Part shown: piece after piece, positions 1-64,000 of the stretch
How the letters are laid out: each line of letters begins with the position of its first letter
How positions within the stretch are numbered: position 1 is the stretch's first letter
Origin: Haloplanus salinarum
GTDB lineage: Archaea; Halobacteriota; Halobacteria; Halobacteriales; Haloferacaceae
DNA: 64,000 nt
Direction: 5' to 3'
NCBI RefSeq assembly: GCF_024498175.1
Contig: NZ_CP101823.1
Span: 2,170,001-2,234,000 of the forward strand
The notes under the pieces: generated by a model
What the model was told of the DNA's origin: nothing
The model's database searches: none
The model's input: only the letters and a program-made list of their open reading frames with translations
Program-made: the position numbers and the translations under genes

Positions 1-101
1 GGGCGGCCACGAGCACCGTGGAGCCGGATCGCAGTCGATTGTGGGCAGCCGGCCGACTGCTGCACTCGTGGCTTGCAGGAAAGTCCTTGTAAATCACCGT
101 T

Positions 102-168
102 GGAAACGGCTATGAAACACGACTGAAACGCGCCTGAAACGCGTTTCAGCCGCTGAAAATACTGAAAA
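102..168 (+). promoter_or_regulatory. Phased GAAAC half-site array upstream of the secreted-protein gene
   Basis: GGAAAC at 102 is followed by TGAAAC at 113, 124 and 135, an exact 11-bp period. The last copy forms the perfect palindrome CTGAAACGCGTTTCAG (134-149). TGAAAA copies follow at 154 and 163. The array ends about 40 bp before the ATG at 207. One-turn phasing plus a palindrome suggests cooperative binding of a regulator, perhaps the membrane-HTH protein encoded at 985. Confidence 0.55.
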
Positions 169-206
169 TCATCAGATACATACTGTCGATGTGTCGAGAA
201 CGAACT

Positions 207-848
207 ATGCCCTTGGTCCCCCCATCCCGACTGGCACTGGTCCTCTCGCTGGTCGTCCTCGGCAGTAGTCTTGCGGTGTTTGGCAGCGCTGCCGATATCG
301 TCACCAGCGACCCCCACGAATTCACAATCAAGGACGGTGCCCTCGTCGCTACGACCGATGGGAGCCAGCAACACGTACTGGTCGAAGACGTACGCACAGT
401 CACTCGCATCGAGATCAGCCATCAAGACCGCTATTATGCGATCCAAACGGTCACCCGTGGGCCTCCACCAGTGGATACGCAGACACGCCTGCGTGCACAG
501 CAGGCTGTCACGTCCGCACAGACCGTCGGCAGTGACATCCCAGCGCCAAGCAGTGCCGCGTATGCTGTCCGTCGGATCCCAGCCCGTCTCTCCAGCGACC
601 GCGCAGCGGCCATCGGAGCCACACCGAACACGTCGCTGCAGACGGCGCTTACCGCCAACGCGTCCGCCTTCACTGTCCGACAGCACGACGATACGATCGT
701 CTTTGCACGGCGTGAATCACGGTGGAGCGACGATCGCGTACTCGTCGTCGTGACACCACACGCGTCTGGTGTCCAGTACAGTGCCGTGGTCAATCTTCGT
801 ACCGAGACCGTGGAATCGCTCGTTCGACTCGATAGGAGCGGCCGATGA
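207..848 (+). CDS. Secreted hypothetical protein
   Basis: The protein has about 213 residues. The N-terminus carries a hydrophobic signal segment (LALVLSLVVLGSSLAVFGSA), followed by a soluble domain with no family I recognise. The start is taken at 207 because the signal peptide begins there; an in-frame ATG at 189 would add six polar residues. A gene for a membrane-anchored winged-HTH protein follows 136 bp downstream on the same strand. Secreted-protein plus membrane-HTH pairs are common in haloarchaea, so a sensing role is possible, but this is inference. The upstream phased GAAAC array suggests tight regulation. Confidence 0.7.
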   Translation: MPLVPPSRLALVLSLVVLGSSLAVFGSAADIVTSDPHEFTIKDGALVATTDGSQQHVLVEDVRTVTRIEISHQDRYYAIQTVTRGPPPVDTQTRLRAQQAVTSAQTVGSDIPAPSSAAYAVRRIPARLSSDRAAAIGATPNTSLQTALTANASAFTVRQHDDTIVFARRESRWSDDRVLVVVTPHASGVQYSAVVNLRTETVESLVRLDRSGR

Positions 849-984
849 AAGGCGGCTGTTCGCTCCTCCATCGGACTCATATCCGTACTCGGACGTGGGT
901 GCCATCCCTCCGCGCTGTCGCCCCGACTGACCTCCGAGGGCGTCTGAGACACTGGTTGTACGACATGCATCTCGGTGATAAGCC

Positions 985-1536
985 ATGACACAGCGACGCT
1001 CCCGCCCACGCTTTGAGCTACTCGCTGCCGGGATTCTCGTCACTGCCATGGCGGTCCTCGTCGCCCAGTTCATGAGCGCCACGCCAGCTATCGTCGTGGT
1101 CGCCGACGAGAGTACGCGAGTTGGGACCTTTGGCTGGCAGTTCACGTTTCACGATGTGGTCGTCATTGCCGTGTCAGCATGTTCCGCCGGAGCGAGCGCG
1201 ACGGTCCTCCTCGATAGAGCAGATTCAATGTCGGCAATCGCAGTGGATATTGAGCGTCTGGACTCGGATGCACAGCAGCCCACCGGCGAGTCCAGCAACG
1301 AGCTACTGCAGGCCCGCCGGCAGGAGTGGGCCACCATCTCAGAACGGCTTACGAGCAACGAGGAACTGGTCTATCAGACGGTACTCGAAGCTGACGGCGT
1401 CCTTCCACAGAGCGAGATCGTCGACCAGACAGATCTCTCGAAAGCGACTGTCAGCCGCACGCTCGACAGTCTGGAGGCCAAAGATCTCGTCGAACGCAAG
1501 CGCCGCGGAATGGGCAATACCGTGTTGCTCACGTAA
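985..1536 (+). CDS. Membrane-anchored winged-HTH regulator
   Basis: The protein has 183 residues. Two hydrophobic segments (about residues 10-32 and 52-72) enclose a short loop, and the C-terminal 70 residues (about 112-183) form a MarR/TrmB-like winged helix with the recognition-helix pattern SKATVSRTLDSL and a basic wing ending VERKRR. This layout, with N-terminal membrane helices and a C-terminal wHTH, is a recurring haloarchaeal type (DUF7343-like). It probably transduces a signal at the membrane to nearby promoters, with the array at 102-168 an obvious candidate target. The C-terminus is complete. Confidence 0.75.
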   Translation: MTQRRSRPRFELLAAGILVTAMAVLVAQFMSATPAIVVVADESTRVGTFGWQFTFHDVVVIAVSACSAGASATVLLDRADSMSAIAVDIERLDSDAQQPTGESSNELLQARRQEWATISERLTSNEELVYQTVLEADGVLPQSEIVDQTDLSKATVSRTLDSLEAKDLVERKRRGMGNTVLLT

Positions 1537-1586
1537 CGTGTGTCGAGTGTAACACGTCATCTTATATCGGCCTCTCGAAGGGCTAC

Positions 1587-1991
1587 GTGCTACAACGAGC
1601 GGTCACGGCGCCCACTGTGTTTTTTCTGTGGTTGGCGTTCGCTGTCGCAACGAGCTCACAAGGAGAGTCAACTCGGAGTGCAGTCGCAGTCGGCGCCGGC
1701 GACGACCGATGCAACACAATCGAGTCCACATTGGCAGTGAACGAGACTGCAACGCGCGTTACAGCTTCCGGAATCGATTTTTCGGGGTGCAGGCTACTGT
1801 TGAGTGCCCCTGCTGTCCTCCCCGAGACTGGCAGGGGCTGCCATCCCCCTCCGCGTCAACACGTTGCATGGTGCCGCCCATCCAAGGGCGGCAATTCGTC
1901 CCTACCGTGTTACAACGTAGGTGCACACCACCCCGCCCTGGCGGTGACACGCAGCCTGATGACGGCGCTACTGCCGTCGCCATCTCAGTAG
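1587..1991 (+). CDS. Doubtful ORF, possibly a decayed secreted protein
   Basis: The first 30 residues look like a signal peptide (VFFLWLAFAVATSS), and the next 50 or so resemble an exported beta-rich domain with two cysteines. After residue 85 the composition becomes Pro/His/Arg-rich and unlike a haloarchaeal protein, coinciding with a strong DNA hairpin at 1873-1892. I read this as a gene fragment whose 3' part was replaced or frameshifted. It may not be expressed. Confidence 0.25.
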   Translation: MLQRAVTAPTVFFLWLAFAVATSSQGESTRSAVAVGAGDDRCNTIESTLAVNETATRVTASGIDFSGCRLLLSAPAVLPETGRGCHPPPRQHVAWCRPSKGGNSSLPCYNVGAHHPALAVTRSLMTALLPSPSQ

Positions 1992-2562
1992 CGAACCTGC
2001 AGATCAGTTGGAGTGGAAAAGATCCAGAAGCAGGGAGGTGTGATCGTTATCGCTCCAGCTTCGATAAGCTGGCTTCAGTCTTGCTATACTGTGAGGTCGA
2101 ATCGCCTCGACGAGAGCGGATGCTGCAGACATTGCGCGTACGTGCCACGGTATGCCTGAGGCGGCCTGACCCGTTCTATAGAGGAGTGTGTGACCGATCT
2201 GCAGTATCTTCTTGCGGGACTTCGCCCCGCTTCGTATCGAAATTTCTGCCTTTCGTGACGACGTGTTCGTCTCTGTCCCACTCGAGTACTCTTCTCGTCT
2301 CCAATTCCCGAAACGAGTGGTGGGAAAACCAGAGATGGAGCCTCGCAGCAGCCCCACTGCGACTCCCACGCCGGTGCATCCGTATCCAAGTCGGTGAAGT
2401 CGCTCGTTGGATGGTCATGCTGGGTGCGGGCCGCTCGCTGGCATGCTTCAGTTCGTTGCTGGCGTCCTTGCTCCATCGCTCGGCCGCAACGCGTCCGCTA
2501 CCTGCTGCAATAACGCTCCAGAGCCCCCAAACACGTAAATTATCAACTGTATTGTATTCTGT
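1873..2562. other. Hairpin and unassigned stretch
   Basis: A perfect hairpin GCCGCCC-N6-GGGCGGC lies at 1873-1892, followed by a GC-rich stretch typical of mobile-element remnants. Long frames cross 1992-2562 on both strands, but they are Arg/Cys/Ser-rich, mutually overlapping and lack haloarchaeal acidity. I see no believable gene. Confidence 0.4.
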
Positions 2563-3045
2563 ATGGGGCTTCCCGAGTGGATCGGGTCGGTCCGCAGGGC
2601 GCTGCGTCGCCGGTTCGGTCGTGACCGCGACCCCGACACTCGCACGGTGGAGACGACCGATCTTGAGCTCAGCCTGTATTTTCGCGTTGACCGAGTCCGG
2701 TTCGAGTCGGCTGATCAGAGTCCGAGTGCCCAAGCCAGAGTTGAAACCTCTGAGCTAACCACCGAGTTAGCCGACGATCCGCACATCCGAGAGGTTCGGA
2801 CGGATCGCTACTGCCCGACGCCGTCGCTGTCGCCTGTGTTTGGTGATGTTGTTGAGATGGCGTTCACCACGGGCACGACGATCACACTCGGCGCACTTGC
2901 GAACCTTCTGTACGACTATCTGAAGCATACTTCAGGGGTGCGGTACATCGAGATTGGAAGCGTCCGCATTCCATTCTCTGAGGAGATGGATAAAGAAGAA
3001 TTCAAACAGCGACTCGATGACGCGTGGGATCAATTGGACAAGTAA
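2563..3045 (+). CDS. Hypothetical protein with one hydrophobic segment
   Basis: The protein has 160 residues. Its N-terminus is basic and amphipathic (residues 1-25). A central region contains FTTGTTITLGALANLLYDYL (about 105-125), which could be a membrane-associated helix, and the C-terminus is acidic and charged. An AT-rich TATA-like stretch lies about 25-35 bp before the ATG, consistent with leaderless transcription. No family is recognised. Normal acidic composition and the promoter support a real gene. Confidence 0.6.
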   Translation: MGLPEWIGSVRRALRRRFGRDRDPDTRTVETTDLELSLYFRVDRVRFESADQSPSAQARVETSELTTELADDPHIREVRTDRYCPTPSLSPVFGDVVEMAFTTGTTITLGALANLLYDYLKHTSGVRYIEIGSVRIPFSEEMDKEEFKQRLDDAWDQLDK

Positions 3046-3144
3046 CGACGGGTCGCGGCGGGTCCCTGGTGATCCACTCGCCCGGGGATACATGTCGGGT
3101 GTCATCGGGTGCTGTTCCCTTTCTGGAGTGAGCGTGACGGCGCT

Positions 3145-4168
3145 GTTGAAACCCTCTGCAATTGATAGACACAGCGTCCGAGATACAGAGGTTGCACCTC
3201 GCACAAGGGGCTCAGCATGGTACGCGGTTCAAATTCCTCGATGCAGTCGCTCGACACACCATGATATCGGTCCCGGGTGGCCCGACGAATAACTACGGCC
3301 GTCGGTTACCGGCCCGAGGACCGTCAGGATGATAACCGTCGCGGTATATGTCATTATATGCCATGTAGGATCCGCTGTAACGAGTGTGATCTTGATCGAT
3401 GGCTGGAGGATTGTGTGATCGCTCACAAACAGGCAAAGGAACACGAGGCTCGGTACACCGACCACTGGATCACCCTTCACAACCCACCCGACTACGGTTC
3501 CGATTCGAGCGGTGAATAACCGACGTGTTCGGGACAGCTGTTACGGTCGATCGAAGCGCTTCGGATTATCGGTTACTGTCCCGACGACTCCTGATTTGTA
3601 CCGACTGGTAGAGATGGACCGTGGAGTACGCTCTGTCCGAACGAATCCAAGGAGCGTGCCAGCCTCCCCGAATTCGTCGTCTGACGGACGTTCGGCCACG
3701 GACGAGAGCGCCCGTAGTTCGGGTGTCGCATGACATCCGCGATCCCGTTCGTGCGAGAGGAGCGCTGTGTATGCAGCAATGCTGTTTGGAACCACTTAGT
3801 GTCCGATAGTCGCTACGTGACCGATACAGAGAGAACATCGGCCGGTTCGTATTCAAAATAGACAGGATTTGATCCATATTAAATAAAATTAAGGAGGTAA
3901 TAATCCCATTAGCATTAATAACAGAGCATTTTTGACTCCGAACGTGTACATGTAGTTGAGGCGGTCGGGGTTGGCGGGCGCTGGGAGTGGGTAACATCCA
4001 CGTTTGCGACATGCCATACGTGACAGGAACTTCACAACCCGTCCACGAAAGCCATGTTACCGCCTCATTGCCTCATCAGGGATAGTAAACTACCCTGGCG
4101 AGGTTGCTTTGTAAGATATGTGCTCTGTATTCAGCACGCAGTTCGTATCAACTGCTGAGGGTTTCAAC
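3145..4168. repeat. 22-bp inverted repeat pair flanking about 1 kb
   Basis: GTTGAAACCCTCTGCAATTGAT-type arms lie at 3145-3166 and, inverted, at 4147-4168, identical at 20 of 22 positions, with weaker similarity running about 30 bp further. They bracket the small zinc-finger gene and an otherwise gene-free interval (3520-4146). They may be ends of a decayed transposable element. No transposase is visible between them, and no other gene is seen in 3520-4453. Confidence 0.45.
3358..3519 (+). CDS. Small zinc-finger protein
   Basis: The protein has 53 residues, with CNEC near the start (C7 and C10) plus conserved-looking histidines in AHKQAKEHEARYTDHW, giving a Cx2C...Hx4H zinc-finger pattern. 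Similar short proteins are frequent in haloarchaea and are thought to be nucleic-acid-binding or adaptor proteins. The start at 3358 is preferred over the in-frame ATG at 3277 because the Cys motif follows at once and an AT-rich TATA-like sequence (tatatgtcattat) precedes it. Confidence 0.6.
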   Translation: MPCRIRCNECDLDRWLEDCVIAHKQAKEHEARYTDHWITLHNPPDYGSDSSGE

Positions 4169-4254
4169 AGAGCCATGTTGTCCTATGAATTGTTAAACGC
4201 TGGGGAGTCAGCCTGCCACAGTCGCGTGGTTTGGCTCCCAGTTGTCGGCTTCAT

Positions 4255-4274
4255 CCCACGGCTAAAGCCGTGGG
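4255..4274. other. Perfect hairpin resembling an IS200/IS605 end
   Basis: CCCACGGCT-AA-AGCCGTGGG followed by ttttcgctt is a 9-bp perfect stem with a two-base loop. Haloarchaeal IS200/IS605 elements commonly end in a hairpin of this look. No TnpA or TnpB remains nearby, so this is either a solo end left behind or a simple terminator. Confidence 0.45.
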
Positions 4275-4453
4275 TTTTCGCTTCGCACTTTCTATCTCAT
4301 TGGAACTGATTACGTTCGTCTCTCACCGTTCTACGCCTCAATCGGTGCATTCCTCATCACCGACCTTGGAAATCTCGCCTGGCTCTCCATACGAACGCGC
4401 AACTAACGATCCAATCAAGCGTACCCACCTAGTATTCGATCCCGGACGTACGA

Positions 4454-4639
4454 ATGCCAGGACGATCATCCCCGTCACGAACACTCCAATTCGTTGGAGC
4501 CATCACGGCCGTCGTTGCGCTGATCGGATACATCGTATTTGGCTGGCGATTCGGTGACACTAACGCATCACTCCCGTTCCTCCTCGGTGCTCTCTGTGCC
4601 GTCATCGCCGTTGGATGGGAACTCTATCGACGGTCCTGA
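4454..4639 (+). CDS. Small membrane protein
   Basis: The protein has 61 residues with two predicted membrane helices (about 12-30 and 40-56), a short polar loop (GDTNAS) and a basic C-terminus (YRRS). Haloarchaea encode many such two-helix proteins of unknown role. The gene stands alone and no family is recognised. Confidence 0.5.
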   Translation: MPGRSSPSRTLQFVGAITAVVALIGYIVFGWRFGDTNASLPFLLGALCAVIAVGWELYRRS

Positions 4640-4753
4640 AACCAGACCCCACTCGGAATCGTCTCCACCCAATCAGAACTCCTCGTCGATCATTCCGCGT
4701 AGGTTCCACCCGCCGTCAGTATCTCCTCTGAGGATCAGCCTGTATGCGAGGGA

Positions 4754-6220
4754 CTAGTTGATGTGCGTAAGAAAATGCTCGTTGACAAATCCTCGACCAT
4801 ACTGTCTCATCGCTCGAAGCAGTGGTTGTGCGGACACGCGTTTGAGTATCGATTTATCTGGCGGGGTACTGCCGGCGAGCGACGTCTCCCAGCCGGTACG
4901 CGCCTGCAGGCGCTCACGCTCTCGTGTCGCGGCTGCACGAACGGCCTCGACGTCCATCGATGTGACCGATTGCTCCTCCATGAGTACCTCACCGTCGACG
5001 ACGACCGTTTCGATATCTCCCGCAGTCACCGAGTTCGCCAGCACCGACGGGAGGTTGCTGAATGGCTGGAGACGTGGCGTATCGACGTCGATGACGAGTA
5101 GGTCGGCGCGTTTGCCGGGTTCGAGACTGCCGATTTGATCCTCGATCCCGAGTGTGCGTGCGGCGTCGATGGTGAGCATCTTGAGGAGATCATACGAGGA
5201 CCACTGCTGGGCTCCGTACTCGAAATTCGACAACAATCGAGCGTGTTTGGCTTCCTGGAAGAGATCCCAGGAATCGAACCAGAACGGATCATCGAGGCCG
5301 ATGACGACGTTCGCGCCGAACTCCTGGAGGGCCGGAAGCGGAAACCAGGTTCGCTTCCCAGCTTGGAAGTAACTGTACACAGTCGGGCAGTGAAGCACGT
5401 GCGCACCGGCCTCGGCGATGCGTCGTGCATCTTCCCGATCTGCATAGAGGAGATGCGTCAACAGCGTCCGTTCGTCGAGCAGTCCGTAGCGGTCTAACAA
5501 GTCGAGCGGATCGTCAGCACCGCTTCCAGCCGCCATCGTATCGGCTTCGGCCGAGTCATAGAGGTGGGTGTGGAGTCGCAAGTCTGGATAGTCATCTCGG
5601 AGTTCTGCAACACCTTCCCAGAGTTCTCGCGAACACCCAGCCTCGCCACCCGGTGCGATGCTCGCCATGATACGGCCATCGTACGTGTCGTGGTGGGTTT
5701 CTATGAACTCACGTGCGTCTGTGAGCTGTTCGTCTGCGGACGCGGGGTTGAGAAAGTCCGCGAGTTCGGGACCGATCACACCACGTAATCCGGCCTCGCC
5801 GATGGCTTCTGCTCCGAGTGCTGGCGTGAAGTCCATCGCGTTGACCGTCGTGACGCCATGTGTGAGCTGCCGGAGGCAGGCGAGTTGCCATGCGGCCTCG
5901 AAGAACGACTCGCCGAGTGCCGGCTCAGCTGTGTGGTACAACGCGAAGGCTTCTTTCAGCAGTTCGGTTCCGTCGAGTTCGCTGAATAGGCCTTGGACGA
6001 GGGTGAAATCGGTGTGGCGGTGGGTGTCGATGAGGCCGGGTATCACGACCTTGCCGCTGGCATCGATTACGTGCTCCGCAGTTGAGACTTGGTCTCCAGG
6101 CTCGGTCGTTTCGACGGCCGAAATGGTCCCGTTTGTCACCCGAATAGAACCGTTTTGTAGAATCTGGTTCTCTTGATTCACCGTGACAACGATTGCGTCG
6201 TGAATTAGGAGATCAGTCAT
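4754..6220 (-). CDS. Amidohydrolase, MtaD/TrzA-like deaminase
   Basis: The protein has 488 residues of the metal-dependent amidohydrolase superfamily, subgroup of methylthioadenosine/S-adenosylhomocysteine and cytosine/chlorohydrolase-type deaminases. An N-terminal beta-sandwich strand set ends in PGLID, followed by the metal motif HRH, then LHTHLYDSAEAD carrying the third histidine, HCPT, and an Asp in GLDD. The C-terminal SLEPGKRADLLVID marks the return to the beta-sandwich. It is full length for the family. The expected NN.DM motif near the active site is replaced by DPFWFDSWDLF, so substrate cannot be inferred. The gene is monocistronic, facing the nuoCD cluster end-to-end with a 104-bp gap. 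Confidence 0.8.
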   Translation of the reverse strand: MTDLLIHDAIVVTVNQENQILQNGSIRVTNGTISAVETTEPGDQVSTAEHVIDASGKVVIPGLIDTHRHTDFTLVQGLFSELDGTELLKEAFALYHTAEPALGESFFEAAWQLACLRQLTHGVTTVNAMDFTPALGAEAIGEAGLRGVIGPELADFLNPASADEQLTDAREFIETHHDTYDGRIMASIAPGGEAGCSRELWEGVAELRDDYPDLRLHTHLYDSAEADTMAAGSGADDPLDLLDRYGLLDERTLLTHLLYADREDARRIAEAGAHVLHCPTVYSYFQAGKRTWFPLPALQEFGANVVIGLDDPFWFDSWDLFQEAKHARLLSNFEYGAQQWSSYDLLKMLTIDAARTLGIEDQIGSLEPGKRADLLVIDVDTPRLQPFSNLPSVLANSVTAGDIETVVVDGEVLMEEQSVTSMDVEAVRAAATRERERLQARTGWETSLAGSTPPDKSILKRVSAQPLLRAMRQYGRGFVNEHFLTHIN

Positions 6221-6324
6221 TATTCGATGGGCAGGATTTAAATCGGGAAAGCAATCCGGGGGAATGACTCCCCTGTAGGCGAGCAGTAAGTCTATCTGAC
6301 CGTTGAGAGATCGTCAACATTGCG

Positions 6325-6645
6325 TCAGGCAGCCTGAGGTGACCACGTGTTCAGTCGGTAGATCATTCGTAGCACGTCCAGTACAATCACGCCTCCGACT
6401 AGGGCGCCAAGATACGATGGGGTATTCATCAGAGATATAAGTGTACCAACGACAAAAGCGGCGATACTGATGCGGAGAACGGTATTCCCTGCTATATTCT
6501 GTATCACGTCGTCTGGGACGGAAGCAGACTCGTCGTAGCCTGCGAGGAGAAACAGCCACCCGCGGGACCTGATTAGTACGCCGAGGATCAACAGGAGGAT
6601 TCCGGCGGCGAATCATAACAACGTCCCTGAGGATAACTCTATCAT
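6325..6645 (-). pseudogene. DUF3784-like small membrane protein with in-frame TGA
   Basis: The ATG (6645-6643) overlaps the stop of the upstream methyltransferase as ATGA, a classic coupled start. Codons 1-10 read MIELSSGTLL, then TGA (6615-6613), then FAAGILLLILGVLIRSRGW continues in the same frame into a normal protein with three hydrophobic helices and the LFLLAGYD motif typical of DUF3784-like proteins. A single substitution would restore a complete 106-residue protein. Restart at a TTG at 6591 would lose half of helix 1. It is probably a recent nonsense mutation or a sequencing error. Confidence 0.6.
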
Positions 6646-7322
6646 CGTTCAACACCCCGGTCAGGAGTCATCTCGAAGGTAGTGATCGTACCGAACAATC
6701 CCGTTGTCGTTTCCCTGACTGAGAGTCCTGCTGCTTTGACGACCTCGCTCGGTTCTTGTGTCCAGCGACAGCCACTTTTCGCGTAGTGGGCATCAGCGCG
6801 CCATTCCTGAAACCGAGCAATAGCTCCCACGTCACTCCGACCGTGTTCGACGAGGCGGATCGTCCCGTCCGGTTTGCAGACTCGTTCCATTTCCCGTAGT
6901 GCAGCAATCGGGTCGGGGAACGTACACGTCGACAGTGCGGAGATCACCGTATCGAAACTGTTGTCGGGAAATTCGAGATTCTGTGCGTTCATCTCTCGAA
7001 GAGTTCCATCCATACCTAACTTGGCAAGGCGCTTCTCAGCGTTTACCAGCATGTCCGGACTGATATCGATGCCAACGAGTTCAACAGGATCGGGCAGATA
7101 CCGGAAGTTCGTTCCGATGCCGCATGCGACATCCAACAATCTTCCGTCAACGTCTCCAAATTGCGCTTGACGGTAGCGACCGATGAAGAGACGGTCAACC
7201 CATTCAAACCGGTGCATCCGGTCAGCGTACTCAGCGTACCATTCCTCGATCTCCGAGACCGACATCGGGTGGTTCGATACTGGATCGGTATCGTTTCTGT
7301 GGTGTTGGTGGTTGGATTTCAT
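6642..7322 (-). CDS. Class I SAM-dependent methyltransferase
   Basis: The protein has 226 residues. SAM-binding motif I is LLDVACGIGTN, motif II is VGIDISPDML, and the following acidic loop plus FDTVISALSTCTFPDP form motifs III-IV, matching the UbiE/Methyltransf_11 group (phosphoethanolamine, quinone or arsenite methyltransferase-like). Two cysteines (STCTF and SGCRW) are present but not the arsenite-methyltransferase triad. A His-rich leader (KSNHQHHRND) precedes the fold; a start at Met20 (7265) is possible. The gene lies 13 bp after the zinc-ribbon gene and is coupled to the DUF3784-like gene. Confidence 0.8.
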   Translation of the reverse strand: MKSNHQHHRNDTDPVSNHPMSVSEIEEWYAEYADRMHRFEWVDRLFIGRYRQAQFGDVDGRLLDVACGIGTNFRYLPDPVELVGIDISPDMLVNAEKRLAKLGMDGTLREMNAQNLEFPDNSFDTVISALSTCTFPDPIAALREMERVCKPDGTIRLVEHGRSDVGAIARFQEWRADAHYAKSGCRWTQEPSEVVKAAGLSVRETTTGLFGTITTFEMTPDRGVER

Positions 7323-7335
7323 CTGTTTCGATTTC

Positions 7336-7629
7336 TCAGTTGAGGCCCGTGTTGTCGGCCGTCAGTTCGCAGTACTGTCTGAGGAACGTCTTGTGGTCGG
7401 TTCGGCCGGCGTCGGCCGCCACGAGCGTCTCCTCCAGCCCGTCTCGGTTCTGATGACAGCAATCCCGGTGACAGGGTTTGCAGAGGTACTCAAACGTCTT
7501 GTCCTCACGGCTCCAGCGGTCGCCGTGTTTGTCGTACTCACGAGCATCCTCACGGGCGACCTTCTCGCCGCAGGCAATACACGTTACCTGCTGGTTAGAG
7601 TTGCTCCCCAACAGTGTCGAGACAGTCAT
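7336..7629 (-). CDS. Small zinc-ribbon protein
   Basis: The protein has 97 residues, with two knuckles CIAC (about residue 17) and CKPC (about 52) and two further cysteines (DCC) just after, fitting a treble-clef or zinc-ribbon fold. It follows nuoCD almost without a gap: a GTG start at 7635 would overlap the nuoCD stop as GTGA, and the ATG at 7629 is 2 bp after it. Function is unknown. Close coupling suggests a role with the NuoCD-like protein, for example as an assembly or regulatory partner (inference). Confidence 0.65.
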   Translation of the reverse strand: MTVSTLLGSNSNQQVTCIACGEKVAREDAREYDKHGDRWSREDKTFEYLCKPCHRDCCHQNRDGLEETLVAADAGRTDHKTFLRQYCELTADNTGLN

Positions 7630-7631
7630 GG

Positions 7632-9272
7632 TCACCGATCCACCTCTCCTATAATAGTGTCGAGACTCCCGAGGGTCGCGACAAGGTCGGGAACGTACTC
7701 ACCCTCCGCCATTGCCGACAGCGCTGACAGATTCGAAAATGACGGCCCGCGGATCTTGAACCGGGCAGGGGTCTCGGTGCCGTCGGCACGGATGTAGATC
7801 CCGAGTTCGCCCTTGGCCCCTTCCACAGCTTTGTAGCACTCGCCAGAGGGCTTCAGCGTTCGCGGAACGTTAGCTTGTACGGTACGCTCCTCGTTCGGCC
7901 AGTCTTCGAGAAGATCCACGCACTGTTCCACGATGGCTGCTGACTCCTCGATCTCCCGCAGGCGGACGAGTACGCGGGCGAAGTTGTCGCAACCGTCCTC
8001 GGTGACGACGTCCCACTCTAGCCGGTCGTAGTAGCCGTAAGAGTCGTCTCGTCTGAGATCGTAGTCGATGCCGGAGCCGCGAGCGACTGGGCCCGTGCAA
8101 CCGTACTGCTTTGCAACCTCCGGCAGTAACTTACCGGTGTCGACACAGCGGACCTGGAGGACTTCATTGCTCGTCAGCAGGTCGTGATACTCGTCGAGCC
8201 TCTGTGGAAGATCGTCAATGAAAGAGCGCACGTTATCAAAGAACTCCCCGCGGGGTTCGGGGATGTCCCAGACGACGCCGCCGACCCGGGAGTAGTTGAA
8301 CATCATCCGTTGGCCGGTGAGGTCTTCTAAGAGGTCCTGAACGATTTCCCGGTCTCGGAAACCGTACATAGAGGTAGCGTTGAACTCGCCACTGACGTCT
8401 AGTGCATACATCGCAGTGAATAGCAAGTGCGAGAGGATGCGTGACAGCTCGGCGCTCATCGTCCGGATGACCTGCGCGTACTCGGGGACTTCGGTATCGG
8501 CTAGGTCCTCGATGACGCGGGCGTAGGCCCACTCGTTGAGCAGGCCCGCCCCACCCCAATCCCATCGGTCGGGGTACGGCATAATCTGGTGGCGGTAGGT
8601 ACCCTTCTGGCACATCTGTTCCTCACACCCATGGATATACCGGATATCCGGCTCGACATCGGTCACCTGTTCGCCGTCGAGAACCACCTCAAGGTGAAGC
8701 ACGCCGTGGGTGGACGGATGGTGGGGCCCGATGTTGAGGAACATCGTGTCTCCCTGCTGAGTATCATCTTGAACAGGGTTGGCGTGCTCGCGCAGCGTCA
8801 CGATTTGCGGCTGGGCCTGATCGTGGTCGTTCTGGAGCGGGTGCCCCTGCCACGTCTCTGGGAGCAGAATGCGCCGGAGGTTAGGATGGTCTTCGTATTC
8901 GATACCCACGAGGTCGTAGGCCTCCCGTTCGTGCCACTCCGCTGTCCGGTAGACCGGCGCAGCGGACTCGCTGACTGGGTTGTCCTTCGTCGTCGGAACG
9001 ATGACCGATAACTCACGCGCCCGGTCATCGTAGCTGGTAAGATGATACACCGTCTCGAAATGGTCGTCGTACTCCTGGGCGGTTACACACGAGCAGTGGT
9101 CAAACCCGACTTCCGAGCGAAGCGTCGAGGGTGCCTTCTGGACGTGATCGGCTCGAATCACGAGCGCGGGGGCGTTCTGGTGTGAGTCACGGTTGACGAT
9201 GACATCGTCGGGGAGGGCTGTGACCGCCTCGTCCACGAGTCGGTTGGCGGTCGAGGACTGTTGCTGTTGCAT
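7632..9272 (-). CDS. nuoCD: Orphan NADH-quinone oxidoreductase subunit C/D fusion
   Basis: The protein has about 546 residues. The N-terminal NuoC (30-kDa) domain ends in REAYDLVGIEYEDHPNLRRIL, and the NuoD (49-kDa) domain begins NIGPHHPSTHGVLH and contains MSAELSRILSHLLF and the C-terminal FKIRGPSFSNL. Both domains are complete, as in the usual haloarchaeal fusion. In complex I this subunit helps form the quinone pocket and carries the path from the terminal Fe-S cluster. No nuoA, B, H, I or J-N gene is nearby, so this is a stand-alone copy. The quinone-pocket signature reads YIHGCEEQMCQ, with Gly where Arg is usual after IH. The start at 9272 is chosen over 9323 because the first 17 codons look non-coding. 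Confidence 0.85.
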   Translation of the reverse strand: MQQQQSSTANRLVDEAVTALPDDVIVNRDSHQNAPALVIRADHVQKAPSTLRSEVGFDHCSCVTAQEYDDHFETVYHLTSYDDRARELSVIVPTTKDNPVSESAAPVYRTAEWHEREAYDLVGIEYEDHPNLRRILLPETWQGHPLQNDHDQAQPQIVTLREHANPVQDDTQQGDTMFLNIGPHHPSTHGVLHLEVVLDGEQVTDVEPDIRYIHGCEEQMCQKGTYRHQIMPYPDRWDWGGAGLLNEWAYARVIEDLADTEVPEYAQVIRTMSAELSRILSHLLFTAMYALDVSGEFNATSMYGFRDREIVQDLLEDLTGQRMMFNYSRVGGVVWDIPEPRGEFFDNVRSFIDDLPQRLDEYHDLLTSNEVLQVRCVDTGKLLPEVAKQYGCTGPVARGSGIDYDLRRDDSYGYYDRLEWDVVTEDGCDNFARVLVRLREIEESAAIVEQCVDLLEDWPNEERTVQANVPRTLKPSGECYKAVEGAKGELGIYIRADGTETPARFKIRGPSFSNLSALSAMAEGEYVPDLVATLGSLDTIIGEVDR

Positions 9273-9386
9273 CGTCCTTCGGCTGTCAGTTCTCAGTATA
9301 GTTCCGTAGCCACGCTGCCTCACTAGTGGTGTGATTTAAACCTAGATCAGCGAGGTATTTTATTGCGCGCAGTTTTGGCTGACGCT

Positions 9387-10043
9387 ATGCGATACCTCAC
9401 CGCGTTAGTCAAACCAGATGGAGGGGCAGCATTCCATCCACTCGGAGAGGAACTGACGGATGACCCGTCGATCAGGCGGCGGGCTATCCATCATCTTGAG
9501 CTTCTTGAAGATGATACTGTCCTCCTGTTTGCCGAGGCAAGCGGCAGTAAGGAACGGTACAAACAGATTATGGAGGATTCATCGTATGTCCTCAGTTATC
9601 TTACTGCGGGCGAAGATCGGTGGATGGCTGTGAGCCAATTCGAACCGACAGAAGCGGTTCACCGATCCCTTAAACTGCAACAGGAATCGCTGCTGGTGAT
9701 CGAGACTCCGATTCATTTCACGTCTGAGAATCATCTTAAAGTCACCTACCTTGGAACTGACGAAACGTTCAGTAAATTATACGAATACGCCGAGGAGATG
9801 GATCAACTCACGTTCGAAGTCCTTGGGATGGGTGATTATGAGTCCGACAAATCATCGCTCAATAGGATGATTACACCGAGGCAGGAAGAAGTGCTTGAGG
9901 CAGCCGTTGATTTAGGATATTATCGTGAACCCCGCCAAGCGTCGCTCGAAGACATCAGCGAGATTGTTGGGATTTCTCCCGGAACAGTCGGTGAGCACCT
10001 TCGGAAAGCTGAAGAACGCGTGTTCAGCGAACTCGTTCACTAA
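9387..10043 (+). CDS. HTH-10 (bacterio-opsin activator type) regulator
   Basis: The protein has 218 residues. A haloarchaeal N-terminal sensor domain (about 1-150) precedes a C-terminal HTH-10 domain with the signature LTPRQ-like ITPRQEEVLEAAVDLGYY and the helix ISPGTVGEHLRKAEERV. Such proteins are haloarchaeal transcription factors that often control neighbouring redox or membrane genes. It is divergent from nuoCD, with 114 bp between the starts, so it may control that operon. The start is at 9387 (MRYLTAL) rather than 9363. Confidence 0.8.
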   Translation: MRYLTALVKPDGGAAFHPLGEELTDDPSIRRRAIHHLELLEDDTVLLFAEASGSKERYKQIMEDSSYVLSYLTAGEDRWMAVSQFEPTEAVHRSLKLQQESLLVIETPIHFTSENHLKVTYLGTDETFSKLYEYAEEMDQLTFEVLGMGDYESDKSSLNRMITPRQEEVLEAAVDLGYYREPRQASLEDISEIVGISPGTVGEHLRKAEERVFSELVH

Positions 10044-10165
10044 TCGTAGCGTCGGTGAGATCCTCACCGTACAGTAGACAGAAGCTTCGGGATATATAAG
10101 CAGCCACACCCATGCGGCAGTCCTCGTATTCAGCTTTGTCGCGTATTTCCCTCCACGGGAACACG

Positions 10166-11207
10166 ATGTCTACGACGAAACCCAGACCCATAACCACAGA
10201 GGCGGTTACAAAGACTGATGCATCGTTGTTCAGTGGGCACGATGTCGAATCGACCTATCGTAACATCAACGGCGTGCAGTTACACGTCGTCACTGCCGGT
10301 GATTCCGACGCACCTCTATAGTAGCGATTGAAACTGTTTGCACAGCCGACCGTACGCAGTACTGCGATCGGCTGTGTAATGACTTTCAATCGCTACTATA
10401 GTTGTCCTTCTGCACGGACATCCCGATTTCTGGTACGGCTGGCGTGATCAGATCCATCCGCTCGTTGAGGCCGGCTTTCGTGTGGTTGTTCCGGATCAGC
10501 GAGGCTGTAATCTGAGCGACGCACCTGATGAGGTTGATGCCTATCGACAATCGAAATTAGTCGCTGACGTGCGCGAATTGATTCACAGCGAGGGACGCGA
10601 CTCGGCCCACGTAGTCGGACACGATTTCGGCGGGTTCGTCGCTTGGAACGTGGCACTCCGCCATCCATCTGTCGTTGACCATCTTTCAATTCTAAACGTA
10701 CCACATCCAACGGTGTATCGAGAGACCTTACGGTCTAGCCTCGAACAAATCGTCCGGAGCTGGTACGTCTGGTTCTATCAGGTACCGAAGCTCCCCGAGT
10801 GGATGCTGCGTCGGAACGATATGGCCAATATGGTTGACTCGCTTGAAATAACTTCGAACAAAGGAACATTCGACGAAGAAACGATTAACCGCTACAAGGC
10901 GGCTTGGCAGCATTCAGGCATTGAGCCGAGGATTAACTGGTATCGTGGATTCCGTCGGTCGGAACGCTCATCACGCGACACCGTTACCCAGCCGATGCTG
11001 ATTTGTTGGGGAGAAGATGACATCGCACTTCGTCCCTCGATGGCCGAAAAAAGCCTTGACTACTGTGAAGACGGTCAGTTAGAGATGTTTCCTGACGCAT
11101 CACATTGGGTACATCATGAGCGTGAAGAGGTTACTGATGCGCTAGTCCGTCATCTCACGGGGAACAACAGACTCGAATCAACCGAGTCGGTGAAACCGCA
11201 CTATTAG
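10166..11207 (+). pseudogene. Alpha/beta hydrolase (epoxide hydrolase-like) split by a MITE
   Basis: The first part (10166-10318) encodes the N-terminal strands, and the rest (10401-11207) continues in the original frame once the 80-bp insert and one TA are removed: APL joins VVLLHGHPDFWYGW. Family hallmarks are the oxyanion motif HGHPDFW, the nucleophile elbow GHDFGG, a lid domain with aromatic residues, an acid in CWGEDD, and the catalytic His in DASHWVHHE. That is a complete epoxide-hydrolase or haloalkane-dehalogenase-like protein of about 320 residues. The insert adds 82 bp (not a multiple of three) and an immediate TAG, so the gene is inactive as it stands. The coding remainder looks undecayed, so insertion is recent. 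Confidence 0.85.
10319..10398. mobile_element. 80-bp MITE, TA target duplication
   Basis: Perfect 15-bp terminal inverted repeats TAGTAGCGATTGAAA / TTTCAATCGCTACTA bound an 80-bp element with a second imperfect palindrome (CACAGCCGA...TCGGCTGTG) inside. It is flanked by TA on both sides (10317-10318 and 10399-10400), and removing one TA plus the element restores the hydrolase reading frame. TA duplication points to mobilisation by an IS630/Tc1-mariner-type transposase, absent from this window. Confidence 0.85.
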
Positions 11208-11252
11208 TCTCCGACGGGAGCGACATTCGCTCTGTTGGCGAAGTCGTTCTCG

Positions 11253-13110
11253 ATCACAAAGCAATTTGAGATCCGTATGCATTGAAACTACCAGCCTCCA
11301 CTTTGGTTATCCTGTGAGGTTGAGACTACAGCGGGATTAGCAGGGCTGTGATGCGTGGTTTCGGCCGAATCGATGAGCAGAAACTGGTTCAGATCGCTTT
11401 CTGAACGGCCGTTATTGTTGGATGGTCAATTTATTCGGGGTGTTTCCGAGACCGCGGATAGTGTAGCCACTCAGACGCCGCTTTACCACGGGTAAAGACC
11501 CTCGCTATCCGATTCCAGTTCCCTTCTTCAACAGCGTAAGAGTGTTGTCGGCCGTCACGATCGGCGAATGGTCATATTCACCGGTCAAATCGACCTGTAC
11601 CAGCAAATCGACCGCTCGCCAGATAGAGTACAGCAGACAGGCAAAGGCGAAGTAGAAGAATCGAAGTCCGAAATCCTTCGACGTCGTCGCCGCCATGAAT
11701 CGCTTTATCGACTTGTAGCCGCTCTCGATCTCCCATCGGTAGCCATACTCGGTGAGGTGACCACTCCCGCAATTCGACATGAACACCGAATACTGCCGGT
11801 GATCGTCGTGCTCTGAGTCCTCTTTCCGCCGGTAGATCAGCGTCGTCTCGTGCCATTCGTTCTTGCCGAGGTGGAGCTTCCGGTCGGTCTCGTAGCGGTC
11901 TTGGTGCCGTTGGAACAACCGCTTGGCCTGGGCTTTCTCGCTGGTCTGCATCCGCTTGGGAACGACGTAGGAGTGCCCGCGCTGGCTGATCATCTCCAGG
12001 ACATGCTGACTATCGAACTCCCGGTCCATCAGCACGTTATCGACGTGAACGAGGTCCTCAGCCGAATCGAGCAAGTCCTCGACGATTTCTAGTCGTGTCT
12101 CTCCCTTTCGGACGGGGCGCGCGTCCAGCACAATCGGGACGGCATTCCCGACCAACTGCACCGTCGCCCACTGGTAGGCGTACTCGTCGGTCTTCTCTTT
12201 CGTCCCGATGATTTCGTCTTCGTGGCCCGTTCTATCGCCTGTGAAGGGGTCAGCTTCGGTAATGTTGATCGCGACGATCCCGGCGCGGAAGAACTCCTTC
12301 GTCCCCCCGACCTCGTCGATGAGTTGCCGGACCGCCTGTCGGTACATCTCACGAATCTGCTCGATAGGGAGATCACGAATCTGGTCGCGATGCCCGTGTC
12401 CGAGTGGTGTTCGATCACGCGTCGACTCGTGGATGAAGCTCCGAGCGCCCTCGTTGGCGGCCAAGTTCTCACGGAGCCCTAAGTAGGTCTGTAAGCCCCA
12501 GTAAGCGTTCTCGGAAATTTCACAGCCCTCGCACGATCGAGCGAGAAAGCGGGGAACACGACGCGACTGACGTGGTCAGTGATCCTCCCTGCCTTGTCGA
12601 GGAGGGCCTGATCGTCAGAGTCCGATCCGGTAGCGTGGGGGCCTCGATCCGGGAGGTTCCGTTCTGGTTCGCGTGGTACGGCGACATCCGCGTTTTGTGC
12701 TTTGATCAGGATCGTTCGAGTTGCTTTCTGGACCGTCTCGCGGATATCTCGCGTGAAGCGCTCGTTCCAGCTGCGCCATAATGTCGACTGATCGGGCACC
12801 ATCTCCAACTCTAGGCGTTCGCAGAGTGCGGGATGGCTATCGAGGTAGTTGAGGGGTTCTTTTTCGTGCTCCCATCCGTAGAGTTCTTTCAGCACGAACA
12901 CGCGAAAGAGAGTGTCCATCTCGTAGCGTGTCGACCTTCCACAACAGTCGTGAGCCTCGAATCTGAAGGAGGCTAGCGGGAGTACGCAGACGAACTTCTC
13001 AACGGAGTTGTGGCTCTCGTGGTCAAACCACGCCTCTGAGACTGTCCGCATATCTGATTCCAGTCCAGCGAGCGACGTTCGATCGTACAGCGGTGTCGAA
13101 TTATATACCG
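11253..13110 (-). mobile_element. Decayed DDE insertion sequence, copy 1
   Basis: The region similar to copy 2 runs from about 11253 (ATCACAAAG..., followed by GTATGCATTGA) to at least 13110. Left-end sequence is non-coding for about 250 bp and includes a degenerate version of the TGAGAC-N5-GTCTCA hairpin seen intact in copy 2. No terminal inverted repeat could be fixed by eye. The transposase inside is broken, so the element cannot move by itself. Confidence 0.6.
11505..13051 (-). pseudogene. DDE transposase, copy 1, frameshifted
   Basis: This is a two-part reading frame. The 5' part (13051-12479) has the N-terminal domain with PDQSTLWRSW. The 3' part (12464-11505) has the catalytic core with DNVLMDREFD and WEIESGYKSIKRF, the D and E of an IS4-superfamily DDE transposase. 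The frames separate by a one-base loss near 12531-12539 (LDR to CEGCEISENAYWGL), after which the 5' frame runs into TAG. About 45 N-terminal residues present in copy 2 are lost or out of frame upstream of 13051, with an in-frame TGA before PVYNSTPLYD. The 431 bp at 11803-12233 are identical to copy 2. Confidence 0.75.
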
Positions 13111-13260
13111 GTCACTCAACATTGGACCGACGCGAAATTTTCCGGAAAACAGTACGATGAGACAACTCATTTACTCCCATGAGAATTGGTGGAGTAGGCA
13201 TGCCGCAACGCGCCGGTCTCGATCCGCCGAGGAAGTGGCGCGAGATACCGAGGGAGGCGC

Positions 13261-14136
13261 TCAGTCGTGTCCGCGCCCATCTGGAGAGGGTGTCTGTGTG
13301 GGTCCCAGGGTGTCGGCTTCTGTGAGGAGCGCCACCAGATCCGCTTCCGTCACTGGCTGTGCGGTCGTCCCCAGCCCTGCATCGCGAGCCACACGGACCG
13401 CACTCGGCGGGTGAAGGTTCGCGTCCGACAACAGCGCGTCGTCGTAGAACACCGCTTTGGGCGTTCCGCTTCCGACGACGTTGCCGTCGGCCATCACGCA
13501 GACTCGGTCTGCGACTTCAGCGGCAAATTCGAGGTCGTGCGTCGACAGGACGACGCTGATACCGTCCTCGTGAATCTGCTTGATCCGGTCGGCGACCAGT
13601 TGGGACCGCTCGGGGTCGAGCCCTGCGAGCGGTTCGTCCAGCACGACCACGCTCGGTTCGAGGACGAGCACGCCGGCGAGGCCGACGAGGCGTTTCTCGC
13701 CACCGCTCAGATAGTGAGGAATCCGGTCTTCGAGGTGGCCCGCGTCGACAGTCGCGAGCGCCTCACGAGCGCGTTCTCTCGCTTCGTCACCGGGGACGCC
13801 GTAGTTCTGGAGGCCGAACATCACGTCATCGAGGACCGTGGGCGCGACGAGTTGCGTATCGGCGTCCTGGAAGACGAACCCGACTTCCCGCCGCGCGTGT
13901 GCCTTGTTGTCTTCGGTGATCGGCGTGCCGTCGACGACGAGTTCGCCGTCGTCGGGAACGAGCGTCGCGTTCAGGTGTTCGAGGAGCGTCGACTTCCCGG
14001 CACCGTTGCCACCGACTAAGGCGACGACTTCGTCGGGGTACACCGAGAAGTCGACGTCGTGCATGCCGACCGTCCCGTCTGGGTAGGTGTGGGCCTCACA
14101 CTGAAGATCGACGAGCGGTGAATCGTCTCGACTCAC
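13261..14136 (-). CDS. cbiO: ECF-type nickel/cobalt transporter ATPase
   Basis: The protein has 291 residues. Walker A is VGGNGAGKSTLL, the Q-loop is FVFQDADTQLVAPTV, the signature is LSGGEKRL, Walker B is VVVLDEPLAGLDP and the H-loop is STHD. Gln-Asp after the Q-loop and the sequence following Walker A match CbiO/EcfA-type ATPases. The GTG start at 14136 overlaps the cbiQ stop (GTGA). It is the last gene of the cbiMNQO operon and energises metal uptake across the cytoplasmic membrane. A C-terminal extension of about 60 residues ends in a charged tail. Confidence 0.88.
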   Translation of the reverse strand: MSRDDSPLVDLQCEAHTYPDGTVGMHDVDFSVYPDEVVALVGGNGAGKSTLLEHLNATLVPDDGELVVDGTPITEDNKAHARREVGFVFQDADTQLVAPTVLDDVMFGLQNYGVPGDEARERAREALATVDAGHLEDRIPHYLSGGEKRLVGLAGVLVLEPSVVVLDEPLAGLDPERSQLVADRIKQIHEDGISVVLSTHDLEFAAEVADRVCVMADGNVVGSGTPKAVFYDDALLSDANLHPPSAVRVARDAGLGTTAQPVTEADLVALLTEADTLGPTQTPSPDGRGHD

Positions 14137-14945
14137 AGTCTCACCCCGTAGACCGCGACCGCTGCGTAGCCGACGACAGCGACGTACGACCCGATCACGA
14201 CGAACAGTTCGTGGACCGGCGGTCGCGAGACGTCGCCGTACAGCGTGATGTCGCCGTTGTAGCCACGGGCTTCCATCGACTTGACGAGTCGTTCTGACTG
14301 TTCGATCGCCGACAACATCGTCATGCCGAGGATTCTCGCGTACAGCCGTTTGTTCGACCAGAACTCCGAGAAGTTCGCACCACGGGAGAGTGCGGCTTTC
14401 ACGAGGTCCTCGAGCGTCTCGATCATGACGAACGTGAACCGATAGGTGAGCAACGCGATCTGGTCGATTGGCCGCGGGAGTAGTCGCCCGAGCATGTACG
14501 CGACGTCCGTGTATTTGGTCGTCATCGACGCCGTCAGCGCAAACGTGACGACCGTGAGTGATCGACAGCTGAGCTCCCCGAAGAGCACGAGCCCTGCCCA
14601 CGTGACAGAAAGTTCACCGAGCGGTGTCGAGAGCGCGCCACCGATCGGTGTCCCCGGTTCGAGGAACGCCAGCGGCCCGGCGACCGAGACGATGAACAGC
14701 ATCGGGAGCGTGTACCAGCCGGCCAACCGTCGGTATGGCAGTCCTGCGAGTCCGTAGACCACCAGTACGGCTCCGTACAGTCCGGCCAAGAGCGCAAGGC
14801 GGTTGAACACCGTGACGGCGAGGACGAGTGCACCGACGACGCCGACCTTCGTCCATGGGTTGACGCGGTGTAACGGTCCGTCTCGCCGTTCGGCGAACGC
14901 CGTGATGAGCCGCGGATCGGGAACGTGGTTCGAGAGTGTCGTCAC
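14133..14945 (-). CDS. cbiQ: ECF-type nickel/cobalt transporter transmembrane protein
   Basis: The protein has 270 residues, with four or five membrane helices in the N-terminal two-thirds and the two coupling Ala-Arg-Gly-like motifs of CbiQ/EcfT: SRGANFS and SMEARGYNGD, which contact the ATPase dimer. A GTG start at 14945 lies 2 bp after the cbiN stop, so the usual Shine-Dalgarno spacing is absent and translation is probably coupled. Its place between the small cbiN-like gene and cbiO, in the order M-N-Q-O, is the standard operon layout. Confidence 0.85.
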   Translation of the reverse strand: MTTLSNHVPDPRLITAFAERRDGPLHRVNPWTKVGVVGALVLAVTVFNRLALLAGLYGAVLVVYGLAGLPYRRLAGWYTLPMLFIVSVAGPLAFLEPGTPIGGALSTPLGELSVTWAGLVLFGELSCRSLTVVTFALTASMTTKYTDVAYMLGRLLPRPIDQIALLTYRFTFVMIETLEDLVKAALSRGANFSEFWSNKRLYARILGMTMLSAIEQSERLVKSMEARGYNGDITLYGDVSRPPVHELFVVIGSYVAVVGYAAVAVYGVRL

Positions 14946-14947
14946 GG

Positions 14948-15271
14948 TTACCGAGCCGGGCGTTCTCCGTCCTCGAAGCCACCGTAGCGGTCGACGTAGA
15001 CGTACAATCCGATACCGAGGACAACCAGTACGAGGACGATCGCGCCGAATTCGAGCATCATTCCGCCCTTCCGAATGGGGCCGGCCACCACGATGCCGCG
15101 GCCGAAGTCGACGAGCGCGCCGCCACTCTCTTGGACACCACGCTGAAGTGCCTGTGCGGAGCGTTTGGCCCACGGCAGTGCGCCGCCGGTTGCGGTGAAG
15201 CCCCAGTAACCAGCGGCGAGAAAGGCAGCGAAGAGGCCGGCAAGGCCACCGTACTGCTTCCAGCGCTGCAT
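14948..15271 (-). CDS. cbiN: CbiN-like small membrane component
   Basis: The protein has 107 residues with one membrane helix at each end (about 8-26 and 72-94) and an extracytoplasmic loop between, the topology of CbiN/NikN. Such subunits are needed for metal insertion into CbiM/NikM. The sequence lacks the common PDGLE signature, so the call rests on topology and on its position directly between cbiM (TGATG overlap) and cbiQ. Confidence 0.7.
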   Translation of the reverse strand: MQRWKQYGGLAGLFAAFLAAGYWGFTATGGALPWAKRSAQALQRGVQESGGALVDFGRGIVVAGPIRKGGMMLEFGAIVLVLVVLGIGLYVYVDRYGGFEDGERPAR

Positions 15272-15951
15272 CAGGTGGTCACCCCAGTCGGCTCCTCCTG
15301 GGTGTCACGGTCGGCAAGGCCGACGAGGTCGGGGCGGACGGAGGCGAGGAACTGAACGATGAAGCCCGTCAGGATACCCTCGATGACGGCGACGCCGAGG
15401 TTGAGTCCGACGAGACCGGCGACGGCAATCGTCAGATCACCGCGCGGCAGCGCGCTCCCGTTCACGCCGCTGATGACGATGATCGCCCCCATCAGGAACG
15501 CGCCTGCGGAAAGGCCGAGCGTCGCGGCACTGGCGCTGGCGGGGAAGACGTCCCAGTCCATTCCCATCAGGGTCTTGAACGCGTAGTAGGCGACGATAGC
15601 TTCGCTCGCGTTGACGAGCGTATTCGCGCCGATCAGACCGACCGCACCGTGCCCGAGCGCCGCCGAGAAGATGTTGACGACCAGCGCGATCAACGCACCG
15701 AGCAGCGGCCCGGCGAGAATCCCAACGAGGCCGGTGAGGTTCATGTGGATGCCACCCCAGACGGGGATATTCAGCTGGAAGATTGCGAAACTCGCTGCCG
15801 CACCGATGCCGGCGAGTGCGATCTGGTGGGTCTTGATGCCACCTTTCCGGACTCGGTAAACTACAGCACTGATCAGTCCGACGCCAAGCAGCGTCCAGAG
15901 TACCAGTGCCCATAGCGGGAACGAGCCTTCTCCGAGGTGAATGTGTGCCAT
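15271..15951 (-). CDS. cbiM: Nickel/cobalt substrate-binding membrane subunit
   Basis: The protein has 226 residues with about six helices. The start at 15951 gives MAHIHLGEG. If Met1 is removed, the mature N-terminus is Ala-His-Ile-His, with a histidine at position 2, as needed for the amino-terminal metal site of CbiM/NikM proteins. GGIHMNLTGL and GANTLVNA match the conserved helices with a third His. An ORF extension to 16017 reads through the promoter and is rejected. A TATA-like box about 30 bp upstream indicates a leaderless transcript. The metal (Ni or Co) is not decided by the sequence; neighbouring NikR genes favour nickel. Confidence 0.87.
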   Translation of the reverse strand: MAHIHLGEGSFPLWALVLWTLLGVGLISAVVYRVRKGGIKTHQIALAGIGAAASFAIFQLNIPVWGGIHMNLTGLVGILAGPLLGALIALVVNIFSAALGHGAVGLIGANTLVNASEAIVAYYAFKTLMGMDWDVFPASASAATLGLSAGAFLMGAIIVISGVNGSALPRGDLTIAVAGLVGLNLGVAVIEGILTGFIVQFLASVRPDLVGLADRDTQEEPTGVTT

Positions 15952-15978
15952 CTCTGGTTTGCCAATTCTTGTTGCAAT

Positions 15979-15996
15979 TATAATAAGGTTGCTGTA
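15979..15996 (-). promoter_or_regulatory. cbiM promoter with shared TACAGCAA motif
   Basis: In gene orientation the sequence is TACAGCAACCTTATTATA, with the TATA-like part about 28-35 bp before the cbiM ATG. The same motif, TACAGCAAGGTTATTA, lies upstream of the adjacent nikR-like gene (16575-16590), so TACAGCAA next to the TATA box may be a metalloregulator site. Confidence 0.5.
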
Positions 15997-16089
15997 CTGG
16001 ATTAAGCAAGCTAACAATCATAGCGTAGAATGAGACAGTATATTGATAGAGAACGGAGTCGACTTTTGTCGGCGCGAATGATTTCGAAC

Positions 16090-16521
16090 CTACTGCTCGC
16101 TGATCTGTGCGTTCATGGCATCGACGGGTAGGACCGTGTATTCGACTGAAACTGACTCGTCTGCTCCTCTAACGGTTCCGATGAAACGCAGGACATCGTC
16201 GTGCGCGGCTTCGATGACGAACGTCTCGACACAACCGGCGTTCCCTTCGAGGCAGTTGTGGGAATTCGACCGGATCGACGCTTCGAATTCGTGGCGGATA
16301 TCCATCATCCGGCGTTCGATTTCCGGTTCGTCGTAGCCGAAGACAGCAGTAACTGTCGCCAATACCCGCCGACCCTCGTAGTCTGTCTCTTGGTACTCTT
16401 TGAGTAGTGACTGGCACGCTTCGCGGATGACCTCACTTCGTCCGGTGTAACCGTGTTCTTCCGCAAACGTATCGAGATCGTCTCGGAGTCGCTCCGTCAT
16501 CGAGGAGCTCACGATGGGCAT
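16090..16521 (-). CDS. nikR: NikR-family regulator with altered metal site
   Basis: The protein has 143 residues: an N-terminal ribbon-helix-helix (1-45, [12 protein letters not shown]) and a C-terminal ACT-like domain. The usual NikR nickel ligands (E. coli H76, H87, H89, C95) are changed. Aligned with the second NikR here, H76 is Phe (RHEFE), H87 is kept, H89 is Cys (SHNC), and the spacing to the last Cys is one residue longer. It may bind another metal or none. The gene lies between the ABC operon and cbiMNQO, co-directional with both, and shares a promoter motif with cbiM. Confidence 0.78.
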   Translation of the reverse strand: MPIVSSSMTERLRDDLDTFAEEHGYTGRSEVIREACQSLLKEYQETDYEGRRVLATVTAVFGYDEPEIERRMMDIRHEFEASIRSNSHNCLEGNAGCVETFVIEAAHDDVLRFIGTVRGADESVSVEYTVLPVDAMNAQISEQ

Positions 16522-16574
16522 ATATTAAAAATTGTCTCAAAGATAATAGTAATAGCAGTCTAGTAAACCGCTAT

Positions 16575-16590
16575 TAATAACCTTGCTGTA
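16575..16590 (-). promoter_or_regulatory. Promoter motif of nikR-like gene
   Basis: TACAGCAAGGTTATTA in gene orientation, 54-69 bp before the start, matches the cbiM motif at 14 of 16 positions. The TTATTA part would serve as TATA box, giving a leader of roughly 25-30 nt. Confidence 0.45.
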
Positions 16591-16598
16591 AGAGCGTA

Positions 16599-17387
16599 TC
16601 ACTGGCTAGTGTCGACAGGACTTCCGAGCGTATTCCTAATTCGCGCGACGTGGTTCACGAAGTCACGAGAGGTCCGTTCACGTGGGCGTTCTAGGTCGAT
16701 AGAGAACGTCGACTGCACGGTTCCCGGGTCGGCATCCATGACGACCACGCGATCAGCGAGGGTCACTGCCTCGTCGATGTCGTGGGTGACGAACACGACG
16801 GTCTGTCCGGTCTGCGTCCAGATATCGAGCAATTCGGCGTGCAAGCGGTCGCGCGTCCGAGCGTCGACACTACCGAACGGTTCGTCCATCAAGAGGATCT
16901 CCGGATCGGGGGCGAGCGCGCGGGCGATACCGACGCGCTGTTTCATGCCGCCGGACAGCTCTTTTGGGTACGCGTCCTCGAAGCCGTCGAGCCCCACCAA
17001 GTCGATCAACTCCCGGACTCGTCCCTCGCAGTCGGGACAGTCACAGGCGGGCCGGTCGAGGCCAAACCGGATATTCCCGCGGACGGTTCGCCACGGGAAC
17101 AGCGCGTACTCCTGAAAGACCATTCCCCTGTCCAGCCCAGGATCGGTAACCGGGTCTCCACCGACCAGTATCGACCCACCATCCGGATCGTCAAGCCCGG
17201 CGATTGCTCGCAACAGCGTCGTCTTCCCACACCCCGAGGGACCGACGACACAGCAGAACTCCCCCTCCGCAACCGAAAACGAGACGTCTGCGAGCGCCTG
17301 CGTCGACTCGTATGACCGGCTGACGTTCTGGATGGTGATCTTCTCACGTGCGTCTCGACCGGTAGACGAGTCCGAACTCAGCGCCAT
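16599..17387 (-). CDS. ABC transporter ATPase, SsuB/TauB type
   Basis: The protein has 262 residues. Walker A is VGPSGCGKTTLL, the Q-loop VFQEYALFPW, the signature LSGGMKQRV, Walker B ILLMDEPFGSVD and the H-loop VTHD; these match the nitrate/sulfonate/taurine (NitT/TauT) ATPases. An unusual cysteine cluster, CDCPDCEGR, sits between the Q-loop and the signature, where relatives have a charged helix. It could bind metal or an Fe-S cluster (inference). The start at 17387 overlaps the permease end by 10 bp. Confidence 0.85.
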   Translation of the reverse strand: MALSSDSSTGRDAREKITIQNVSRSYESTQALADVSFSVAEGEFCCVVGPSGCGKTTLLRAIAGLDDPDGGSILVGGDPVTDPGLDRGMVFQEYALFPWRTVRGNIRFGLDRPACDCPDCEGRVRELIDLVGLDGFEDAYPKELSGGMKQRVGIARALAPDPEILLMDEPFGSVDARTRDRLHAELLDIWTQTGQTVVFVTHDIDEAVTLADRVVVMDADPGTVQSTFSIDLERPRERTSRDFVNHVARIRNTLGSPVDTSQ

Positions 17388-18220
17388 GCGAGGACCCTCC
17401 GTTCGAGTAGTCGGAACCCGACGTCCATACAGAGGAACGCCAGGCTGATCAGGAACATGTAGGCGACGCTGGTTGCCATCGCGAGGTTGTTCGAGGCGTT
17501 GATGATCTCGTAGCCGACGCCTGGTGCGCCGAACAGTTCGGCGCCGACGACGATCATCCAGCAGCGACCAATGCTCGTCCGAAATCCGGTCAACACCTGG
17601 GGAGCGGCACTTGGGAGTGCAACGAGTTTCAGCATCGAGAGGTCGCGCTCCACGCCGAGCGTCGACGCCGCATCGGTCAGTTCGGTCGAAACGCCCTCCA
17701 CGCCGCCGTAGGCGCCGTAGAAGTTGATCCAGAACGCGCCGACGAAGACGATGAACGCCGCGCCAGTGTGGTGGATGCCGAACCAGACGATGGCGAAGAC
17801 GATCCACGCCAGCGGTGGGATCGGTCGCAGTACCCGGACGAGTGGTCGCAGCCAGTCGTCGAGCGCACCGTTCCAGCCCATCGCAAGGCCGAATCCAGCT
17901 CCACTGACGGCACCGAACAGGAGGCCGGGAACGTAATGTAACAGCGTCTGTGTGAGGTGTGCAATCCCGGTCGGAAGTGTTATTTCGGCACCGAATAGCG
18001 GAACGAGGAGCGCTGTCGACGTAGTAAACAGGTCGAGAAATGCTCGTGCCGACTCGACCGGCCCCGGTAACAGATACGACGGTTGTGTGGTCGCTGCACC
18101 GATCCACCACACCGTGAGGAATATACAGAGACCGCCGACGCCGCGAGCATACCTTCGCGTATCGATCCCGAGTCGTGGACGCTCAACGTCGCCGATGCCG
18201 GTAGTCGTGCGTGCCGTCAT
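17378..18220 (-). CDS. ABC transporter permease, SsuC/TauC type
   Basis: The protein has 280 residues and six hydrophobic segments. The EAA-like coupling loop (DAASTLGVERDLSMLKLVALPSAAP, read in parts) is typical of BPD_transp_1 permeases that pair with NMT1-type binding proteins. The ATG overlaps the binding-protein stop (ATGA) and the 3' end overlaps the ATPase gene, so binding protein, permease and ATPase form one translationally coupled unit. The transported compound is unknown; the setting between two NikR-like genes suggests a metal chelate or metallophore (inference). Confidence 0.85.
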   Translation of the reverse strand: MTARTTTGIGDVERPRLGIDTRRYARGVGGLCIFLTVWWIGAATTQPSYLLPGPVESARAFLDLFTTSTALLVPLFGAEITLPTGIAHLTQTLLHYVPGLLFGAVSGAGFGLAMGWNGALDDWLRPLVRVLRPIPPLAWIVFAIVWFGIHHTGAAFIVFVGAFWINFYGAYGGVEGVSTELTDAASTLGVERDLSMLKLVALPSAAPQVLTGFRTSIGRCWMIVVGAELFGAPGVGYEIINASNNLAMATSVAYMFLISLAFLCMDVGFRLLERRVLAWR

Positions 18221-19245
18221 TCTCGAACGGACTCGTATGGCTCGAATGCGAACAATTCGTCTGATTCAACCGCTTCGTCGATGTTACCCACCTCCGCGAC
18301 GTATTCCGACATCGTCTCGGTCTGGTCAACGATCTGTCGCGGGTCAGAAATGAAATCTGCCGCGCGAGACTGCATCGCGGCCTCAGCGAGTTCGACGCTC
18401 ACCCCCGACCCGATGACCGACGCTGCGTGAGCGGCAGCCGTGTTCGGATTAGCGTTCACAAACTGAGTCGCTCGAATGTGCGCGTCAACGAGCGATTGAG
18501 CAACCTCTGTCGCCTCGAGTACCCGTTGGTTCACGAACAACCCGGTCATCGGATGCCCCGGAAATATGCTTCCAGACCATTCGAGTTCGGTGAATCTCTC
18601 GTCGCGTCCGATTATTGTCGCAAACGGTTCCATAATCATCGTCGCGTCGATATCGCCTGCTTGGATAGTCTGTACCGAGCGAGCCGGATTGATTTTCGAC
18701 TTCGTTACAACTGTGTCGAAGTCCCCCACACCGAGATCCCGTTCGATCCAGTACCGAAGAACCACATCGGGGACGCTCCCGTCCGGGGGGGCCCCAAATC
18801 GCATCTTACGCCCGGATTCTGCCTCGAATTGCTCGAATGTATCCGAACCCACTTGCCCGTATAGATCTGCGATATCGGTAGTCGCCATCACTTTGAACGC
18901 GTTTCGCCCGTTTGCCGTGAGAACGGTTGCATTAGCTCCTCTATCGACGAGAACCATCGCAGGAGTGACTCCTCCAATAGCGACATCGATATCGCCGCTG
19001 GCGAACGCCTTCACCAAGCTCGGACCGTTGCTGAACCGTTCAACGGTGACATCGACAGATAGCTCGTCGTAGTAGCCCTCCTCCTGCATCACGAAGTGTT
19101 GCATGTTCGGGTAAATCGGGACGTACGCGACCGTGACGGAATCGAGTGATGCACCTCCCTGACCGAGACAGCCGGCGATTCCTGTCGCAGCAATCGCGGT
19201 TGCGCCTGCCTTCTGGAGTAGTCTTCGGCGCGAGATTTGAACCAT
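18217..19245 (-). CDS. ABC transporter substrate-binding Tat lipoprotein, NMT1 type
   Basis: The protein has 342 residues. The N-terminus has the twin-arginine motif SRRRLLQ, a hydrophobic stretch and the lipobox GIAGC (Cys about 26), so it is exported folded by Tat and lipid-anchored outside the cell. The mature part has the NMT1/SsuA fold: VAYVPIYPNMQHFV, GPSLVKAFASGDIDVAIGG (quoted in part), and MIMEPFA. The start at 19245 is chosen because the Tat motif follows directly; the frame extends to 19296. The ligand cannot be told. No His-rich stretch or obvious nickel-site pattern is seen. Confidence 0.85.
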   Translation of the reverse strand: MVQISRRRLLQKAGATAIAATGIAGCLGQGGASLDSVTVAYVPIYPNMQHFVMQEEGYYDELSVDVTVERFSNGPSLVKAFASGDIDVAIGGVTPAMVLVDRGANATVLTANGRNAFKVMATTDIADLYGQVGSDTFEQFEAESGRKMRFGAPPDGSVPDVVLRYWIERDLGVGDFDTVVTKSKINPARSVQTIQAGDIDATMIMEPFATIIGRDERFTELEWSGSIFPGHPMTGLFVNQRVLEATEVAQSLVDAHIRATQFVNANPNTAAAHAASVIGSGVSVELAEAAMQSRAADFISDPRQIVDQTETMSEYVAEVGNIDEAVESDELFAFEPYESVRE

Positions 19246-19396
19246 CAGTATTGCTAACTCTAGAAGTATTCCTAATAATAGATGTGATTCCAACAAAATA
19301 GTTAATAGTTATAGAGGATAGAGTTCGCAGATGTTGCTAGAGTCGGCGTGAATTCAGCGAGAATCCCGCGAGCGACCGCAGGGAGCGAGTGGGATG

Positions 19397-19453
19397 TCGG
19401 CGAGCCTACTGACTGGAGCGAGTGGAACGAGCGGAATGAAGTAGGCTCGCCGG
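19397..19453 (-). terminator. GC-rich 12-bp hairpin
   Basis: CGGCGAGCCTAC (19398-19409) pairs with GTAGGCTCGCCG (19441-19452) around a 31-base loop that itself contains repeated GAGCGAG words. It lies 17 bp downstream of the second nikR stop. It could limit read-through toward the ABC operon, or be a dispersed palindromic repeat. Confidence 0.4.
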
Positions 19454-19469
19454 AAGGGGCAAAACAGTA

Positions 19470-19898
19470 TCAGTTCATATCGGCCAGCGGGCCGAAGTCG
19501 TCGACGGGTAGCACTGAGTAGTCGATTGTGAGCGTGTCCTTCGTCGCTCGAATCTTCCCGACGAACGTCGAAATCTCTTCGAGCGACCCTTCGAGTACGA
19601 ACAGTTCCATGCAATGATGGCCGCCGACGTGGCTATGGAAGTTCGAAGCGACGATGTCCTCGTGCTCGTGGCGGAGGTGCATCATCTTCTCCTCGACGCT
19701 CGTCGTTTCGTAATCGAAGACCACCGTGACGACACCCATCAAGTCTCGATCTTCGAGTTTCGTATCCTCGAACTCACCGAGGAGGTTCCGACTCGCCTCA
19801 CGAAGTACTTCACTGCGACCAGTATAGCCGTGATCGTCCGCGAACTGGTCGATTCGGTTAAGCAACTCCTCCGGCATCGAGACGCTGACCACACTCAT
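19470..19898 (-). CDS. nikR: Nickel-responsive regulator NikR, canonical site
   Basis: The protein has 142 residues: ribbon-helix-helix (1-45, [12 protein letters not shown]) plus ACT-like domain with the complete nickel ligand set, LRHEH then [10 protein letters not shown], that is H-x-H-x5-C with the upstream His equivalent to E. coli H76. The start is at 19898 (MSVVSVSM); the ORF extends to 19952 without sense. A TATA-like cttaatattt sits about 30 bp upstream. It probably represses the co-directional transporter genes downstream when nickel is sufficient. Confidence 0.85.
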
Positions 19899-20191
19899 AT
19901 AACAATGTAGGCAGCACGAAATATTAAGGATTATCATTTTCAGCTGCGGCATTACAGTGATTAGCGACTTGCTTTCTCACGATAGTGGCGGCACTCTAAG
20001 AGACGGTGGGTTGCTTCGAAATTGCGGAGTGTTGCTGAAACGAATTTCAGGGTTAGTCAGAAACTTGTGATGTATTTTGTTGGAATGAAAAAACAGAATA
20101 CACGCATCAATACCACCCTCCGAGTTGTGGGGATTTGAGACTTCGTTCAGAAGAAGGTGTAACGCGCAGAGACGTGAGTGCTCGAAAGGAG

Positions 20192-20542
20192 CTACCGTAA
20201 TTCTTTGACGAGAGCAGTGGTCGCGTTATCGACGATATCATCCGCCAGACGACCCTGCCAGAAATCGATGTCCTCGTGGCCGATCGATTGCACACCCCAT
20301 GGAACGATCCGGCTCTCATCTGGCGTACCGCCACGAAGCCAACTCTCCTCGGGAATGTCGATGAGTCCATCCATCCATGATTTCGACGTCAGCGTGAGCG
20401 CGATATACTGCTCGCCGTGGAACGGACGCCCTTCGTGGTTCGAAAGAATGAGCCAAGGCCGAGCGTCCTCGTCACGTTTGAACGGGTCATCGCCGTAGAC
20501 GACGTCGCCACGGTCGAAAATTGGTGGTTCTCCGTTGGTCAC
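20192..20542 (-). CDS. PemK/MazF-like toxin
   Basis: The protein has 116 residues. The N-terminal FDRGDVVYGDDP plus RPWLILSNHEGRPFHGEQYIAL (quoted in two parts of the same strand pair) fit the MazF/PemK/Kid SH3-like barrel; members are endoribonucleases that cut mRNA. The ATG overlaps the stop of the upstream wHTH gene (ATGA), giving an antitoxin-first operon, the usual order for type II toxin-antitoxin modules. It is next to insertion-sequence copy 2. Confidence 0.75.
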   Translation of the reverse strand: MTNGEPPIFDRGDVVYGDDPFKRDEDARPWLILSNHEGRPFHGEQYIALTLTSKSWMDGLIDIPEESWLRGGTPDESRIVPWGVQSIGHEDIDFWQGRLADDIVDNATTALVKELR

Positions 20543-20910
20543 TGTTCATCCTCAACGCTCGGGTGTGACTCGCTGGGCGCGTGTTCGCGCCAAGATTCCT
20601 TGTCTTCTGTGCCGAGTTGCTCGTTGAACAGAGCAGTCGCCCGTTCGTAGCCGCTGTACCCCTCGAGTCGCTCGTCGTTGTCGGTGATCGCCCAGTACGT
20701 TGCCTTGTGTTCGACGAGATCACGATCCTTCAATCGTGAGAGAGCAGTGCTGACCGCGCCCTCGTCGATGCCAATCTGAGAGGCGATTTCGCGGGCCTTG
20801 AACGCCCGATCCTCGTTGGCGGCGAGAAATCCGAGGACTTGGTCAGGGACCGAAAGATCCGCGAGCTCGTCCTCGCTCGCGTTCTTGAATGTGTCTCGGT
20901 CGATGGACAT
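20539..20910 (-). CDS. Winged-HTH antitoxin
   Basis: The protein has 123 residues. A MarR-like wHTH (about 25-85: VPDQVLGFLAAN, SQIGIDEGAVSTALSRL) is followed by a charged, probably disordered C-terminal tail of about 35 residues that could wrap the toxin. It is co-transcribed with, and overlaps, the MazF-like gene. A winged-helix rather than AbrB or RHH antitoxin is typical of haloarchaeal MazF pairs. Autoregulation is likely. The start is at 20910 (MSIDRDT). Confidence 0.72.
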   Translation of the reverse strand: MSIDRDTFKNASEDELADLSVPDQVLGFLAANEDRAFKAREIASQIGIDEGAVSTALSRLKDRDLVEHKATYWAITDNDERLEGYSGYERATALFNEQLGTEDKESWREHAPSESHPSVEDEQ

Positions 20911-20990
20911 GGTTGAAAGAAGGTACGTCATCCGCTGTGAAGAGTGTTAGGTGTGAAAGCTACGAAAATTGCTGAAGGCGAATCACTGTC

Positions 20991-23060
20991 CATCACGAAG
21001 GAGTTTGAGAACCGTATGCATTGAGACGATCAGTCTCATCTTCTGGGAGCACTGGTTCGCTATCGCGACATGCGATTTATCGAGGCGTTTCGGGTGGAAG
21101 TTGAGACTACAGTGGGTTTAGCAGGGCTGTGATGCGTGAATTTGACCGATTCGGTCAGCGGGTACTGCCCCAGATGGCCCTCCAAGCGGCTATTCTTGTC
21201 ACCCATCCAACTATATGTGCAAATTTTCGAGACTTCCAGCAGCGTAGCCACTCAGACGGCACGCTAACCCGAACAGAGTTCCTCACTACCCGATTCCAGT
21301 TTCCTTCTTCAGCAGTGTCAGCGTATTATCTGCCGTCACGATTGGCGCATGTTCGTACTCCCCGGTCAATTCAACCTGGACGAGCAGATCAACTACCCGC
21401 CAGATCGAGTACAGCAAACACGCGAACGCGAAGTAGAAGAAGCGGAGTCCGAAGCCCTTCGATGTCGTCGCCGCCATGAACCGCTTGATCGACTTGTACC
21501 CACTCTCGATTTCCCACCTGTAGCCATACTCGGTGAGGTGGCCACTCCCTCGATTCGTCATGAACACCGAGTACTGTCGATGGTCGTCGTGCTCTGAGTC
21601 CTCTTTCCGCCGGTAGATCAGCGTCGTCTCGTGCCATTCGTTCTTGCCGAGGTGGAGCTTCCGGTCGGTCTCGTAGCGGTCTTGGTGCCGTTGGAACAAC
21701 CGCTTGGCCTGGGCTTTCTCGCTGGTCTGCATCCGCTTGGGAACGACGTAGGAGTGCCCGCGCTGGCTGATCATCTCCAGGACATGCTGACTATCGAACT
21801 CCCGGTCCATCAGCACGTTATCGACGTGAACGAGGTCCTCAGCCGAATCGAGCAAGTCCTCGACGATTTCTAGTCGTGTCTCTCCCTTTCGGACGGGGCG
21901 CGCGTCCAGCACAATCGGGACGGCATTCCCGACCAACTGCACCGTCGCCCACTGGTAGGCGTACTCGTCGGTCTTCTCTTTCGTCCCGATGATTTCGTCT
22001 TCGTGGCCCGTTCTGTCGCCCGTAAAGGGGTCAGCTTCGGTAATGTCGATCGCGACGATTCCGGCTCGAAAGAACTGCTCTGTCTCGGCAACTTCGTTTA
22101 GGAGACGAGTGATGGCCTGCCGGTACATCTCTCGCACTTGGTCAATCGAGAGGTCCCGGATCTGTTCCCGATGGGCGTGCCCCAGCGGTGTCCGATCCCG
22201 AGTCGATTCGTAGACGAAACTGCGAGCCCCTTCGTTCGCAGCCAGCCGCTCGCGAAGTCCGAGATATGTCTGCAGGCCCAGTAGGCGTTCTCGTGTATCT
22301 CACACCCATCGCCCCGGTCCAGCGAGAACGCCGGAAAGACGACACGGCTGACGTGATCGCTGATCTTCGCTGCTTCTTCCAAAACAGTCTGGTCGTCCAG
22401 ATCGGTCGCACTAGGCTCGTCGTTATGGTACTGGAGCTTCCGTTCCGGGTCACGAGGAATCGCAACACCGACATTCTGTGCGTTGATGAGAATCGTCCGA
22501 GCCGTTCTCTCGATTGTCTCACGGAGATCGGCGCTGAAGCGCTTGTTCCAACTGCGCCAGAGTGTCGACTGGTCGGGAACGGAACCGAACCCGAGCGAGC
22601 GACGGGTTTCAGAGTGCTGACGAAGATACTGGACGAGCGCGGTTTCGTGGCCCCAGCCGTACATTTCTTTCAGTAGGAACGCTCTGAAGAGCTGTGGCAT
22701 CTCGTATCGAGTCGGGCCGGAGTACTGATCATGGGGACTGAACTCCACGTAGGACAGTGGATACTGACAGACGAACCCCTCGACCGAGTTGTGAGCGCTG
22801 TGTTCGAACCAGATTCCCGAGCCGGTCCGGATATCCTCTGTGAGCGCTGTCAGTGAACTTTGGTCGTACAGTGGCGTCGAGTCGTAGGCCGGCCAATCGA
22901 CGTGTGGGCGTTGAGCGATTCGTCGAAAGACATCACGGCGGGAAGTATCACTCGGGACCACTAGAACTCCATACCCCTGACTCGTGTACGGACTCATCTC
23001 CATCGAAAGATGTGCGGCACTGTCCGAAACGGGCCAATTCCAACTTTGCCGTCATTCCTC
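20991..23060 (-). mobile_element. Decayed DDE insertion sequence, copy 2
   Basis: Similarity to copy 1 starts near 20991 (ATCACGAAG). The left end has GTATGCATTGAGAC followed by the hairpin TGAGAC-N5-GTCTCA, and a second shared block GTTGAGACTACAG. The right end is past the transposase start at 23003, about 23060 at most; terminal repeats were not identified. Outside the 431-bp identical tract the two copies differ at many positions. Confidence 0.6.
21286..23003 (-). pseudogene. DDE transposase, copy 2, frameshifted
   Basis: The 5' frame (23003 to about 22280) is complete from MEMSPYTSQG through PDQSTLWRSW to ENAYW. Loss of one G near 22277-22280 (TGGGCC for an expected TGGGGCC) throws the frame into a false C-terminus ending at 22098. 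The catalytic frame resumes as GLQTYLGLRERLAANEGARS and runs to 21286 with DREFD and WEIESGYK. Restoring one base gives a protein of about 570 residues. The lesion is about 37 bp from that of copy 1, so the two were inactivated independently. Confidence 0.78.
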
Positions 23061-23092
23061 TACTATCAGGCTGAGTCGACACCACGGGAAGG

Positions 23093-23803
23093 TCAACCAC
23101 CGATTGCAGTGATAATGTGGAGGACGAGGACGATAGCAGTGACAACAGTCAGCAAGACGTGTACTTGTCGCCATCGTGAAAAGAGAGTCTCTTTGGTGAC
23201 GGTCAGCACACGGCCAACGACTGACGGTGTCTCATCTCCTCGTCCAAGCCGGACGACGTGCCGATGTAGATATCGACCATACAGGCCACTCGCCACCTCT
23301 ACACCGAGTAAGACAGCAACTGCGAGACCGAGGCCTTCCCACTCTTCGACAGCAATGAAGTGTGGCAGCGTTAGTGCCGTCCCGATAAGAACGACCCACT
23401 GGTGTGTTTGTAATTGATACCGACGGTACTGCACCGGCAGCAATCGCTTTCGCTTTGCAAGACTGTACCCAAGGACACCGAGGACGAGAAAGACAACGCC
23501 AGCTTCAACCACACCAATGTACGGGGCCTCACTCACTTCACCACCAAGGCCCCACCAATCTCCAATCAGACTCGCGCCTGTCTCATCTTCGTCCGAATCC
23601 TCTGCATCTTCACCTTCCTCTTCCTCACCATCCAATTCATCCACGTCCGCAACAGGAGGGAGTGACTGTTCTGTTGCGTCGAGATTTTTCACGACTATAT
23701 GATCACCATCTACTGGTGATGCCCCCGCTTGAACAGTGCCGACTCCGCTAACGACCAGAATGAGCACAACGGCGAGGCCGACTTGCGATAATCGATTATA
23801 CAT
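23093..23803 (-). CDS. Four-helix b-type cytochrome-like membrane protein with acidic exported segment
   Basis: The protein has 236 residues. A signal segment (1-27) leads to an exported acidic linker (about 30-90) containing DETGAS at 73-78, then five hydrophobic helices. Two helices carry H-x13-H pairs (H134/H148 and H215/H229), the spacing of bis-histidine heme sites in ferric-reductase/cytochrome b-like proteins, and HRH lies at 180-182. TGAS resembles the [ST]GA[ST] site flavinylated by ApbE, which is encoded 1.5 kb away. The start is at 23803 (MYNRLSQ); a longer frame to 23899 covers the promoter. It carries the shared motif at 23835-23856. Electron transfer is inferred. Confidence 0.7.
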   Translation of the reverse strand: MYNRLSQVGLAVVLILVVSGVGTVQAGASPVDGDHIVVKNLDATEQSLPPVADVDELDGEEEEGEDAEDSDEDETGASLIGDWWGLGGEVSEAPYIGVVEAGVVFLVLGVLGYSLAKRKRLLPVQYRRYQLQTHQWVVLIGTALTLPHFIAVEEWEGLGLAVAVLLGVEVASGLYGRYLHRHVVRLGRGDETPSVVGRVLTVTKETLFSRWRQVHVLLTVVTAIVLVLHIITAIGG

Positions 23804-23834
23804 ATCCAGCTGTGGGTACGGTATCAAAAAGTGT

Positions 23835-23856
23835 GTTCGCGTCCAGTCATCGAATC
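23835..23856 (-). promoter_or_regulatory. Redox-locus motif, site 1
   Basis: In gene orientation it reads GATTCGAT-N3-TGGACGCGAAC, 32-53 bp before the start at 23803, and is followed by a T-rich TATA-like box (CACTTTTTGATA). The same motif precedes the neighbouring genes at 24694 and 24999, and in weaker form 27813. Confidence 0.7.
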
Positions 23857-23971
23857 GTATGCGTCCACACAGTATTCTGGCATAATACGAAGGGCTCAAC
23901 GCAGGTGCCCGGGACTACTGTGCCTGCAGGCGGTTACTATACAATAGCGGATAGGTTTGATCCGGTATCAG

Positions 23972-24694
23972 CTAATCTTCGTCATCATCGTCGGAGTGGT
24001 CGTCGGAGTCATCATCGTCGGAGTGGTCGTCGGAGTCATCATCGTCGGAGTGGTCGTCGGAGTCATCATCGTCGGAGTGGTCGTCGGAGTCATCATCGTC
24101 GGAGTGGTCGTCGGAGTCATCATCGTCGGAGTGGTCGTCGGAGTCATCATCGTCGGAGTGGTCGTCGGAGTCAGAGTCTGAATCAGGATTGCCGGCGTCA
24201 TCCTCATCAGAGCTTTCGTCACCTTCGTTCTCGTTGGAGCTGTCGTCAGAAACCGTATCCTCTGAATCCGAATTGTCGTCTGAGTCGGTTTCGTTGAGGT
24301 CGTCTGAGTCGGTTTCGTTGAGGTCGTCTGAGTCGGTTTCGTTGAGGTCGTCTGAGTCGGTTTCGTTGAGGTCGTCTGAGTCGGTTTCGTTGAGGTCGTC
24401 TGAGTCGGTTTCGTTGAGGTCGTCGATATTGATGGTCTCACTTGGGGTGTCGGCAGTCAAGCTATCGGATGCACTATCATCGGAAAAGAGCGCTCCGAGC
24501 GAATCAAATAGCGATAGTCCGCTAAGTGACTCTATCTCTATCTCACTCGTCCACGTAGTAGTACTGTTCGTATCTTGATCAGCATCTGCTGTTTGGTTTG
24601 CGGGCGCGGCGGTGACGGAACCAGTTGCTGCTGCGCCTGCGCTCAATATGAGCAGGGTAGCGAGGGCGATACTGGCTATCTTATTGCGTGGCAT
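23972..24694 (-). CDS. Secreted Asp/His/Ser-rich repeat protein
   Basis: The protein has 240 residues. A signal peptide (IASIALATLLILSAGAAATG) is followed by a short Thr-rich region, six tandem copies of NETDSDDL and then seven tandem copies of DDHSDDDDS, ending EDED. The protein is almost entirely acidic and disordered. Seven regularly spaced histidines in a polyaspartate tail suggest divalent-metal or heme capture outside the cell (inference). NET sequons would allow N-glycosylation. The start is at 24694 (MPRNKIAS). It carries motif site 2 in its promoter. Copy number of both repeats is likely variable. Confidence 0.7.
   Translation of the reverse strand: MPRNKIASIALATLLILSAGAAATGSVTAAPANQTADADQDTNSTTTWTSEIEIESLSGLSLFDSLGALFSDDSASDSLTADTPSETINIDDLNETDSDDLNETDSDDLNETDSDDLNETDSDDLNETDSDDLNETDSDDNSDSEDTVSDDSSNENEGDESSDEDDAGNPDSDSDSDDHSDDDDSDDHSDDDDSDDHSDDDDSDDHSDDDDSDDHSDDDDSDDHSDDDDSDDHSDDDDED
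23977..24176 (-). repeat. Seven 27-bp tandem repeats (DDHSDDDDS)
   Basis: Seven near-perfect 27-bp units (plus-strand core gtcatcatcgtcggagtgg) encode one DDHSDDDDS each. Units are directly adjacent, with no unique spacers, so this is a coding minisatellite and not a CRISPR array. Confidence 0.9.
24275..24423 (-). repeat. Six 24-bp tandem repeats (NETDSDDL)
   Basis: Six 24-bp units with the plus-strand core gtctgagtcggtttcgttga encode NETDSDDL in the same secreted protein. The units are almost identical at DNA level, a sign of recent expansion by slippage or recombination. Confidence 0.9.
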
Positions 24695-24726
24695 CACACC
24701 CACCTGGGTACCGTTTACAAAATAGC

Positions 24727-24769
24727 GTTCGCGTCCATCTATCGAATCGTCGTACAACCATCGAATCGT
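24727..24769 (-). promoter_or_regulatory. Redox-locus motif, site 2 (double)
   Basis: The gene-sense core GATTCGAT-N3-TGGACGCGAAC is at 24748-24727, with a second GATTCGAT 19 bp upstream separated by GTTGTACGACG-like sequence. A TATA-like tattttgtaa lies between the core and the ATG at 24694. Confidence 0.7.
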
Positions 24770-24860
24770 TTGCACGCACGGATTAGACAGAGCACTGATT
24801 GCACCAGATGCCTGGTAACCGAATGACATAGATTCTCAGAACTCACTTCACGTCCTGAAC

Positions 24861-24902
24861 CGATTCGATAGCTGTACGAACATTCGATGGTTGGACGCGA
24901 AC
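24861..24902 (+). promoter_or_regulatory. Redox-locus motif, site 3 (double)
   Basis: The core CATTCGAT-N3-TGGACGCGAAC lies at 24881-24902, with an upstream CGATTCGAT at 24861-24869, again offset by 19 bp and joined by GCTGTACGAA. It is oriented toward the gene at 24999 and its downstream operon, with a leader of roughly 60-70 nt. Confidence 0.7.
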
Positions 24903-24998
24903 GCCTTACTACGGCTGTCTCAACCTTCTATCTGTAATGGCAGCACGTAACGACCGACACGTCGAAGATAGTGGTTCTGAACCGAGGGGTAGCTAATT

Positions 24999-25319
24999 AT
25001 GCGCGTTCCCGTCCCGAAAAACAAACTCGTCGCCTTCACGCTCGTCGGTGCGCTCCTCACAGCTGGTGTCGCCGGGGCCCTCGCGCTGCCCGGTGGCGGC
25101 CTCGCGCAAGTTGGCGAGCAAACTGACTCATCCGGTTCAACGGCATCGGATGTAGCACAACAGGCCGCTTCGGATGCGCCGACGCCGAATCAGGAGTTCA
25201 CCCCAGCAGTCCAGACACAGTCCGGATACGAGGACGAAGAACACGAGGAGTATGAAGAAGACGACGAGGATGAATACGAAGAGGAACACGAGGACGAAGA
25301 ACACGAAGAGGACGAGTGA
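24999..25319 (+). CDS. Secreted Glu/Asp/His-rich protein
   Basis: The protein has 106 residues. A signal-like N-terminus (KNKLVAFTLVGALLTAGVAGALAL) is followed by a Ser/Gln-rich linker (40-75) and a C-terminal 30 residues made almost only of E, D, Y and H in EDEEHEEYEED-type repeats. Four histidines in a polyacidic tail suggest metal binding. It is first in an operon: its TGA overlaps the GTG start of apbE. It shares the acidic/His theme with the divergent repeat protein, perhaps a functional analogue on the opposite promoter. Confidence 0.65.
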   Translation: MRVPVPKNKLVAFTLVGALLTAGVAGALALPGGGLAQVGEQTDSSGSTASDVAQQAASDAPTPNQEFTPAVQTQSGYEDEEHEEYEEDDEDEYEEEHEDEEHEEDE

Positions 25320-26194
25320 CCGAGATGATGGGATCGCTCGCATCGGTCTACGAACGGTTTGGGGACACCTACCGCGAGTTCGAGTGTTGTGACACGACGT
25401 TTCAGATTCAGGCGACGGGCGTTCGGGCCGAGGGTGGGGCAACTGCGGCCCGAAAAACGGCTGAATCACTCGAAGCCCAGCTGAACGCCTTCGATGCGGC
25501 GAGTGCCGTCAGCCAGCTCAACCGTGAAGAAGAAGTCAGGAACGAACACGTTGCCCAAATCGTTCGCCGTGGAATCGAATACAACGACCGGACTGACGGG
25601 GTGTTCGATATTCATCAGGGCCGCGTCGAACACACCCTCAAAACATTCCTGCGCGGTGACAGCGAAACACCACCAACGGAGTTTGATACCGGAACTGTCC
25701 GAACCAGCGGGTCGCACGTCACGACCGACGTCGAACTCGACCTGAATGGCCTCGCCAAGGGATACATCGTGGATCGAACCGCCGAGACGCTCACGGGACT
25801 CAGCCGATGCGGGTTCGTCAGTGGTGGGGGGGATATGTCTCCACCGACGGGCCCGGTCGCCATCGAGAGCCCGTACGGTGACGACACACCGCTGAAGGTC
25901 CTCGACACGGACTGGTATGTCGCAACATCCGGCGGATACCGACGGTCGCGAAACGGCACTGACCACGTCTACGATCCGACCACCGAATCGCTCGGCTCTC
26001 GCCATGAATCGGTCACCGTCGTGGCGCACCGAGACTGTATGGAAGCCGACGCCCTGGCGACGACCCTCGCGGCACTCCCACTTGCCAAGGCACGCGAATT
26101 AGCATCGGAATGGGAGGGTCTAGAGGCGCTCATCATCCACGATGGCGTCTTCCATACGACAGATGGCTTTGAGACACATGTCTTGGACACATAA
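25316..26194 (+). CDS. apbE: FAD:protein FMN transferase
   Basis: The protein has 292 residues with ApbE-fold signatures: VELDLNGLAKGYIVDR (the conserved glycine loop and Lys), VSGGGDM for the flavin-binding loop, VATSGGYRRS, and MEADALATTLAAL for the Mg-binding C-terminal motif. ApbE transfers FMN from FAD to Ser/Thr in partner proteins exposed outside the membrane. No export signal is evident, so location is unclear. The start is GTG at 25316 (GTGA overlap) or ATG at 25325. Candidate substrates with TGAS motifs are encoded on both sides. Confidence 0.88.
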   Translation: MTEMMGSLASVYERFGDTYREFECCDTTFQIQATGVRAEGGATAARKTAESLEAQLNAFDAASAVSQLNREEEVRNEHVAQIVRRGIEYNDRTDGVFDIHQGRVEHTLKTFLRGDSETPPTEFDTGTVRTSGSHVTTDVELDLNGLAKGYIVDRTAETLTGLSRCGFVSGGGDMSPPTGPVAIESPYGDDTPLKVLDTDWYVATSGGYRRSRNGTDHVYDPTTESLGSRHESVTVVAHRDCMEADALATTLAALPLAKARELASEWEGLEALIIHDGVFHTTDGFETHVLDT

Positions 26195-26465
26195 GCAACG
26201 AATCACTGTCGTGGCGATGGTCGTCTTAGTGGTGGCTGTCCCTGCTCTTTGGCAGATCGGAGACGTGCGTGCCGCCCAAGCGACCGAACAAAAACAAAGC
26301 GACCTCGTCGATCAGACCGTTTCGACGCGACAGGCCCCTGCCGATTACGATGGTGATGGTATCAACGACTCGGCGGATAAGTGTCCGACACGACCGGAAA
26401 CGAAAAACGGGTTCCAGGACGCGGACGGCTGTCCCGATGTCGTCGAAACGACGGGGGCATCGTGA
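26178..26465 (+). CDS. Exported thrombospondin-3-repeat protein ending in TGAS
   Basis: The protein has 95 residues. A basic start and a hydrophobic helix (about 9-24) act as signal or anchor, and a short exported domain holds DYDGDGINDSADKCP and FQDADGCPD, calcium-binding thrombospondin type-3 repeats with two cysteines that could pair. The last four residues are TGAS, like the flavinylation site of ApbE substrates. The gene overlaps apbE by 17 bp and the next membrane gene by one base (TGATG), so the three are co-translated. Function is unknown; a small flavin or calcium-dependent redox protein is possible. Confidence 0.7.
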   Translation: MSWTHKQRITVVAMVVLVVAVPALWQIGDVRAAQATEQKQSDLVDQTVSTRQAPADYDGDGINDSADKCPTRPETKNGFQDADGCPDVVETTGAS

Positions 26466-27007
26466 TGTCACAGCTCGTCTGGCTCCTCGACCGAGGCGCC
26501 GCACTCGTGACGTATCCGGCGTTGTATCTGGCAGTTCTCACGGGGATCCTCTACAACACGGAGTCGTTTGGAATGCTCCACGAGGCCGCTCAACGAATCC
26601 ATATCGAACTATCCGTGTTCGCGATGATCGTCACGTTGCTACACGCGGGACTCGGTGTGCTTGATGCGTGGTTCGTCGTCACCGGACAGGTTCCACCGCC
26701 GGCATACTCGATGCTGTACTTTCTCGGCGGCATCACCGTAGGTGCGGGGGCACTGCTTATGCTCGTCGTTGCGGTGCTTGGCTTTACTGACGCAAAACGC
26801 TTCCAACGCCCCTGGGGCCCACGCGTCGTCCACTCATTCGCATATGCTGGGTTCGCGTTCGGGACAATCCATGCTGCAGCGATCGGGACTGATCTGGCGG
26901 GACTCATCCGTCCGCTGCTGGGACCCTCAGTGGCATTTCTCGTATACGTACTCCTGTTGCGTCTGTTGGTGCTTCGAGGGATACCGTCGAACGCGACCCC
27001 GGGTTAG
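26465..27007 (+). CDS. Cytochrome b-like membrane protein
   Basis: The protein has 180 residues and about five hydrophobic helices. H46/H60 are separated by 13 residues and H123/H136 by 12, the bis-histidine spacing of ferric-reductase-like (YedZ/MsrQ, NOX) heme helices. No flavin- or NAD-binding domain is attached, so electrons must come from quinol or a partner. It is the last gene of the 24999-27007 operon, and its stop overlaps the convergent regulator gene by 4 bp. Confidence 0.72.
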   Translation: MSQLVWLLDRGAALVTYPALYLAVLTGILYNTESFGMLHEAAQRIHIELSVFAMIVTLLHAGLGVLDAWFVVTGQVPPPAYSMLYFLGGITVGAGALLMLVVAVLGFTDAKRFQRPWGPRVVHSFAYAGFAFGTIHAAAIGTDLAGLIRPLLGPSVAFLVYVLLLRLLVLRGIPSNATPG

Positions 27008-27525
27008 TAGCTGTCCCAGAGACCCAGAATTCGGTCGACGACTTTGTCAGTGAACGAGCGTTGGTGAACCGTGTAGAGGTATTTTACCCGATCAGGATTG
27101 CTGACCTCGTAGACGACGCTCCGGCCGTCGCGTTCTTTCGTGACGAGGTCAGCCTCGGCGAGCTTCGAAAGATGCCACGAGATGGTCGATTGCGCCTTGT
27201 CCAAGCGGTCGCCGAGTTCGGTTGTCGAGAGTGGACCGTCCGTGAGAAGATGTGCGAGGATGCGGCGACTGTATTCCCGGCGCAGCGCGTTCATCACTGT
27301 TCGATCGGCTTCGTCGAACTCGGCAGCCGGATAGTACCGCGTGTACTTGCCGTCGTCAGAGACGTCGATCAGGTCTTCATCGGCGAGCCACCTGAGCTGG
27401 TACTGGAGCGTCCCCTGCGCGTACTCGAGTTCGTCGAGGAGCGCGCGAAAGTGAATTCCAGGCGTATCGGCTATCCGCTGGTAGATTTCCCGCCGAGAGG
27501 CCAATTCGAGATCCGGGTCCGACAT
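27004..27525 (-). CDS. Double winged-HTH regulator
   Basis: The protein has 173 residues with two ArsR/MarR-like winged helices: residues about 10-65 (GIHFRALLDELEYAQGTLQYQL, quoted in parts) and about 80-150 (LSTTELGDRLDKAQSTISWHL). This two-wHTH layout is common in haloarchaeal regulators that sit beside small membrane proteins. It is second in an operon with the 94-residue membrane protein. A weaker copy of the locus motif lies upstream of that operon, so this protein is the best candidate for the locus regulator (inference). Confidence 0.75.
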   Translation of the reverse strand: MSDPDLELASRREIYQRIADTPGIHFRALLDELEYAQGTLQYQLRWLADEDLIDVSDDGKYTRYYPAAEFDEADRTVMNALRREYSRRILAHLLTDGPLSTTELGDRLDKAQSTISWHLSKLAEADLVTKERDGRSVVYEVSNPDRVKYLYTVHQRSFTDKVVDRILGLWDSY

Positions 27526-27528
27526 TGC

Positions 27529-27813
27529 TTAGTCCCGCGTCAAAGCGACGAAAAACGCCAGGAGGCCACCGAGGATCAGGATTGCACTCCCGTGTTCGAG
27601 TAATTCCAGCGTCGCGTACGGGAAGTACGGGAGCAGCGGGTACTCGAGAAACACGATGAGTCCGTAGACGGCGAACATCGCGTACCCGAGCGTAACGATC
27701 CACATACGACGATCACGTTCCCGCCGCCATGCGAGGAAGCTGAGTACACTCAGGCCTGTCGCGAGGACGAAGATGCCCAGACTGACATATTGTTCGAGGA
27801 GTTGAGCGAGTGG
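27529..27813 (-). CDS. Three-helix membrane protein
   Basis: The protein has 94 residues with three hydrophobic helices (about 6-25, 35-56, 68-90) and a basic patch WRRERDRRMW between helices 1 and 2. It starts at 27813 (MPLAQLLE), and the regulator gene begins 3 bp after its stop. Pairs of a wHTH protein and a three-helix protein recur in haloarchaea. It probably senses membrane state and passes this to the regulator; function is otherwise unknown. Confidence 0.6.
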   Translation of the reverse strand, partial: PLAQLLEQYVSLGIFVLATGLSVLSFLAWRRERDRRMWIVTLGYAMFAVYGLIVFLEYPLLPYFPYATLELLEHGSAILILGGLLAFFVALTRD

Positions 27814-27896
27814 CATACGTTGTATCTGTACACACAGCCGGAGCGACGTACTCGGCGATCGATACAATTCAATCGAAGGGGGTAGCGGGGAAAACG

Positions 27897-27918
27897 ATTG
27901 GCGTTCAACCGTCGAATC
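27897..27918 (-). promoter_or_regulatory. Redox-locus motif, site 4 (weak)
   Basis: In gene orientation GATTCGAC-GGT-TGAACGCCAA matches the core of site 3 at 17 of 22 positions and points to the gene at 27813, about 85 bp away. The match could be chance, but it has the same orientation and distance class as site 3. Confidence 0.4.
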
Positions 27919-27925
27919 CAATCTT

Positions 27926-27956
27926 ATGCATTGAGACGACCAGTCTCAACTTCTGG
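27926..27956. repeat. Solo insertion-sequence end remnant
   Basis: ATGCATTGAGAC-GACCA-GTCTCA and the following ACTTCTGG match the left end of insertion-sequence copy 2 (21012-21042) with few differences, including the 6-bp hairpin. No transposase is attached. It marks the change from the lower-GC accessory block to the GC-rich block at about 28.0 kb. Confidence 0.65.
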
Positions 27957-28003
27957 TTTCGGGAATCAGTATCTTCAACACGGCACGCCCCGGAGTCGGG
28001 GAC

Positions 28004-28165
28004 ATGAGCCTCGAGATGACCCGCGACTGCCCCGAGTGTGCGAACGACCGGTTCTGGCGGACCGCGAGCACGACGATGCATCTGGGGGAGAAGACGAAGT
28101 GGACCTGCACCGAGTGTGACTACAAGCTGATCCGGATCGACGGCATCGACAGCGCCGAGGCCTGA
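28004..28165 (+). CDS. Small zinc-ribbon protein
   Basis: The protein has 53 residues (MSLEMTRDCPEC... to ...GIDSAEA). Two knuckles, CPEC at 9-12 and CTEC at 35-38, make a complete Cx2C-x22-Cx2C zinc ribbon, followed by DYKLIRI. These micro zinc proteins are widespread in haloarchaea. It is the first gene of the GC-rich block, tail to tail with gcvH. Confidence 0.75.
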   Translation: MSLEMTRDCPECANDRFWRTASTTMHLGEKTKWTCTECDYKLIRIDGIDSAEA

Positions 28166-28171
28166 TCGGCG

Positions 28172-28555
28172 CTATTCGACGTTGTCGCGGTACTCGTCGG
28201 CGGTCAACAGGTCGTCGAACTCGCTCTCGTCGCTCGGTTCGACCTCCAGCATCCAGCCGTCGCCGTAGGGATCCTGGTTGAGCAGTTCCGGCGCGTCGAA
28301 CAGGTCCTCGTTGACGGCGGTCACCGTCCCCGACACGGGCGAGAGGAGGTCCGAGACGGCCTTGATGCTCTCGACGACGCCGAACTCCGCCTCGGCGGTC
28401 ACCTCGCTGCCGACGTCGGGGAGTTCGACGAACACGACGTCGCCGAGTTCGTCCTGTGCGAAGTCGGTGATGCCGATGCGGACGGTGTCGCCGTCCGTCG
28501 TCGTCCACTCGTGCGATTCCAGATACCGCCGGTCGGTGGGTACGTCGAAGCTCAT
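28172..28555 (-). CDS. gcvH: Glycine cleavage system H protein
   Basis: The protein has 127 residues. The lipoyl-lysine motif [12 protein letters not shown] has the modified Lys at about 65, flanked by the usual HEW start and [10 protein letters not shown]. It shuttles the aminomethyl group between the P, T and L proteins of glycine cleavage in the cytoplasm. The ATG overlaps the gcvT stop by 4 bp, so it is translated together with gcvT. The P-protein genes are not in this window. Confidence 0.95.
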
Positions 28556-29643
28556 TTGTCGATGAATGGTGGGCTGACCACCTTTGCCTGCTTCGGTTCG
28601 CCCCGGACCACGACCCGAACGCGGGTTCCCGGGGGTGCCTCGTCGGCCGCGAGGTAGCCGAGGCCGATGGGTTCGCCGAGCGTGGGACTCATCGTGCCGC
28701 TGGTGAGGTGGCCGAGGTGGTCGCCGTCGGCGTCGACCACCTCGTACCCGTGTCGCGGGACGCCCCGTTCCAGCAACCGAACGCCCCGGAACCGCTCGTC
28801 GATCCCCTCGCGCTCGACGCGTTCGAGCGCGTCACGCCCCACGAACGACGTATCGAGGTCGACGGTCCAGGCGATGCCGGCCTCGTAGGGCGTCCGGGGC
28901 TCGTCCTCGGGGTCGAAGTCCTGACCCGAGAGGAGAAAGCCCATCTCCAGACGGAGGGTGTCGCGCGCGCCGAGCCCGCAGGGCTGGCAGTCGAACGCCG
29001 ACCACACCGTCTCCACCTCGTCCCACGGACAGAGGAACTCGAAGCCATCCTCGCCGGTGTAGCCCGTCCGTGACGCGAGCGAGCGGACGCCCGCCACCTC
29101 CAAAAACGAGGCCTCGAACCGGTCGACGTCGCGGGTCGCGCCGTTCGTCGCGTCGGCGGCGAGGTTCGTCGCGTCCGGCCCCTGTAACGCCAGCATCGCC
29201 CACTCCTCGGTCGTGTTTCGCACCGTCGCGTCGAGGCCCCGCTCGTCGCGGTGATCGACCCACCGCTCGTACATCTCCTCGTCGTGCCCGGCGTTCGGGA
29301 CGAACAGGTACCGGGGACCCGCGTCGTCGGGCAGCCGGAACACCACCGTGTCGTCGAGGATGATCCCGTCCGCGTCGGTGATGCAGGCGTACTGGGTGTC
29401 TCCCGGATCGAGTTCGGTCACGTCGTTGGTGGTCAACCGGTTCAGCAACGCCGTCGCGTCGGGACCGGACACCTCGATTTCGCCCATGTGCGAGACGTCG
29501 AACAGTCCGGCGGACTCCCGGACGGCCGCGTGTTCGGTACTGATGGAGTCGAACTCCACCGGCATCTCCCAGCCGCCGAATTCGGTGAACGAGGCACCCC
29601 GCGAGGCGTGTGTCTCCCGCAAGGGTGGCTTCCGTAGACCCAT
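28552..29643 (-). CDS. gcvT: Glycine cleavage system T protein (aminomethyltransferase)
   Basis: The protein has 363 residues, full length. The N-terminus [21 protein letters not shown], quoted here only in part, is the family start; folate-site and active-site patterns include [29 protein letters not shown] and the C-terminal [11 protein letters not shown]. It releases ammonia from the H-protein-bound aminomethyl group and makes 5,10-methylene-tetrahydrofolate or the archaeal equivalent. It is in an operon with gcvH. A substrate-specific relative (dimethylglycine-oxidase-like) is unlikely given gcvH next to it. Confidence 0.93.
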
Positions 29644-29759
29644 ACCGACGCAACGACGCCTCGGATCCTAATGCTTTGGTCCGCTCGGGACTGCCCGGAC
29701 GGTGGATAAATCCTATGTCGCGATAGCGAAGCGCGGTGCGGGGGCGAACACGGCGTGCG

Positions 29760-30557
29760 TCACTCGTGTGGGTCGTCGATGGACGCCAGCCCCTGTGCCA
29801 TGAGTCGGCGGGCGATCACGACGAGGCCGTTGCCGAACCCCTCGCCGAAGATGGCCTGTTCCTCCCCGGAGTCGGGGACGATGGAACTCACCAGGATCGA
29901 CGCCCGGTCGACGAGGAGGAGGCGACCGATCGCCGTCTCGTCGGTTCCCGCCCGCCGAAGCCACTCCAGTCCGGAGAGAAACGTCGTGGCGTCGGGGAGG
30001 GCCGTCGCGATCCGCTCCTGGAGCGGTTCGGTCAGCGCGCCGACCACGACGTCGACGTCGTCGTCGACCCCGTCGAGGGTGTCGACGAGGTCGTCGGTGA
30101 AAAGGGATTCGTCGCCGACGACGAGGACGACCTCGTCCGAGGCGTCGGCGATGAGGTCGTCGGCCCGGTTCTCGATAGCCTCCCGTCCGGACATCGCCCA
30201 CACCTCCTGGATCGCCTTGCCGTCGTCCTCGTCGACGACTTCGATCGTCTCGAGGGCCGTGTGGAGGCGGTCGACGCGGTCCTCGTACCGGTCGCGGAGC
30301 GTCTCGGTCGCCTCGGCCAACGGGACCGCCCGGAACTGCTGTGGGCTGGAGTGCTGGATCTCGACGAGTCCCTGTGACTCCAGCACCCGGATCGCGTCGT
30401 ACACTCGGGTTCGGGGTACCTCGGTCATCTCGCTCAACTGCTTCGCCGTCCCCGCACGGACCCGTGAGAGGCCGACGAAACACCGTGCTTCGTACTCCTT
30501 GAGCCCGAGTTGCTGGAGTACGTCGACCGCCCGTTCCAAGTCGTTTGTCGTGGTCAT
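29760..30557 (-). CDS. TrmB-family transcriptional regulator
   Basis: The protein has 265 residues. An N-terminal TrmB wHTH (about 5-70: LGLKEYEARCFVGL, VPRTRVYDAIRVLESQGLV) is followed by a short coiled coil (about 85-110) and a PLD-like regulatory domain. It lacks the sugar-binding C-terminal extension of TrmBL1. The start is at 30557 (MTTTNDLERA); a frame to 30755 has no coding character. It lies beside gcvT on the same strand with a 116-bp gap, so it is probably separately expressed. The target is unknown. Confidence 0.8.
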   Translation of the reverse strand: MTTTNDLERAVDVLQQLGLKEYEARCFVGLSRVRAGTAKQLSEMTEVPRTRVYDAIRVLESQGLVEIQHSSPQQFRAVPLAEATETLRDRYEDRVDRLHTALETIEVVDEDDGKAIQEVWAMSGREAIENRADDLIADASDEVVLVVGDESLFTDDLVDTLDGVDDDVDVVVGALTEPLQERIATALPDATTFLSGLEWLRRAGTDETAIGRLLLVDRASILVSSIVPDSGEEQAIFGEGFGNGLVVIARRLMAQGLASIDDPHE

Positions 30558-31033
30558 GTGTCCCAACCTCACGGGATGACCCCGTGATTCGCTACCCGAT
30601 TCTCCGTCGGGCCGGATAGATGTTGTCACTAGCGGAGTGACGGACTCGAAAGGTAACGCCGTCGTTCGCCGTTCGTAACCCGATCTCTCAGATGACGTTT
30701 TTGTTGTGATTCGATCGGTTACAGTGTCGGCATCGCTCGTAAACAGCCGTTCCACGGATCGAGGAACTGGACCGCGATGTGACGCATTTGATCACAAAAG
30801 AGATATATCGGGAGAGTTCGAAGGTCCCTCTTGGCACGCAGAGTTCTGTGTCCCAACCACCGTTCTACTGCGTGCCGACCCGGCCACCCCGTGGTCGGGT
30901 TCGCACTCGCGCCGGCGGCCGGTGATCCACTACTCCCGTCGAGCGACTCGCACGGCTCCCGAGTGTCAACGTCGTCCGGTGCGTCCCCCTCGATACGCCC
31001 GACGGCCGGAAGTCGGCGCGTCGTGGCCGACGG
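30558..31033. other. Intergenic region without a gene
   Basis: The region holds the TrmB-gene promoter and the 3' flank of the kinase gene. A local AT-rich stretch (30686-30720, gttttgttgtgattcgatcgg, shown in part) and a TATA-like agatatatcg at 30801 are visible, but no coding frame is believable. Confidence 0.4.
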
Positions 31034-32191
31034 CTACGGCTCGCCGGTGAAGTCGACGGCCGTGATCTCGAACCGGGCGCCGCCACCCGCCGCGTCGGTC
31101 ACCGTGATGTCCCATCCGTGAGCGCCGACGATCGAACGCACGACCGAGAGGCCGTATCCCGTCCCGTCCTCGTGGGTGGTGTAGCCGTGTTCGAACACCC
31201 GGTCGCGGTCCGCCGTCGGGATGCCCGAGCCGTCGTCCTCGACGTAGAACCCGTTTTCGAGCGGGCCGACGGCGACGTGTACCGGGGGGGCGCCGGCTTT
31301 GCCGGCTTCCCGAGGGATCTCCGATCCCTCGCTGTCGCCGGACTCCGTCCGATTGCCCGTCGAACCGTGTTCGACGGTGTCGTCGGCGCTTTCGCGCCGA
31401 CTGCTCGTGGAACCATGTTCCACGCTGTTCCGCAGAAGGTTCTCGAACAGCTGGACCAGCCGGTCCGGATCGGCCATCACCGCCGGGACCGGGTCGTAGG
31501 TACAGGTCGCATCGCCCGACAGCGCGCCCTCCTTGGCGATATCCAGGACACGCCCGATATCGGTCGTCTCCGGCCGTTCGACCACGTCGCCCTGTCGGGC
31601 CACGCGGAGGAGGTCGTCGACGAGGTCCTCCATCCGGTCGGTCGTCGCCTCGATGGCCGCGAGGTGTTCCGGGTCGCCGGTCTCCCGGAACAGTTCGAGA
31701 CGGCCGTCGACGACCGACAGCGGGGTGCGGAGGTCGTGAGAGAGGATGTCGGTGAACTCCTTGAGCCGGTCGTTCTGGCGTTCGAGCATCCGCTCGCGTT
31801 GCTTGCTGGCGGTCGTGTCGTGGCTGACGACGGCGTAACCGTCGGTGCCGTCGGTCCCGAGCGGCGAGACGGTACAGGTCGCCCAGAACACCGATCCGTC
31901 GTCCCGGACGTGCCAGCCCTCGATTTCGATCGGGGCGGTCGCCGCCTCGGCCAACAGGTCGTCGAGGGGCGGCGGCGTCCCCCGGTCGTCGGCGAAGAGC
32001 CGTTCCAGTCCCCGGCCGACCATCGCGTCGGGGTCGTGACCGTAGAGGCTGCGGGCCACCGCCGGCCACATCGAAACGTCGCCGTCGGCGTCGAGCATGA
32101 ACGTCGCGTGAGCGGCCGTCCCCTCGAGGAGCCGTCGGTACGCCCCCTCGTCGTGTCCCGTTCCAGTGGAAACGTCGGATGTGGCGTCCAT
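31034..32191 (-). CDS. PAS-domain sensor histidine kinase
   Basis: The protein has 385 residues. A PAS domain (about 17-125) is joined by a coiled coil to a HisKA domain with ILSHDLRTPLS (phospho-His about 152), then the ATPase domain with N-box FENLLRNSVEHG (Asn about 255), G1 DDGSG (319-323) and G2 GTGYGLSVV. It is cytoplasmic, with no membrane helix. Between N-box and G1, residues 257-303 form an insertion containing VEHGST twice and ending GKAGAPP; the DNA there is an array of six hairpins. No response regulator is adjacent. Confidence 0.88.
   Translation of the reverse strand: MDATSDVSTGTGHDEGAYRRLLEGTAAHATFMLDADGDVSMWPAVARSLYGHDPDAMVGRGLERLFADDRGTPPPLDDLLAEAATAPIEIEGWHVRDDGSVFWATCTVSPLGTDGTDGYAVVSHDTTASKQRERMLERQNDRLKEFTDILSHDLRTPLSVVDGRLELFRETGDPEHLAAIEATTDRMEDLVDDLLRVARQGDVVERPETTDIGRVLDIAKEGALSGDATCTYDPVPAVMADPDRLVQLFENLLRNSVEHGSTSSRRESADDTVEHGSTGNRTESGDSEGSEIPREAGKAGAPPVHVAVGPLENGFYVEDDGSGIPTADRDRVFEHGYTTHEDGTGYGLSVVRSIVGAHGWDITVTDAAGGGARFEITAVDFTGEP
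31291..31424 (-). repeat. Array of six short hairpins inside the kinase gene
   Basis: Perfect stems with 3-4-base loops follow each other: GCCGGC (31292-31306), CGAGGGATC (31311-31331), CGGAC (31339-31351), CCGTCGAAC (31357-31377), GTCGGCGC (31382-31401) and CGTGGAAC (31406-31424). Their centres are 22-25 bp apart. The array encodes the VEHGST-repeat insertion in frame. Confidence 0.85.
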
Positions 32192-32349
32192 GTGTCAGGC
32201 GGTGCGAGGGCGGCCGTCGTCACCGCCCGCGTCGCGGACGGGATGCCTCGTCATGGAACACCAATCGTCCTTCGACGGCGTAAAGTGATGGTGTTTTCAC
32301 AGTTCCTGTCGTTTCGATTAATCGGGTGACAGCCGGCGAGCGTCCGGGA

Positions 32350-32642
32350 GGCGACATCCGGGACGAGTTCGACACGGACGCTCCGGAGTCCTCGATCGAG
32401 CGGCGCGAGGACGGCGCGTCGCTCGGCGGCGGCGTTCCCGTGCCGGATCGTCGACGATCGGCTCGACACCGAGTTCGAGAGCGACGACGTCGAGGATCGA
32501 CGGGTTCGTCTGCAGCCGTCTCGGCAGGGTGCCCGAGGTGGGCGACCGGATCGAAGCGGGTGGGTCTCTCCTCGAGGTGGCGGCCGTCGACGACACCCGC
32601 ATCGAACGGTTCGTGCTCCGGGCGGCACACGACGACGCCTAA
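32350..32642 (+). pseudogene. Remnant of a CorC/HlyC (CNNM-type) C-terminus
   Basis: Three successive frames read parts of one known order: GDIRDEFDTDAPES and REDGA (frame of 32350), then IVDDRLDTEFESDDVED, then GFVCSRLGRVPEVGDRIEAGG-type sequence ending in VLRAAHDDA and TAA at 32640-32642. This is the linker and CorC_HlyC transporter-associated domain of UPF0053/CNNM proteins. The CBS domains and membrane part are absent, and at least two frameshifts separate the pieces. The remnant lies 49 bp upstream of the SLC13 gene. Confidence 0.75.
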
Positions 32643-32691
32643 AAACGGGGGAGATACCAGCCCTTTTGACACGCCCGTGTCTGCCTCCGCT

Positions 32692-34560
32692 ATGTCCGTC
32701 GTCTCGGTCGCGCTTGCCGTTCCCGGAACGTCGACGCCCGTGACGGTCGAGATGCTCGTCGTCTTCGCGCTCATCCTCCTCGCACTCGTGCTCTTCGCGA
32801 CGGAACGGTTCCCGGTCGACGTCACGGCCATCCTAGTGATGGTCCTCCTGATGGTCCTCGAACCGTGGACGCAGATCTCGCCACGCGAGGGCATCTCGGG
32901 GTTCGCCAACCCCGCGACGATCACCGTCCTGGCGATGCTCATCCTGAGTACGGGGATCAACCGGACCGGTCTCGTCCAGTTGCTGGGCCGGAAGATGGCC
33001 GCGTTCGCGGGAAGCGACCGGCGCAAGCAACTCGCGGCGACCATCGGTGTCACCGGGCCGGTCTCGGGGTTCGTCAACAACACGCCGGTCGTCGCCATCC
33101 TGGTTCCCGTCATCGCCGACCTCGCCCACGAGGGAAAGACCTCCCCGTCGAAGCTACTCATGCCGCTTTCCTTCGCCTCGATGCTCGGGGGGACGCTGAC
33201 GCTCATCGGGACCTCGACGAACATCCTCGCGAGCGACATCGCGGCCCAGTTGGGCGCCGAAAACCCGGCCCTCGAGTTGGAGGCGTTCGGGATGTTCGAG
33301 TTCACGAAACTCGGGGTCGTCGTCTTCGTCGTCGGCGCCCTCTATCTCATGACCGTCGGGGTGCGGCTCCTGCCGGAGCGGGTGCCGGCCGACGAGGACC
33401 TCGTCGAGGAGTACGACCTCCAGGAGTACCTCACCGACGTCGAGGTTCCGCCGGAGTCGCCGCTCGTCGGGCAGACCGTCGATGAGGCGCTCGGCGACGA
33501 CGACCTCGACATCGACGTGTTACAGCTGCTCCGGGGCGGGGAGGGGTTCTCCGACCCCCTCGCGCGCAAGGAGATCCGTCCGAACGACACGCTCCGTCTC
33601 AGGACGAACCGCGAGACGCTCGAACGGATCCTGGAGGCCGAGAGCCTCTCCCTGTCGGGCGGCCCCGAGACCGAGGACGACCTAGGTCCGGACGACGAGC
33701 CGCCGATGCTCGTCGAGGTGGTCGTGCCGTCGGGGTCGTCGCTCGTCGGCGAGACGCTGGCGAGTTCGACGTTCCGTCAGCGCTACGACGCGAACGTCCT
33801 CGCTTTTCGGAGCCACGGCGACGTGGTCCGGGACCGCTTCGAGGATATCCGCATCCGCGTGGGGGATACGCTGCTCGTGCAGGCGCCGCCCGACAGCTTC
33901 ACTCGCCTCGTCGACAACGAGGACTTCATCGTCGCCCACGAGTTCGACGAGACCACCTACCGGGGCGAGAAGATCCCGTTCGCGGTCGGGATCATCGCCG
34001 GCGTCGTCGCGCTCCCGGCGCTGAATCTCCTCCCCATCGTCGTCTCGGCGCTGGCCGGCGTCGTGGCCATGGTCTTCACCGGCGTTCTCAAACCCACGGA
34101 GCTCTACTCGTCGGTCGAGTGGAACGTGATCTTCCTGCTGGCGGGGGTGATCCCGTTGGGGATCGCCCTCCAACAGACGGGGGCCGCGACGCTACTCGGG
34201 GAGGCCGTCGCCGCGACGGCGACCGTCCTCCCACCGATCGGCGTCCTGTGGGTGTTCTACCTCGCCACCGGGCTCCTGACGAGCGTCATCAGCAACAACG
34301 CGAGCGTCGTGTTGCTGATCCCGGTCGCCGCCAACGCGGCCCAGGCCATCGGCGGGAACGCCTTCGCCTTCGTCCTCGCGGTGACGTTCGCGGCCTCGAC
34401 GGCGTTCATGACCCCCGTGGGCTACCAGACGAACCTCTTCGTCTACGGTCCCGGCGGCTACCGGTTCTCCGACTTCCTGCGCGTCGGCGCGCCCCTCCAG
34501 CTCCTACTCTCGGTCGTCACCGTCCTCGGCATCGCCTTCTTCTGGGGCGTCCGGGCGTGA
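32692..34560 (+). CDS. SLC13-family transporter with two RCK-C domains
   Basis: The protein has 622 residues. Two blocks of membrane helices (about 15-220 and 415-620) carry the paired SLC13/ArsB-like re-entrant motifs GFVNNTPVVAIL and SVISNNASVVLL with downstream GTSTNIL and GYQTNLFVYGPGGY. Between them lie two RCK-C/TrkA-C domains (about 235-320 and 335-415), which bind nucleotides or ions in relatives. Substrates in this family are dicarboxylates, sulfate or phosphate with sodium; the exact one is not readable. The start at 32692 follows a TATA-like region; a longer frame into the CorC remnant is rejected. Confidence 0.85.
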   Translation: MSVVSVALAVPGTSTPVTVEMLVVFALILLALVLFATERFPVDVTAILVMVLLMVLEPWTQISPREGISGFANPATITVLAMLILSTGINRTGLVQLLGRKMAAFAGSDRRKQLAATIGVTGPVSGFVNNTPVVAILVPVIADLAHEGKTSPSKLLMPLSFASMLGGTLTLIGTSTNILASDIAAQLGAENPALELEAFGMFEFTKLGVVVFVVGALYLMTVGVRLLPERVPADEDLVEEYDLQEYLTDVEVPPESPLVGQTVDEALGDDDLDIDVLQLLRGGEGFSDPLARKEIRPNDTLRLRTNRETLERILEAESLSLSGGPETEDDLGPDDEPPMLVEVVVPSGSSLVGETLASSTFRQRYDANVLAFRSHGDVVRDRFEDIRIRVGDTLLVQAPPDSFTRLVDNEDFIVAHEFDETTYRGEKIPFAVGIIAGVVALPALNLLPIVVSALAGVVAMVFTGVLKPTELYSSVEWNVIFLLAGVIPLGIALQQTGAATLLGEAVAATATVLPPIGVLWVFYLATGLLTSVISNNASVVLLIPVAANAAQAIGGNAFAFVLAVTFAASTAFMTPVGYQTNLFVYGPGGYRFSDFLRVGAPLQLLLSVVTVLGIAFFWGVRA

Positions 34561-34704
34561 CGGAGGTCGCTCCCGCCGTGCGACCGACCGCAGCAGTCGG
34601 TTCGTCTATAACCAGTCCAGTGTGAATTCCGTATCGGCGTTCGACACGGGGTCGTTCGGAACGGTTTAGTACGTGACGAGCGAACAGCTGCCGATCACGG
34701 ACCG

Positions 34705-35424
34705 ATGAGGGAGATCGAGTTCTCGGTAGCGTACGAGCCCGGCACCGACGCGCTGATGGACGTGTTCCACGAGTACCCCGCCCTCTCCTGTCGATCGTCG
34801 GCCTGTTATTCGAGTCCGTCGACGATGTGGCGGATCGACCACGTCCACGGCCCGGAGGCGGGGATCGAGGCGTTCGCGGACGTGTTCCTCGACGAGGGGC
34901 GTTGTAACGAGTGTCTGGACCAGCCGGGGTGTGACTCCCGGCGGGAGTATCACGTCCTCGACGGGACGCCGACCTCGCGGACGATCTACACCTACCGCGA
35001 GGAGGTCCACCGGTGTCACTCGCTACCCTACTTCGTGTTGGACCACGTCGGCGAGGGCGTGGTCTTCGAGTCCTGTCGGACGGACGGCGGGTACCGGTGG
35101 AAGATCCTCTATCCCGGCGAGCAGGCCGTCGGCGAGCTGTTCGACACCATCGAGTCGAACCTTCGGGACGGCCTCTCGCTGGAGCTCTCCCATCTCCGGC
35201 AGTCGGGAAAGTGGGACGCCGACGTCCGCACGGCCTTCCAGCTCTCCCACGAGCAGTGGGAGGCGCTGACCCACGCCGTCGAGGCGGGCTACTACACCCG
35301 TCCGCGCGAGGCGACGGTCGCCGAGTTGGCCGAGGATCTCGGCCTGCCGCGGTCGACGGTGCAGTACCGCCTGCGCTCCGCGGAGGACGTCGTCGTCTCC
35401 GAGTTCGTCCGCAACACGCTCTAG
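34705..35424 (+). CDS. HTH-10 regulator with cysteine-rich sensor
   Basis: The protein has 239 residues. The N-terminal domain contains clustered cysteines (SCRSSACY, CNECLDQPGCD, HRCH, ESCR) suited to metal, Fe-S or redox sensing, resembling DmsR-like haloarchaeal regulators. The C-terminal HTH-10 domain has LSHEQWEALTHAVEAGYY and LPRSTVQYRLRSAEDVV. It probably responds to oxygen or thiol state (inference). Its stop overlaps the convergent membrane gene by 4 bp. No obvious respiratory target lies next to it. Confidence 0.82.
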   Translation: MREIEFSVAYEPGTDALMDVFHEYPALSCRSSACYSSPSTMWRIDHVHGPEAGIEAFADVFLDEGRCNECLDQPGCDSRREYHVLDGTPTSRTIYTYREEVHRCHSLPYFVLDHVGEGVVFESCRTDGGYRWKILYPGEQAVGELFDTIESNLRDGLSLELSHLRQSGKWDADVRTAFQLSHEQWEALTHAVEAGYYTRPREATVAELAEDLGLPRSTVQYRLRSAEDVVVSEFVRNTL

Positions 35425-35774
35425 CCGAACAGGAGCCGAACGTTGTACGCGGTCGTGAACGCGCCGACGAGTGCGAGGGTCGTCGGCGGCCCGTAGTAGA
35501 GCAGGGGGTCGGCGTCCCGGGCGCCCGCGAGGCTGATCCCCAGACAGACGAGGAAGGCGAGGAGTTTGAGCCCGACCAGCCCCCAGAGGCCGAAGGCGTC
35601 GATGGCCGTCCGGAGGACGGCGTTGGCCTCGCTCACCGAGGCGCTGAACTGCACGAGCGCGATCGTGGTCACCACGTCGCCGACGCCGTAGGTCGTCGTG
35701 GCGACGAACCACAGCCGGGAGAACTCGGTAAGGTCGTAGGGCGTCCCCTCCAGGGACAGGGCACCGCCTGACAC
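35421..35774 (-). CDS. DUF5658-like membrane protein
   Basis: The protein has 117 residues with three or four hydrophobic helices. The pattern LWFVATTTYGVGDVVTT, then an EAN motif and a second helix pair, resembles the haloarchaeal/bacterial DUF5658 group of small membrane proteins. The start is taken as GTG at 35774, since upstream codons are an Arg-rich shadow of the promoter of the divergent NYN gene. Function is unknown. Confidence 0.6.
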   Translation of the reverse strand: MSGGALSLEGTPYDLTEFSRLWFVATTTYGVGDVVTTIALVQFSASVSEANAVLRTAIDAFGLWGLVGLKLLAFLVCLGISLAGARDADPLLYYGPPTTLALVGAFTTAYNVRLLFG

Positions 35775-35911
35775 ACCGGGAGTGGGACGGCACGACACAA
35801 AACGGCGTCGCCGCCGACGGTCGGAACTCCGGAGACGGCGTCGTGGCTCGGTCCGTACCCCGGCCGTCCGGGAACCGGGACGTATATGTCCGCGAGCGGG
35901 GTAGGAGGCCC

Positions 35912-36361
35912 ATGGACCCCCTCGGGTGGCTGTCGGACGGCGGGGACGACGAGCCACGCGTGGCGCTGTTCGTCGACGGGCCGAACGTCCTCCGCGAGGA
36001 GTTCGACGTGGACCTGGACGACGTGCGCGAGGCGGCGACCGCCGCGGGCCGACCGGCGACCACCCGGCTCTACGTCGACGAGCACGCGACGCCCGAACTC
36101 ATTCAGGCCGCCGAGGCCCGCGGGTTCGAGGTGATCGTCACCAGCGGCGACGTCGACGTGAAACTCGCGGTCGACCTCACCCGTTTTGCCGTCGAGGATC
36201 GGGCGGACGTGATCGCCGTCGCCTCCCGGGATACGGACTTCAAGCCGGCCGTCGAGACGGCCAACGCCCAGGGACTCCGCACCCTCGCCATCGCGCCCGG
36301 CGAACACGGCCGCTCCGACGCGCTCCGGAACGCCGCCGGCGAGAGCGTCACCCTCGACTGA
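35912..36361 (+). CDS. NYN-domain (LabA/DUF88-like) putative nuclease
   Basis: The protein has 149 residues. ALFVDGPNVL gives the first catalytic Asp of the PIN-like NYN fold; VDVKLAVDLTRFA and ASRDTDFKPAVETANAQGL give the further acidic residues. NYN proteins are metal-dependent RNases or tRNA/rRNA-processing nucleases. It is a single-domain form without an OST-HTH. It is monocistronic and divergent from the DUF5658-like gene. RNA target unknown. Confidence 0.8.
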   Translation: MDPLGWLSDGGDDEPRVALFVDGPNVLREEFDVDLDDVREAATAAGRPATTRLYVDEHATPELIQAAEARGFEVIVTSGDVDVKLAVDLTRFAVEDRADVIAVASRDTDFKPAVETANAQGLRTLAIAPGEHGRSDALRNAAGESVTLD

Positions 36362-36404
36362 GCCGGCAGTCAGCCGACAGAAACGCCACGGGGCGCGAAC
36401 GCAG

Positions 36405-37193
36405 TCACTCCGTGGCGGTGGCGTTCTCCGCGCTCAGTTCCCGGGCCTGGTCTACCCACTCGTGCTCCGGAAACGGGGCCGGCTTGACTTCGTACGTGTA
36501 GCGATAGTCGTCACCGTCCGCGTCGACGGTGACGTCGAACGCGTACACGACGCCATCGTCGACCCCGAGTTGGAGCGTCCCGTCGACGACCGGCGGTGCA
36601 CGGGTGTCCGGGCGGCTACCGGTCGCCCGGTAGGTGACGACGGGGACGCCGTGGTGTGTCGTCGTGTCGACGGCTTCCCACGTGTACGCGTCGAGGAGGC
36701 CGGGATGGCGCCCGATGTTGGTGGGAGCGACGCTTCCGTAGTTCCGGTCGTACCGGTAGTACGCGTCCGTGGCCGCGTCGTAGACGAAGGAATCGTCCGC
36801 GTCGAGTTGCTCGCGTTCGCGTTCGGGGACGCTATCGGCCGGCTGGACGAACGCGTACGTCGACCCGTTTATGTAGACCCGGGCGTCGTTCCAGCGTTCG
36901 CCGATGATCGCACCCGTCGAGGAGTCGATGTAGTAGTTCCCCTCTACGAGCCGACGCTCGGGCGGCGCCGTATAGACGATGGCGTACGACTCCCAGTGAT
37001 CCCGGGGGCTGTCCGCGACGCTCCGGTTGTCGGCGTCGAGCGCCGCGAAGTCGACGTGGTTCGGCCCGGCACCCTCGGGATACTCCCCGTCGGGGGTCGG
37101 GGATCCCGTCCCGTCGGACGGGGTCGCGGGTGCGGCACAGCCGGCCAGGAGGACTATCGTCGCCGAGAGAACGATCGTGAGGCGTCGATCCAT
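36405..37193 (-). CDS. Lipoprotein of unknown function
   Basis: The protein has 262 residues. The N-terminus MDRRLTIVLSATIVLLAGC carries a Sec-type signal and lipobox LAGC (Cys 19), followed by a Thr/Pro/Gly linker and a beta-rich domain with many Tyr (YAIVYTAPPERR, YYIDSSTGAII, YRYDRNYGSV). The fold resembles LolA/LppX-like or DUF-type exported haloarchaeal lipoproteins, but I cannot assign a family. It is divergent from the TatD-like gene with a 180-bp shared promoter region. Confidence 0.7.
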   Translation of the reverse strand: MDRRLTIVLSATIVLLAGCAAPATPSDGTGSPTPDGEYPEGAGPNHVDFAALDADNRSVADSPRDHWESYAIVYTAPPERRLVEGNYYIDSSTGAIIGERWNDARVYINGSTYAFVQPADSVPEREREQLDADDSFVYDAATDAYYRYDRNYGSVAPTNIGRHPGLLDAYTWEAVDTTTHHGVPVVTYRATGSRPDTRAPPVVDGTLQLGVDDGVVYAFDVTVDADGDDYRYTYEVKPAPFPEHEWVDQARELSAENATATE

Positions 37194-37373
37194 CGTGTTA
37201 TCGCGGTATCTCGGACGGGTGGTACGTAATGGTCCTGATGGGTCAAACGGTGATCGTAGTCCCGGGGAACGCCCCGGTCGGACCGACGGCGAATACTCTC
37301 CGGCCGCCCGTATCGGGCGCGGTCGACGGGACGATCCGACCGAGTTTTGCCGGCCGAGCCCCCAGGGACACCC

Positions 37374-38228
37374 GTGACCGACCCGGAACTCGACACCCCG
37401 GTACTCGACGATCACCTCCACCTCGATCCCGACGCCGGGCGGGGGCTCGACGCGATCCGTGACTTCCGCCGACTCGGCGGGACGCACCTGCTCGTGGTGA
37501 ACAAGCCGTCGTGGCACCTCGGCGTCGAGGCCGATGCGGGCGAGGACTTCCGTGCCGTCTTCGAGCGGACGCTCGAGGTGGTGGCCGACGCCGACGACCT
37601 GTTGCCCGGCCGCGCGTGGCCGGTCCTGGGCGTTCACCCCGGCCTGATCTCGCGGCTCGTCGACGAGCGTGGCCGCTCGGCGGCCGCTGCACGGGACCTG
37701 ATGCGGGCGGGACTGGACGTCGCCGCCGAGTACGTCCGCGACGGGCGCGCGCTCGCGCTCAAGTCGGGACGCCCCCACTACGACGTCCCCGAGGAGGTGT
37801 GGGACGCCTCGAACGCGGTCCTCCGGTACGCCCTCGAACTGGGGGCGGAGTTGGACTGTGCAGTCCAGTTGCACACGGAGGCCAGCGAGGACTTGACCGA
37901 AATCGCGACCTGGGCCGAGGATCGGGGGCTGTCGGCCCACCGCGTCGTGAAACACTACGCGGGGGCGACGCTCGCGGGGCCGACGCCGAGCGTGATGTGT
38001 CGCAAGGAGTGGCTCCGCGAGGCCGCCGAGCGGGGCGACCCGTTCCTGATGGAGACGGATTTCGTCGACGACCCCGACCGGCCGGGCGCGGTGATGGGGC
38101 CGAAGACGGTCCCCCGGCGGGTCCGGATGCTACGCTCGGAGGGGTACGACGACGCGATCAGGCTAGCCCACGTCGAAACGCCCGCCCGCGTCTACGGAAT
38201 CGACACCGAGGCGACGCTGACGGGCTGA
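37374..38228 (+). CDS. TatD-related metal-dependent hydrolase
   Basis: The protein has 284 residues. LDDHLHLDPD gives the HxH metal motif of the TIM-barrel TatD/amidohydrolase fold; further ligands are visible in GVHPG, QLHTEAS, VVKHYAG and METDFVDDP. Archaeal TatD-related proteins are putative deoxyribonucleases or phosphoesterases. The start is GTG at 37374 (VTDPELD). It is followed 70 bp later by the DUF2150 gene. Confidence 0.8.
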   Translation: MTDPELDTPVLDDHLHLDPDAGRGLDAIRDFRRLGGTHLLVVNKPSWHLGVEADAGEDFRAVFERTLEVVADADDLLPGRAWPVLGVHPGLISRLVDERGRSAAAARDLMRAGLDVAAEYVRDGRALALKSGRPHYDVPEEVWDASNAVLRYALELGAELDCAVQLHTEASEDLTEIATWAEDRGLSAHRVVKHYAGATLAGPTPSVMCRKEWLREAAERGDPFLMETDFVDDPDRPGAVMGPKTVPRRVRMLRSEGYDDAIRLAHVETPARVYGIDTEATLTG

Positions 38229-38298
38229 GATCGGCGTTCGACGGGTACCAACGGGCACATAGGAAAGGCCTTTGAGTCCACGAACGTTCGGTCAGGGT

Positions 38299-38886
38299 AT
38301 GACCGACGTGGAGGACACGTTCTACACCGAAGACCGCTGGCAGAACTGGATCGGGAGGGTCGCCGAGGAGGACCTCGACCCGGAGAACGAGGATTCGGCG
38401 CGACTCCTGCTCAACCTGCAGGACGACGCCGCCATCGCCGTCGCGAAGATCATCAGCGCCCACGAGGACGGCCGCCTCGACGAGGAGGCCGCGATCGACG
38501 AACTCGCCGGCGTCCGCGACATCGTCCTCGACGACGTCGACCTGGAGGACGAGGAAAAGCGGATGCTGGTCGACGGCGTCCAGACGAGCCTCGTCTGTGT
38601 GTTCTACGCCGCCGAGGAGTACATCGCCGCCGGCCCGGCCGAGGACGGTACCATCGAGGAGTACGTCCACGCGGCGGCCGACGCCGAGGCCAACGAGGAC
38701 TTAGACGCCGCGCTCGGCTACCTCGTCCAGGCCGGAACGCGCATCATCGACGGCGACGAACTCGACATCGCGCTCGTGGAGGACCTGGAGTACGGCCTGG
38801 TCTCCGAGTGGGTCAACGGGCTGGACAGCCTCCAGAGCGCGATGAGCGACCCCGAAGTCGTCGAAGAGGACGAGAACGAAGACTGA
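38299..38886 (+). CDS. DUF2150 family protein
   Basis: The protein has 195 residues. The start MTDVEDTFYTEDRWQNWIGRV (in part) and the highly acidic helical body match the haloarchaeal DUF2150 family, of unknown function. Composition (D/E over a quarter) and predicted all-alpha structure suggest a soluble cytoplasmic protein. A TATA-like region is weak; it may be transcribed with the TatD-like gene. Confidence 0.8.
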   Translation: MTDVEDTFYTEDRWQNWIGRVAEEDLDPENEDSARLLLNLQDDAAIAVAKIISAHEDGRLDEEAAIDELAGVRDIVLDDVDLEDEEKRMLVDGVQTSLVCVFYAAEEYIAAGPAEDGTIEEYVHAAADAEANEDLDAALGYLVQAGTRIIDGDELDIALVEDLEYGLVSEWVNGLDSLQSAMSDPEVVEEDENED

Positions 38887-38931
38887 TATTCGGGCCGGCA
38901 CCCTTTTGAACGCCGGTGGCAAAGGCTCGCT

Positions 38932-40551
38932 ATGCGATTCCGGGACGACCGGCGAGCCGCCGCCCTCCAAGTCGGCGCCATCCTCCTCCTTGGCTTTCTC
39001 GTCATCGGCTTGGCGCTCTACCAGTCGACGGTCGTCCCCGACCAGAACGAGCGCGTTGAGTTCGACCACAACCAGCAGGTTCAGGAGAGCCTGCAGGACG
39101 TACGCAATGGGATTCTACGGACTGCGGCCGCGGAGCGCACCAGTCCGACGACGGTACCGCTCGGCACGCGCTATCCGACCCGGATCGTCGCGGTGAACCC
39201 ACCACCCTCCAGCGGCCGCCTCGCGACCGACTCCGGCGGCGACGTGACGCTCGTCAACGCCACGGCCATCAACGACGAGACGGCGGACTACTGGAACGGG
39301 ACGAACCGCTCGTACGCGAGCCAGCGGCTGACGTACGACCCCGACTACAGCGTCTACCAGAACGCGCCACGGACCGTCTACGACGACACCGTCCTCTACA
39401 ACGAGTTCGACGGCGGGAGCCGGGCGGCGACCGGCCAGCGCCTCCTCGAGGGGAACCTGATCTACGTCGTCGCGCTGAACGGGTCGCTGGGCCGGAGCGG
39501 AACCCAAGCGGTGTCGGTCAGCCCCACGCCCGTCAGCGCGAGCGATCGGACCGTCGCCGTCAACGGCAGCGACATCGACATCGAAGTCGATACGGACCTC
39601 TCGGAAGAGGAGTGGGAGCGCCTGCTCGAAGACCAGTACGAGTCGAACGGCGGCCGCATCGACGGGAACGCGAGCGGCGTAACCGTGAGCGGCGGCACCC
39701 TGACCGTCGACCTCGTGTCGAACCGCACCTACCGCCTCCGGATGGCGAAAGTCGGCGTCGGCACCGGCGTCACCGACACGACCGAGCGGTACCTGACCGT
39801 CGTCGACGGCGCCGACAGCGTCACCACGGGCGGCACCCGCCGGATCGTCCTCGAAGTGCGGGACGGCTACAACAACCCCGTTTCCGGCGTGACCGTCGAC
39901 GCCAGCGTCGACGGCGAGGGGTCGATCCCGGAAAGCGAACGGGAGACCGTCTCCGACGGTCAGGGACAGGTCGTCTACGAGTACGACGCGCCCGACTCGA
40001 TCCCCGGCGGGAGCGTGACCGACCGCCTCAACTTCACGTTCGACACGCCCGCGGACCGGCCGGACTTCAGCGGCGAGGAACCCGAGTCGGTGCGGATCAA
40101 CGTGACTGTAGTGGCGAGTGGTGGCGGTGGTGGTGGCGGCAGTAGCGGGAGCCTGGTCGAGTACGTGGACGGCTCGGCGCAAGTCCCCGACAATCAAAAT
40201 AAGGAAGACGTCCGATTCATCCTCAGGAACACGGGGTCGCGAAGCGTAAACGTGACCGATATTTCGGTCGACAGCACGACGGATTCGAAAGCGGAATCGG
40301 TCAGTGGGAGCGTGGCCGACCCCTCGGTGTTCACTAACCGGACAGGAGAAGTGACGACCGGAATCACGGTCGGTGGCTCCGCCGAGCCGTTCTCGACGCC
40401 GGCTCGACTCCCCGGCGGGAGCGAGACCGAATTCACCATCGGTCCCTTCGTCGACGACAAGAACAAGGAAAGGAACATGCAAAACGACGAGATCACCATC
40501 ACGGTCACGTTCGCGGACGGAACGAGCGAGACGATCTCGTTGACACCGTAG
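38932..40551 (+). CDS. Large exported protein with pilin-like N-terminus and Ig-like domain
   Basis: The protein has 539 residues. The N-terminus DDRRAAALQVGAILLLGFLVIGLALYQ, shown only in part as RRAAALQVGAILLLGFLVIG, has the short basic leader plus long hydrophobic helix of archaeal pilin-type proteins. The exported body has several NxS/T sequons, a bacterial Ig-like (invasin/Big) segment (VDGADSVTTGGTRRI... NNPVSGVTVDASV), a Gly-rich hinge GGGGGGGSSGS and a C-terminal beta domain. It is probably a pilus-associated or surface adhesin. It is followed by a type IV pilin gene. Confidence 0.72.
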   Translation: MRFRDDRRAAALQVGAILLLGFLVIGLALYQSTVVPDQNERVEFDHNQQVQESLQDVRNGILRTAAAERTSPTTVPLGTRYPTRIVAVNPPPSSGRLATDSGGDVTLVNATAINDETADYWNGTNRSYASQRLTYDPDYSVYQNAPRTVYDDTVLYNEFDGGSRAATGQRLLEGNLIYVVALNGSLGRSGTQAVSVSPTPVSASDRTVAVNGSDIDIEVDTDLSEEEWERLLEDQYESNGGRIDGNASGVTVSGGTLTVDLVSNRTYRLRMAKVGVGTGVTDTTERYLTVVDGADSVTTGGTRRIVLEVRDGYNNPVSGVTVDASVDGEGSIPESERETVSDGQGQVVYEYDAPDSIPGGSVTDRLNFTFDTPADRPDFSGEEPESVRINVTVVASGGGGGGGSSGSLVEYVDGSAQVPDNQNKEDVRFILRNTGSRSVNVTDISVDSTTDSKAESVSGSVADPSVFTNRTGEVTTGITVGGSAEPFSTPARLPGGSETEFTIGPFVDDKNKERNMQNDEITITVTFADGTSETISLTP

Positions 40552-40645
40552 AGCGACCCCCGGCCCGCCTTCCAGAGCCATCACGTATCACGGCTGATAC
40601 TGTCGTCGATAGCCTCATCATACGTCACGAACGAGAACCAACCCG

Positions 40646-41353
40646 ATGCCCAACCGGGCCCAGTCCGAAGCCGTCGGCTCGATCCTCGTCATCGGCCTCG
40701 TCGTCGTGGTCGTCGGCGTAGCGGGGACTGCGGCGCTGGGTCCGATCACGTCGGGGACGGACGGCGTCCGAGCGGAGATCACCGGCGGCGTCGACACCGA
40801 CGGAATCACGCTCTCTCACCAGGGCGGCGACTCGATTTCGGGCGACGAACTCCGCCTGATCGTCCGGGTAAACGGGAGCGAGACGGGCCTCGACTGGGCC
40901 GACGGCACGCTCTCGGGCGGCGACGACGCCTTCGACCCCGGCGAGGGGTGGCGCGTCAGCCGGGACTACCACGCGGACAGCGTCGTCGCGGTGACGCTGA
41001 TACACGACCCGTCGAACGCGGTCCTGTTCGACACCGAGCGGAACCCGGCGAGCACGGATCCGGTCGTCGCCGACCGGGGCGGGAACGTCGGGGCCAGGGA
41101 CAGCGAGGGTGCGGTTCCGGGCGGAGGGAGCGGGTCGTCGCCGGGGGACGGAAGCGGCGACGGTGACGACGATGACGGTGACGATGACGACGAAGACGAC
41201 GAGGGCGACGATGACGGTGACGAAGACGACGAGGGCGACGATGACGGTGACGAAGACGACGAGGGCGACGATAACGGTGACGAAGACGACGAGGACGACG
41301 AGGATGACGGCGCTCCGGGGAACTCCGGCTCGGCACCGGGACAAAACAGGTGA
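40646..41353 (+). CDS. Type IV pilin with acidic repeat tail
   Basis: The protein has 235 residues. The class III signal RAQSEAVGSILVIGLVVVVV (shown to 20) is the archaeal pilin N-terminal domain: a prepilin peptidase site after the basic leader, then the helix that polymerises. The middle is a compact beta domain. Residues about 165-225 are a low-complexity D/E/G tail built from DDEGDDDGDE-like 10-residue (30-bp) repeats, likely exposed on the pilus and variable in copy number. It is in tandem with the larger pilin-like protein. Confidence 0.82.
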   Translation: MPNRAQSEAVGSILVIGLVVVVVGVAGTAALGPITSGTDGVRAEITGGVDTDGITLSHQGGDSISGDELRLIVRVNGSETGLDWADGTLSGGDDAFDPGEGWRVSRDYHADSVVAVTLIHDPSNAVLFDTERNPASTDPVVADRGGNVGARDSEGAVPGGGSGSSPGDGSGDGDDDDGDDDDEDDEGDDDGDEDDEGDDDGDEDDEGDDNGDEDDEDDEDDGAPGNSGSAPGQNR

Positions 41354-41399
41354 TACCCGGCCCCAAAAGATATCATCGTCAACGAGGAAACCAGCACGG

Positions 41400-41669
41400 A
41401 TGTCGCCGACGACACGCCTCGTCGCCCTCGCCGGAACGGGACTGCTCGCGACGAGCGCCCTCGCCGCCTGCGCGGGCCTCGCTCTCCTCGCGTGGCTCCT
41501 GATGGCCGGGGCGACCGCGCCCCGCGTGATGGCCGCGATGGTCGCCTTCGGCCTCGCCCTGAGTGCCGGACTCGTCGGCGTCGTCGCCCGCAAGCACGCG
41601 GCCGGGACCCTCCTGCCGTCGGACGTCGACAAGTCCGTCGGGTTCCGCGGCGGTCAGGGCGGGCTGTAG
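41400..41669 (+). CDS. Small two-helix membrane protein
   Basis: The protein has 89 residues with two or three hydrophobic helices (about 5-35 and 40-62), LLATSALAACAGLALLAW and AAMVAFGLALSAGLVGVV, then a short soluble tail ending GGQGGL. It follows the pilin by 46 bp and may belong to the same unit. Function unknown. Confidence 0.6.
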   Translation: MSPTTRLVALAGTGLLATSALAACAGLALLAWLLMAGATAPRVMAAMVAFGLALSAGLVGVVARKHAAGTLLPSDVDKSVGFRGGQGGL

Positions 41670-41833
41670 GGGGTCCTCACGCCACCAGCGGCTCCACGGC
41701 TCGTCCCTCGCCGCTCCGCTTCGAGGCCTCACTCCCTTTGGTCGTTCGGCCTCGCTTTCGCCGAACCCGTATTTCGACGTCCGACGTATCCAGCATCGAC
41801 AAACCCATATAGCGGCTCCCGCAACCCGAGGGT

Positions 41834-43171
41834 ATGACAGCCGTCGGCATCGACGCAATCGAAATCTGGACGGGGAAACTCGCCTTGGACCTGGCCGAGA
41901 CGTTCGCGCCGGCCAAGGACGACAACCCGGAGAAGTACACGAAGGGACTGGGGCTGCGGGCCTCCTCGTTCCCGGACACCTACGAGGACATCGTCACGAT
42001 GGGCGCGAACGCGGCCAAGCGTTTGATGGACCGGAAGGGGCTGGAACCGGACGACATCGGCCGCATCGACGTGGCGACCGAGAGCGCGTTCGACAACTCC
42101 AAACCCGTCTCGACGTACATCGCCGGCTGCCTGGAGGACGTCTACGACGGCGACTTCCACCACGCGAACAAGGGCGAACGGAAGTTCGCCTGCGTGGCTG
42201 GCACCCAGAGCATCGACGACGCGTACAACTGGATCAAGGCGGGGCGCAACCGGGGCCGCGCGGCGCTGGTCATCGCCACCGACACCGCGCTCTACGCCCG
42301 GGGCGATCCCGGCGAGGCCACGCAGGGGGCGGGCGCGGTGGCGATGCTCGTCGACGAGGACCCGAACGTGGTCGAACTCTCGACCCACCAGGGCTACGGG
42401 AGCGCCGACGAGACGGACTTCCTGAAGCCCAACCAGCAGTTCCCGAGCGTCGACGGCAAGCGCTCCGTGCAGGTGTATCTGGCGCGGATGCGCGAGGCCC
42501 TAGAGGACTTCGAGTCCGTCGCCGGGCGCACCCACCCCGACGACTACGCGTACATCCCCTTCCACACGCCGTTCCCGGGGATGGTGCGGAAGGCCGCGCT
42601 GCTCGGCTTCCGGCACATGACCCGCGACACCGAAGTCGAGGACGGCCTCGCCGACGAGATCGGACGCCAGCCCCGCGAAACCGACTTCGAGGACTGGGAC
42701 GCCTACGAGGGAGCCATCCGCGAGTACATGGACGCGCTGAAGGAAACCGATACCTACGACACTTGGTACGCGCGGGCCATCGACCCGACGCTCACGCTCT
42801 CGCGACAGGTGGGTAACTGGTACACCGGGTCGGTCCACGTCGCCCGTGCGAGCGCGCTCAAGACCGCCGCCGAGACGGGGCGGGCGCTCTCGGGCGAGAA
42901 GCTCCTCCTCGGCTCCTACGGCTCCGGCGCGCAGGCGGAGATCCACTCCGAGACGGTCGCCGAGGGGTGGCGCGAGGAGGTCGAGGCACTCGACATCGAC
43001 GAGCAACTCTCCCGGCGCTACGACCTGAGCTTCGAGGAGTACGGGCGCGTCCACGACGCCCACAACCACGAGAAAGAACGGGAGTTGGAGGAGTTCACCG
43101 TCCCGGGCGGGGAGTTCGTCTTCACCGGCTGGGGCCGGATGAACGAGCGAACCTACGAGTACGTCGACTAA
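41834..43171 (+). CDS. hmgB: Hydroxymethylglutaryl-CoA synthase
   Basis: The protein has 445 residues, full length. The catalytic Cys is in KFACVAGTQS (C120), the general base Glu in ATESAFD (E83) and the His in IPFHTPFPGMV. It condenses acetyl-CoA with acetoacetyl-CoA to HMG-CoA, an early step of the mevalonate pathway that feeds archaeal isoprenoid lipids, carotenoids and quinones. It is monocistronic and overlaps the stop of the convergent XRE regulator by 4 bp. Confidence 0.95.
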   Translation: MTAVGIDAIEIWTGKLALDLAETFAPAKDDNPEKYTKGLGLRASSFPDTYEDIVTMGANAAKRLMDRKGLEPDDIGRIDVATESAFDNSKPVSTYIAGCLEDVYDGDFHHANKGERKFACVAGTQSIDDAYNWIKAGRNRGRAALVIATDTALYARGDPGEATQGAGAVAMLVDEDPNVVELSTHQGYGSADETDFLKPNQQFPSVDGKRSVQVYLARMREALEDFESVAGRTHPDDYAYIPFHTPFPGMVRKAALLGFRHMTRDTEVEDGLADEIGRQPRETDFEDWDAYEGAIREYMDALKETDTYDTWYARAIDPTLTLSRQVGNWYTGSVHVARASALKTAAETGRALSGEKLLLGSYGSGAQAEIHSETVAEGWREEVEALDIDEQLSRRYDLSFEEYGRVHDAHNHEKERELEEFTVPGGEFVFTGWGRMNERTYEYVD

Positions 43172-43875
43172 GGGAGGTCGCGGAGTTCCGCGAGCGCCGT
43201 ATCCAGATCGTGGTTCGATACCGCGAGGGCGAACCCGTCGATCTTGGCGAGTTCAGTCGCGTGCTCCCAGAGATCCGCCGGTTCCAGACCGTGGAGCACG
43301 ACGGCGTTGGGGGTCGGGTTCACCACACGCAGGGCCACGAGCGGCGACTCTCCCCGGGTCACGTCGGTGAATACGAGCGCGCGGTTCGTGCTCTGGCCGT
43401 ACAGCCGGTAGAACTCCTCGCTCGGGAGGCGCGTGATCGCCTCGATGCTGTTGATTACGGTGTGCCCGCTGACGTGGTCGTGCTCGCCGCCGATGACCTC
43501 CGTCGCCTCCATCACCTCGTAGAACCGCTCCAAGGGGATCGAGGTCGGATACTCGCGGAGGTCGTGGACGATGTCGCTCTCGAAGCCCGCGGAGATGACT
43601 CTGGCGTACTGTCGGATGCGCCCGCCGCCGCGTGACTCGTCGATGTCGAGCAACGCGCGGACGATCCGACTGACGACGCCGATGCCCGGGCTCTCCCGGC
43701 GGCCGCTCTCGTAGTCGGAGATGACAGACGAGGAGACGCCCAGTCGCTCGGCGAGCTCCGTCTGTGAGACGTCGAAGTCCGTGCGCCACTTCCGGAGCGT
43801 GGCACCGGGGTTGGAGCTGAGCGTGATCTCGCCGGCGATCCGCCTGGCGAGGTCGTCACGGGGCTCGTCGCTCAT
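43168..43875 (-). CDS. XRE-family transcriptional regulator
   Basis: The protein has 235 residues. An N-terminal Cro/C1-type HTH (about 28-85: VSQTELAERLGVSSSVISDY) is followed by an archaeal-type C-terminal domain with GHTVINSIEAITRL and LVALRVVNPTPNAVVLHG. Such HTH plus C-terminal-domain proteins are conserved across haloarchaea, often next to hmgB. It may regulate isoprenoid synthesis, but that rests on context. Confidence 0.8.
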   Translation of the reverse strand: MSDEPRDDLARRIAGEITLSSNPGATLRKWRTDFDVSQTELAERLGVSSSVISDYESGRRESPGIGVVSRIVRALLDIDESRGGGRIRQYARVISAGFESDIVHDLREYPTSIPLERFYEVMEATEVIGGEHDHVSGHTVINSIEAITRLPSEEFYRLYGQSTNRALVFTDVTRGESPLVALRVVNPTPNAVVLHGLEPADLWEHATELAKIDGFALAVSNHDLDTALAELRDLP

Positions 43876-44003
43876 CGGTCACCCCACCCTCCGAGGGACC
43901 AGATCATATCCGAAATCCGGGCGGTGAGCGCAAAAGGGTACCGAAAGGCCGGACGTTGGACGATCCCCCGAAGCTTTGTCGATCCGGTCCACAGGGACGG
44001 TCG

Positions 44004-44783
44004 ATGCCACGAACCATCGACGCGTCGGCCGTCGCGGATCTCGCCGACCGGCTCTACGAGGCCAACCGGACGGGGGAGCCGATCGATCCGCCGGAGCAGC
44101 CGCTGACGGTCGCCGACGGCTACGCCGTCCAGCGCGCGGTGCTCGACCGCCGCGAGGACACGGCGGGGCCACCGGTCGGCTACAAGGTGGGGTTCACCTC
44201 GGCGGCGATCCGGGACGAACTCGGCGTCGACGAACCGGCGTACGGGCGCGTCCTCGACGGGACGGTTCGCACCGAGGGGCGACTGGACGACGGGCTGATC
44301 GAGCCGAAGGTGGAGCCGGAGCTCGCGCTACGGCTCGGGGAGCCGCTGGAACCGCCCGTCGATGCCGTCGACATCCTCGCCGCGACGACGGCGGTCGTGC
44401 CGGTCGTCGAAGTCGTCGACTCGCGGATCCGCGACTGGACGGTCGAGGCCGGGAGCGCGGTCGCCGACAACGCCCTCGCGGCTCGGGTGGTCCACGGCGG
44501 CCGGACCGCCGCCCCGACCGACCTGGATCTCGAACTCGAAGCCGTGGCCGTCCGCCGGAACGGGGAGCGGGTCGCGACCGGCGTCGGCGCCGACGTCCTC
44601 GACGGCCCCGCGCGAGTGGTGGCGTGGCTGGTCGAGGCGCTCGCCGACCGCGGGAAGCGGCTGGCGGCCGGCGACCTCGTCTCGACGGGATCGCTCACGC
44701 CGCTGGTGTCGCTCGACCCCGGCGACACCGTCGAGGCCCGGTTCGCGTCGCTCGGATCCGTGACCGTCTCGCGTCCCGAGTAG
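44004..44783 (+). CDS. 2-keto-4-pentenoate hydratase family protein
   Basis: The protein has 259 residues of the MhpD/FAH superfamily: GYKVGFTS, YGRVLDGTV, EPKVEPELALRLG (metal-binding Glu residues) and VADNALAARVVHGG. Family members hydrate 2-hydroxypenta-2,4-dienoate or decarboxylate 4-oxalocrotonate in aromatic meta-cleavage. No dioxygenase or aldolase genes are adjacent, so the physiological substrate is open. The start at 44004 gives the usual N-terminal length. Confidence 0.85.
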   Translation: MPRTIDASAVADLADRLYEANRTGEPIDPPEQPLTVADGYAVQRAVLDRREDTAGPPVGYKVGFTSAAIRDELGVDEPAYGRVLDGTVRTEGRLDDGLIEPKVEPELALRLGEPLEPPVDAVDILAATTAVVPVVEVVDSRIRDWTVEAGSAVADNALAARVVHGGRTAAPTDLDLELEAVAVRRNGERVATGVGADVLDGPARVVAWLVEALADRGKRLAAGDLVSTGSLTPLVSLDPGDTVEARFASLGSVTVSRPE

Positions 44784-44859
44784 GCGAGCGATCCGTCCGG
44801 CGGCAGGTGGCCGTGAAACGCGGCGACAGTATCAAGCCCGTGACGGCCAAGGCCTACCC

Positions 44860-45477
44860 ATGCCCTCGACGGTCGTCCACCTCGCCGTCGGCGGCCTGAT
44901 CGCCGCCGCGCTGCTCGGCGACGAGTTCGACCGCCGTGCCGTCGCCGCCGTCCTCGTGGCCACGGCGGTGCCCGACCTGGACACGTTCGCCGGGCTAGTC
45001 GTGCAGGGGGGCCACCGGGCGCTGTTGCACACGTTCGTCCTGCCCGCCGTCGGCGGCACGGTTCTCGCCTACGACACCCGGCTGCGTGCCCGATCCCACC
45101 TCCGTGGCCGCTTGGGAGCCCGAGGCGTCCGCGTCGCGTGGGTCGCCCTCGCAGCCTTGCTCTGTGGCGGCATCCTGCCCGACCTGATGACCAACGGCGT
45201 CAACGCCTTCTACCCGCTCCACGACCGCTTTTTCACCGTCGACGGCGAACTCCTGCTGTCGAACCAGCGGGGGGTGGTCCAGACGTTCGTCGACCTCTCG
45301 GCCGAGCCCGAGCGGACGACCGAGAACACCCACTACTGGACGGGCGTCGACCCGTCGCCGGGGGCGGAACCGGAGAACGTCGAGCGGATCTTCCCGGTCG
45401 TCCGCTCGGGGTTCCAGCTGCTCGTGATCCTCCTCGGAGCGTTCACGCTCGCCGCGCGGTTCGCCGAGGAACGGTAG
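44860..45477 (+). CDS. YdjM-like (DUF457) membrane-bound hydrolase homologue
   Basis: The protein has 205 residues with about four hydrophobic helices. STVVHLAVGGLIAAALLG, a DLDTF acidic motif, GGHRALLHTFVLP and GGILPDLMTNG match the YdjM/LexA-regulated metal-dependent hydrolase-like family, with conserved His/Asp residues at the membrane face. The enzymatic activity of this family is not established. It is 42 bp upstream of the photolyase, so it may be co-transcribed. Confidence 0.75.
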   Translation: MPSTVVHLAVGGLIAAALLGDEFDRRAVAAVLVATAVPDLDTFAGLVVQGGHRALLHTFVLPAVGGTVLAYDTRLRARSHLRGRLGARGVRVAWVALAALLCGGILPDLMTNGVNAFYPLHDRFFTVDGELLLSNQRGVVQTFVDLSAEPERTTENTHYWTGVDPSPGAEPENVERIFPVVRSGFQLLVILLGAFTLAARFAEER

Positions 45478-45519
45478 CCCGGCCGCGCTTTGATGGGACT
45501 GTGACCGTTACGGGAAACG

Positions 45520-46947
45520 ATGGCCTCGAAGACTGCCCTCCTGTGGCTCCGGCGCGACCTGCGTCTCCACGACAACCCGGCGCTGGCCGCTGCGGCGTCG
45601 GCCGACCGCCTGCTCCCGGTGTACGTCGTCGATCCACGCCGGTACGGGACCGCGACCTTCGGCGGCGCGGACTCCTTCACGTTCGAGAAGACTGGCGGGC
45701 ACCGCGTCGCCTTCCGGTGTGAGGCCCTCGCCGACCTGCGCGAACGCCTCCGTGACCGGGGGAGCGACCTCGTCGTGCGGACCGGGGAGCCGTCGTCGGT
45801 CGTTCCGGCCCTGGCAGCCCGAGTCGACGCCGACGCGGTCCACGTCCACACGCGGCCGACCCCCGAGGAGCGCACGGTCGAGCGGCGGGTCGCGGACGGG
45901 CTCGAGGACGTCCCGCTCGTCCGCTGCTGGGGGCACACGCTCTATCACCCCGACGACCTCCCGATGGCCGTGGACGAGGTGGACGACACCTACACCCCGT
46001 TCCGGAAGCGCGTGGAGTCGGCGGCGACGGTTCGGGACCCGCGTCCGGTGCCCGATCTCCCGACTCGGCCGGCGGTCGACCCCGGAACACTGCCGACGCC
46101 CGGGGATCTCGGAGTCGAGAACCCGTCCCACGACGACCGGGCGGTCCTCGACTTCGAGGGCGGGGAGACCGCCGCCCTGGAGCGCGTCGAGGAGTACCTC
46201 TGGGAGACCGACTCGCTCCGGGAGTACAAGGAGACCCGGAACGGCCTGCTGGGCCGGGACTTCTCCTCGAAGTTCTCGCCGTGGCTGAACGAGGGGTGTC
46301 TCTCGCCGCGCCGGGTGAGCGCGGAGATCGACCGCTACGAGGACCGCCGCGTCGCGAACGACTCGACGTACTGGCTCCGCTTCGAACTGCGCTGGCGGGA
46401 TTTCTTCCAGTTCCAGTTCGCCAAGCACGGGGCGACGTTCTTCACGCCGGGCGGCATCCGGGAGCGCGACGTCGACTGGATGGACGACGAGGCGGCGCTC
46501 GACCGGTGGAAACGCGGGGAGACGGGAATTCCCTTCGTCGACGCGGCCATGCGGGAACTGAACCGGACGGGCTACATGTCGAACCGGGGGCGCCAGAACG
46601 CCGCCTCCTTCCTCGCGAACGACCTCCGGATCGACTGGCGGAAGGGCGCGGCGTACTTCGAGACGCGACTCGTCGACTACGACCCCGCGTCGAACTACGG
46701 CAACTGGGCGTACGTCGCCGGCGTCGGCAACGACTCGCGGAACCGCTCGTTCGACGTCCTGGGACAGGCAAAGCGGTACGACCCCGAGGCGGCGTACGTC
46801 ACCCGCTGGCTCCCCGAGCTCGACGCGCTCCCGCCGGCGGCCGCCCACGAACCGTGGCGGCTCACGCCGGCCGAACGGGCCGAACACGGCCTGGAACTCG
46901 GCGTCGACTACCCGCGACCGATGGTCGATCTCGAGGGGTCGGAATGA
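45520..46947 (+). CDS. DASH-type cryptochrome/photolyase
   Basis: The protein has 475 residues. The N-terminal alpha/beta antenna domain starts ALLWLRRDLRLHDNPAL. The FAD domain contains LRWRDFFQFQF, TGIPFVDAAMREL, TGYMSNRGRQNAASFLANDL and YDPASNYGNWAYVAGVG. MSNRGRQ is the DASH subfamily signature. DASH proteins use blue light to repair CPDs in single-stranded or looped DNA and may also signal. The stop overlaps the ATG of a 2Fe-2S ferredoxin gene (ATGA), a link that suggests an electron partner. Confidence 0.92.
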   Translation: MASKTALLWLRRDLRLHDNPALAAAASADRLLPVYVVDPRRYGTATFGGADSFTFEKTGGHRVAFRCEALADLRERLRDRGSDLVVRTGEPSSVVPALAARVDADAVHVHTRPTPEERTVERRVADGLEDVPLVRCWGHTLYHPDDLPMAVDEVDDTYTPFRKRVESAATVRDPRPVPDLPTRPAVDPGTLPTPGDLGVENPSHDDRAVLDFEGGETAALERVEEYLWETDSLREYKETRNGLLGRDFSSKFSPWLNEGCLSPRRVSAEIDRYEDRRVANDSTYWLRFELRWRDFFQFQFAKHGATFFTPGGIRERDVDWMDDEAALDRWKRGETGIPFVDAAMRELNRTGYMSNRGRQNAASFLANDLRIDWRKGAAYFETRLVDYDPASNYGNWAYVAGVGNDSRNRSFDVLGQAKRYDPEAAYVTRWLPELDALPPAAAHEPWRLTPAERAEHGLELGVDYPRPMVDLEGSE

Positions 46948-47297
46948 GCTGTTCGGTGGTGTACGTCCGGGTGGTGGACGGGGACAGGGACGGGGACGGG
47001 GACGGGGACCTCCTGGTCGCGCCGGCGGGAACGACCCTCCGGACGGCTCTCCTCGACGCGGGTCACTCGCCGTACACGCGCCTCACCGAGCGCGCGAACT
47101 GCGGCGGCCGGGGGCTGTGTGCCACCTGTGGCGTCCGGATCGAGGAGGGAACGGCGCCGCCGACGGACTGGCACGACGAGTTGGCGTCACGGTGGGGGTA
47201 TCCGCGGCTCTCCTGTCGGATTCGACTGGAGTCCGACCTGCGGGTCCGGATCCCGGAGAAACGGATCTGGGGGCGGCGAGAGCGGACGAACGGGTGA
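46944..47297 (+). CDS. 2Fe-2S ferredoxin-domain protein
   Basis: The protein has 117 residues. C-x5-C-x2-C (NCGGRGLCATC) and a fourth Cys 28 residues later (RLSCRI) give an adrenodoxin/NqrF-type 2Fe-2S site in a beta-grasp fold. The N-terminal strand has an inserted DGDRDGDGDGD loop. The ATG overlaps the photolyase stop, so the two proteins are made together. It could feed electrons to the photolyase flavin (inference). The C-terminus is short and basic. Confidence 0.82.
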   Translation: MSCSVVYVRVVDGDRDGDGDGDLLVAPAGTTLRTALLDAGHSPYTRLTERANCGGRGLCATCGVRIEEGTAPPTDWHDELASRWGYPRLSCRIRLESDLRVRIPEKRIWGRRERTNG

Positions 47298-47348
47298 CCG
47301 GGTCGTTCGACGGGCTGCCGTGACCGTTTCCCGACGAGGTGCTCCCGA

Positions 47349-47534
47349 TCAGGCGGGGCGACCATCGACGTCGGTGCCGACGAGGTACGTGCCGATGGTC
47401 AAAAGCGCCGCGGCGGCGAGCACCAACAGGTCGACGGTGAACGTGGTCCCGGGGAACACCGCCGGGAAGAAGGCCGCGGTGCCGACGACCATCAGAACGA
47501 TCCCGATCAGTCCTCGCTGCGAGAGGCCGAGCAT
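47349..47534 (-). CDS. Two-helix membrane protein
   Basis: The protein has 61 residues (MLGLSQRGLIG...). Two hydrophobic helices (about 8-28 and 33-53) are joined by PGTTFT. The start at 47534 rather than 47561 avoids a polar leader. This is a typical haloarchaeal small membrane protein; the role is unknown. Confidence 0.55.
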   Translation of the reverse strand: MLGLSQRGLIGIVLMVVGTAAFFPAVFPGTTFTVDLLVLAAAALLTIGTYLVGTDVDGRPA

Positions 47535-47590
47535 ACGACACCTCTCCGTTCCCAGGTACATAATTGATTACGCTTCGTGTCGGGAGCGGA

Positions 47591-47851
47591 TCACCGACCG
47601 TGTTCGTGGCCGAGGACGAGGGCGGCGACGTTCACGGACAGTAGGCCGGCGAACACCGTCGCCTGCTGGCCCTGAAGGCCGCCGACGAGCAAGGGGAGAT
47701 AGAGGAAGGGGAGGGCGACGGCGATCCAGAAGGCCAGGAACCTGAGCGGCGCGGCGACGACTTCGAGGCTCCGCTGCAGGGGCCAGGCTTCGACGAGTTC
47801 GTGTGGGCGGGGCAAGCGGTCGATGGGGGCGGTGGGGGACGAGTTCGACAT
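47591..47851 (-). CDS. Two-helix membrane protein
   Basis: The protein has 86 residues. A soluble amphipathic N-terminus (RLPRPHELVEAWPLQRSLE) is followed by two helices (about 36-56 and 60-80) and a C-terminal GHEHGR. It is 56 bp upstream of, and co-directional with, the 61-residue membrane protein gene. Function unknown. The 268 bp before its start hold a striking AT-rich tract at 47976-48030. Confidence 0.55.
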   Translation of the reverse strand: MSNSSPTAPIDRLPRPHELVEAWPLQRSLEVVAAPLRFLAFWIAVALPFLYLPLLVGGLQGQQATVFAGLLSVNVAALVLGHEHGR

Positions 47852-48119
47852 CGGGGACACCTCGTTTCCTCGATGCGCCCCGGACCCCATATACCCCACA
47901 GAGCGTTGGCGTCGTTTCGGGGATTTTCACTCCCGACCGCGCGCAACACGACACCGTTCACGACGTCTCGAATCGGAATCTAACCTTTTATAGAGCTATC
48001 TCACTTTTTTATTCTATTTTTAGATATCGGATACAAGTCGCCGAGCGATCGGGGCGTTCGGATCGGTCGGAACCGGTGTTCTCTTAACGACGGTGACGCG
48101 TAGGTGCTGACGAACGTTC

Positions 48120-48809
48120 ATGTCGAACGCGAGCGCCACCACAGAGCGGCAAGTCGACAGCAACCTGTTCATCACCGTCTCCGGCCCGCCGGGGTGTGGT
48201 GCGACGACGCTCACCGAGGGGTTGGCGGAGGCCCTCGACTGCGGGTACGTCATCGGCGGCGACATCTTCCGTGACCTCGCGGCTGATCGTGGGCTGTCGG
48301 TCCAGCAGCTCATCGCCAAGGCCGAGGAGGACGACCGGATCGACCGGGCGCTCGACCAGCGGTTGCGCCGGATCGCCGAACAGTGGGGTGCGGCGAACAA
48401 GGCGTTCATCCTCGAATCGCGGCTCGCGGGGTGGCTCGCGGGCAACCGGGCCGACCTGCGGATCTGGCTCGACGCGCCCGAGGAAGTGCGGATCGAACGC
48501 CTCAGCGACTACGAGGTGAGCTACGAGATAGAGCGGCCCGACGAGCGCGCGTCCAACGACGTCCGCCTCGAAGAGCTGGACGACGAGGATTCGATCGGCC
48601 CCCTGCTTCGCGTTCGCGAGGTGAGCGAGGCCGGGCGGTACGAGAGCTACTACGGCATCGACGTCGAGGATCAGTCCTTCTACGACCTATCGATCAACAC
48701 CGCGCGGTGGGAGGCCGACACCGTCCTCGACATCGTGCTCTCGGCGGTCGAGGGGTACGAGGCCGAGGCGGACGAGGGGTCCTTCACCACCCGCGACGTG
48801 GACATCTAG
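48120..48809 (+). CDS. Cytidylate-kinase-like protein with degenerate P-loop
   Basis: The protein has 229 residues. The order of motifs follows archaeal Cmk/AAA_18 nucleotide kinases: ITVSGPPGCGATTLTEGLA, GYVIGGDIFRDLAADRGLS, ILESRLAGWLAGNRADLRIWLDAP (read in parts) and the lid Arg in ERASNDVRLEEL. The P-loop, however, reads GPPGCGATT with Ala28 at the position of the invariant Walker A Lys, so phosphate binding is altered. It may be a sequence-divergent paralogue with regulatory or different substrate function. The C-terminus is longer than classical Cmk. Its stop overlaps the convergent EamA gene. Confidence 0.75.
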   Translation: MSNASATTERQVDSNLFITVSGPPGCGATTLTEGLAEALDCGYVIGGDIFRDLAADRGLSVQQLIAKAEEDDRIDRALDQRLRRIAEQWGAANKAFILESRLAGWLAGNRADLRIWLDAPEEVRIERLSDYEVSYEIERPDERASNDVRLEELDDEDSIGPLLRVREVSEAGRYESYYGIDVEDQSFYDLSINTARWEADTVLDIVLSAVEGYEAEADEGSFTTRDVDI

Positions 48810-49744
48810 TCGTCGCCCAGCCCCCGGATCGACGCGCCGAGCCGCGGGAGCTCCGCACGGATCGCCCGGCGCTTGACTAGGAGGAATCCCAGGAAGATCA
48901 ACAGGAACCCGGCGGCCGTCGCCGGAGAGAGCCCCTCGTCGAGGAAGAGCCAGCCGGCGAGCGCGGCGAACACCGGCGCGACGTAGGAGACGAGGTTGAT
49001 CTCGACGGCCCCCAGTCGATCCAGCAGGTGGAAGTAGATGAGAAAGCCGAGCGCGCTCGCCGCGAGCGCGAGATAGGCAAGCGAGAGGACCGCCGTCGTC
49101 GAGAGGCTGACGTCCCCGACCGACTCCCCGAGGCCGACGGCGACGAGATGCATCAGGAGGGCACCGCCGATCATCGACCACGCCTCCATCGTCTCGATGG
49201 GCAACTCGGCGTCGATGCGCCGAGTCAGCACCGACCCGAGGGCGAAGGCCGTCGCGGCGCCGAACACGAGCAGCTTCGCGACGACGCCGCCGGTCACCAG
49301 CGCGTCGGGGTCCGGGCGAGCGAGGACGGCCACGCCGAGCAGCCCACAGAGCAGGCCGACGCTCCCGACGACGGTCAGGCGTTCGGCGGGGAGGAGGGCG
49401 CGAGCGAACCCGGTCGTCAGCACGGGGCTGAGGCTGACGATGACCGCGGCGGCGGCACTGGTCACCGCGGGATCGGACTCGCCGAGAAAGAGCAGGACGT
49501 GATAGCCCGCAATCAGGAGCGTCGATCCGACGGCGATCAGCGCCCACTCGCCGCGTCCGCGGGGAAAGGGGTCGTCGACGGCCCAGACGGCGTAGCCGAG
49601 CATGAGTACGCCGGCGACGTCGTACCGGAGCGCCGCGAAGAGGACGGGCGGGAAGTAGGCGAGCCCCGCCTTGATCGCCATGAACGCGGAGCCCCAGACG
49701 GCCGCGAGCGCGAGAAAGAGGCCGAAATCTCGGTACCGGGACAC
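48806..49744 (-). CDS. EamA/DMT-family transporter
   Basis: The protein has 312 residues and ten hydrophobic helices in two EamA repeats (about 5-145 and 155-292); the first begins FLALAAVWGSAFMAIKAGL and the second has ASALGFLIYFHLLDRLGAVEIN. This is full length for drug/metabolite exporters. Substrate unknown. It is 26 bp downstream of the CBS gene on the same strand, so co-transcription is likely. Confidence 0.85.
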   Translation of the reverse strand: MSRYRDFGLFLALAAVWGSAFMAIKAGLAYFPPVLFAALRYDVAGVLMLGYAVWAVDDPFPRGRGEWALIAVGSTLLIAGYHVLLFLGESDPAVTSAAAAVIVSLSPVLTTGFARALLPAERLTVVGSVGLLCGLLGVAVLARPDPDALVTGGVVAKLLVFGAATAFALGSVLTRRIDAELPIETMEAWSMIGGALLMHLVAVGLGESVGDVSLSTTAVLSLAYLALAASALGFLIYFHLLDRLGAVEINLVSYVAPVFAALAGWLFLDEGLSPATAAGFLLIFLGFLLVKRRAIRAELPRLGASIRGLGDD

Positions 49745-49770
49745 GGCCTACCCTCGGCGCGAGCCCGCAC

Positions 49771-50322
49771 TCAACGTTTCGATTCGACGCGCTCGTCGCG
49801 AAGCGCCCGCAACACGTCCTGTCGGGCGACGATGCCGACGAGTCGGCCGCCGTCGTCGGCCTCCCGCCGACTCTCCGAGGAGCGTGGCTCCTCGCGCTCG
49901 ACGACCGGGAGCCGGTTGATGTCCCGCTCGTCGTCGGCCAACAGGTCGAGGATCGTCTCGAGGTCGGTGTCGGGCACGACCGTCACCACGTCGCTCGTCA
50001 TCACCTCGCTGATCGGCCGGCCGGCGTTCCGCGCGAGGTCGATGCCGAGGTCGAGGTCGTCCCACGACACGTCGACCGCGTAGGTGAGCGTCTCGGTGAA
50101 CGGCGGGAGACCGATCGGGATCCAGAGCGTCCGATCCTCGGTCCCGAAGAGGTGGACGAGGTCGTGTTGGGTGACGATGCCGACGACACGCTCCTCGCTG
50201 TCGACGACCGGAAAGCCGTTGAACTCGACGTCCGCCAGTCGACCGAGCACCTCGCTCACCTCGTCGTCGGGGGCGACCGTCTCCACGTCGGTCTCCATCA
50301 GGGACCGGGCAGTCAGGGTCAT
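49771..50322 (-). CDS. Two-CBS-domain protein
   Basis: The protein has 183 residues. Tandem CBS domains (about 5-58 and 103-178) carry MTLTARSLMETDVETVAPDD, NGFPVVDSEERVVGIVTQHDL (in part) and a second INRLPVVE...GRLVGIVARQDVLRAL. CBS pairs bind adenosine nucleotides and act as energy sensors. The second domain has a Ser/Arg/Glu-rich loop of about 14 residues. No catalytic domain is attached. Confidence 0.85.
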   Translation of the reverse strand: MTLTARSLMETDVETVAPDDEVSEVLGRLADVEFNGFPVVDSEERVVGIVTQHDLVHLFGTEDRTLWIPIGLPPFTETLTYAVDVSWDDLDLGIDLARNAGRPISEVMTSDVVTVVPDTDLETILDLLADDERDINRLPVVEREEPRSSESRREADDGGRLVGIVARQDVLRALRDERVESKR

Positions 50323-50351
50323 GGCTGCAGAGACGCCCGTCGGCCGTGTAG

Positions 50352-50618
50352 GTGTTACGCAACTGGCGGGGGAGCGACACGCCGGCGCCGTCGGTCAAGC
50401 TGATGGAGATAAACGAAGCGTCGTTCGACCTGCAGAGCCGGATCTGGATCCGGGATCCGGGCGACTCCGACTTCCTCGGGATCCGCGGGCGGTTCGTCAA
50501 GGACGTCACGGACCGATTCGAGGCGGCGGGGATTTCCATCCCGTACCCCCATCGGACCGTGGAGGGGTCGCTCGACACCTCGGGACGGGAGCGGTCGGAG
50601 GCCATCTCGGACGACTGA
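50352..50618 (+). pseudogene. 3' fragment of an MscS mechanosensitive channel
   Basis: The 88-residue frame reads PAPSVKLMEI, FDLQSRIWIRDPGDSDFLGIR, shown in part, and GISIPYPHRTVEG. This is the C-terminal alpha/beta domain of MscS-family channels, which normally follows membrane helices and a beta domain of over 200 residues. Nothing upstream (50323-50400) continues it; the CBS gene starts there on the other strand. It is a truncated remnant, ending next to a dispersed palindromic repeat. Confidence 0.75.
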
Positions 50619-50623
50619 CACTG

Positions 50624-50693
50624 TTTATTGTAAGTCAGTACCGGTGGTTCGCCGGGACAGCCCCGACGAACCACCGGTGAACAGGTACAATAA
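50624..50693. repeat. Palindromic dispersed repeat, left copy
   Basis: TTATTGTA (50625-50632) and TACAATAA (50686-50693) are perfect outer inverted repeats around an inner perfect 12-bp palindrome arm ACCGGTGGTTCG / CGAACCACCGGT. A related copy lies at 51489-51560 in the same orientation. Confidence 0.8.
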
Positions 50694-50836
50694 TCCGTAT
50701 GAGTGTCGGACACGACGGGCGGACCGCGCGTGGCGGGAGCGTGACGCGGCACCGAGAAGCGGGCAGGGTGTTCGATCGGCGGAACACGGGCCGGATTCCG
50801 CCGTACGTTTAAGTAACCCGACTCCAAACGCATCGT

Positions 50837-51484
50837 ATGGCCGTTCACGGCCGTTCGACGCTCCGGGACCTGTTCGACGACTCGCCCACGCCCCACATCG
50901 CGCATCCGCCGCGCACACACCACCGACATTTCTACGTCGCCACCGACGGCTCCTACCGCGCGGACGGTGGCGGACTCGGGGCGGTCATCGAGACGCGCGA
51001 CGGTCGGCGGGTCGCACGGATCGCGCTGCCGGACACGCCGCCCGACAACAACGTCGCCGAGTATCGGGCGCTCCACCTCGGTCTCGACGTCCTCGCGGCC
51101 CGTGCCCCGCCGGGGTCCCGCGTCGGCGTCCTCGTCGACCACGACGACCTAGCGGCGAACGTCAACGACGCGACCCTCGCGGCCGGCCACCCCGACTGGG
51201 AACCCGCCCATCCGGTCGAGGTGCCGACACACGGGAAGTACCACTGGCGAGGGGTCCGCGCACGGATCGCCCACTTCGAGGAGCTACGGGCGGCCCGCAT
51301 CGACAGCCGGGTCAACCCCGCACATCCGCTCGCCAACGCCCCCGATCAGTACGCACACGTCAACCGCCGAACGGACCGGTGTGTGATTCCCGCGTCCGGC
51401 GAGCGTGCGCCGGAGGACGGCCGTGCCGACGCCGGGAGCGAGATTCCGCCGCCGTCGCGGGCCGAACGGCGGGCGGGCGACTGA
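50837..51484 (+). CDS. rnhA: RNase HI-like protein
   Basis: The protein has 215 residues. An RNase H fold (about 28-135) carries the acidic residues in YVATDGSYRADGGGLGAVI (D), NNVAEYRALHLGL (E) and LVDHDDLAANV (D); such enzymes cleave the RNA strand of RNA/DNA hybrids. The N-terminal 27 residues are His/Pro-rich. The C-terminal 40 are polar and disordered. The gene is bracketed by two copies of a palindromic repeat. Confidence 0.8.
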   Translation: MAVHGRSTLRDLFDDSPTPHIAHPPRTHHRHFYVATDGSYRADGGGLGAVIETRDGRRVARIALPDTPPDNNVAEYRALHLGLDVLAARAPPGSRVGVLVDHDDLAANVNDATLAAGHPDWEPAHPVEVPTHGKYHWRGVRARIAHFEELRAARIDSRVNPAHPLANAPDQYAHVNRRTDRCVIPASGERAPEDGRADAGSEIPPPSRAERRAGD

Positions 51485-51488
51485 TACC

Positions 51489-51560
51489 GTTTGTTGTGAG
51501 TCAGTACCGGCGGTTCGCCAGGGCAGTCCGGCGAACCACCGGTGAACAGTTGCGATATAT
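51489..51560. repeat. Palindromic dispersed repeat, right copy
   Basis: GTTTGTTGTGAGTCAGTACC-type start, inner arms ACCGGCGGTTCGCC / GGCGAACCACCGGT (one mismatch) and an end GAACAGTTGCGATAT. It is like the copy at 50624-50693, but its outer repeats are degenerate. It begins 4 bp after the RNase H stop codon. Confidence 0.8.
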
Positions 51561-51596
51561 GAGCGCGGACACGCCTCCGCGTCGGCGAACGCGTGA

Positions 51597-53855
<2,259 letters not shown>

Positions 53856-54001
53856 AACCGCGACCACAGAGGGTGCGGGTAAAAAAGTATCCGAGGGGAG
53901 ACGGACCGGTTCGCGGCGACGGGACGGGCGGGCCGCGACGGCGTTCCCAACCCCTGGGCAGGTCGGACAGGTCTAAGTGCGCGTGGTTCCGAGACGCGCG
54001 C

Positions 54002-54877
54002 ATGAGCCGCTCCATACGAGGGATCCGGGAGGCGATCAGCTTCCCCCGGTTCGCGGCGTTCACGACCGGGATGACCCTCTCGCTCGTCATGCTCGGGATC
54101 TACACCGCCGCGACCGGGTCGGGACTCGCCTGTTCGGCCCAGTGGCCGCTGTGTGACAACGGGCTGCTCCCGCAGACGATTCCGAGCTTCATCGAGTGGT
54201 TCCACCGCCTCGTCGCGATGGTGACCGGGTGGTTCATCATCGGAACCGCGCTCTGGGCCTGGCGCCGGCCGGGCCGGCGGACGCGCCTCGCGGCGACGCT
54301 CGCCGTCTGTCTTCTCCCCCTCCAGATCAGCATCGGGGCCGTGACCGTCACCCTCAACGGCCTCCTGCCGGGGGGTTACTCGGCGCCGACGCAGGGCGCC
54401 CACCTCGTCGTCGCGCTCACCATCTTCTCGTTGCTCGTCTGGACGACCCTCTCGGCGCGGACCGAACGCGGTCCGTCGCTCCCCCGCGTCCGGAAGGCGC
54501 TGGGCGTCGCCCTCGCGGCCGTCGTCGCGAGCGTCTTCGCCAGCCGGGTCTTCACCCCCGTTCCCTACTCCCCGGCCGCACAGGCGCTGTTCTACGGGGC
54601 CGGCCTCGTCGCCGTCGCGGCGCTGCTCGCCGCGATCCGCTGGCTCGCCGCGACGACCGTTCCACACCTTCGATACGCGACCGGACTGGCCCTCCTCTCC
54701 CTCTTCGTGGGTATGCTCCTCGGTCGCGACCTGGTCTTCTACACCTCGACCGTCCGCCTGATCAACGCCGCCTGTTTCGCCCTCGCGGCGGGCACCGTGC
54801 TGGCCGCGGCGCTACTGGCCCGGCGGGCCCGACCCGACGGCCCGACCGGAGCGGTCGCCTCCACCCAGGGCGACTGA
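54002..54877 (+). CDS. ctaA: Heme A synthase (COX15/CtaA)
   Basis: The protein has 291 residues and eight hydrophobic helices. Heme-ligand histidines stand in EWFHRLVAMVTG and APTQGAHLVVALT of the first half; the second half, as often in archaeal CtaA, is degenerate. GLACSAQWPLCDNG holds the extracytoplasmic cysteine pair. It oxidises heme O to heme A for terminal oxidases. No oxidase genes are adjacent. The start at 54002 follows a haloarchaeal promoter-like region. Confidence 0.88.
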   Translation: MSRSIRGIREAISFPRFAAFTTGMTLSLVMLGIYTAATGSGLACSAQWPLCDNGLLPQTIPSFIEWFHRLVAMVTGWFIIGTALWAWRRPGRRTRLAATLAVCLLPLQISIGAVTVTLNGLLPGGYSAPTQGAHLVVALTIFSLLVWTTLSARTERGPSLPRVRKALGVALAAVVASVFASRVFTPVPYSPAAQALFYGAGLVAVAALLAAIRWLAATTVPHLRYATGLALLSLFVGMLLGRDLVFYTSTVRLINAACFALAAGTVLAAALLARRARPDGPTGAVASTQGD

Positions 54878-54886
54878 CCGGCGCCG

Positions 54887-55957
54887 TCACGCGAACTCCG
54901 TGACTACCTCCACGCCCGTCGTCTCGTAGTCGGTCATCGCCGCCAGCCGCTCGGGGACCTCGTCGAGTGACACCTCGCGTCGAACCAGCCGCCCGGGCTC
55001 GATGGCATCCGATTCGAGCAGGCGGAGGAGTTCGTCGTACCGCGTCGGCGGCATCCCGCGAGCGCCCTTGAAATCCGCCTCCATCATCGCCATGCGCTCG
55101 ACGGGGAGCGACACCTCGCCGCGCTCCTCGTCGGTCGTCAGGCCCACCTGGACGTGGGTCCCGCGCCGGCGCAGGGAGAACACCGAGTTTCGGCACGTCT
55201 CGGCCACCCCGAGGGTGTCGACGGAGACGTGGGCGCCGCCGTCGGTCGCCGAGCGCACCTCGCCGGTGACCGCGCGGCCGTCGCGCCCGTCGGCGTTCAC
55301 GACCGCGTCGGCGCCGAGGTCGGTCGCCAGGTCGAGGGCCGCGTCCCGGATGTCGACGGCGACGACCCGCGCGCCAAGGGCGTCGGCGATGTGGACCGTC
55401 GAGAGGCCGACCCCGCCACAGCCGTGGACGGCGACCCAGTCGCCGCCGCCGACCTCCCCGCGTGCGGTCAGCGCGTGGAAGGCGGTCATGAACCGACAGC
55501 CCAGGGCGGCCATATCGCGGGCCGAGACGCCGTCGGGGAGAGCCATCGCGTTGTAGTCGGCGTGGGGTACGTGGACCTCCTCGGCGAAGGCGCCCTGGGC
55601 CTCCTGTTGGAAGCCGAGCGCGAGGCCGTCCTCGCAGACGTTGCCGTGGCCGCCGAGACACTGGGGGCAAGCGCCGTCGCCGAGGTTGAACGGGACGGCG
55701 ACGCGGTCACCCTCGCTCACGCGCTCGACGTGATCACCGACGGCGACGACGCGACCGGCGGGTTCGTGGCCGAGGATCTGGCCGTCGGTCACGCGGTCGC
55801 CGACCCACTCGCCGTGGCCCTGCCACGCGTGCCAGTCGCTCCGGCAGACGCCACAGGCCTCGACGGCGACGACGGCGCCGTGGGGCGCCGGTTCGGGTCG
55901 GTCGACGTCGGTGATCTCCAGCGGTTCGCCGTGCTCGCGGAGGACGGCAGCTCGCAT
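54887..55957 (-). CDS. Zinc-dependent alcohol dehydrogenase
   Basis: The protein has 356 residues of the medium-chain dehydrogenase family. Catalytic zinc ligands are in ACGVCRSDWHAW and GHEPAG; in the structural-zinc region ACPQCLGGHGNVC only three of the usual four cysteines are seen. The Rossmann motif is HGCGGVGLSTV with VVAVDIRD, and Asp after the second strand suggests NAD. Substrate unknown. The start at 55957 (MRAAVLREHG) fits the family; the frame extends to 55984. Confidence 0.88.
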   Translation of the reverse strand: MRAAVLREHGEPLEITDVDRPEPAPHGAVVAVEACGVCRSDWHAWQGHGEWVGDRVTDGQILGHEPAGRVVAVGDHVERVSEGDRVAVPFNLGDGACPQCLGGHGNVCEDGLALGFQQEAQGAFAEEVHVPHADYNAMALPDGVSARDMAALGCRFMTAFHALTARGEVGGGDWVAVHGCGGVGLSTVHIADALGARVVAVDIRDAALDLATDLGADAVVNADGRDGRAVTGEVRSATDGGAHVSVDTLGVAETCRNSVFSLRRRGTHVQVGLTTDEERGEVSLPVERMAMMEADFKGARGMPPTRYDELLRLLESDAIEPGRLVRREVSLDEVPERLAAMTDYETTGVEVVTEFA

Positions 55958-55993
55958 ACGCGACCCCACGCCACGGTGTGACAAAAAGTGTCG

Positions 55994-57445
55994 TCACATG
56001 AAATCCGAGAGGCCCGCCTGCCCCTCGTCGTCGTCCGCTTCTCCGTCGGGTTCACCGTTCCCATCGTCGCCCTCGGGGTCGGCCGTCGACTCCGGCGCCG
56101 CCGTCGCGGCCGCGTCGTCGCCGTCGTCGATCCCCTCGTCTCGGGTGCCGCCGAAGGCTCCGGAGTGTTCCTCCATCTCGGACGCCCGACGTTCGTTCGC
56201 GTCCTCGACGATGCCGGCGACCTTGTTCGTCGTCTCGCCGCTCCCGGTCACGAACGACACCGCCTCGGCGTCGAAGTCGTAGTACGCCGCCATCGCCACC
56301 GTCAGGTCGCGGGGTTTGCAGTGGTGGGTCATCGCCGCGAGGAAGGGCAACACCTCGCGACGGGCGGTCGCCATGCTGAAGCCGCCGCGTTCGGCGACCG
56401 TACGGACCACCTCGTCGGCCGTCGAGTCCGAGGAGGGCCAGAACTGCGGGCGCGAGAAGCGCGTCCACCCGCCTTTCGACCCGTCGCGGGCGGCCGCTAC
56501 CCCGCCGGCGAGGGCGTCGGTCGCGTACCGCCAGTAGCCGTACTCCTGGCTGGCGCGTACCCGTCCCAACCAGCGGTCGGCGTCCGCGAGAGCGTCGTAC
56601 GCCCGGGCGAGTTCCGCCCCCTCGTACACCTTCGGGGCGTTCTCGGTGACCCACTTCGTCAGATCGTCTGGCGTCTCGTCGACGCGGTACGCGGACTGGA
56701 TCGCCTCCTCGGCGGACTCCTCTTTCAACACCGCATCGAGGAAGGGGAAGACGTCCAACCCCCGGTCGCGGTCACCCGTCGCCACGTCGTCGACGGTCAA
56801 CCGCCGGCCGTCCTCGGCGGCGGCCTGGAGGTCGTTGACCGCCGATCGGAGGTCGCCGTCGTTGACCTCCGCGATCCGGTCGAGGGCGTCGGCCTCGAAC
56901 TCGATTCCCTCCCGTCGGCAGATATCGCGGAGGACGGGGACGATGGACCGGGCGGACACGTCGCGGAACTCGATCTCCCGGCAGGCGTTGCGGAGCCCCC
57001 GACTCATGTCGTAGTAGTCGTTGGCGATCAGGACGATGGGCTGGTCGGCGTCCTTCACGACGCGGGTGAGGGCACTGGCGCCCCCGCGGTCGTAGTTGCC
57101 GTGGATGTTATCCGCCTCGTCGAGGATCACGAGCTGACGGCCGCCGCCGTCGCCGCCCGTCGCGCCGACGAGGGTCGTGTTCTTGGACGCCCGTCCCGCG
57201 AACCGTTCGATCACGTCGGCGGTCCGCTGGTCCGAGGCATTGAGTTCGACCGTCTCCCAGCCCATGTCCGACGCCAGCGCGTGCGCGGCGGACGTCTTGC
57301 CCACGCCCGGACTCCCGTGGACGACGACCGCCTCCCGGTGGTCGTCCCACGCCTCCGCCCACTCGGCCAGCGCGTCACGGGCCTTGTCGTTCCCCCGGAC
57401 GGCCGACAGCGTCGACGGCCGGTACTTCTCCGTCCAGTCTACCAT
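55994..57445 (-). CDS. rfcL: Replication factor C large subunit
   Basis: The protein has 483 residues. The N-terminus MVDWTEKYRPSTLSAVRGN is family-typical; Walker A is GSPGVGKTS and Walker B LVILDEADN; archaeal RfcL lid and collar domains follow. An acidic disordered tail ends QAGLSDFM, a PIP-like box for the PCNA clamp. It loads PCNA during DNA replication. The start at 57445 is only 51 bp from the divergent first gene of the integrated element, so the element abuts the rfcL promoter. Confidence 0.95.
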   Translation of the reverse strand: MVDWTEKYRPSTLSAVRGNDKARDALAEWAEAWDDHREAVVVHGSPGVGKTSAAHALASDMGWETVELNASDQRTADVIERFAGRASKNTTLVGATGGDGGGRQLVILDEADNIHGNYDRGGASALTRVVKDADQPIVLIANDYYDMSRGLRNACREIEFRDVSARSIVPVLRDICRREGIEFEADALDRIAEVNDGDLRSAVNDLQAAAEDGRRLTVDDVATGDRDRGLDVFPFLDAVLKEESAEEAIQSAYRVDETPDDLTKWVTENAPKVYEGAELARAYDALADADRWLGRVRASQEYGYWRYATDALAGGVAAARDGSKGGWTRFSRPQFWPSSDSTADEVVRTVAERGGFSMATARREVLPFLAAMTHHCKPRDLTVAMAAYYDFDAEAVSFVTGSGETTNKVAGIVEDANERRASEMEEHSGAFGGTRDEGIDDGDDAAATAAPESTADPEGDDGNGEPDGEADDDEGQAGLSDFM

Positions 57446-57496
57446 ACTTTGTGTATATCCTGTGTATTGAAGTGTCCTCGGTTCCTTAGTTGACTC

Positions 57497-57868
57497 ATGC
57501 CACGGATACCCGTCGTCGTGTCCGACGAGCAGAAACAACGGTGGGGAGAATTTGCCGACGACGACCCCCGAGTAGACTCCATATCCGACTTAGTTCGGAC
57601 CTCCGTCGAGGAGTTCATTGCTACCGATAACTCCGGGGGCGGCCAACTTAACGATGAGGTTGTCGACGAAGTACTGAGCTCACTGGACACGCTCGAACGC
57701 GATATAGGGTCTCTCGAAACGGAGATTAAGGCCCTACGAACGGAGAACGTTCGGGAAGACACGATGGAGGCACTGGTGAGAGACGAGGTCGAAACGATAC
57801 TGGGAAATCTGGAACTCTACGCGCCTGAACTGTTTGAATCGACGAGTGACGCAGAGGGAGGTGAATAG
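57497..57868 (+). CDS. Small RHH/coiled-coil protein next to integrase
   Basis: The protein has 123 residues. The N-terminal 45 (RIPVVVSDEQKQRWGEFADD, DSISDLVRTSVEEFI) look like a ribbon-helix-helix or short wHTH DNA-binding region; a heptad-rich coiled coil follows (about 55-85, VLSSLDTLERDIGSLETEIKAL in part) with an acidic end. Its stop is 2 bp before the integrase GTG, so it is co-translated. A role as excisionase or integrase cofactor, as in SNJ2-type halovirus modules, is plausible but unproven. Confidence 0.7.
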   Translation: MPRIPVVVSDEQKQRWGEFADDDPRVDSISDLVRTSVEEFIATDNSGGGQLNDEVVDEVLSSLDTLERDIGSLETEIKALRTENVREDTMEALVRDEVETILGNLELYAPELFESTSDAEGGE

Positions 57869-57870
57869 CG

Positions 57871-58881
57871 GTGGCAACAGCTGAAGAAGAGGACATTCTG
57901 GGTCGAATTAACGAGGACACGATTGACGATGTCGTTGGTGCTGACATCATTCGCAAGCATCTAAAACGTGTGAAAGCTCGGAAGTCATCCTCCACTCTCC
58001 GGAACCGAAGGGTTGCCATTCGCCAGTTCGCCGACTTCTGCGAACGCGAGGAGGTATCCTTCGATGATATCTCCAAGGAACATATTAATGACTGGATTGA
58101 CGGATTCCTCTTGGACGAGTATGCACCACGCAGTATCCGAACGAAGGTCTATGACCTCTCCAGCGTCTACCAGTACTTAGAAGGGCGAGGTATTGTCGAC
58201 GCAAACCCGATTGAAGATGTTGACCTGAAAGACTTCTCTGGAACCAAGATTGACGAATACACGGATGTTCGCTATCTTGAGATTGAAGAGTACGAGGCGA
58301 TGGTAGAAGCTTGTTCAAAACTACGCAATCAGCTCCTGATTGAGCTTCTATGGGAGACAGGATGTCGTGCCAGCGAGGCGGTGTCGATACAGATATCCGA
58401 TATCGACCGCGAAGAACGGTCAATTAATATTGAGACGGCGAAGCAGGGTGCCCTTTCGGCGTCGAAAAGCCGCACAGTCTACTATTCACGTTCATTCAGT
58501 CGAACACTTCAGAAGTGGCTGGACCGTGGTGGGCGCTCGAAGTATCTCGGGGCCAGTTCTGATGGAGACGGCTATCTCCTGGTGACGAAGGAAGCCCCAT
58601 CGATGGCTGTGAACCGCGTAAATGAAATCGTCCATAAACTCGCTTCAGAGGATTATGCTGACATTCAACAGGTGCTCTACACGGATGCGTCCGGTACAGA
58701 ACGGAATCGAGTGACTGCTCACGCATTTCGGCATAGCTACGCTGTCCACCGTGTGAAGAACGGTATGCCACTTGTGTACCTGCAAGACCTCTTGGGCCAC
58801 GAAGAAATCGAAGTCACGAGGAAGTACCTGCAATTCCGTGATGACGATGTCGCGGAAGCAGAGCGTAAGTACCGACCGTAG
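57871..58881 (+). CDS. Tyrosine recombinase (integrase)
   Basis: The protein has 336 residues. A SAM-like N-terminal core-binding domain (about 25-110) precedes the catalytic domain with all residues present: Arg166 in TGCRASEA, Lys199 in SASKSR, His284-x2-Arg287 in AHAFRHSY, His310 in LLGHEEIE and Tyr319 in TRKYLQF. It is a phage/provirus-type XerC/D-like integrase, intact and probably active. The start is GTG at 57871. Lower GC than the rfcL side marks the start of a separate element. Confidence 0.9.
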   Translation: MATAEEEDILGRINEDTIDDVVGADIIRKHLKRVKARKSSSTLRNRRVAIRQFADFCEREEVSFDDISKEHINDWIDGFLLDEYAPRSIRTKVYDLSSVYQYLEGRGIVDANPIEDVDLKDFSGTKIDEYTDVRYLEIEEYEAMVEACSKLRNQLLIELLWETGCRASEAVSIQISDIDREERSINIETAKQGALSASKSRTVYYSRSFSRTLQKWLDRGGRSKYLGASSDGDGYLLVTKEAPSMAVNRVNEIVHKLASEDYADIQQVLYTDASGTERNRVTAHAFRHSYAVHRVKNGMPLVYLQDLLGHEEIEVTRKYLQFRDDDVAEAERKYRP

Positions 58882-58893
58882 TTGCCGGTCCCG

Positions 58894-58989
58894 ATGGGCG
58901 TGAGAGATGAAGTGTTGGATGAGCACTACGATATGGCGACCCCCGATAAAAAACACAAGCGGCGTCAGGAGTTCCTCGACCAAATCTGA
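58894..58989 (+). CDS. 31-residue peptide after the integrase
   Basis: The frame MGVRDEVLDEHYDMATPDKK-HKRRQEFLDQI is 12 bp after the integrase stop. It resembles the extreme C-terminal tail found on some haloarchaeal integrases (LDEHYD...RR.FL). It is either a separate micro-ORF or the lost tail of an integrase with an early stop. Confidence 0.4.
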   Translation: MGVRDEVLDEHYDMATPDKKHKRRQEFLDQI

Positions 58990-59020
58990 GCGTATCAGGC
59001 CCTGTTAGAGTAGATATCTC

Positions 59021-59602
59021 TCAACAGCTTTCTTTCCACTTTTTCCGAAGGTTGGATAATATCTCTCTCACCCACTCTCGACGATTCATATCTATCGCGC
59101 CCCACTCCTTCCGTTCGGTACATAGAATGGCATGAATTTCATGCACTATCCATACCAACCATGTGATACCCAGGAAAAGTGCGAAGATATCTGTAACTTG
59201 TTTTGTGAATGGGCGTGAGAGAAGAATCAGATACATTCCCAAGAACAACACTAATCCGGCATATCGTACGGAAGTTAATTGAAAATTGAAAAATATCATC
59301 CTCAGGCCCGCAATAACTCTCGTTGCAAACGCTAACATCACAAAAATCGATGCAACGACCATAGCGGTCGCACTGAGTGCCTCGTATTGGGTTAACTCGC
59401 CACCCTCTATTACGAACTCAATAATAACGAGGATTAGGGCAAACAATGCAATGGCTTGCCCAGCCATCGTATCCACAATATCCATAGCATCCTCATCGCT
59501 CGGCGATTCAGTAAGCAGAGTGGGGTTAGTGTATAACTTGATAAGTTGTGCGACAAACGGAATGATAATCAGAACGGTCGCCAATTCACCTGGCTCAATC
59601 AT
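59021..59602 (-). CDS. Membrane protein of the integrated element
   Basis: The protein has 193 residues and five hydrophobic helices (about 8-22, 45-66, 78-100, 110-130, 138-158), with a basic cytoplasmic C-terminus (RREWVREILSNLRKKWKESC). AT-rich codon use differs from the GC-rich neighbours and supports foreign origin. No family recognised. Possibly superinfection exclusion or another membrane function of a provirus; speculation. Confidence 0.65.
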   Translation of the reverse strand: MIEPGELATVLIIIPFVAQLIKLYTNPTLLTESPSDEDAMDIVDTMAGQAIALFALILVIIEFVIEGGELTQYEALSATAMVVASIFVMLAFATRVIAGLRMIFFNFQLTSVRYAGLVLFLGMYLILLSRPFTKQVTDIFALFLGITWLVWIVHEIHAILCTERKEWGAIDMNRREWVREILSNLRKKWKESC

Positions 59603-59649
59603 AATTTAAGGGTCATTGTTCAACTATTCCGCCCGATGAAGTGCGTTCA

Positions 59650-59760
59650 TCAATCCCGATGTTGCAGACAATACTTTCGGCCTCTTAATACAGACCTGTC
59701 GCATCCATCTGCTGAACAGACGCTTTGGAGCTCTTCTGTATCTTCGTCACTATCGGTCAT
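59650..59760 (-). CDS. Micro zinc-knuckle protein C (36 aa)
   Basis: It starts MTDSDEDTEELQ and the rest is a C-x4-C-x9-C-x2-H knuckle: CSADGCDRSVLRGRKYCLQH. It is the third of three overlapping micro-ORFs. Its ATG lies inside the end of micro-ORF B (11-bp overlap). The pattern resembles the GC-D...RGRKYC-x2-H zinc fingers found attached to phage HNH proteins, here alone. Confidence 0.7.
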   Translation of the reverse strand: MTDSDEDTEELQSVCSADGCDRSVLRGRKYCLQHRD

Positions 59761-59875
59761 CTGAGCTCCTGCTCATTCGGTGTCTCCGACAGTATTTGCG
59801 CCCTCTCGAAGTTGTGGCATCACAACCTGAGTGAGCACAGACATCCTGTAAGTACCGCTTTTCATCATCCGACAT
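59750..59875 (-). CDS. Micro zinc-knuckle protein B (41 aa)
   Basis: An acidic start (MSDDEKRYLQDV) leads to the knuckle CAHSGCDATTSRGRKYCRRH, then a basic and serine tail (RMSRSSDDR). Paralogous to A and C: identical Cys/His spacing and RGRKYC core. It follows A by 9 bp. Confidence 0.7.
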   Translation of the reverse strand: MSDDEKRYLQDVCAHSGCDATTSRGRKYCRRHRMSRSSDDR

Positions 59876-59884
59876 CGAAGCTGG

Positions 59885-59992
59885 TCAGGGTTTATGCTTG
59901 GTACAGTACTTTCGGCCCCTGGCTGTAGTCCGGTCGCATCCTGGTTCTGAGCAAGTAGCTTGTCGTTCGATGATATCATCATCGTCTGGCAT
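59885..59992 (-). CDS. Micro zinc-knuckle protein A (35 aa)
   Basis: MPDDDDIIERQAT then the knuckle CSEPGCDRTTARGRKYCTKH and a short KP tail. It is the first of the three-gene array, with a TATA-like ttttaac about 28 bp upstream. All three share C-x4-C-x9-C-x2-H. A longer ORF in another frame (59773-59982) crosses A and B but is a shadow. Confidence 0.7.
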   Translation of the reverse strand: MPDDDDIIERQATCSEPGCDRTTARGRKYCTKHKP

Positions 59993-60152
59993 ACATGCTA
60001 GCAATCATCTCGCTGTTAAAAGTGTAACTTCGCCAGTGGTGGGTGGGTAGTTCAAATCACATCGATTTGAAGAGGTCTCATTGGGTTGGGTAGAAGTTCT
60101 TAATACCTGACAAGTATTATACATACCCGGGTTCTCAGGCCCCAGAAGACCG

Positions 60153-60992
60153 ATGAGTGGCGACCACGACCAGTTCCGGTTCGGGGAGGACGGCGAACTC
60201 GAAGAACCGGACGACGACGAAGACGAGGAGGAACAGACGAACGACCTCGGCGAGGAGATGCCGTGGTATGAGACGAAAGGCGGATTCCGGCGCGACGTGA
60301 TGTCGAGCCTGTTTCAGAAGGCGGTGCGCCGGTCAGACGATGAGACTGCGGCGTTCGCAGCGTGGGAACTCGTCCGCTCCGGACCCAAGTATGAGACCCA
60401 TTACTGGAACCGCGCCGTTCTCGCTTGCATCGAGGATTTGGTGGCGGGCAACGAGGCGACTGAACACGTCCTCCGATACGAGGACCTCGCCAAGAACAGA
60501 TACGCCGATAACGACTGGGCACGACGACTCTGCGCGATTGCCGCCGCGATGGTCTGCGCCCGTGCCCGGTCGGGCCGCGAGACCACTCACGCCAACGGTT
60601 ACTTCAGCAACACGATGGTCGACCGAGCGCGAGCACAGCAGGACGACGACCACGAGCCTCTGTACGCGCCGCCGGTCACGGACGAAGAACTCGAAGGAGA
60701 CGGCAAGTACGGCTTCATCGCCAAGGACAAGCACACCTACCCAGGGTCGGGGATGGGACGCGGCTGGGCACACTTCCGGATTCACGGGGCACGGTGTAGC
60801 GACGAAACAGAACTCGGACAGAAGTGGTGGCGACGTGTGCTCCGCTACGATGCGCCAGAATACGCCTATAGGGAGCCGGAGGTCACGTTCACCGAGGAAG
60901 AAATCGAGCACGCCGTCGAGCCGACTCCCGAGGACGAACCGTGGAGGTGCGACCTCGCCGAAGACGCGAACCTCAACGAGTTCGACGAGTAA
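60153..60992 (+). CDS. Stand-alone MgsA-C-like protein
   Basis: The protein has 279 residues. An acidic N-terminus (1-35) is followed by a helical domain: FRRDVMSSLFQKAVRRSDDE, TAAFAAWELVRSG, YWNRAVLACIEDL, and DWARRLCAIAAAMVCARAR. The repeated pair of helices and the conserved sense of 'small units processed' match the C-terminal domain of MgsA/RarA AAA+ ATPases, which oligomerises at stalled replication forks. The AAA+ part is missing. Stand-alone versions are seen in viruses and plasmids. A KHTYPGSGMGRGWAHFRIHG motif near the C-terminus is unusual. Confidence 0.6.
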   Translation: MSGDHDQFRFGEDGELEEPDDDEDEEEQTNDLGEEMPWYETKGGFRRDVMSSLFQKAVRRSDDETAAFAAWELVRSGPKYETHYWNRAVLACIEDLVAGNEATEHVLRYEDLAKNRYADNDWARRLCAIAAAMVCARARSGRETTHANGYFSNTMVDRARAQQDDDHEPLYAPPVTDEELEGDGKYGFIAKDKHTYPGSGMGRGWAHFRIHGARCSDETELGQKWWRRVLRYDAPEYAYREPEVTFTEEEIEHAVEPTPEDEPWRCDLAEDANLNEFDE

Positions 60993-61195
60993 CGGAACCG
61001 CCCTTCGGATACCCCTTCTCCCGAGTGTATTTGCGTGAGTGCTTCGAACAAACGTTGCAGTATTAGAATAGCTCTTAGAGCCGTTACTGATAGCAGAGCC
61101 GGTGAGAGTTCGAAGCTGATACTCTATTCTCGCCTCATGGTCCGTTCGTATGCTCCACGGCTCTTTTGTTCCTGTAGTGCCTCTGTTAGGTTAGC

Positions 61196-61636
61196 ATGTC
61201 CACTCCAAGAAAACCAGCCGGTGGGCCCGCCGATGTAACCGCTGACATAGCCGAACGAGCGTGGGAAGGGACCGTTGCCAGCGCCGTCTTGGTCCCCGCG
61301 ATGCAACTTTTTCTCTTAGAGTTCGCCAACGCACTCCAGCCTATCGCAGGTAACGCGCTGGCCGTCGACCCGATGACGATGCTGTCTACGGCTATCGTTG
61401 TCCTGGGCGTGTTGCCGGTCGCCTCAACGCTCGTTTCGACAGCCGTCGCATATGCGGCCGCTGGCTGGCCGGGGGTGGTGTTCTACTACCTTATGTCGAC
61501 GGGAGCCTCGATGGTGCTCGGTGCAGAGCTACTTGGGGCTATCATCTTCATGACCGGCGTCGTGCTGTTCCTGGTCGTTGCCGCGCTCAAGATGCGAGGT
61601 AGTCAGCGACGACGGCGTCCACGACGCCCGATGTAG
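61196..61636 (+). CDS. Membrane protein with basic tail
   Basis: The protein has 146 residues and three or four hydrophobic helices (about 28-50, 58-82, 88-108, 112-132), ending in the strongly basic KMRGSQRRRRPRRPM. It is small, probably a provirus structural or membrane protein, but no family is recognised. Moderate GC. Confidence 0.6.
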   Translation: MSTPRKPAGGPADVTADIAERAWEGTVASAVLVPAMQLFLLEFANALQPIAGNALAVDPMTMLSTAIVVLGVLPVASTLVSTAVAYAAAGWPGVVFYYLMSTGASMVLGAELLGAIIFMTGVVLFLVVAALKMRGSQRRRRPRRPM

Positions 61637-61790
61637 GCCGCCACCCACCCTTCAGACGACGTACCGCCAAGACGCGTGTGTATGTACGTACGCCGAATGG
61701 CTCACCCCCGCAGAAACATCCGCTTCAGACTCATTTAATATCTGAAACGTTCTAATTCCCATAGGGTCACCAACAGACCCACTGGTATCT

Positions 61791-63521
61791 ATGGCAACTG
61801 ACTCGACGACCAGCGATAGCTACGGCGAACAGCACGCAGTCAAACAGATGGACGTGAATCTCGTGAAGGCCGCCGAGCGCCTCATATTCGACCAAGCTGG
61901 GTCGCTTGAGGATGGTATCCGCGAAGGCGTCCAGAACGGCGTCGACGCCCCCGGTAGCTCGCACGTCCAGGTCGCGGTCCAGCCCAGCCAACAGCGCACC
62001 ATCATCTGGGACGACGGCGAAGGCATGGGCCTCAGCAACGACGAAGTCGAGACGTTCCTCACCGAGTTGTTCGAATCGACGAAAGACGACGCTGACGCCA
62101 GCATCGGCCAGTTCGGGATTGGCTTCGCGCAGATGATGGCGAAGGCGCAGGTGACAGTCTACACGCGCGCGTACATCACTGAGTTCGACGCCAGCGAACG
62201 CACCGCGTGGAGTGACTCGCCTCTCGACTACCGCCTGTGGGGGCCGGACGAGGTCGCTCAACAGACAGACGGCATGAACCCACGCTCCGAGTTCGACGGC
62301 GAGCCGCGCTTCGACGGCTTCGACGGGTTCTGGGTCGAACTCGACCACTACGACGACCAGGTGCCCGACAGCGAGGACCTCGGAGACTGGGACGACGTGA
62401 CCGACGAGCTACGTTCTCGATTCAAGTTCATCGCCGCCGCGACCGGGGTGCGCGTCTACCTGAACGGCGAGGACATCTCGCAACCACCAGGCGAGCGGTA
62501 CGGCAACTACCAAACCTACGAGGACGAGCAGGTCTACATCGCGCTCAAGCACTCGTCGTACGGGAACGTCTCGGTCTACAGCAACGGCATCCACGTCGAG
62601 AATCAGTACCGTGACGGTGTGAAGGGCTACGTCGTCACCAAGGCGAATCTCAGTCTCAATATGAGCAGAGACGAGGTGAAATCGGACTGTCCCGTTTGGG
62701 CGGAGGTCGAGCCCAAAGTAGCGGACCTGACGAAGCAGGTACTACAGAACACGTCTGACAGCAGGCTCAGCGAATCAGGCCGGACCGCTATCGCCCGGCT
62801 AGTACGGGAGGGTCACGACGACATGGGCGACCGAGAAGTGTTCGAGACCGCCAACGGCGAGACCGTCTCACTGGAGGACATCGCTGACCACGACTCGCTG
62901 GCGTTCGCCCCGCAGGGCCACCGCCGGGCCGACAAGATGCTCGAACGCGGATTCATGGTGCTCCGCGAACCCGGCGATGGTGGCGACGACCCCAACCGCG
63001 AACTGCAAGAGGCCCTCAGCGAGAACGTCGTTGACGACACGCCCGACGAGCGGGCCATCGACCAGTGGGCGTCGGCCCACGGGGTGAGCGGGGGCTACGA
63101 GACACTCGACGACCCGACCGACTGGAACGCGACGATGGCCGTCGTCGAAACGCTCAACGACCAGATAGCCGCCGAAATCGAGCAAGACCGACGGGACGTA
63201 CGGTTCGGTCAGGACGAATCGCGGAAGGGCTGGACGGACGGGGGTTCAGAAATCGTCGTCACCGAGACCGCCTGGCACGGCGACTACACCGTAGGTCGTA
63301 TCCTGAACATCTGGCGGCATCTGTGTCACGAGTACGCTCACGAGGAGAATACTGAGGGTGTGCAGGAAGCCCCCCACGGTGATGGCTTCGCCCGGCGATT
63401 CCGCCGATACATCGACGCAACTGAGCACGTCGCCACAGACCTCATTGACGAGGTTCAGCGCAACGGCAAGAAGCAGACGATGGCCGAGCACGGACACCCG
63501 CTGAGCCAGTACCGGGGCTGA
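61791..63521 (+). CDS. GHKL ATPase fused to a HEYAH metallopeptidase-like domain
   Basis: The protein has 576 residues. The N-terminal GHKL/Hsp90-like ATPase has Glu45-x3-Asn49 in EGVQNGVDA, the Asp loop DDGEGM (74-79) and the glycine lid GQFGIGFA (106-113); a transducer-like middle region follows (about 200-300, VYLNGEDISQPPGERYGNYQ). The C-terminal part has HEYAH (513-517) and a further His 12 residues on in PHGDGF, an HExxH-x11-H zinc metallopeptidase pattern. GHKL ATPases with attached effectors occur in MORC-like and anti-phage systems, so a defence or replication role in the element is suspected. Confidence 0.75.
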   Translation: MATDSTTSDSYGEQHAVKQMDVNLVKAAERLIFDQAGSLEDGIREGVQNGVDAPGSSHVQVAVQPSQQRTIIWDDGEGMGLSNDEVETFLTELFESTKDDADASIGQFGIGFAQMMAKAQVTVYTRAYITEFDASERTAWSDSPLDYRLWGPDEVAQQTDGMNPRSEFDGEPRFDGFDGFWVELDHYDDQVPDSEDLGDWDDVTDELRSRFKFIAAATGVRVYLNGEDISQPPGERYGNYQTYEDEQVYIALKHSSYGNVSVYSNGIHVENQYRDGVKGYVVTKANLSLNMSRDEVKSDCPVWAEVEPKVADLTKQVLQNTSDSRLSESGRTAIARLVREGHDDMGDREVFETANGETVSLEDIADHDSLAFAPQGHRRADKMLERGFMVLREPGDGGDDPNRELQEALSENVVDDTPDERAIDQWASAHGVSGGYETLDDPTDWNATMAVVETLNDQIAAEIEQDRRDVRFGQDESRKGWTDGGSEIVVTETAWHGDYTVGRILNIWRHLCHEYAHEENTEGVQEAPHGDGFARRFRRYIDATEHVATDLIDEVQRNGKKQTMAEHGHPLSQYRG

Positions 63522-64000
63522 GCGCCCGTGCCGGTTACTCGCCGCCGTTCGACACCCCCTGTCGACGCCCCCCATAAGGCCGACCGGACGGTGACCTCGC
63601 CCTCTTGCCCTCTTTCACAACCGAACCTGTTGTTGCAGGTTAGCCAAAATAAGCGTCGAAGGTTTTTTATTCCCCGTCGTACCATGTAGTTCTACGCAGT
63701 AGTTGCACTCAGTAGCTACTGCTGACCCAATCAAGATGTAAAATACACTACATGTTCGAACGGGTAACACGAAAGTGGAAGCGTCCGTGCTGTTGTAGCA
63801 GCACGAACATTCCGCCACAGGCCGGTAAGCCCGAGACGGGGAACTTCGTACGGGTTGGGATTTTTCGTCCCAGTTCCTCATTGCCCATGGAGAGGCATCA
63901 ACGTTACCCACCTCTCCAGAAGGGCTGTTCTCCGTCGCACCTTGGCACTCAGACCGGGAGCCAAGGTTGGTAAATAGACACGAACATGAAGAACGACAAT
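63522..64000. other. No gene seen
   Basis: Low-complexity, moderate-GC DNA follows the GHKL gene. A hairpin CGTGCTG-N6-CAGCACG lies at 63786-63805. Short frames (63752-63973 plus strand, 63615-63911 minus strand) lack haloarchaeal composition. No tRNA or attachment repeat was found, so the right end of the element lies outside the window or is unmarked. Confidence 0.4.

Follow-up and report, generated by a model that had tools for sequence, protein, structure and literature searches.

The flavinylated electron transfer systems described in the sources cited here carry their cofactor on dedicated acceptor domains, on a flavin-binding domain accompanied by a target motif, or on a motif within a membrane subunit, for example NqrB/RnfD. 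The MsrQ-like systems (Meheust et al. 2021, PMC8238504; Huang et al. 2024, PMC11334425) are described in these reports as placing apbE beside a membrane protein with histidine pairs predicted to hold two hemes, which passes electrons to a flavinylated extracytosolic protein, a layout that our locus would share. They differ from the cassette examined here in having six helices, against a predicted five in the cassette membrane protein (MEM), which falls under the PF01794 cut-off, and in having an FMN_bind or DUF2271 acceptor instead of the bare C-terminal tag proposed here; the cassette ApbE also lacks a signal peptide, and the 2021 survey, as described, excluded genes without a signal peptide or lipidation site (PMC8238504). 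DUF4405-like and PepSY-like cytochromes are likewise reported beside flavinylated proteins, with four central helix histidines as their most conserved residues (PMC11334425), but MEM has no Pfam match to either family, and DUF4405 was matched by one of five members of P0001, an optional second four-histidine membrane protein of the locus, at an E value of 0.39.

The Flavin-tag (PMC12052999) is described as a short terminal [S/T]GA[S/T] peptide that is modified without a flavin-binding domain, which we propose also for the tail of a thrombospondin-3 (TSP3) protein in the cassette; the tag is engineered, seven residues long, C- or N-terminal and begins with Asp, whereas the TSP3 tail is natural, Asp-less and predicted to be anchored. 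In ApbE-associated FMN_red proteins (PMC11334425), too, the flavinylation motif sits on a C-terminal extension, one that is disordered, but these proteins are reported to have a flavin-binding domain beside it, and none was recognized in the TSP3 protein. In the same genome, a NosR-like protein with an adjacent ApbE (locus L005) resembles the proposed cassette arrangement in having an extracytosolic site for FMN (DALTGASVTT) that ApbE serves, with an FMN_bind domain, the motif Asp and, as judged by eye, a Tat-type N-terminal stretch on ApbE; the cassette has none of these. Diheme proteins of the NOX, STEAP and cytochrome b561 types share with MEM histidine pairs 12 to 13 residues apart on two helices, but the cassette locus lacks an NAD(P)H/FAD domain, and the sequence likeness is too weak for membership. 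The arrangement proposed for the cassette, a membrane electron transfer device with flavin on the extreme end of a tiny surface protein, would be simpler than known systems of the same kind.

RESULTS

The initial annotation of this DNA had described ApbE, two four-histidine membrane proteins, two exported acidic or His-rich proteins, a TSP3 protein and a regulator pair, and all of these genes were found at 23093 to 27816 of the window, the 64,000-nt stretch of Haloplanus salinarum DNA that we analyzed. Its grouping of six of them into one unit holds for the core genes, which are co-inherited, and not for the two leftward genes at 23093 to 24694, which are an optional extension outside the core. 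The core runs, on the plus strand, from the acidic protein ACID (24999..25319) through ApbE (25316..26194) and the 95-residue TSP3 protein (26178..26465) to MEM (26465..27007), and is faced by a minus-strand pair encoding HTH (27004..27525), a two-winged-helix regulator, and sTM (27529..27816), a 95-residue membrane protein. The locus is a compact haloarchaeal module that has spread horizontally.

Among 392 genomes of the order, 47 carry the cassette, in 52 copies, each with a related ApbE upstream (52/52). ApbE was present in 47/47 genomes with MEM vs 3/345 others (Fisher p ~1e-57, uncorrected for kinship), and the three genomes with ApbE but no MEM represent one contig end and two deleted module remnants. 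The 60 ApbE genes of the order, spread over 50/392 genomes, comprise 52 in cassettes, five higher-scoring ones from the window's own genus, the one at a contig end and the two in remnants; outside the module, the order has almost no ApbE. Co-occurrence beside apbE across haloarchaea had been proposed at the outset as a check on the locus, with a lack of it in other genomes as grounds for abandoning the idea; the association is very strong, so those grounds do not arise.

Window ApbE matches Pfam PF02424 at 126.8 bits (cut-off, 25.6; E = 1.4e-36), and FMN transferases are its closest solved chains. Its H217 and D245 align in 6nxi_A with His257 and Asp285 of Vibrio cholerae ApbE, given an inferred numbering shift of 16; these are the catalytic residues reported for that enzyme (PMC12052999), and the positions aligned with them are invariant in 52/52 copies. 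By sequence, the cassette ApbE is a member of the FMN transferase family. No hydrophobic N-terminal stretch was found in any of the 52 cassette proteins (maximum 19-residue hydropathy of ≤0.86 within the first 60 residues), the absence of a signal peptide being judged by hydropathy alone. A leaderless ApbE and a TSP3 tail predicted to lie outside the cell form a mismatch within the model set out below.

The TSP3 protein consists of an N-terminal anchor, a linker, one thrombospondin-3 repeat (24.8 bits against PF02412; cut-off, 25) and the C-terminal tail VVETTGAS. A TTGAS-type tail was found at 70/71 loci, with exactly TTGAS in 62; L071 and L085, which have lost the repeat, still keep it. The ApbE target motif [S/T]GA[S/T] is present, as TGAS or TGAT, in 64/70 tails, and the other six read TTRAS (four), TTHAS (one) and TTGGS (one). 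The 56 distinct 30-nt tails end in Ser (55) or Thr (1), preceded by Ala at -1 in 55, Gly at -2 in 53 and Thr at -3 in all 56; position -6 is Val in 55 and Ile in 1, so that the Asp of the usual motif is absent from 56/56. Mean conservation reaches 0.98 over the last five residues, against 0.70 to 0.83 for the remainder, and of 1190 open reading frames called in cassette loci, the 12 that end in [ST][GRH]A[ST] are all the TSP3 tail. The tail is conserved at the protein level. Targets of ApbE are reported to end in [S/T]GA[S/T], with a seven-residue tag being sufficient and working best at a terminus; the Asp of D-x-x-[S/T]GA[S/T] is there termed strictly conserved, although its replacement by Ala had minor effects in one enzyme (PMC12052999). 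The TTGAS end matches this target motif at the very last residue, minus the usual Asp, with the terminal TGAS codons at 26451..26462 (plus strand) and Ser95 as the putative attachment site. The initial annotation had seen no flavin-accepting protein in the set; with an ApbE-type motif ending the TSP3 protein, that claim is unsupported and probably wrong.

Its view that the locus departs from the Nqr, Rnf and FMN_bind arrangements was borne out. No locus protein matched PF04205 (FMN_bind; none at E ≤ 1), DUF2271 or DUF3570. Across 48 genomes (the 47 with the cassette plus G340), FMN_bind was absent from 44 and present in 4, and NQR2/RnfD (NqrB/RnfD type, PF03116), DUF2271 and DUF3570 were each found in 0/48. 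The window's own genome has one FMN_bind match, which lies within the NosR-like protein.

The paired histidines noted initially in both membrane proteins proved invariant. In MEM, predicted to have five helices, they are H46-x13-H60 and H123-x12-H136 (52/52 copies). Pfam Ferric_reduct (PF01794) gave 15.8 bits with window MEM, under the cut-off of 28, and was listed for 29/38 members at E ≤ 0.5 (best, 9.7e-5). Searching the PDB with a profile built from 38 MEM sequences brought up no cytochrome, and Foldseek with MEM returned no match at E ≤ 0.001 (E = 1.0). Structural comparison gave VIA Z scores of 10.7 to NOX5 (rmsd 4.3, 155 aligned) and 10.1 to b561 (rmsd 3.7, 149 aligned); a designed bundle reaches 10.8, and the NOX5 score is within the helical-bundle background. 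The four-histidine pattern is fitting for a two-heme b-type conduit of the MsrQ/ferric reductase kind.

P0001 (23093..23803, minus strand) has a signal or anchor, an acidic linker and a WWGxGGE motif, followed by helices that carry H134-x13-H148 and H215-x13-H229; the histidines of both pairs and H180 are invariant in 12/12 sequences, of which the 11 others are 48 to 96% identical to the window copy. Strong matches occur in 11/392 genomes, all 11 among the 47 with the cassette, and Pfam Ni_hydr_CYTB (cytochrome b561) is approached at E values of 0.034 to 0.05, under the cut-off. The second optional gene (23972..24694, minus strand) encodes a secreted Asp/Ser/His-rich repeat protein with SDDHSDDDD and DLNETDSD units, of a family called in 3/52 loci. 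ACID, exported or anchored, has a conserved N terminus, a PTPNxxFTP-type motif (37/40 proteins) and a variable Glu/Asp/His/Tyr tail; past residue 75, the 40 extracted proteins average 74% Asp/Glu, 9% His and 9% Tyr, with no Cys.

HTH joins an HVO_0163 N-terminal family domain to an ArsR-like helix-turn-helix (NF033788, 84.9 bits, cut-off 55; PF24266, 78.2 bits, cut-off 31) and clears the ArsR/SmtB model; it has four His and no Cys, so metal sensing is not evident. A tandem operator at 24864..24897 (plus strand), adjoined by what is presumably a BRE/TATA-like stretch, precedes the core operon, and such a site marks 50/52 cassette copies and occurs in 45/47 genomes; all 66 matches to it lie ≤2.8 kb from a MEM gene, and a reversed control pattern had no match in the 47 genomes. 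In the window, operator units also precede both optional genes, as two TTCGAYRRNTGNACG units with a 19-bp period upstream of the Asp/His-rich gene (24732..24765, minus strand) and as a single unit, TTCGATGACTGGACG, an exact match to TTCGAYRRNTGNACG, upstream of P0001 (23840..23854, minus strand). A further single unit, TTCGACGGTTGAACG (27902..27916, minus strand), upstream of sTM-HTH, suggests autoregulation.

DISCUSSION

We consider it likely that the locus is a self-contained transmembrane electron transfer module in which FMN is carried on the C-terminal Ser of the TSP3 protein and MEM is the two-heme conduit. In the model that we infer, which extends to flavin attachment, heme binding, topology, electron direction, donor, acceptor and the operator-binding protein, ApbE would transfer FMN from FAD to the hydroxyl of that Ser (Thr in one copy), the TTGAS end serving as a natural flavin tag. 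The N-terminal helix would anchor the TSP3 protein, with its calcium-type repeat and flavinylated tail exposed on the external side. MEM would hold two b hemes, at H46/H123 on the inner side and H60/H136 on the outer side, and would take electrons from a donor in the membrane or the cytosol, probably quinol, and carry them across the membrane to the external FMN, which would reduce an acceptor near the surface, perhaps metal bound by the His/Tyr-rich acidic ACID. P0001, where present, would be a second b-type cytochrome in the same chain, and the HTH/sTM pair would control the promoters through the shared operator. A respiratory or metal-linked role, as the initial annotation proposed, is putative. 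Because ApbE has no signal peptide, flavinylation would probably be cytosolic and precede export of the tail, which is the least certain step; the full picture, in which a leaderless ApbE tips a tiny anchor in the cytosol and the exported tail becomes a domain-free flavin wire fed by the two-heme MEM, strikes us as evenly balanced between right and wrong.

Other readings account for parts of these data. ApbE might modify the internal DEDETGASL in the extracellular linker of P0001 or a distant protein, leaving the TSP3 tail to function in anchoring or in protease or partner recognition. A [ST]GA[ST] site does occur in 8/9 members of the P0001 cluster, position -6 being acidic in the one from the window, an ApbE and its target can be encoded apart, and the Flavodoxin_4 and FMN_red acceptor types lay outside the four families searched; but P0001 is present in just 11 of the 47 cassette genomes, its site is missing from the divergent members L083, L129 and L130, whereas 70/71 loci have the TSP3 tail, and the searched families are largely or wholly absent from genomes with the module, which makes this reading unlikely. 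We think it very improbable that the TTGAS end is kept for nucleotide reasons, such as ribosome binding or translational coupling to MEM. The TSP3 stop codon overlaps the MEM start or sits a few bases away, so part of the tail DNA may also serve MEM translation; offsets of 21 to 23 bases in L071, L083, L084 and L085 are only apparent, reflecting a longer MEM N terminus, as the DNA has a start codon at the TSP3 stop in L071, L084 and L085 and a few bases on in L083, and the Gly codon, GGG in 45/56 distinct tails, could act in ribosome binding. All four TGAS codons nonetheless vary silently (Ala GCC/GCA/GCG, Ser TCG/TCC/TCA/TCT, Thr ACG/ACA/ACC), the last four codons differ from the commonest codon by 59 silent third-position changes vs 5 replacements, in counts that ignore relatedness, and the sole replacement of Ser is by Thr, the other flavinylatable residue; this points to selection on the residues.

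A metal-handling device, in which the acidic and His-containing proteins bind metal, MEM and P0001 are metal reductases or transporters and ApbE only processes FAD or supplies free FMN, would suit the His and Tyr of the ACID tails, the ArsR/SmtB match of HTH and the likeness of MEM to Ferric_reduct, and has a precedent in the Ftp-type ApbE homologue of Treponema, reported to be an FAD pyrophosphatase (PMC4767422). This reading is compatible with electron transfer, but HTH offers no evident metal sensor and the TTGAS tail beside ApbE goes unexplained, and on its own we regard it as quite unlikely. The absence of a hydrophobic N terminus from all cassette ApbE proteins, when the NosR-adjacent enzyme of the same genome has one, could instead mean that the TSP3 protein has its flavin end in the cytosol and that electrons enter MEM from that side, as in NADPH oxidases. 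Charge asymmetry, however, predicts N-in/C-out for 70/70 TSP3 proteins, and surroundings outside the cell, rich in calcium, suit a TSP3 repeat that has a Cys pair; a cytosolic tail seems very doubtful.

If the external flavin tail is real, ApbE would have an acceptor without a flavoprotein domain, extracytosolic flavin could be provided without a need for FAD export, and the natural minimal unit of protein flavinylation would be a tail of four to seven residues. Archaea would own an exchangeable version of the flavinylation system, and it would need explaining how a transferase in the cytosol can act on a site that is exported. The ApbE genes of the order would also gain a concrete, testable substrate and partner. 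Plasmid records give ApbE no label beyond "FAD:protein FMN transferase", and most of the proteins around it are marked hypothetical; for the TSP3 gene and for the sTM gene alike, a gene of the same 288-nt length is annotated in three plasmid records, and NCBI calls the TSP3 orthologue a TSP3 protein in two of the three.

Organization and occurrence of the locus

Every gene listed in the initial annotation is present in the window, which lies on a 3.45-Mb haloarchaeal chromosome; G+C content per 2 kb is 53 to 63% in the left part, where the locus is situated, compared with 66 to 73% at 28 to 58 kb. A core module (24864-27916, outer operators included) comprises four genes that overlap head to tail and encode an acidic exported protein (ACID, 24999-25319), ApbE (25316-26194), a thrombospondin-3 (TSP3) protein (26178-26465) and a membrane protein with four histidines (MEM, 26465-27007); they are faced, in the opposite orientation, by the genes for HTH (27004-27525) and sTM (27529-27816). 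To the left of the core, on the other strand, lie the genes for a secreted Asp/His-rich repeat protein (23972-24694) and for P0001, a second four-histidine membrane protein (23093-23803), with a split transposase beyond it. Two related transposases (21286-23003 and 11505-13051) are each broken into two ORFs, and the transposase DNA adjoining P0001 was matched jointly with P0001 in six other loci. Further left, 20192-20931 holds a possible toxin-antitoxin pair, PemK-like (E value of 0.0034, under the cut-off) with a MarR-type HTH protein, and 13261-19952 has, by eye, the look of a nickel/cobalt uptake locus, with ABC/ECF-type metal transport genes (CbiM-like, ATPase), a gene for a solute-binding protein and, close by, two CopG/NikR-like regulators.

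With MEM as the query, matches were obtained in 48 of the 392 genomes of the order, one of which (G082; E value of 3.6e-4) was too weak and was excluded; the 47 genomes that remain hold 52 copies. All 52 carry a same-family ApbE a short way upstream of MEM; ACID, HTH and sTM were called in at least 43, 35 and 26 loci, respectively, lower bounds in that the gene caller sometimes chose an antisense ORF. A second core copy in the same genome, at about 1.42 Mb (approximately 6276-9300 of fetched locus L004), encodes a MEM 74% identical to that of the window and has neither P0001 nor the Asp/His-rich gene alongside. ACID ranged from 87 to 209 amino acids in 40 extracted proteins, and at one locus (L071) a 392-amino-acid ORF upstream of ApbE was seen over its last 140 residues to carry an acidic tail grown into long Tyr/Asp/Glu/Arg repeats; the ACID tail may be subject to fast repeat turnover.

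The C terminus of the TSP3 protein as a candidate flavin site

The initial annotation proposed extracytoplasmic flavin/heme electron transfer in a gene set without a flavin acceptor. The general reading remains the best one; the second claim is probably wrong, since a candidate acceptor is present in the TSP3 protein, the final residues of which are VVETTGAS, with the motif at the very last residue. As set out in two published sources, ApbE places FMN on the last residue of [S/T]GA[S/T], within the full motif D-x-x-[S/T]GA[S/T]; seven residues suffice as an ApbE tag, for which a terminus is the best placement, and one enzyme was little affected when the motif Asp was lost (PMC12052999, PMC8238504).

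The tail was surveyed in 71 loci, 52 from the search of the order and 19 of the 45 from genome_contigs, the others having been set aside because the set already contained an identical MEM start. It was present in 70 (TTGAS in 62, TTRAS in 4, and NTGAS, TTGAT, TTGGS and TTHAS in 1 each); the remaining locus, L174, is a frameshift-broken copy, entered as the sole locus without a readable tail. Some of the 71 share identical tail DNA, and among the 56 distinct 30-nucleotide tails, with positions counted back from the last residue as 0, Thr at -3 and Ser or Thr at 0 were found in 56, Ala at -1 in 55 and Gly at -2 in 53. The usual Asp position is occupied by Val or Ile in all 56, so that the match to the ApbE motif is partial. 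Mean conservation within the TSP3 protein is highest in the tail (0.98), followed by the TSP3 repeat (0.83), the linker (0.72) and the anchor (0.70); at two loci the repeat has gone and the tail is retained (L071, VVETTGAS; L085, VVTTTRAS), and an in-frame TTGAS also closes four more plasmid copies, of which L267 has its N-terminal part in a shifted frame. Among 1,190 ORFs called in these loci, 12 terminate in [ST][GRH]A[ST], every one of them with the TSP3 tail; the figure of 1,190 is a background count and no census, the caller having missed the TSP3 gene in many loci.

Relative to the commonest codon, the last four codons differ silently at the third position 59 times and by replacement five times (codon counts, uncorrected for kinship), a ratio that suggests that selection acts on the tail residues. 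Conservation of TTGAS for nucleotide-level reasons is, in our judgment, improbable, and the evidence that speaks for it comes from the junction with MEM. We had considered retention of the tail in copies where the TSP3 stop was listed as lying 21 to 23 bases before MEM, and dropped this argument because the MEM start is at or near the stop in those copies too: the start codon overlaps the stop in three of the four and sits a few bases on in the fourth (L083). This check made the nucleotide-level reading slightly more probable and the flavin reading slightly less so. Part of the tail DNA may thus also serve MEM translation. We regard as the fairly probable explanation that the TSP3 protein is a flavin-tailed component of a transmembrane electron transfer module.

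Elsewhere in the module, [ST]GA[ST] was absent from the called MEM (0 of 50), ACID (0 of 43) and HTH (0 of 35) proteins and was rare in ApbE (1 of 46) and sTM (1 of 26); the conserved PTPNxxFTP motif in ACID was rejected as a flavin site on the basis of the ACID count. Eight of nine members of the P0001 cluster contain [ST]GA[ST] (DEDETGASL type), and divergent relatives are without it; in the window copy it is internal, in the external linker, with an acidic residue at -6. This is a possible second flavin site.

ApbE, acceptor families and predicted topology

ApbE is almost confined to the cassette in this order. A search for Pfam PF02424 gave 60 genes, spread over 50 of the 392 genomes: 52 belong to cassettes, 5 score higher (166 to 210 bits) and come from four genomes of the same genus as the window, and the 3 left over are an ApbE in G340 that is followed by a contig end after 163 bases and remnants in G131 and G177. 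FMN_bind was matched in 4 of 48 genomes (the 47 plus G340), the same four congeneric genomes that carry extra ApbE genes, and NqrB/RnfD, DUF2271 and DUF3570 were each matched in none of the 48; 44 of the 48 have none of these four families, a set to which Flavodoxin_4 and FMN_red types do not belong. The FMN_bind match in the genome of the window is a NosR-like protein with an FMN site, DALTGASVTT, that adjoins the third apbE of this genome (7022-10271 of fetched locus L005), the product of which has a Tat-type signal; this pair is a built-in canonical control.

None of the 52 cassette ApbE proteins has a hydrophobic N-terminal stretch; their maximum 19-residue hydropathy is 0.86 or less, compared with 1.30 for the NosR-side ApbE and 1.99 to 2.45 for four exported proteins of the locus, and the overlap of the ApbE start with the ACID stop in the window makes a hidden signal hard to accommodate. 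Charge predicts an N-in/C-out TSP3 protein in 70 of 70 cases. A leaderless ApbE together with a C-out tail implies either cytosolic flavinylation followed by export or an inverted topology. Cytosolic ApbEs exist, according to a review (PMC12052999). A 2021 survey left out genes without a signal peptide or lipidation site (PMC8238504), a filter that may explain why the cassette group was passed over.

The cassette resembles an MsrQ-type flavinylation system in its working; we do not file it there, because it falls short of the PF01794 cut-off and is without the acceptor domain and signal peptide of that type. What is new is a bare C-terminal tag on a TSP3 protein with no recognized flavin-binding domain, the leaderless ApbE as its partner and a mobile archaeal module that carries its own operator. 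The module was not described in the open-access titles and abstract starts retrieved on ApbE or flavinylation in archaea or haloarchaea, or on ApbE with thrombospondin.

Membrane proteins

Residues H46, H60, H123 and H136 of MEM are invariant in 52 of 52 copies. The AlphaFold2 model has five helices (pLDDT of 80, pTM of 0.67). Judged from the helix limits, helices 2 and 4 would carry one pair of these histidines (H46 and H123) close to one end and the second pair (H60 and H136) toward the opposite end, an arrangement as in a two-heme conduit. Of 38 MEM members, 29 have Pfam Ferric_reduct among their matches; the window MEM is under its cut-off. In fold comparison, NOX5, cytochrome b561 and STEAP reached a Z of about 10, a value that designed helical bundles also attain, so that these matches are no proof; the sole match of the MEM profile to the PDB was a C5a receptor chimera (E value of 0.032). 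The P0001 model is poor (pLDDT of 60), and its best scores, a Z of 10.9 to the diheme bundle 4D2 and 10.3 to cytochrome b561, are at background level; families absent from the matches of either protein may also be compatible with them. Beyond the order, the MEM profile (E value of ≤0.001) matched 16 genomes in the same phylum, and a MEM-like ORF was found in each of 11 remote loci fetched (L250 to L260), in which the cassette ApbE profile had no hit at an E value of ≤0.01. These loci place MEM in a wider archaeal family that looks cytochrome-like. By eye, the remote relatives mostly have a longer N terminus and show paired histidines and a common IGTD motif.

Four paired histidines and one further histidine of P0001 are invariant in 12 of 12 sequences. 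Strong hits occurred in 11 of 392 genomes, all within the 47 cassette genomes (Fisher P of 2e-11, relatedness ignored), with G222 (E value of 1.7e-4) excluded from an initial 12. P0001 is about 1 Mb from the cassette in two genomes (G119 and G090), and in G373 it spans the ends of a contig that is probably circular.

A shared operator

A 15-bp operator unit, TTCGAYRRNTGNACG, mostly occurs as a repeat with a period of 19 bp. In the window it precedes the core operon and the Asp/His-rich gene in tandem, and P0001 and sTM as a single copy. With two mismatches allowed, the tandem form gave 66 sites across the 47 genomes, all in cassettes and no more than 2.8 kb from the MEM gene, and none for the reversed control; it covers 45 of the 47 genomes and 50 of 52 cassettes (exceptions, G253 and G156), and one unit of the L004 tandem has a mismatch. 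This distribution suggests that the module has its own control and, from the operators in front of both genes, that P0001 and the Asp/His-rich protein of the window belong to the same regulated system as the core. We infer that HTH binds the operator; it passes the ArsR/SmtB model but, having no Cys, gives no indication of metal sensing.

Single units may mark a wider regulon. Ten exact single-unit matches occur in the genome of the window, seven of them in its two cassettes; two of the others (L086 and L095) have, by eye, no promoter-like context, and the third (L088, at 2033519) has AT-rich DNA after it. Allowing one mismatch adds 59 sites, including 2 that belong to the second cassette (1421213 and 1424290); the contexts of 20 were inspected. 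The total of 69, versus 8 for the reversed control, is an excess that TCGA-rich composition may explain.

Probable mobility of the cassette

MEM of the window is 96 to 97% identical to copies in other families, compared with the 74% identity of the two copies within its own genome, and at least 80% of the core is present in eight plasmid records; the most plausible interpretation of the cassette is a module that spreads horizontally. Haloarcula sinaiiensis ATCC 33800 has orthologues of the TSP3 protein and the cassette ApbE on pHsi540 (WP_011225052.1 and WP_004966867.1). Flanks vary between loci, and among the families found in most loci no conserved neighbor other than transposases was seen outside the module, so that no substrate can be read from context; the reading of its function goes no further than electron transfer to the outside. 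A phage search with MEM gave no match, and all 45 loci from the scan of genome_contigs bear haloarchaeal names. Among the closer copies, those that do not have the left extension usually cease to resemble the window DNA at about 24730-24860 on the left and 27920-27975 on the right, near the two outer operators. The remnants in G131 and G177 (L262 and L263) join the start of ApbE to what appears to be the module's far end in antisense orientation and seem to have arisen by internal deletion.

Follow-up and report, generated by a model that had tools for sequence, protein, structure and literature searches.

Haloarchaea possess stand-alone zinc proteins of fewer than 70 amino acids, the C(P)XCG micro-proteins. 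A known example of a small zinc-finger gene that stands just upstream of a gene for a membrane protein and points the same way is Brz, the regulator of bop in Halobacterium salinarum (PMC2253796). Fingers with a similar C-x4-C ... C-x2-H spacing are found in the HNH-associated finger of PHROG 144, in the Pfam families Zf_WRKY19, CxC6 and EsV_1_7_cys, and inside the HmaC/DUF499-type haloarchaeal defence ATPases, where the finger is a small part of an approx. 1100-aa ATPase of a known defence family. The rhomboid proteases (PF01694; RhoII of H. volcanii, PMC9263693) are a further point of comparison, since their domain is fused to a distant relative of the membrane protein described below.

Here we describe a locus of Haloplanus salinarum in which three micro zinc-knuckle genes, named A, B and C, precede a membrane-protein gene. 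The whole stretch of DNA analysed, 64,000 nucleotides long (NZ_CP101823.1, positions 2,170,001 to 2,234,000), is called the window. The three products (35, 41 and 36 aa) lie within the size range of the C(P)XCG micro-proteins. However, they combine C-x4-C with C-x2-H instead of carrying two C(P)XCG motifs and, unlike those proteins, are linked with a membrane gene and with mobile elements. C(P)XCG motifs do occur in the zinc-ribbon arrays of two distant loci (G034 and G384). Brz is likened to the present cassette by its arrangement, but it is a single gene and a chromosomal regulator of bacteriorhodopsin. The PF01694 rhomboid domain is absent from the window membrane protein.

No model of Pfam, PHROGs, NCBIfam or PADLOC scored above its cut-off for the knuckles or the membrane protein, and PADLOC 2.0.0 gave no match for the membrane protein or three viral knuckles. 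The matches to PHROG 144, Zf_WRKY19, CxC6 and EsV_1_7_cys were below the curated cut-off or weak (E 0.002-0.14). A preliminary description of this DNA had related the knuckles to those of phage HNH and homing proteins. A weak likeness to PHROG 144 was indeed detected (E 0.004-0.03), but it was confined to the finger region; an HNH nuclease domain is absent and the window proteins end after the finger. The internal finger of the HmaC/DUF499-type ATPases was found by the knuckle profile (E 2e-6 to 4e-5), and we dropped these proteins as relatives of the system as the resemblance is at the level of the finger alone. HmaC/DUF499-like proteins of approx. 1100 aa with a related finger were seen at six loci (L077, L078, L079, L080, L084, L095). 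Term searches of the main virus-genome papers turned up no reference to the cassette. The gene system of array and membrane protein is new and previously undescribed.

Three micro zinc-knuckle genes in the window

The features of the locus are collected in Table 1. The coordinates confirmed three ORFs of the described lengths in two frames of the minus strand, with A and B in a common frame and C in another, separated by 9 bp (A to B) and overlapping by 11 bp (B to C). A TTG start would extend gene A from 35 to 39 codons. Each product consists of an acidic leader followed by C-x4-C-x10-C-x2-H with the core GCD-x4-RGRKYC; the earlier reading of the motif was correct in leader, outer pairs and core, but the middle spacing is ten residues and not nine. 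The core pattern had exactly three matches in the window, with none expected from 100 dinucleotide shuffles, and a looser knuckle pattern found only the sites of A, B and C in the whole 3.45-Mb genome. A simple DNA repeat was rejected as the origin of the array, as only one repeat pair of 73% was present. The four zinc ligands are invariant in 22 aligned knuckle copies, and the knuckle core was predicted with a pLDDT of approx. 80; a fold search of the model against the PDB gave no significant match. The micro-proteins are predicted to bind zinc. Nucleic-acid binding is one plausible role, others being possible.

Table 1. Features at and around the knuckle array. Positions are counted from the first letter of the window.
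Feature	Position	Strand	Remarks
Left element end	57423..57467	.	RfcL start; 23-bp and 19-bp motifs repeated near approx. 81.95 kb, read by eye
Tyrosine recombinase (integrase)	57871..58881	+	Integrase of the element; context, not part of the module
Membrane-protein gene	59021..59602	-	193 aa, with 4-5 predicted transmembrane helices; the array's obligate partner
Micro zinc-knuckle gene C	59650..59760	-	36 aa; probably class p5; copy adjoining the membrane gene
Micro zinc-knuckle gene B	59750..59875	-	41 aa; position class p2
Micro zinc-knuckle gene A	59885..59992	-	35 aa; first in array; probably position class p1
TATA-like TTTTAA	60016..60021	-	23 bp before the ATG of A; read from the upstream sequence
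Perfect 8+5+8 palindrome TTCAAATCNNNNNGATTTGAA	60051..60071	.	Lies between array and divergent gene (60153)

The TATA-like motif would fit a leaderless transcript starting at A. The palindrome occurs only once in the genome, with one mismatch allowed, and is a possible operator. The gene at 60153-60992 (+) is divergent from the cassette across it. An operator common to the regions upstream of seven arrays was looked for and none was found. This bears on a rather unlikely explanation, local regulation or stress adaptation, by which the zinc proteins would be small transcription regulators of a membrane gene with a housekeeping role. Small zinc proteins of haloarchaea can regulate an adjoining gene, as Brz does for bop (PMC2253796), and the palindrome upstream of A agrees with such a role; the missing common operator and a sparse, mobile distribution (5/391 genomes) speak against it.

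The array members are position-specific paralogues under selection

Copies that hold the same position in different elements were compared in 13 pairs. Their pN/pS was 0.23 in frame, compared with 1.04 and 1.21 in the shifted frames; as these pairs have a shared history, the direction is secure but the precise value is not. The changes in the same pairs fell mostly on third codon positions (120, against 56 and 38 at the others). Copies A, B and C of the window are mutually too diverged for such a ratio, their synonymous sites being saturated. The micro-genes are thus under frame-specific purifying selection, which upholds the earlier argument that a core conserved despite diverged DNA indicates coding. 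Loss of the frames in related elements had been named beforehand as the observation that would speak against translation; the frames are conserved. The three micro-ORFs look like genuine genes. That they are chance ORFs in a non-coding stretch has their shortness in its favour and is practically negligible in view of this selection, the zero expectation for the core pattern and the fact that the genes are conserved across viruses, plasmids and chromosomes.

Copies at the same position were 76% identical between elements (HJTV-2, plasmid, G179), compared with 48% for copies at different positions within one of these elements. A recent homogenising tandem duplication was therefore rejected for the virus, plasmid and G179 arrays, as the positions are older than the elements. 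By its leader, B clearly belongs to class p2 (MSDDEKRYLQ against MSDDEKRMLQ; none of 20000 shuffles was as good), while A is probably class p1 (leader shuffle P 0.005) and C probably p5 (P 0.036). The RGRKYC core, on the other hand, is common to all three window copies, and nearly all copies elsewhere have GRE[HR]x[YF]C. Thus leaders follow position and cores follow element. The cores may co-evolve with one common partner per element, gene conversion being the alternative. The second copy in G140 has a p2 leader with a p5 tail and p5 downstream sequence, and this array looks like a p2/p5 recombinant. The array members are old, position-specific and non-redundant paralogues.

The array and a membrane-protein gene form one module

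The membrane gene starts 47 bp downstream of C. In Haloplanus ruber (G010) five knuckle ORFs in a row run into a gene for a 194-aa membrane protein, with 43% identity to that of the window (E 5e-50). A membrane profile built from these two proteins was searched against 391 genomes of the class and gave five strong hits (G000, G010, G131, G140 and G179), and a separate knuckle profile gave strong hits in exactly the same five genomes, with 3, 5, 3, 2 and 5 knuckle copies respectively. Hits in G002, G035 and G024 did not recur in the profile search and were dropped as chance. In a scan of genome contigs with the two-row membrane profile H. ruber was the only match. In IMG/VR the HJTV-2 genome was the only one, and the phylum sample yielded nothing outside the genus. 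In the first array copy of G179 (p1; L033:6173-6286 (-)) a Tyr replaces the Cys that is the first zinc ligand, and this copy is perhaps on its way to loss.

The model of the membrane protein has 4-5 long helices (mean pLDDT 71; also from hydropathy), and its charged tail suggests a cytosolic carboxy end. Many invariant residues lie within NP...PS...M..VD, Q-x-T..RY.G and W..HE...W..R..W. Fold searches of the model against the PDB and against viral structures gave no significant match.

The knuckle form was found on the chromosomes of five haloarchaea, on two related plasmids and in four tailed viruses, and at every locus found one to five micro zinc-finger genes directly precede one membrane-protein family. 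If the cassette is defined as at least one zinc-finger ORF of approx. 35-75 codons directly upstream of this family, the window contains one. The knuckle array and the membrane gene are thus one mobile accessory module of haloarchaea. The preliminary description had taken the genes for tandem, free-standing and apparently new versions; the novelty stands, as no known model matches them, but the genes are never free-standing, always lying ahead of the membrane protein as cargo of mobile elements.

Viruses, plasmids and chromosomes carry the cassette

In the window the cassette lies in an integrated element of approx. 24.5 kb (approx. 57439 to approx. 82.0 kb), which is inserted at the start of the RfcL gene and runs beyond the window. 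In related genomes of the genus, which have empty sites, the RfcL start is followed by sequence that is found approx. 24.5 kb further on here, and near-direct repeats are present at both element ends. The order in the element is a small gene, the tyrosine recombinase and then the cassette. Beyond the window it encodes a 1422-aa type IIG/DrmMI-like enzyme (4e-97) and a PDC-M57B candidate (6e-77). The same element contains a gene at 61791-63521 (+) for a 576-aa protein with an HSP90/MutL-type ATPase domain (HATPase_c_3, 1e-8) and a weak PADLOC match to TmtA over the same part. Two further genes of this element, at 60153-60992 (+) and 61196-61636 (+), gave no Pfam family above cut-off.

The tailed viruses HJTV-2, HRTV-24, HRTV-21 and HRTV-13 (Haloferacalesvirus; gp52-gp57 in HJTV-2) have the gene order of the window cassette, with five knuckles and the membrane protein between the integrase and a winged-helix gene. 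They differ from the window in copy number (five against three) and in the core (GREHxYC against RGRKYC). All six genes are annotated as hypothetical, the five knuckles as separate proteins. The earlier expectation that automatic annotation would miss the three genes therefore fails for their counterparts in the viruses, and it agrees with the plasmids, where the PLSDB gene tables, which are incomplete, list 0/5 copies. HRTV-15 represents the empty site, with only 1 bp between integrase and winged-helix gene. The slot of HJTV-3 and HRTV-9 holds a single gene that matches the PADLOC candidate PDC-S05 (8e-18); this PLD-like candidate lies at L047:1894-2754 in HJTV-3 and at L049:1894-2724 in HRTV-9. 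Between HJTV-2 and HRTV-21 the cassette is 96.0% identical, compared with 90.4% for the integrase and 83.3% for the other flank, so the cassette has probably been exchanged as a unit.

As accessory cargo of tailed viruses with several non-redundant small acidic proteins, the cassette might serve anti-defence or host takeover, the micro zinc proteins being viral inhibitors of host defence or transcription proteins, with several variants for several targets and assistance from the membrane protein. We consider this unlikely: the micro-genes are always tied to the membrane protein, and on plasmids and chromosomes the cassette has survived intact where the viral integrase has decayed. On plasmids of Natronomonas marina and Halorarius halobius, which carry the five-copy cassette, and in G140 and G179, carboxy-end pieces of the same viral integrase, broken by stops or frame changes, lie directly before the array, yet the membrane gene is still open, as is almost the whole array. 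This suggests that the cassette arrived with such a virus and was then kept for its own sake.

Retention after integrase decay, together with the mobile carriers and the compact two-part operon with overlapping genes, would also suit an addiction (toxin-antitoxin) system, in which zinc proteins neutralise a toxic membrane protein and stabilise the carrier. We regard this as quite unlikely, as it would be unusual for one toxin to have two to five diverged neutralisers, and no toxin or antitoxin model matches. The cassette adjoins the integrase in the viruses and in the window and could be its helper. An excisionase role was rejected in view of the cassette-free integrases of sister viruses and of the cassette persisting beside a broken integrase. 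The same observations, and the failure to detect a virus-type integrase near the cassette in H. ruber or G131, make any helper of this kind, including a recombination factor, very improbable.

Zinc-ribbon arrays precede distant membrane relatives

Weak relatives of the membrane protein were detected in G034, G126 and G384 (E 1e-5 to 1e-7; hhalign probability 81 and 91), and the G034 protein as query added a plasmid of Natrinema thermotolerans and G107; this distant homology is modest. All five loci have tiny zinc-finger ORFs immediately upstream, with zinc ribbons in place of knuckles (two, two double ribbons, four, two and one, in the order given). In the control, none of 299 other long ORFs from seven sequences had a tiny zinc-finger neighbour. 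The ribbon genes thus occupy the same place before the membrane relatives: the finger type changes and the architecture stays. Across finger types, the tiny gene next to the membrane gene has a similar leader (ALQKTC, ALRQWTC, ALRQWKC, ARQWKC). In G384, where four tiny zinc-ribbon genes come first, the membrane protein (L107:3115-4341 (-)) is fused to a rhomboid domain (1.4e-9). Close to the G126 locus lies a gene for a DrmC-like PLD protein, and close to that of G107 one for an HmaB-like methylase; a TIR (ThsB/PDC-S66-like) gene neighbours the knuckle cassette on the plasmids. No defence annotation was found near the Natrinema plasmid locus.

Discussion

Our preferred explanation, to which we would give somewhat less than an even chance, is a two-part module in which zinc adaptors act on the membrane protein and the carrier thereby keeps out competing viruses or elements. 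The micro-proteins would be adaptors of the cytosol, folded around zinc, each with an acidic leader specific to its position, and their common finger would dock on conserved loops of the membrane protein. When a competing virus or element enters, they would switch this protein, which might then block DNA entry or disturb the membrane. That the role is exclusion or defence is the least certain part of this scheme, and we infer it from the genomic context. This conflict context favours defence or exclusion over the other explanations, though not strongly: the viral slot alternates with a defence candidate, the plasmid cassette has a TIR neighbour, the element of the window carries restriction genes, and DrmC-like and HmaB-like proteins are encoded near two of the ribbon loci. 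Against it stand the absence of any PADLOC model match, the modest distant homology and the Natrinema locus; moreover, the mobile-element context would also suit anti-defence, addiction or plain regulation. We would be more doubtful about the broader idea of a new class of archaeal and viral membrane-based immunity or exclusion, in which non-redundant micro zinc fingers, knuckle or ribbon, would be interchangeable sensors or adaptors serving one membrane effector that is rhomboid-fused in one lineage.

Three unannotated micro-ORFs have become a defined and testable gene system that crosses viruses, plasmids and chromosomes, and they provide a clear case of 35-codon genes held as distinct paralogues by selection. 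In haloarchaeal viruses the slot after the integrase can be empty, hold a defence candidate or hold the cassette. The four carrier viruses exist as isolates whose hosts are named, and HRTV-15 provides a natural control for the empty site, which makes the role of the cassette testable. That the finger type is swapped while the membrane partner remains constant raises the question of what the fingers recognise.
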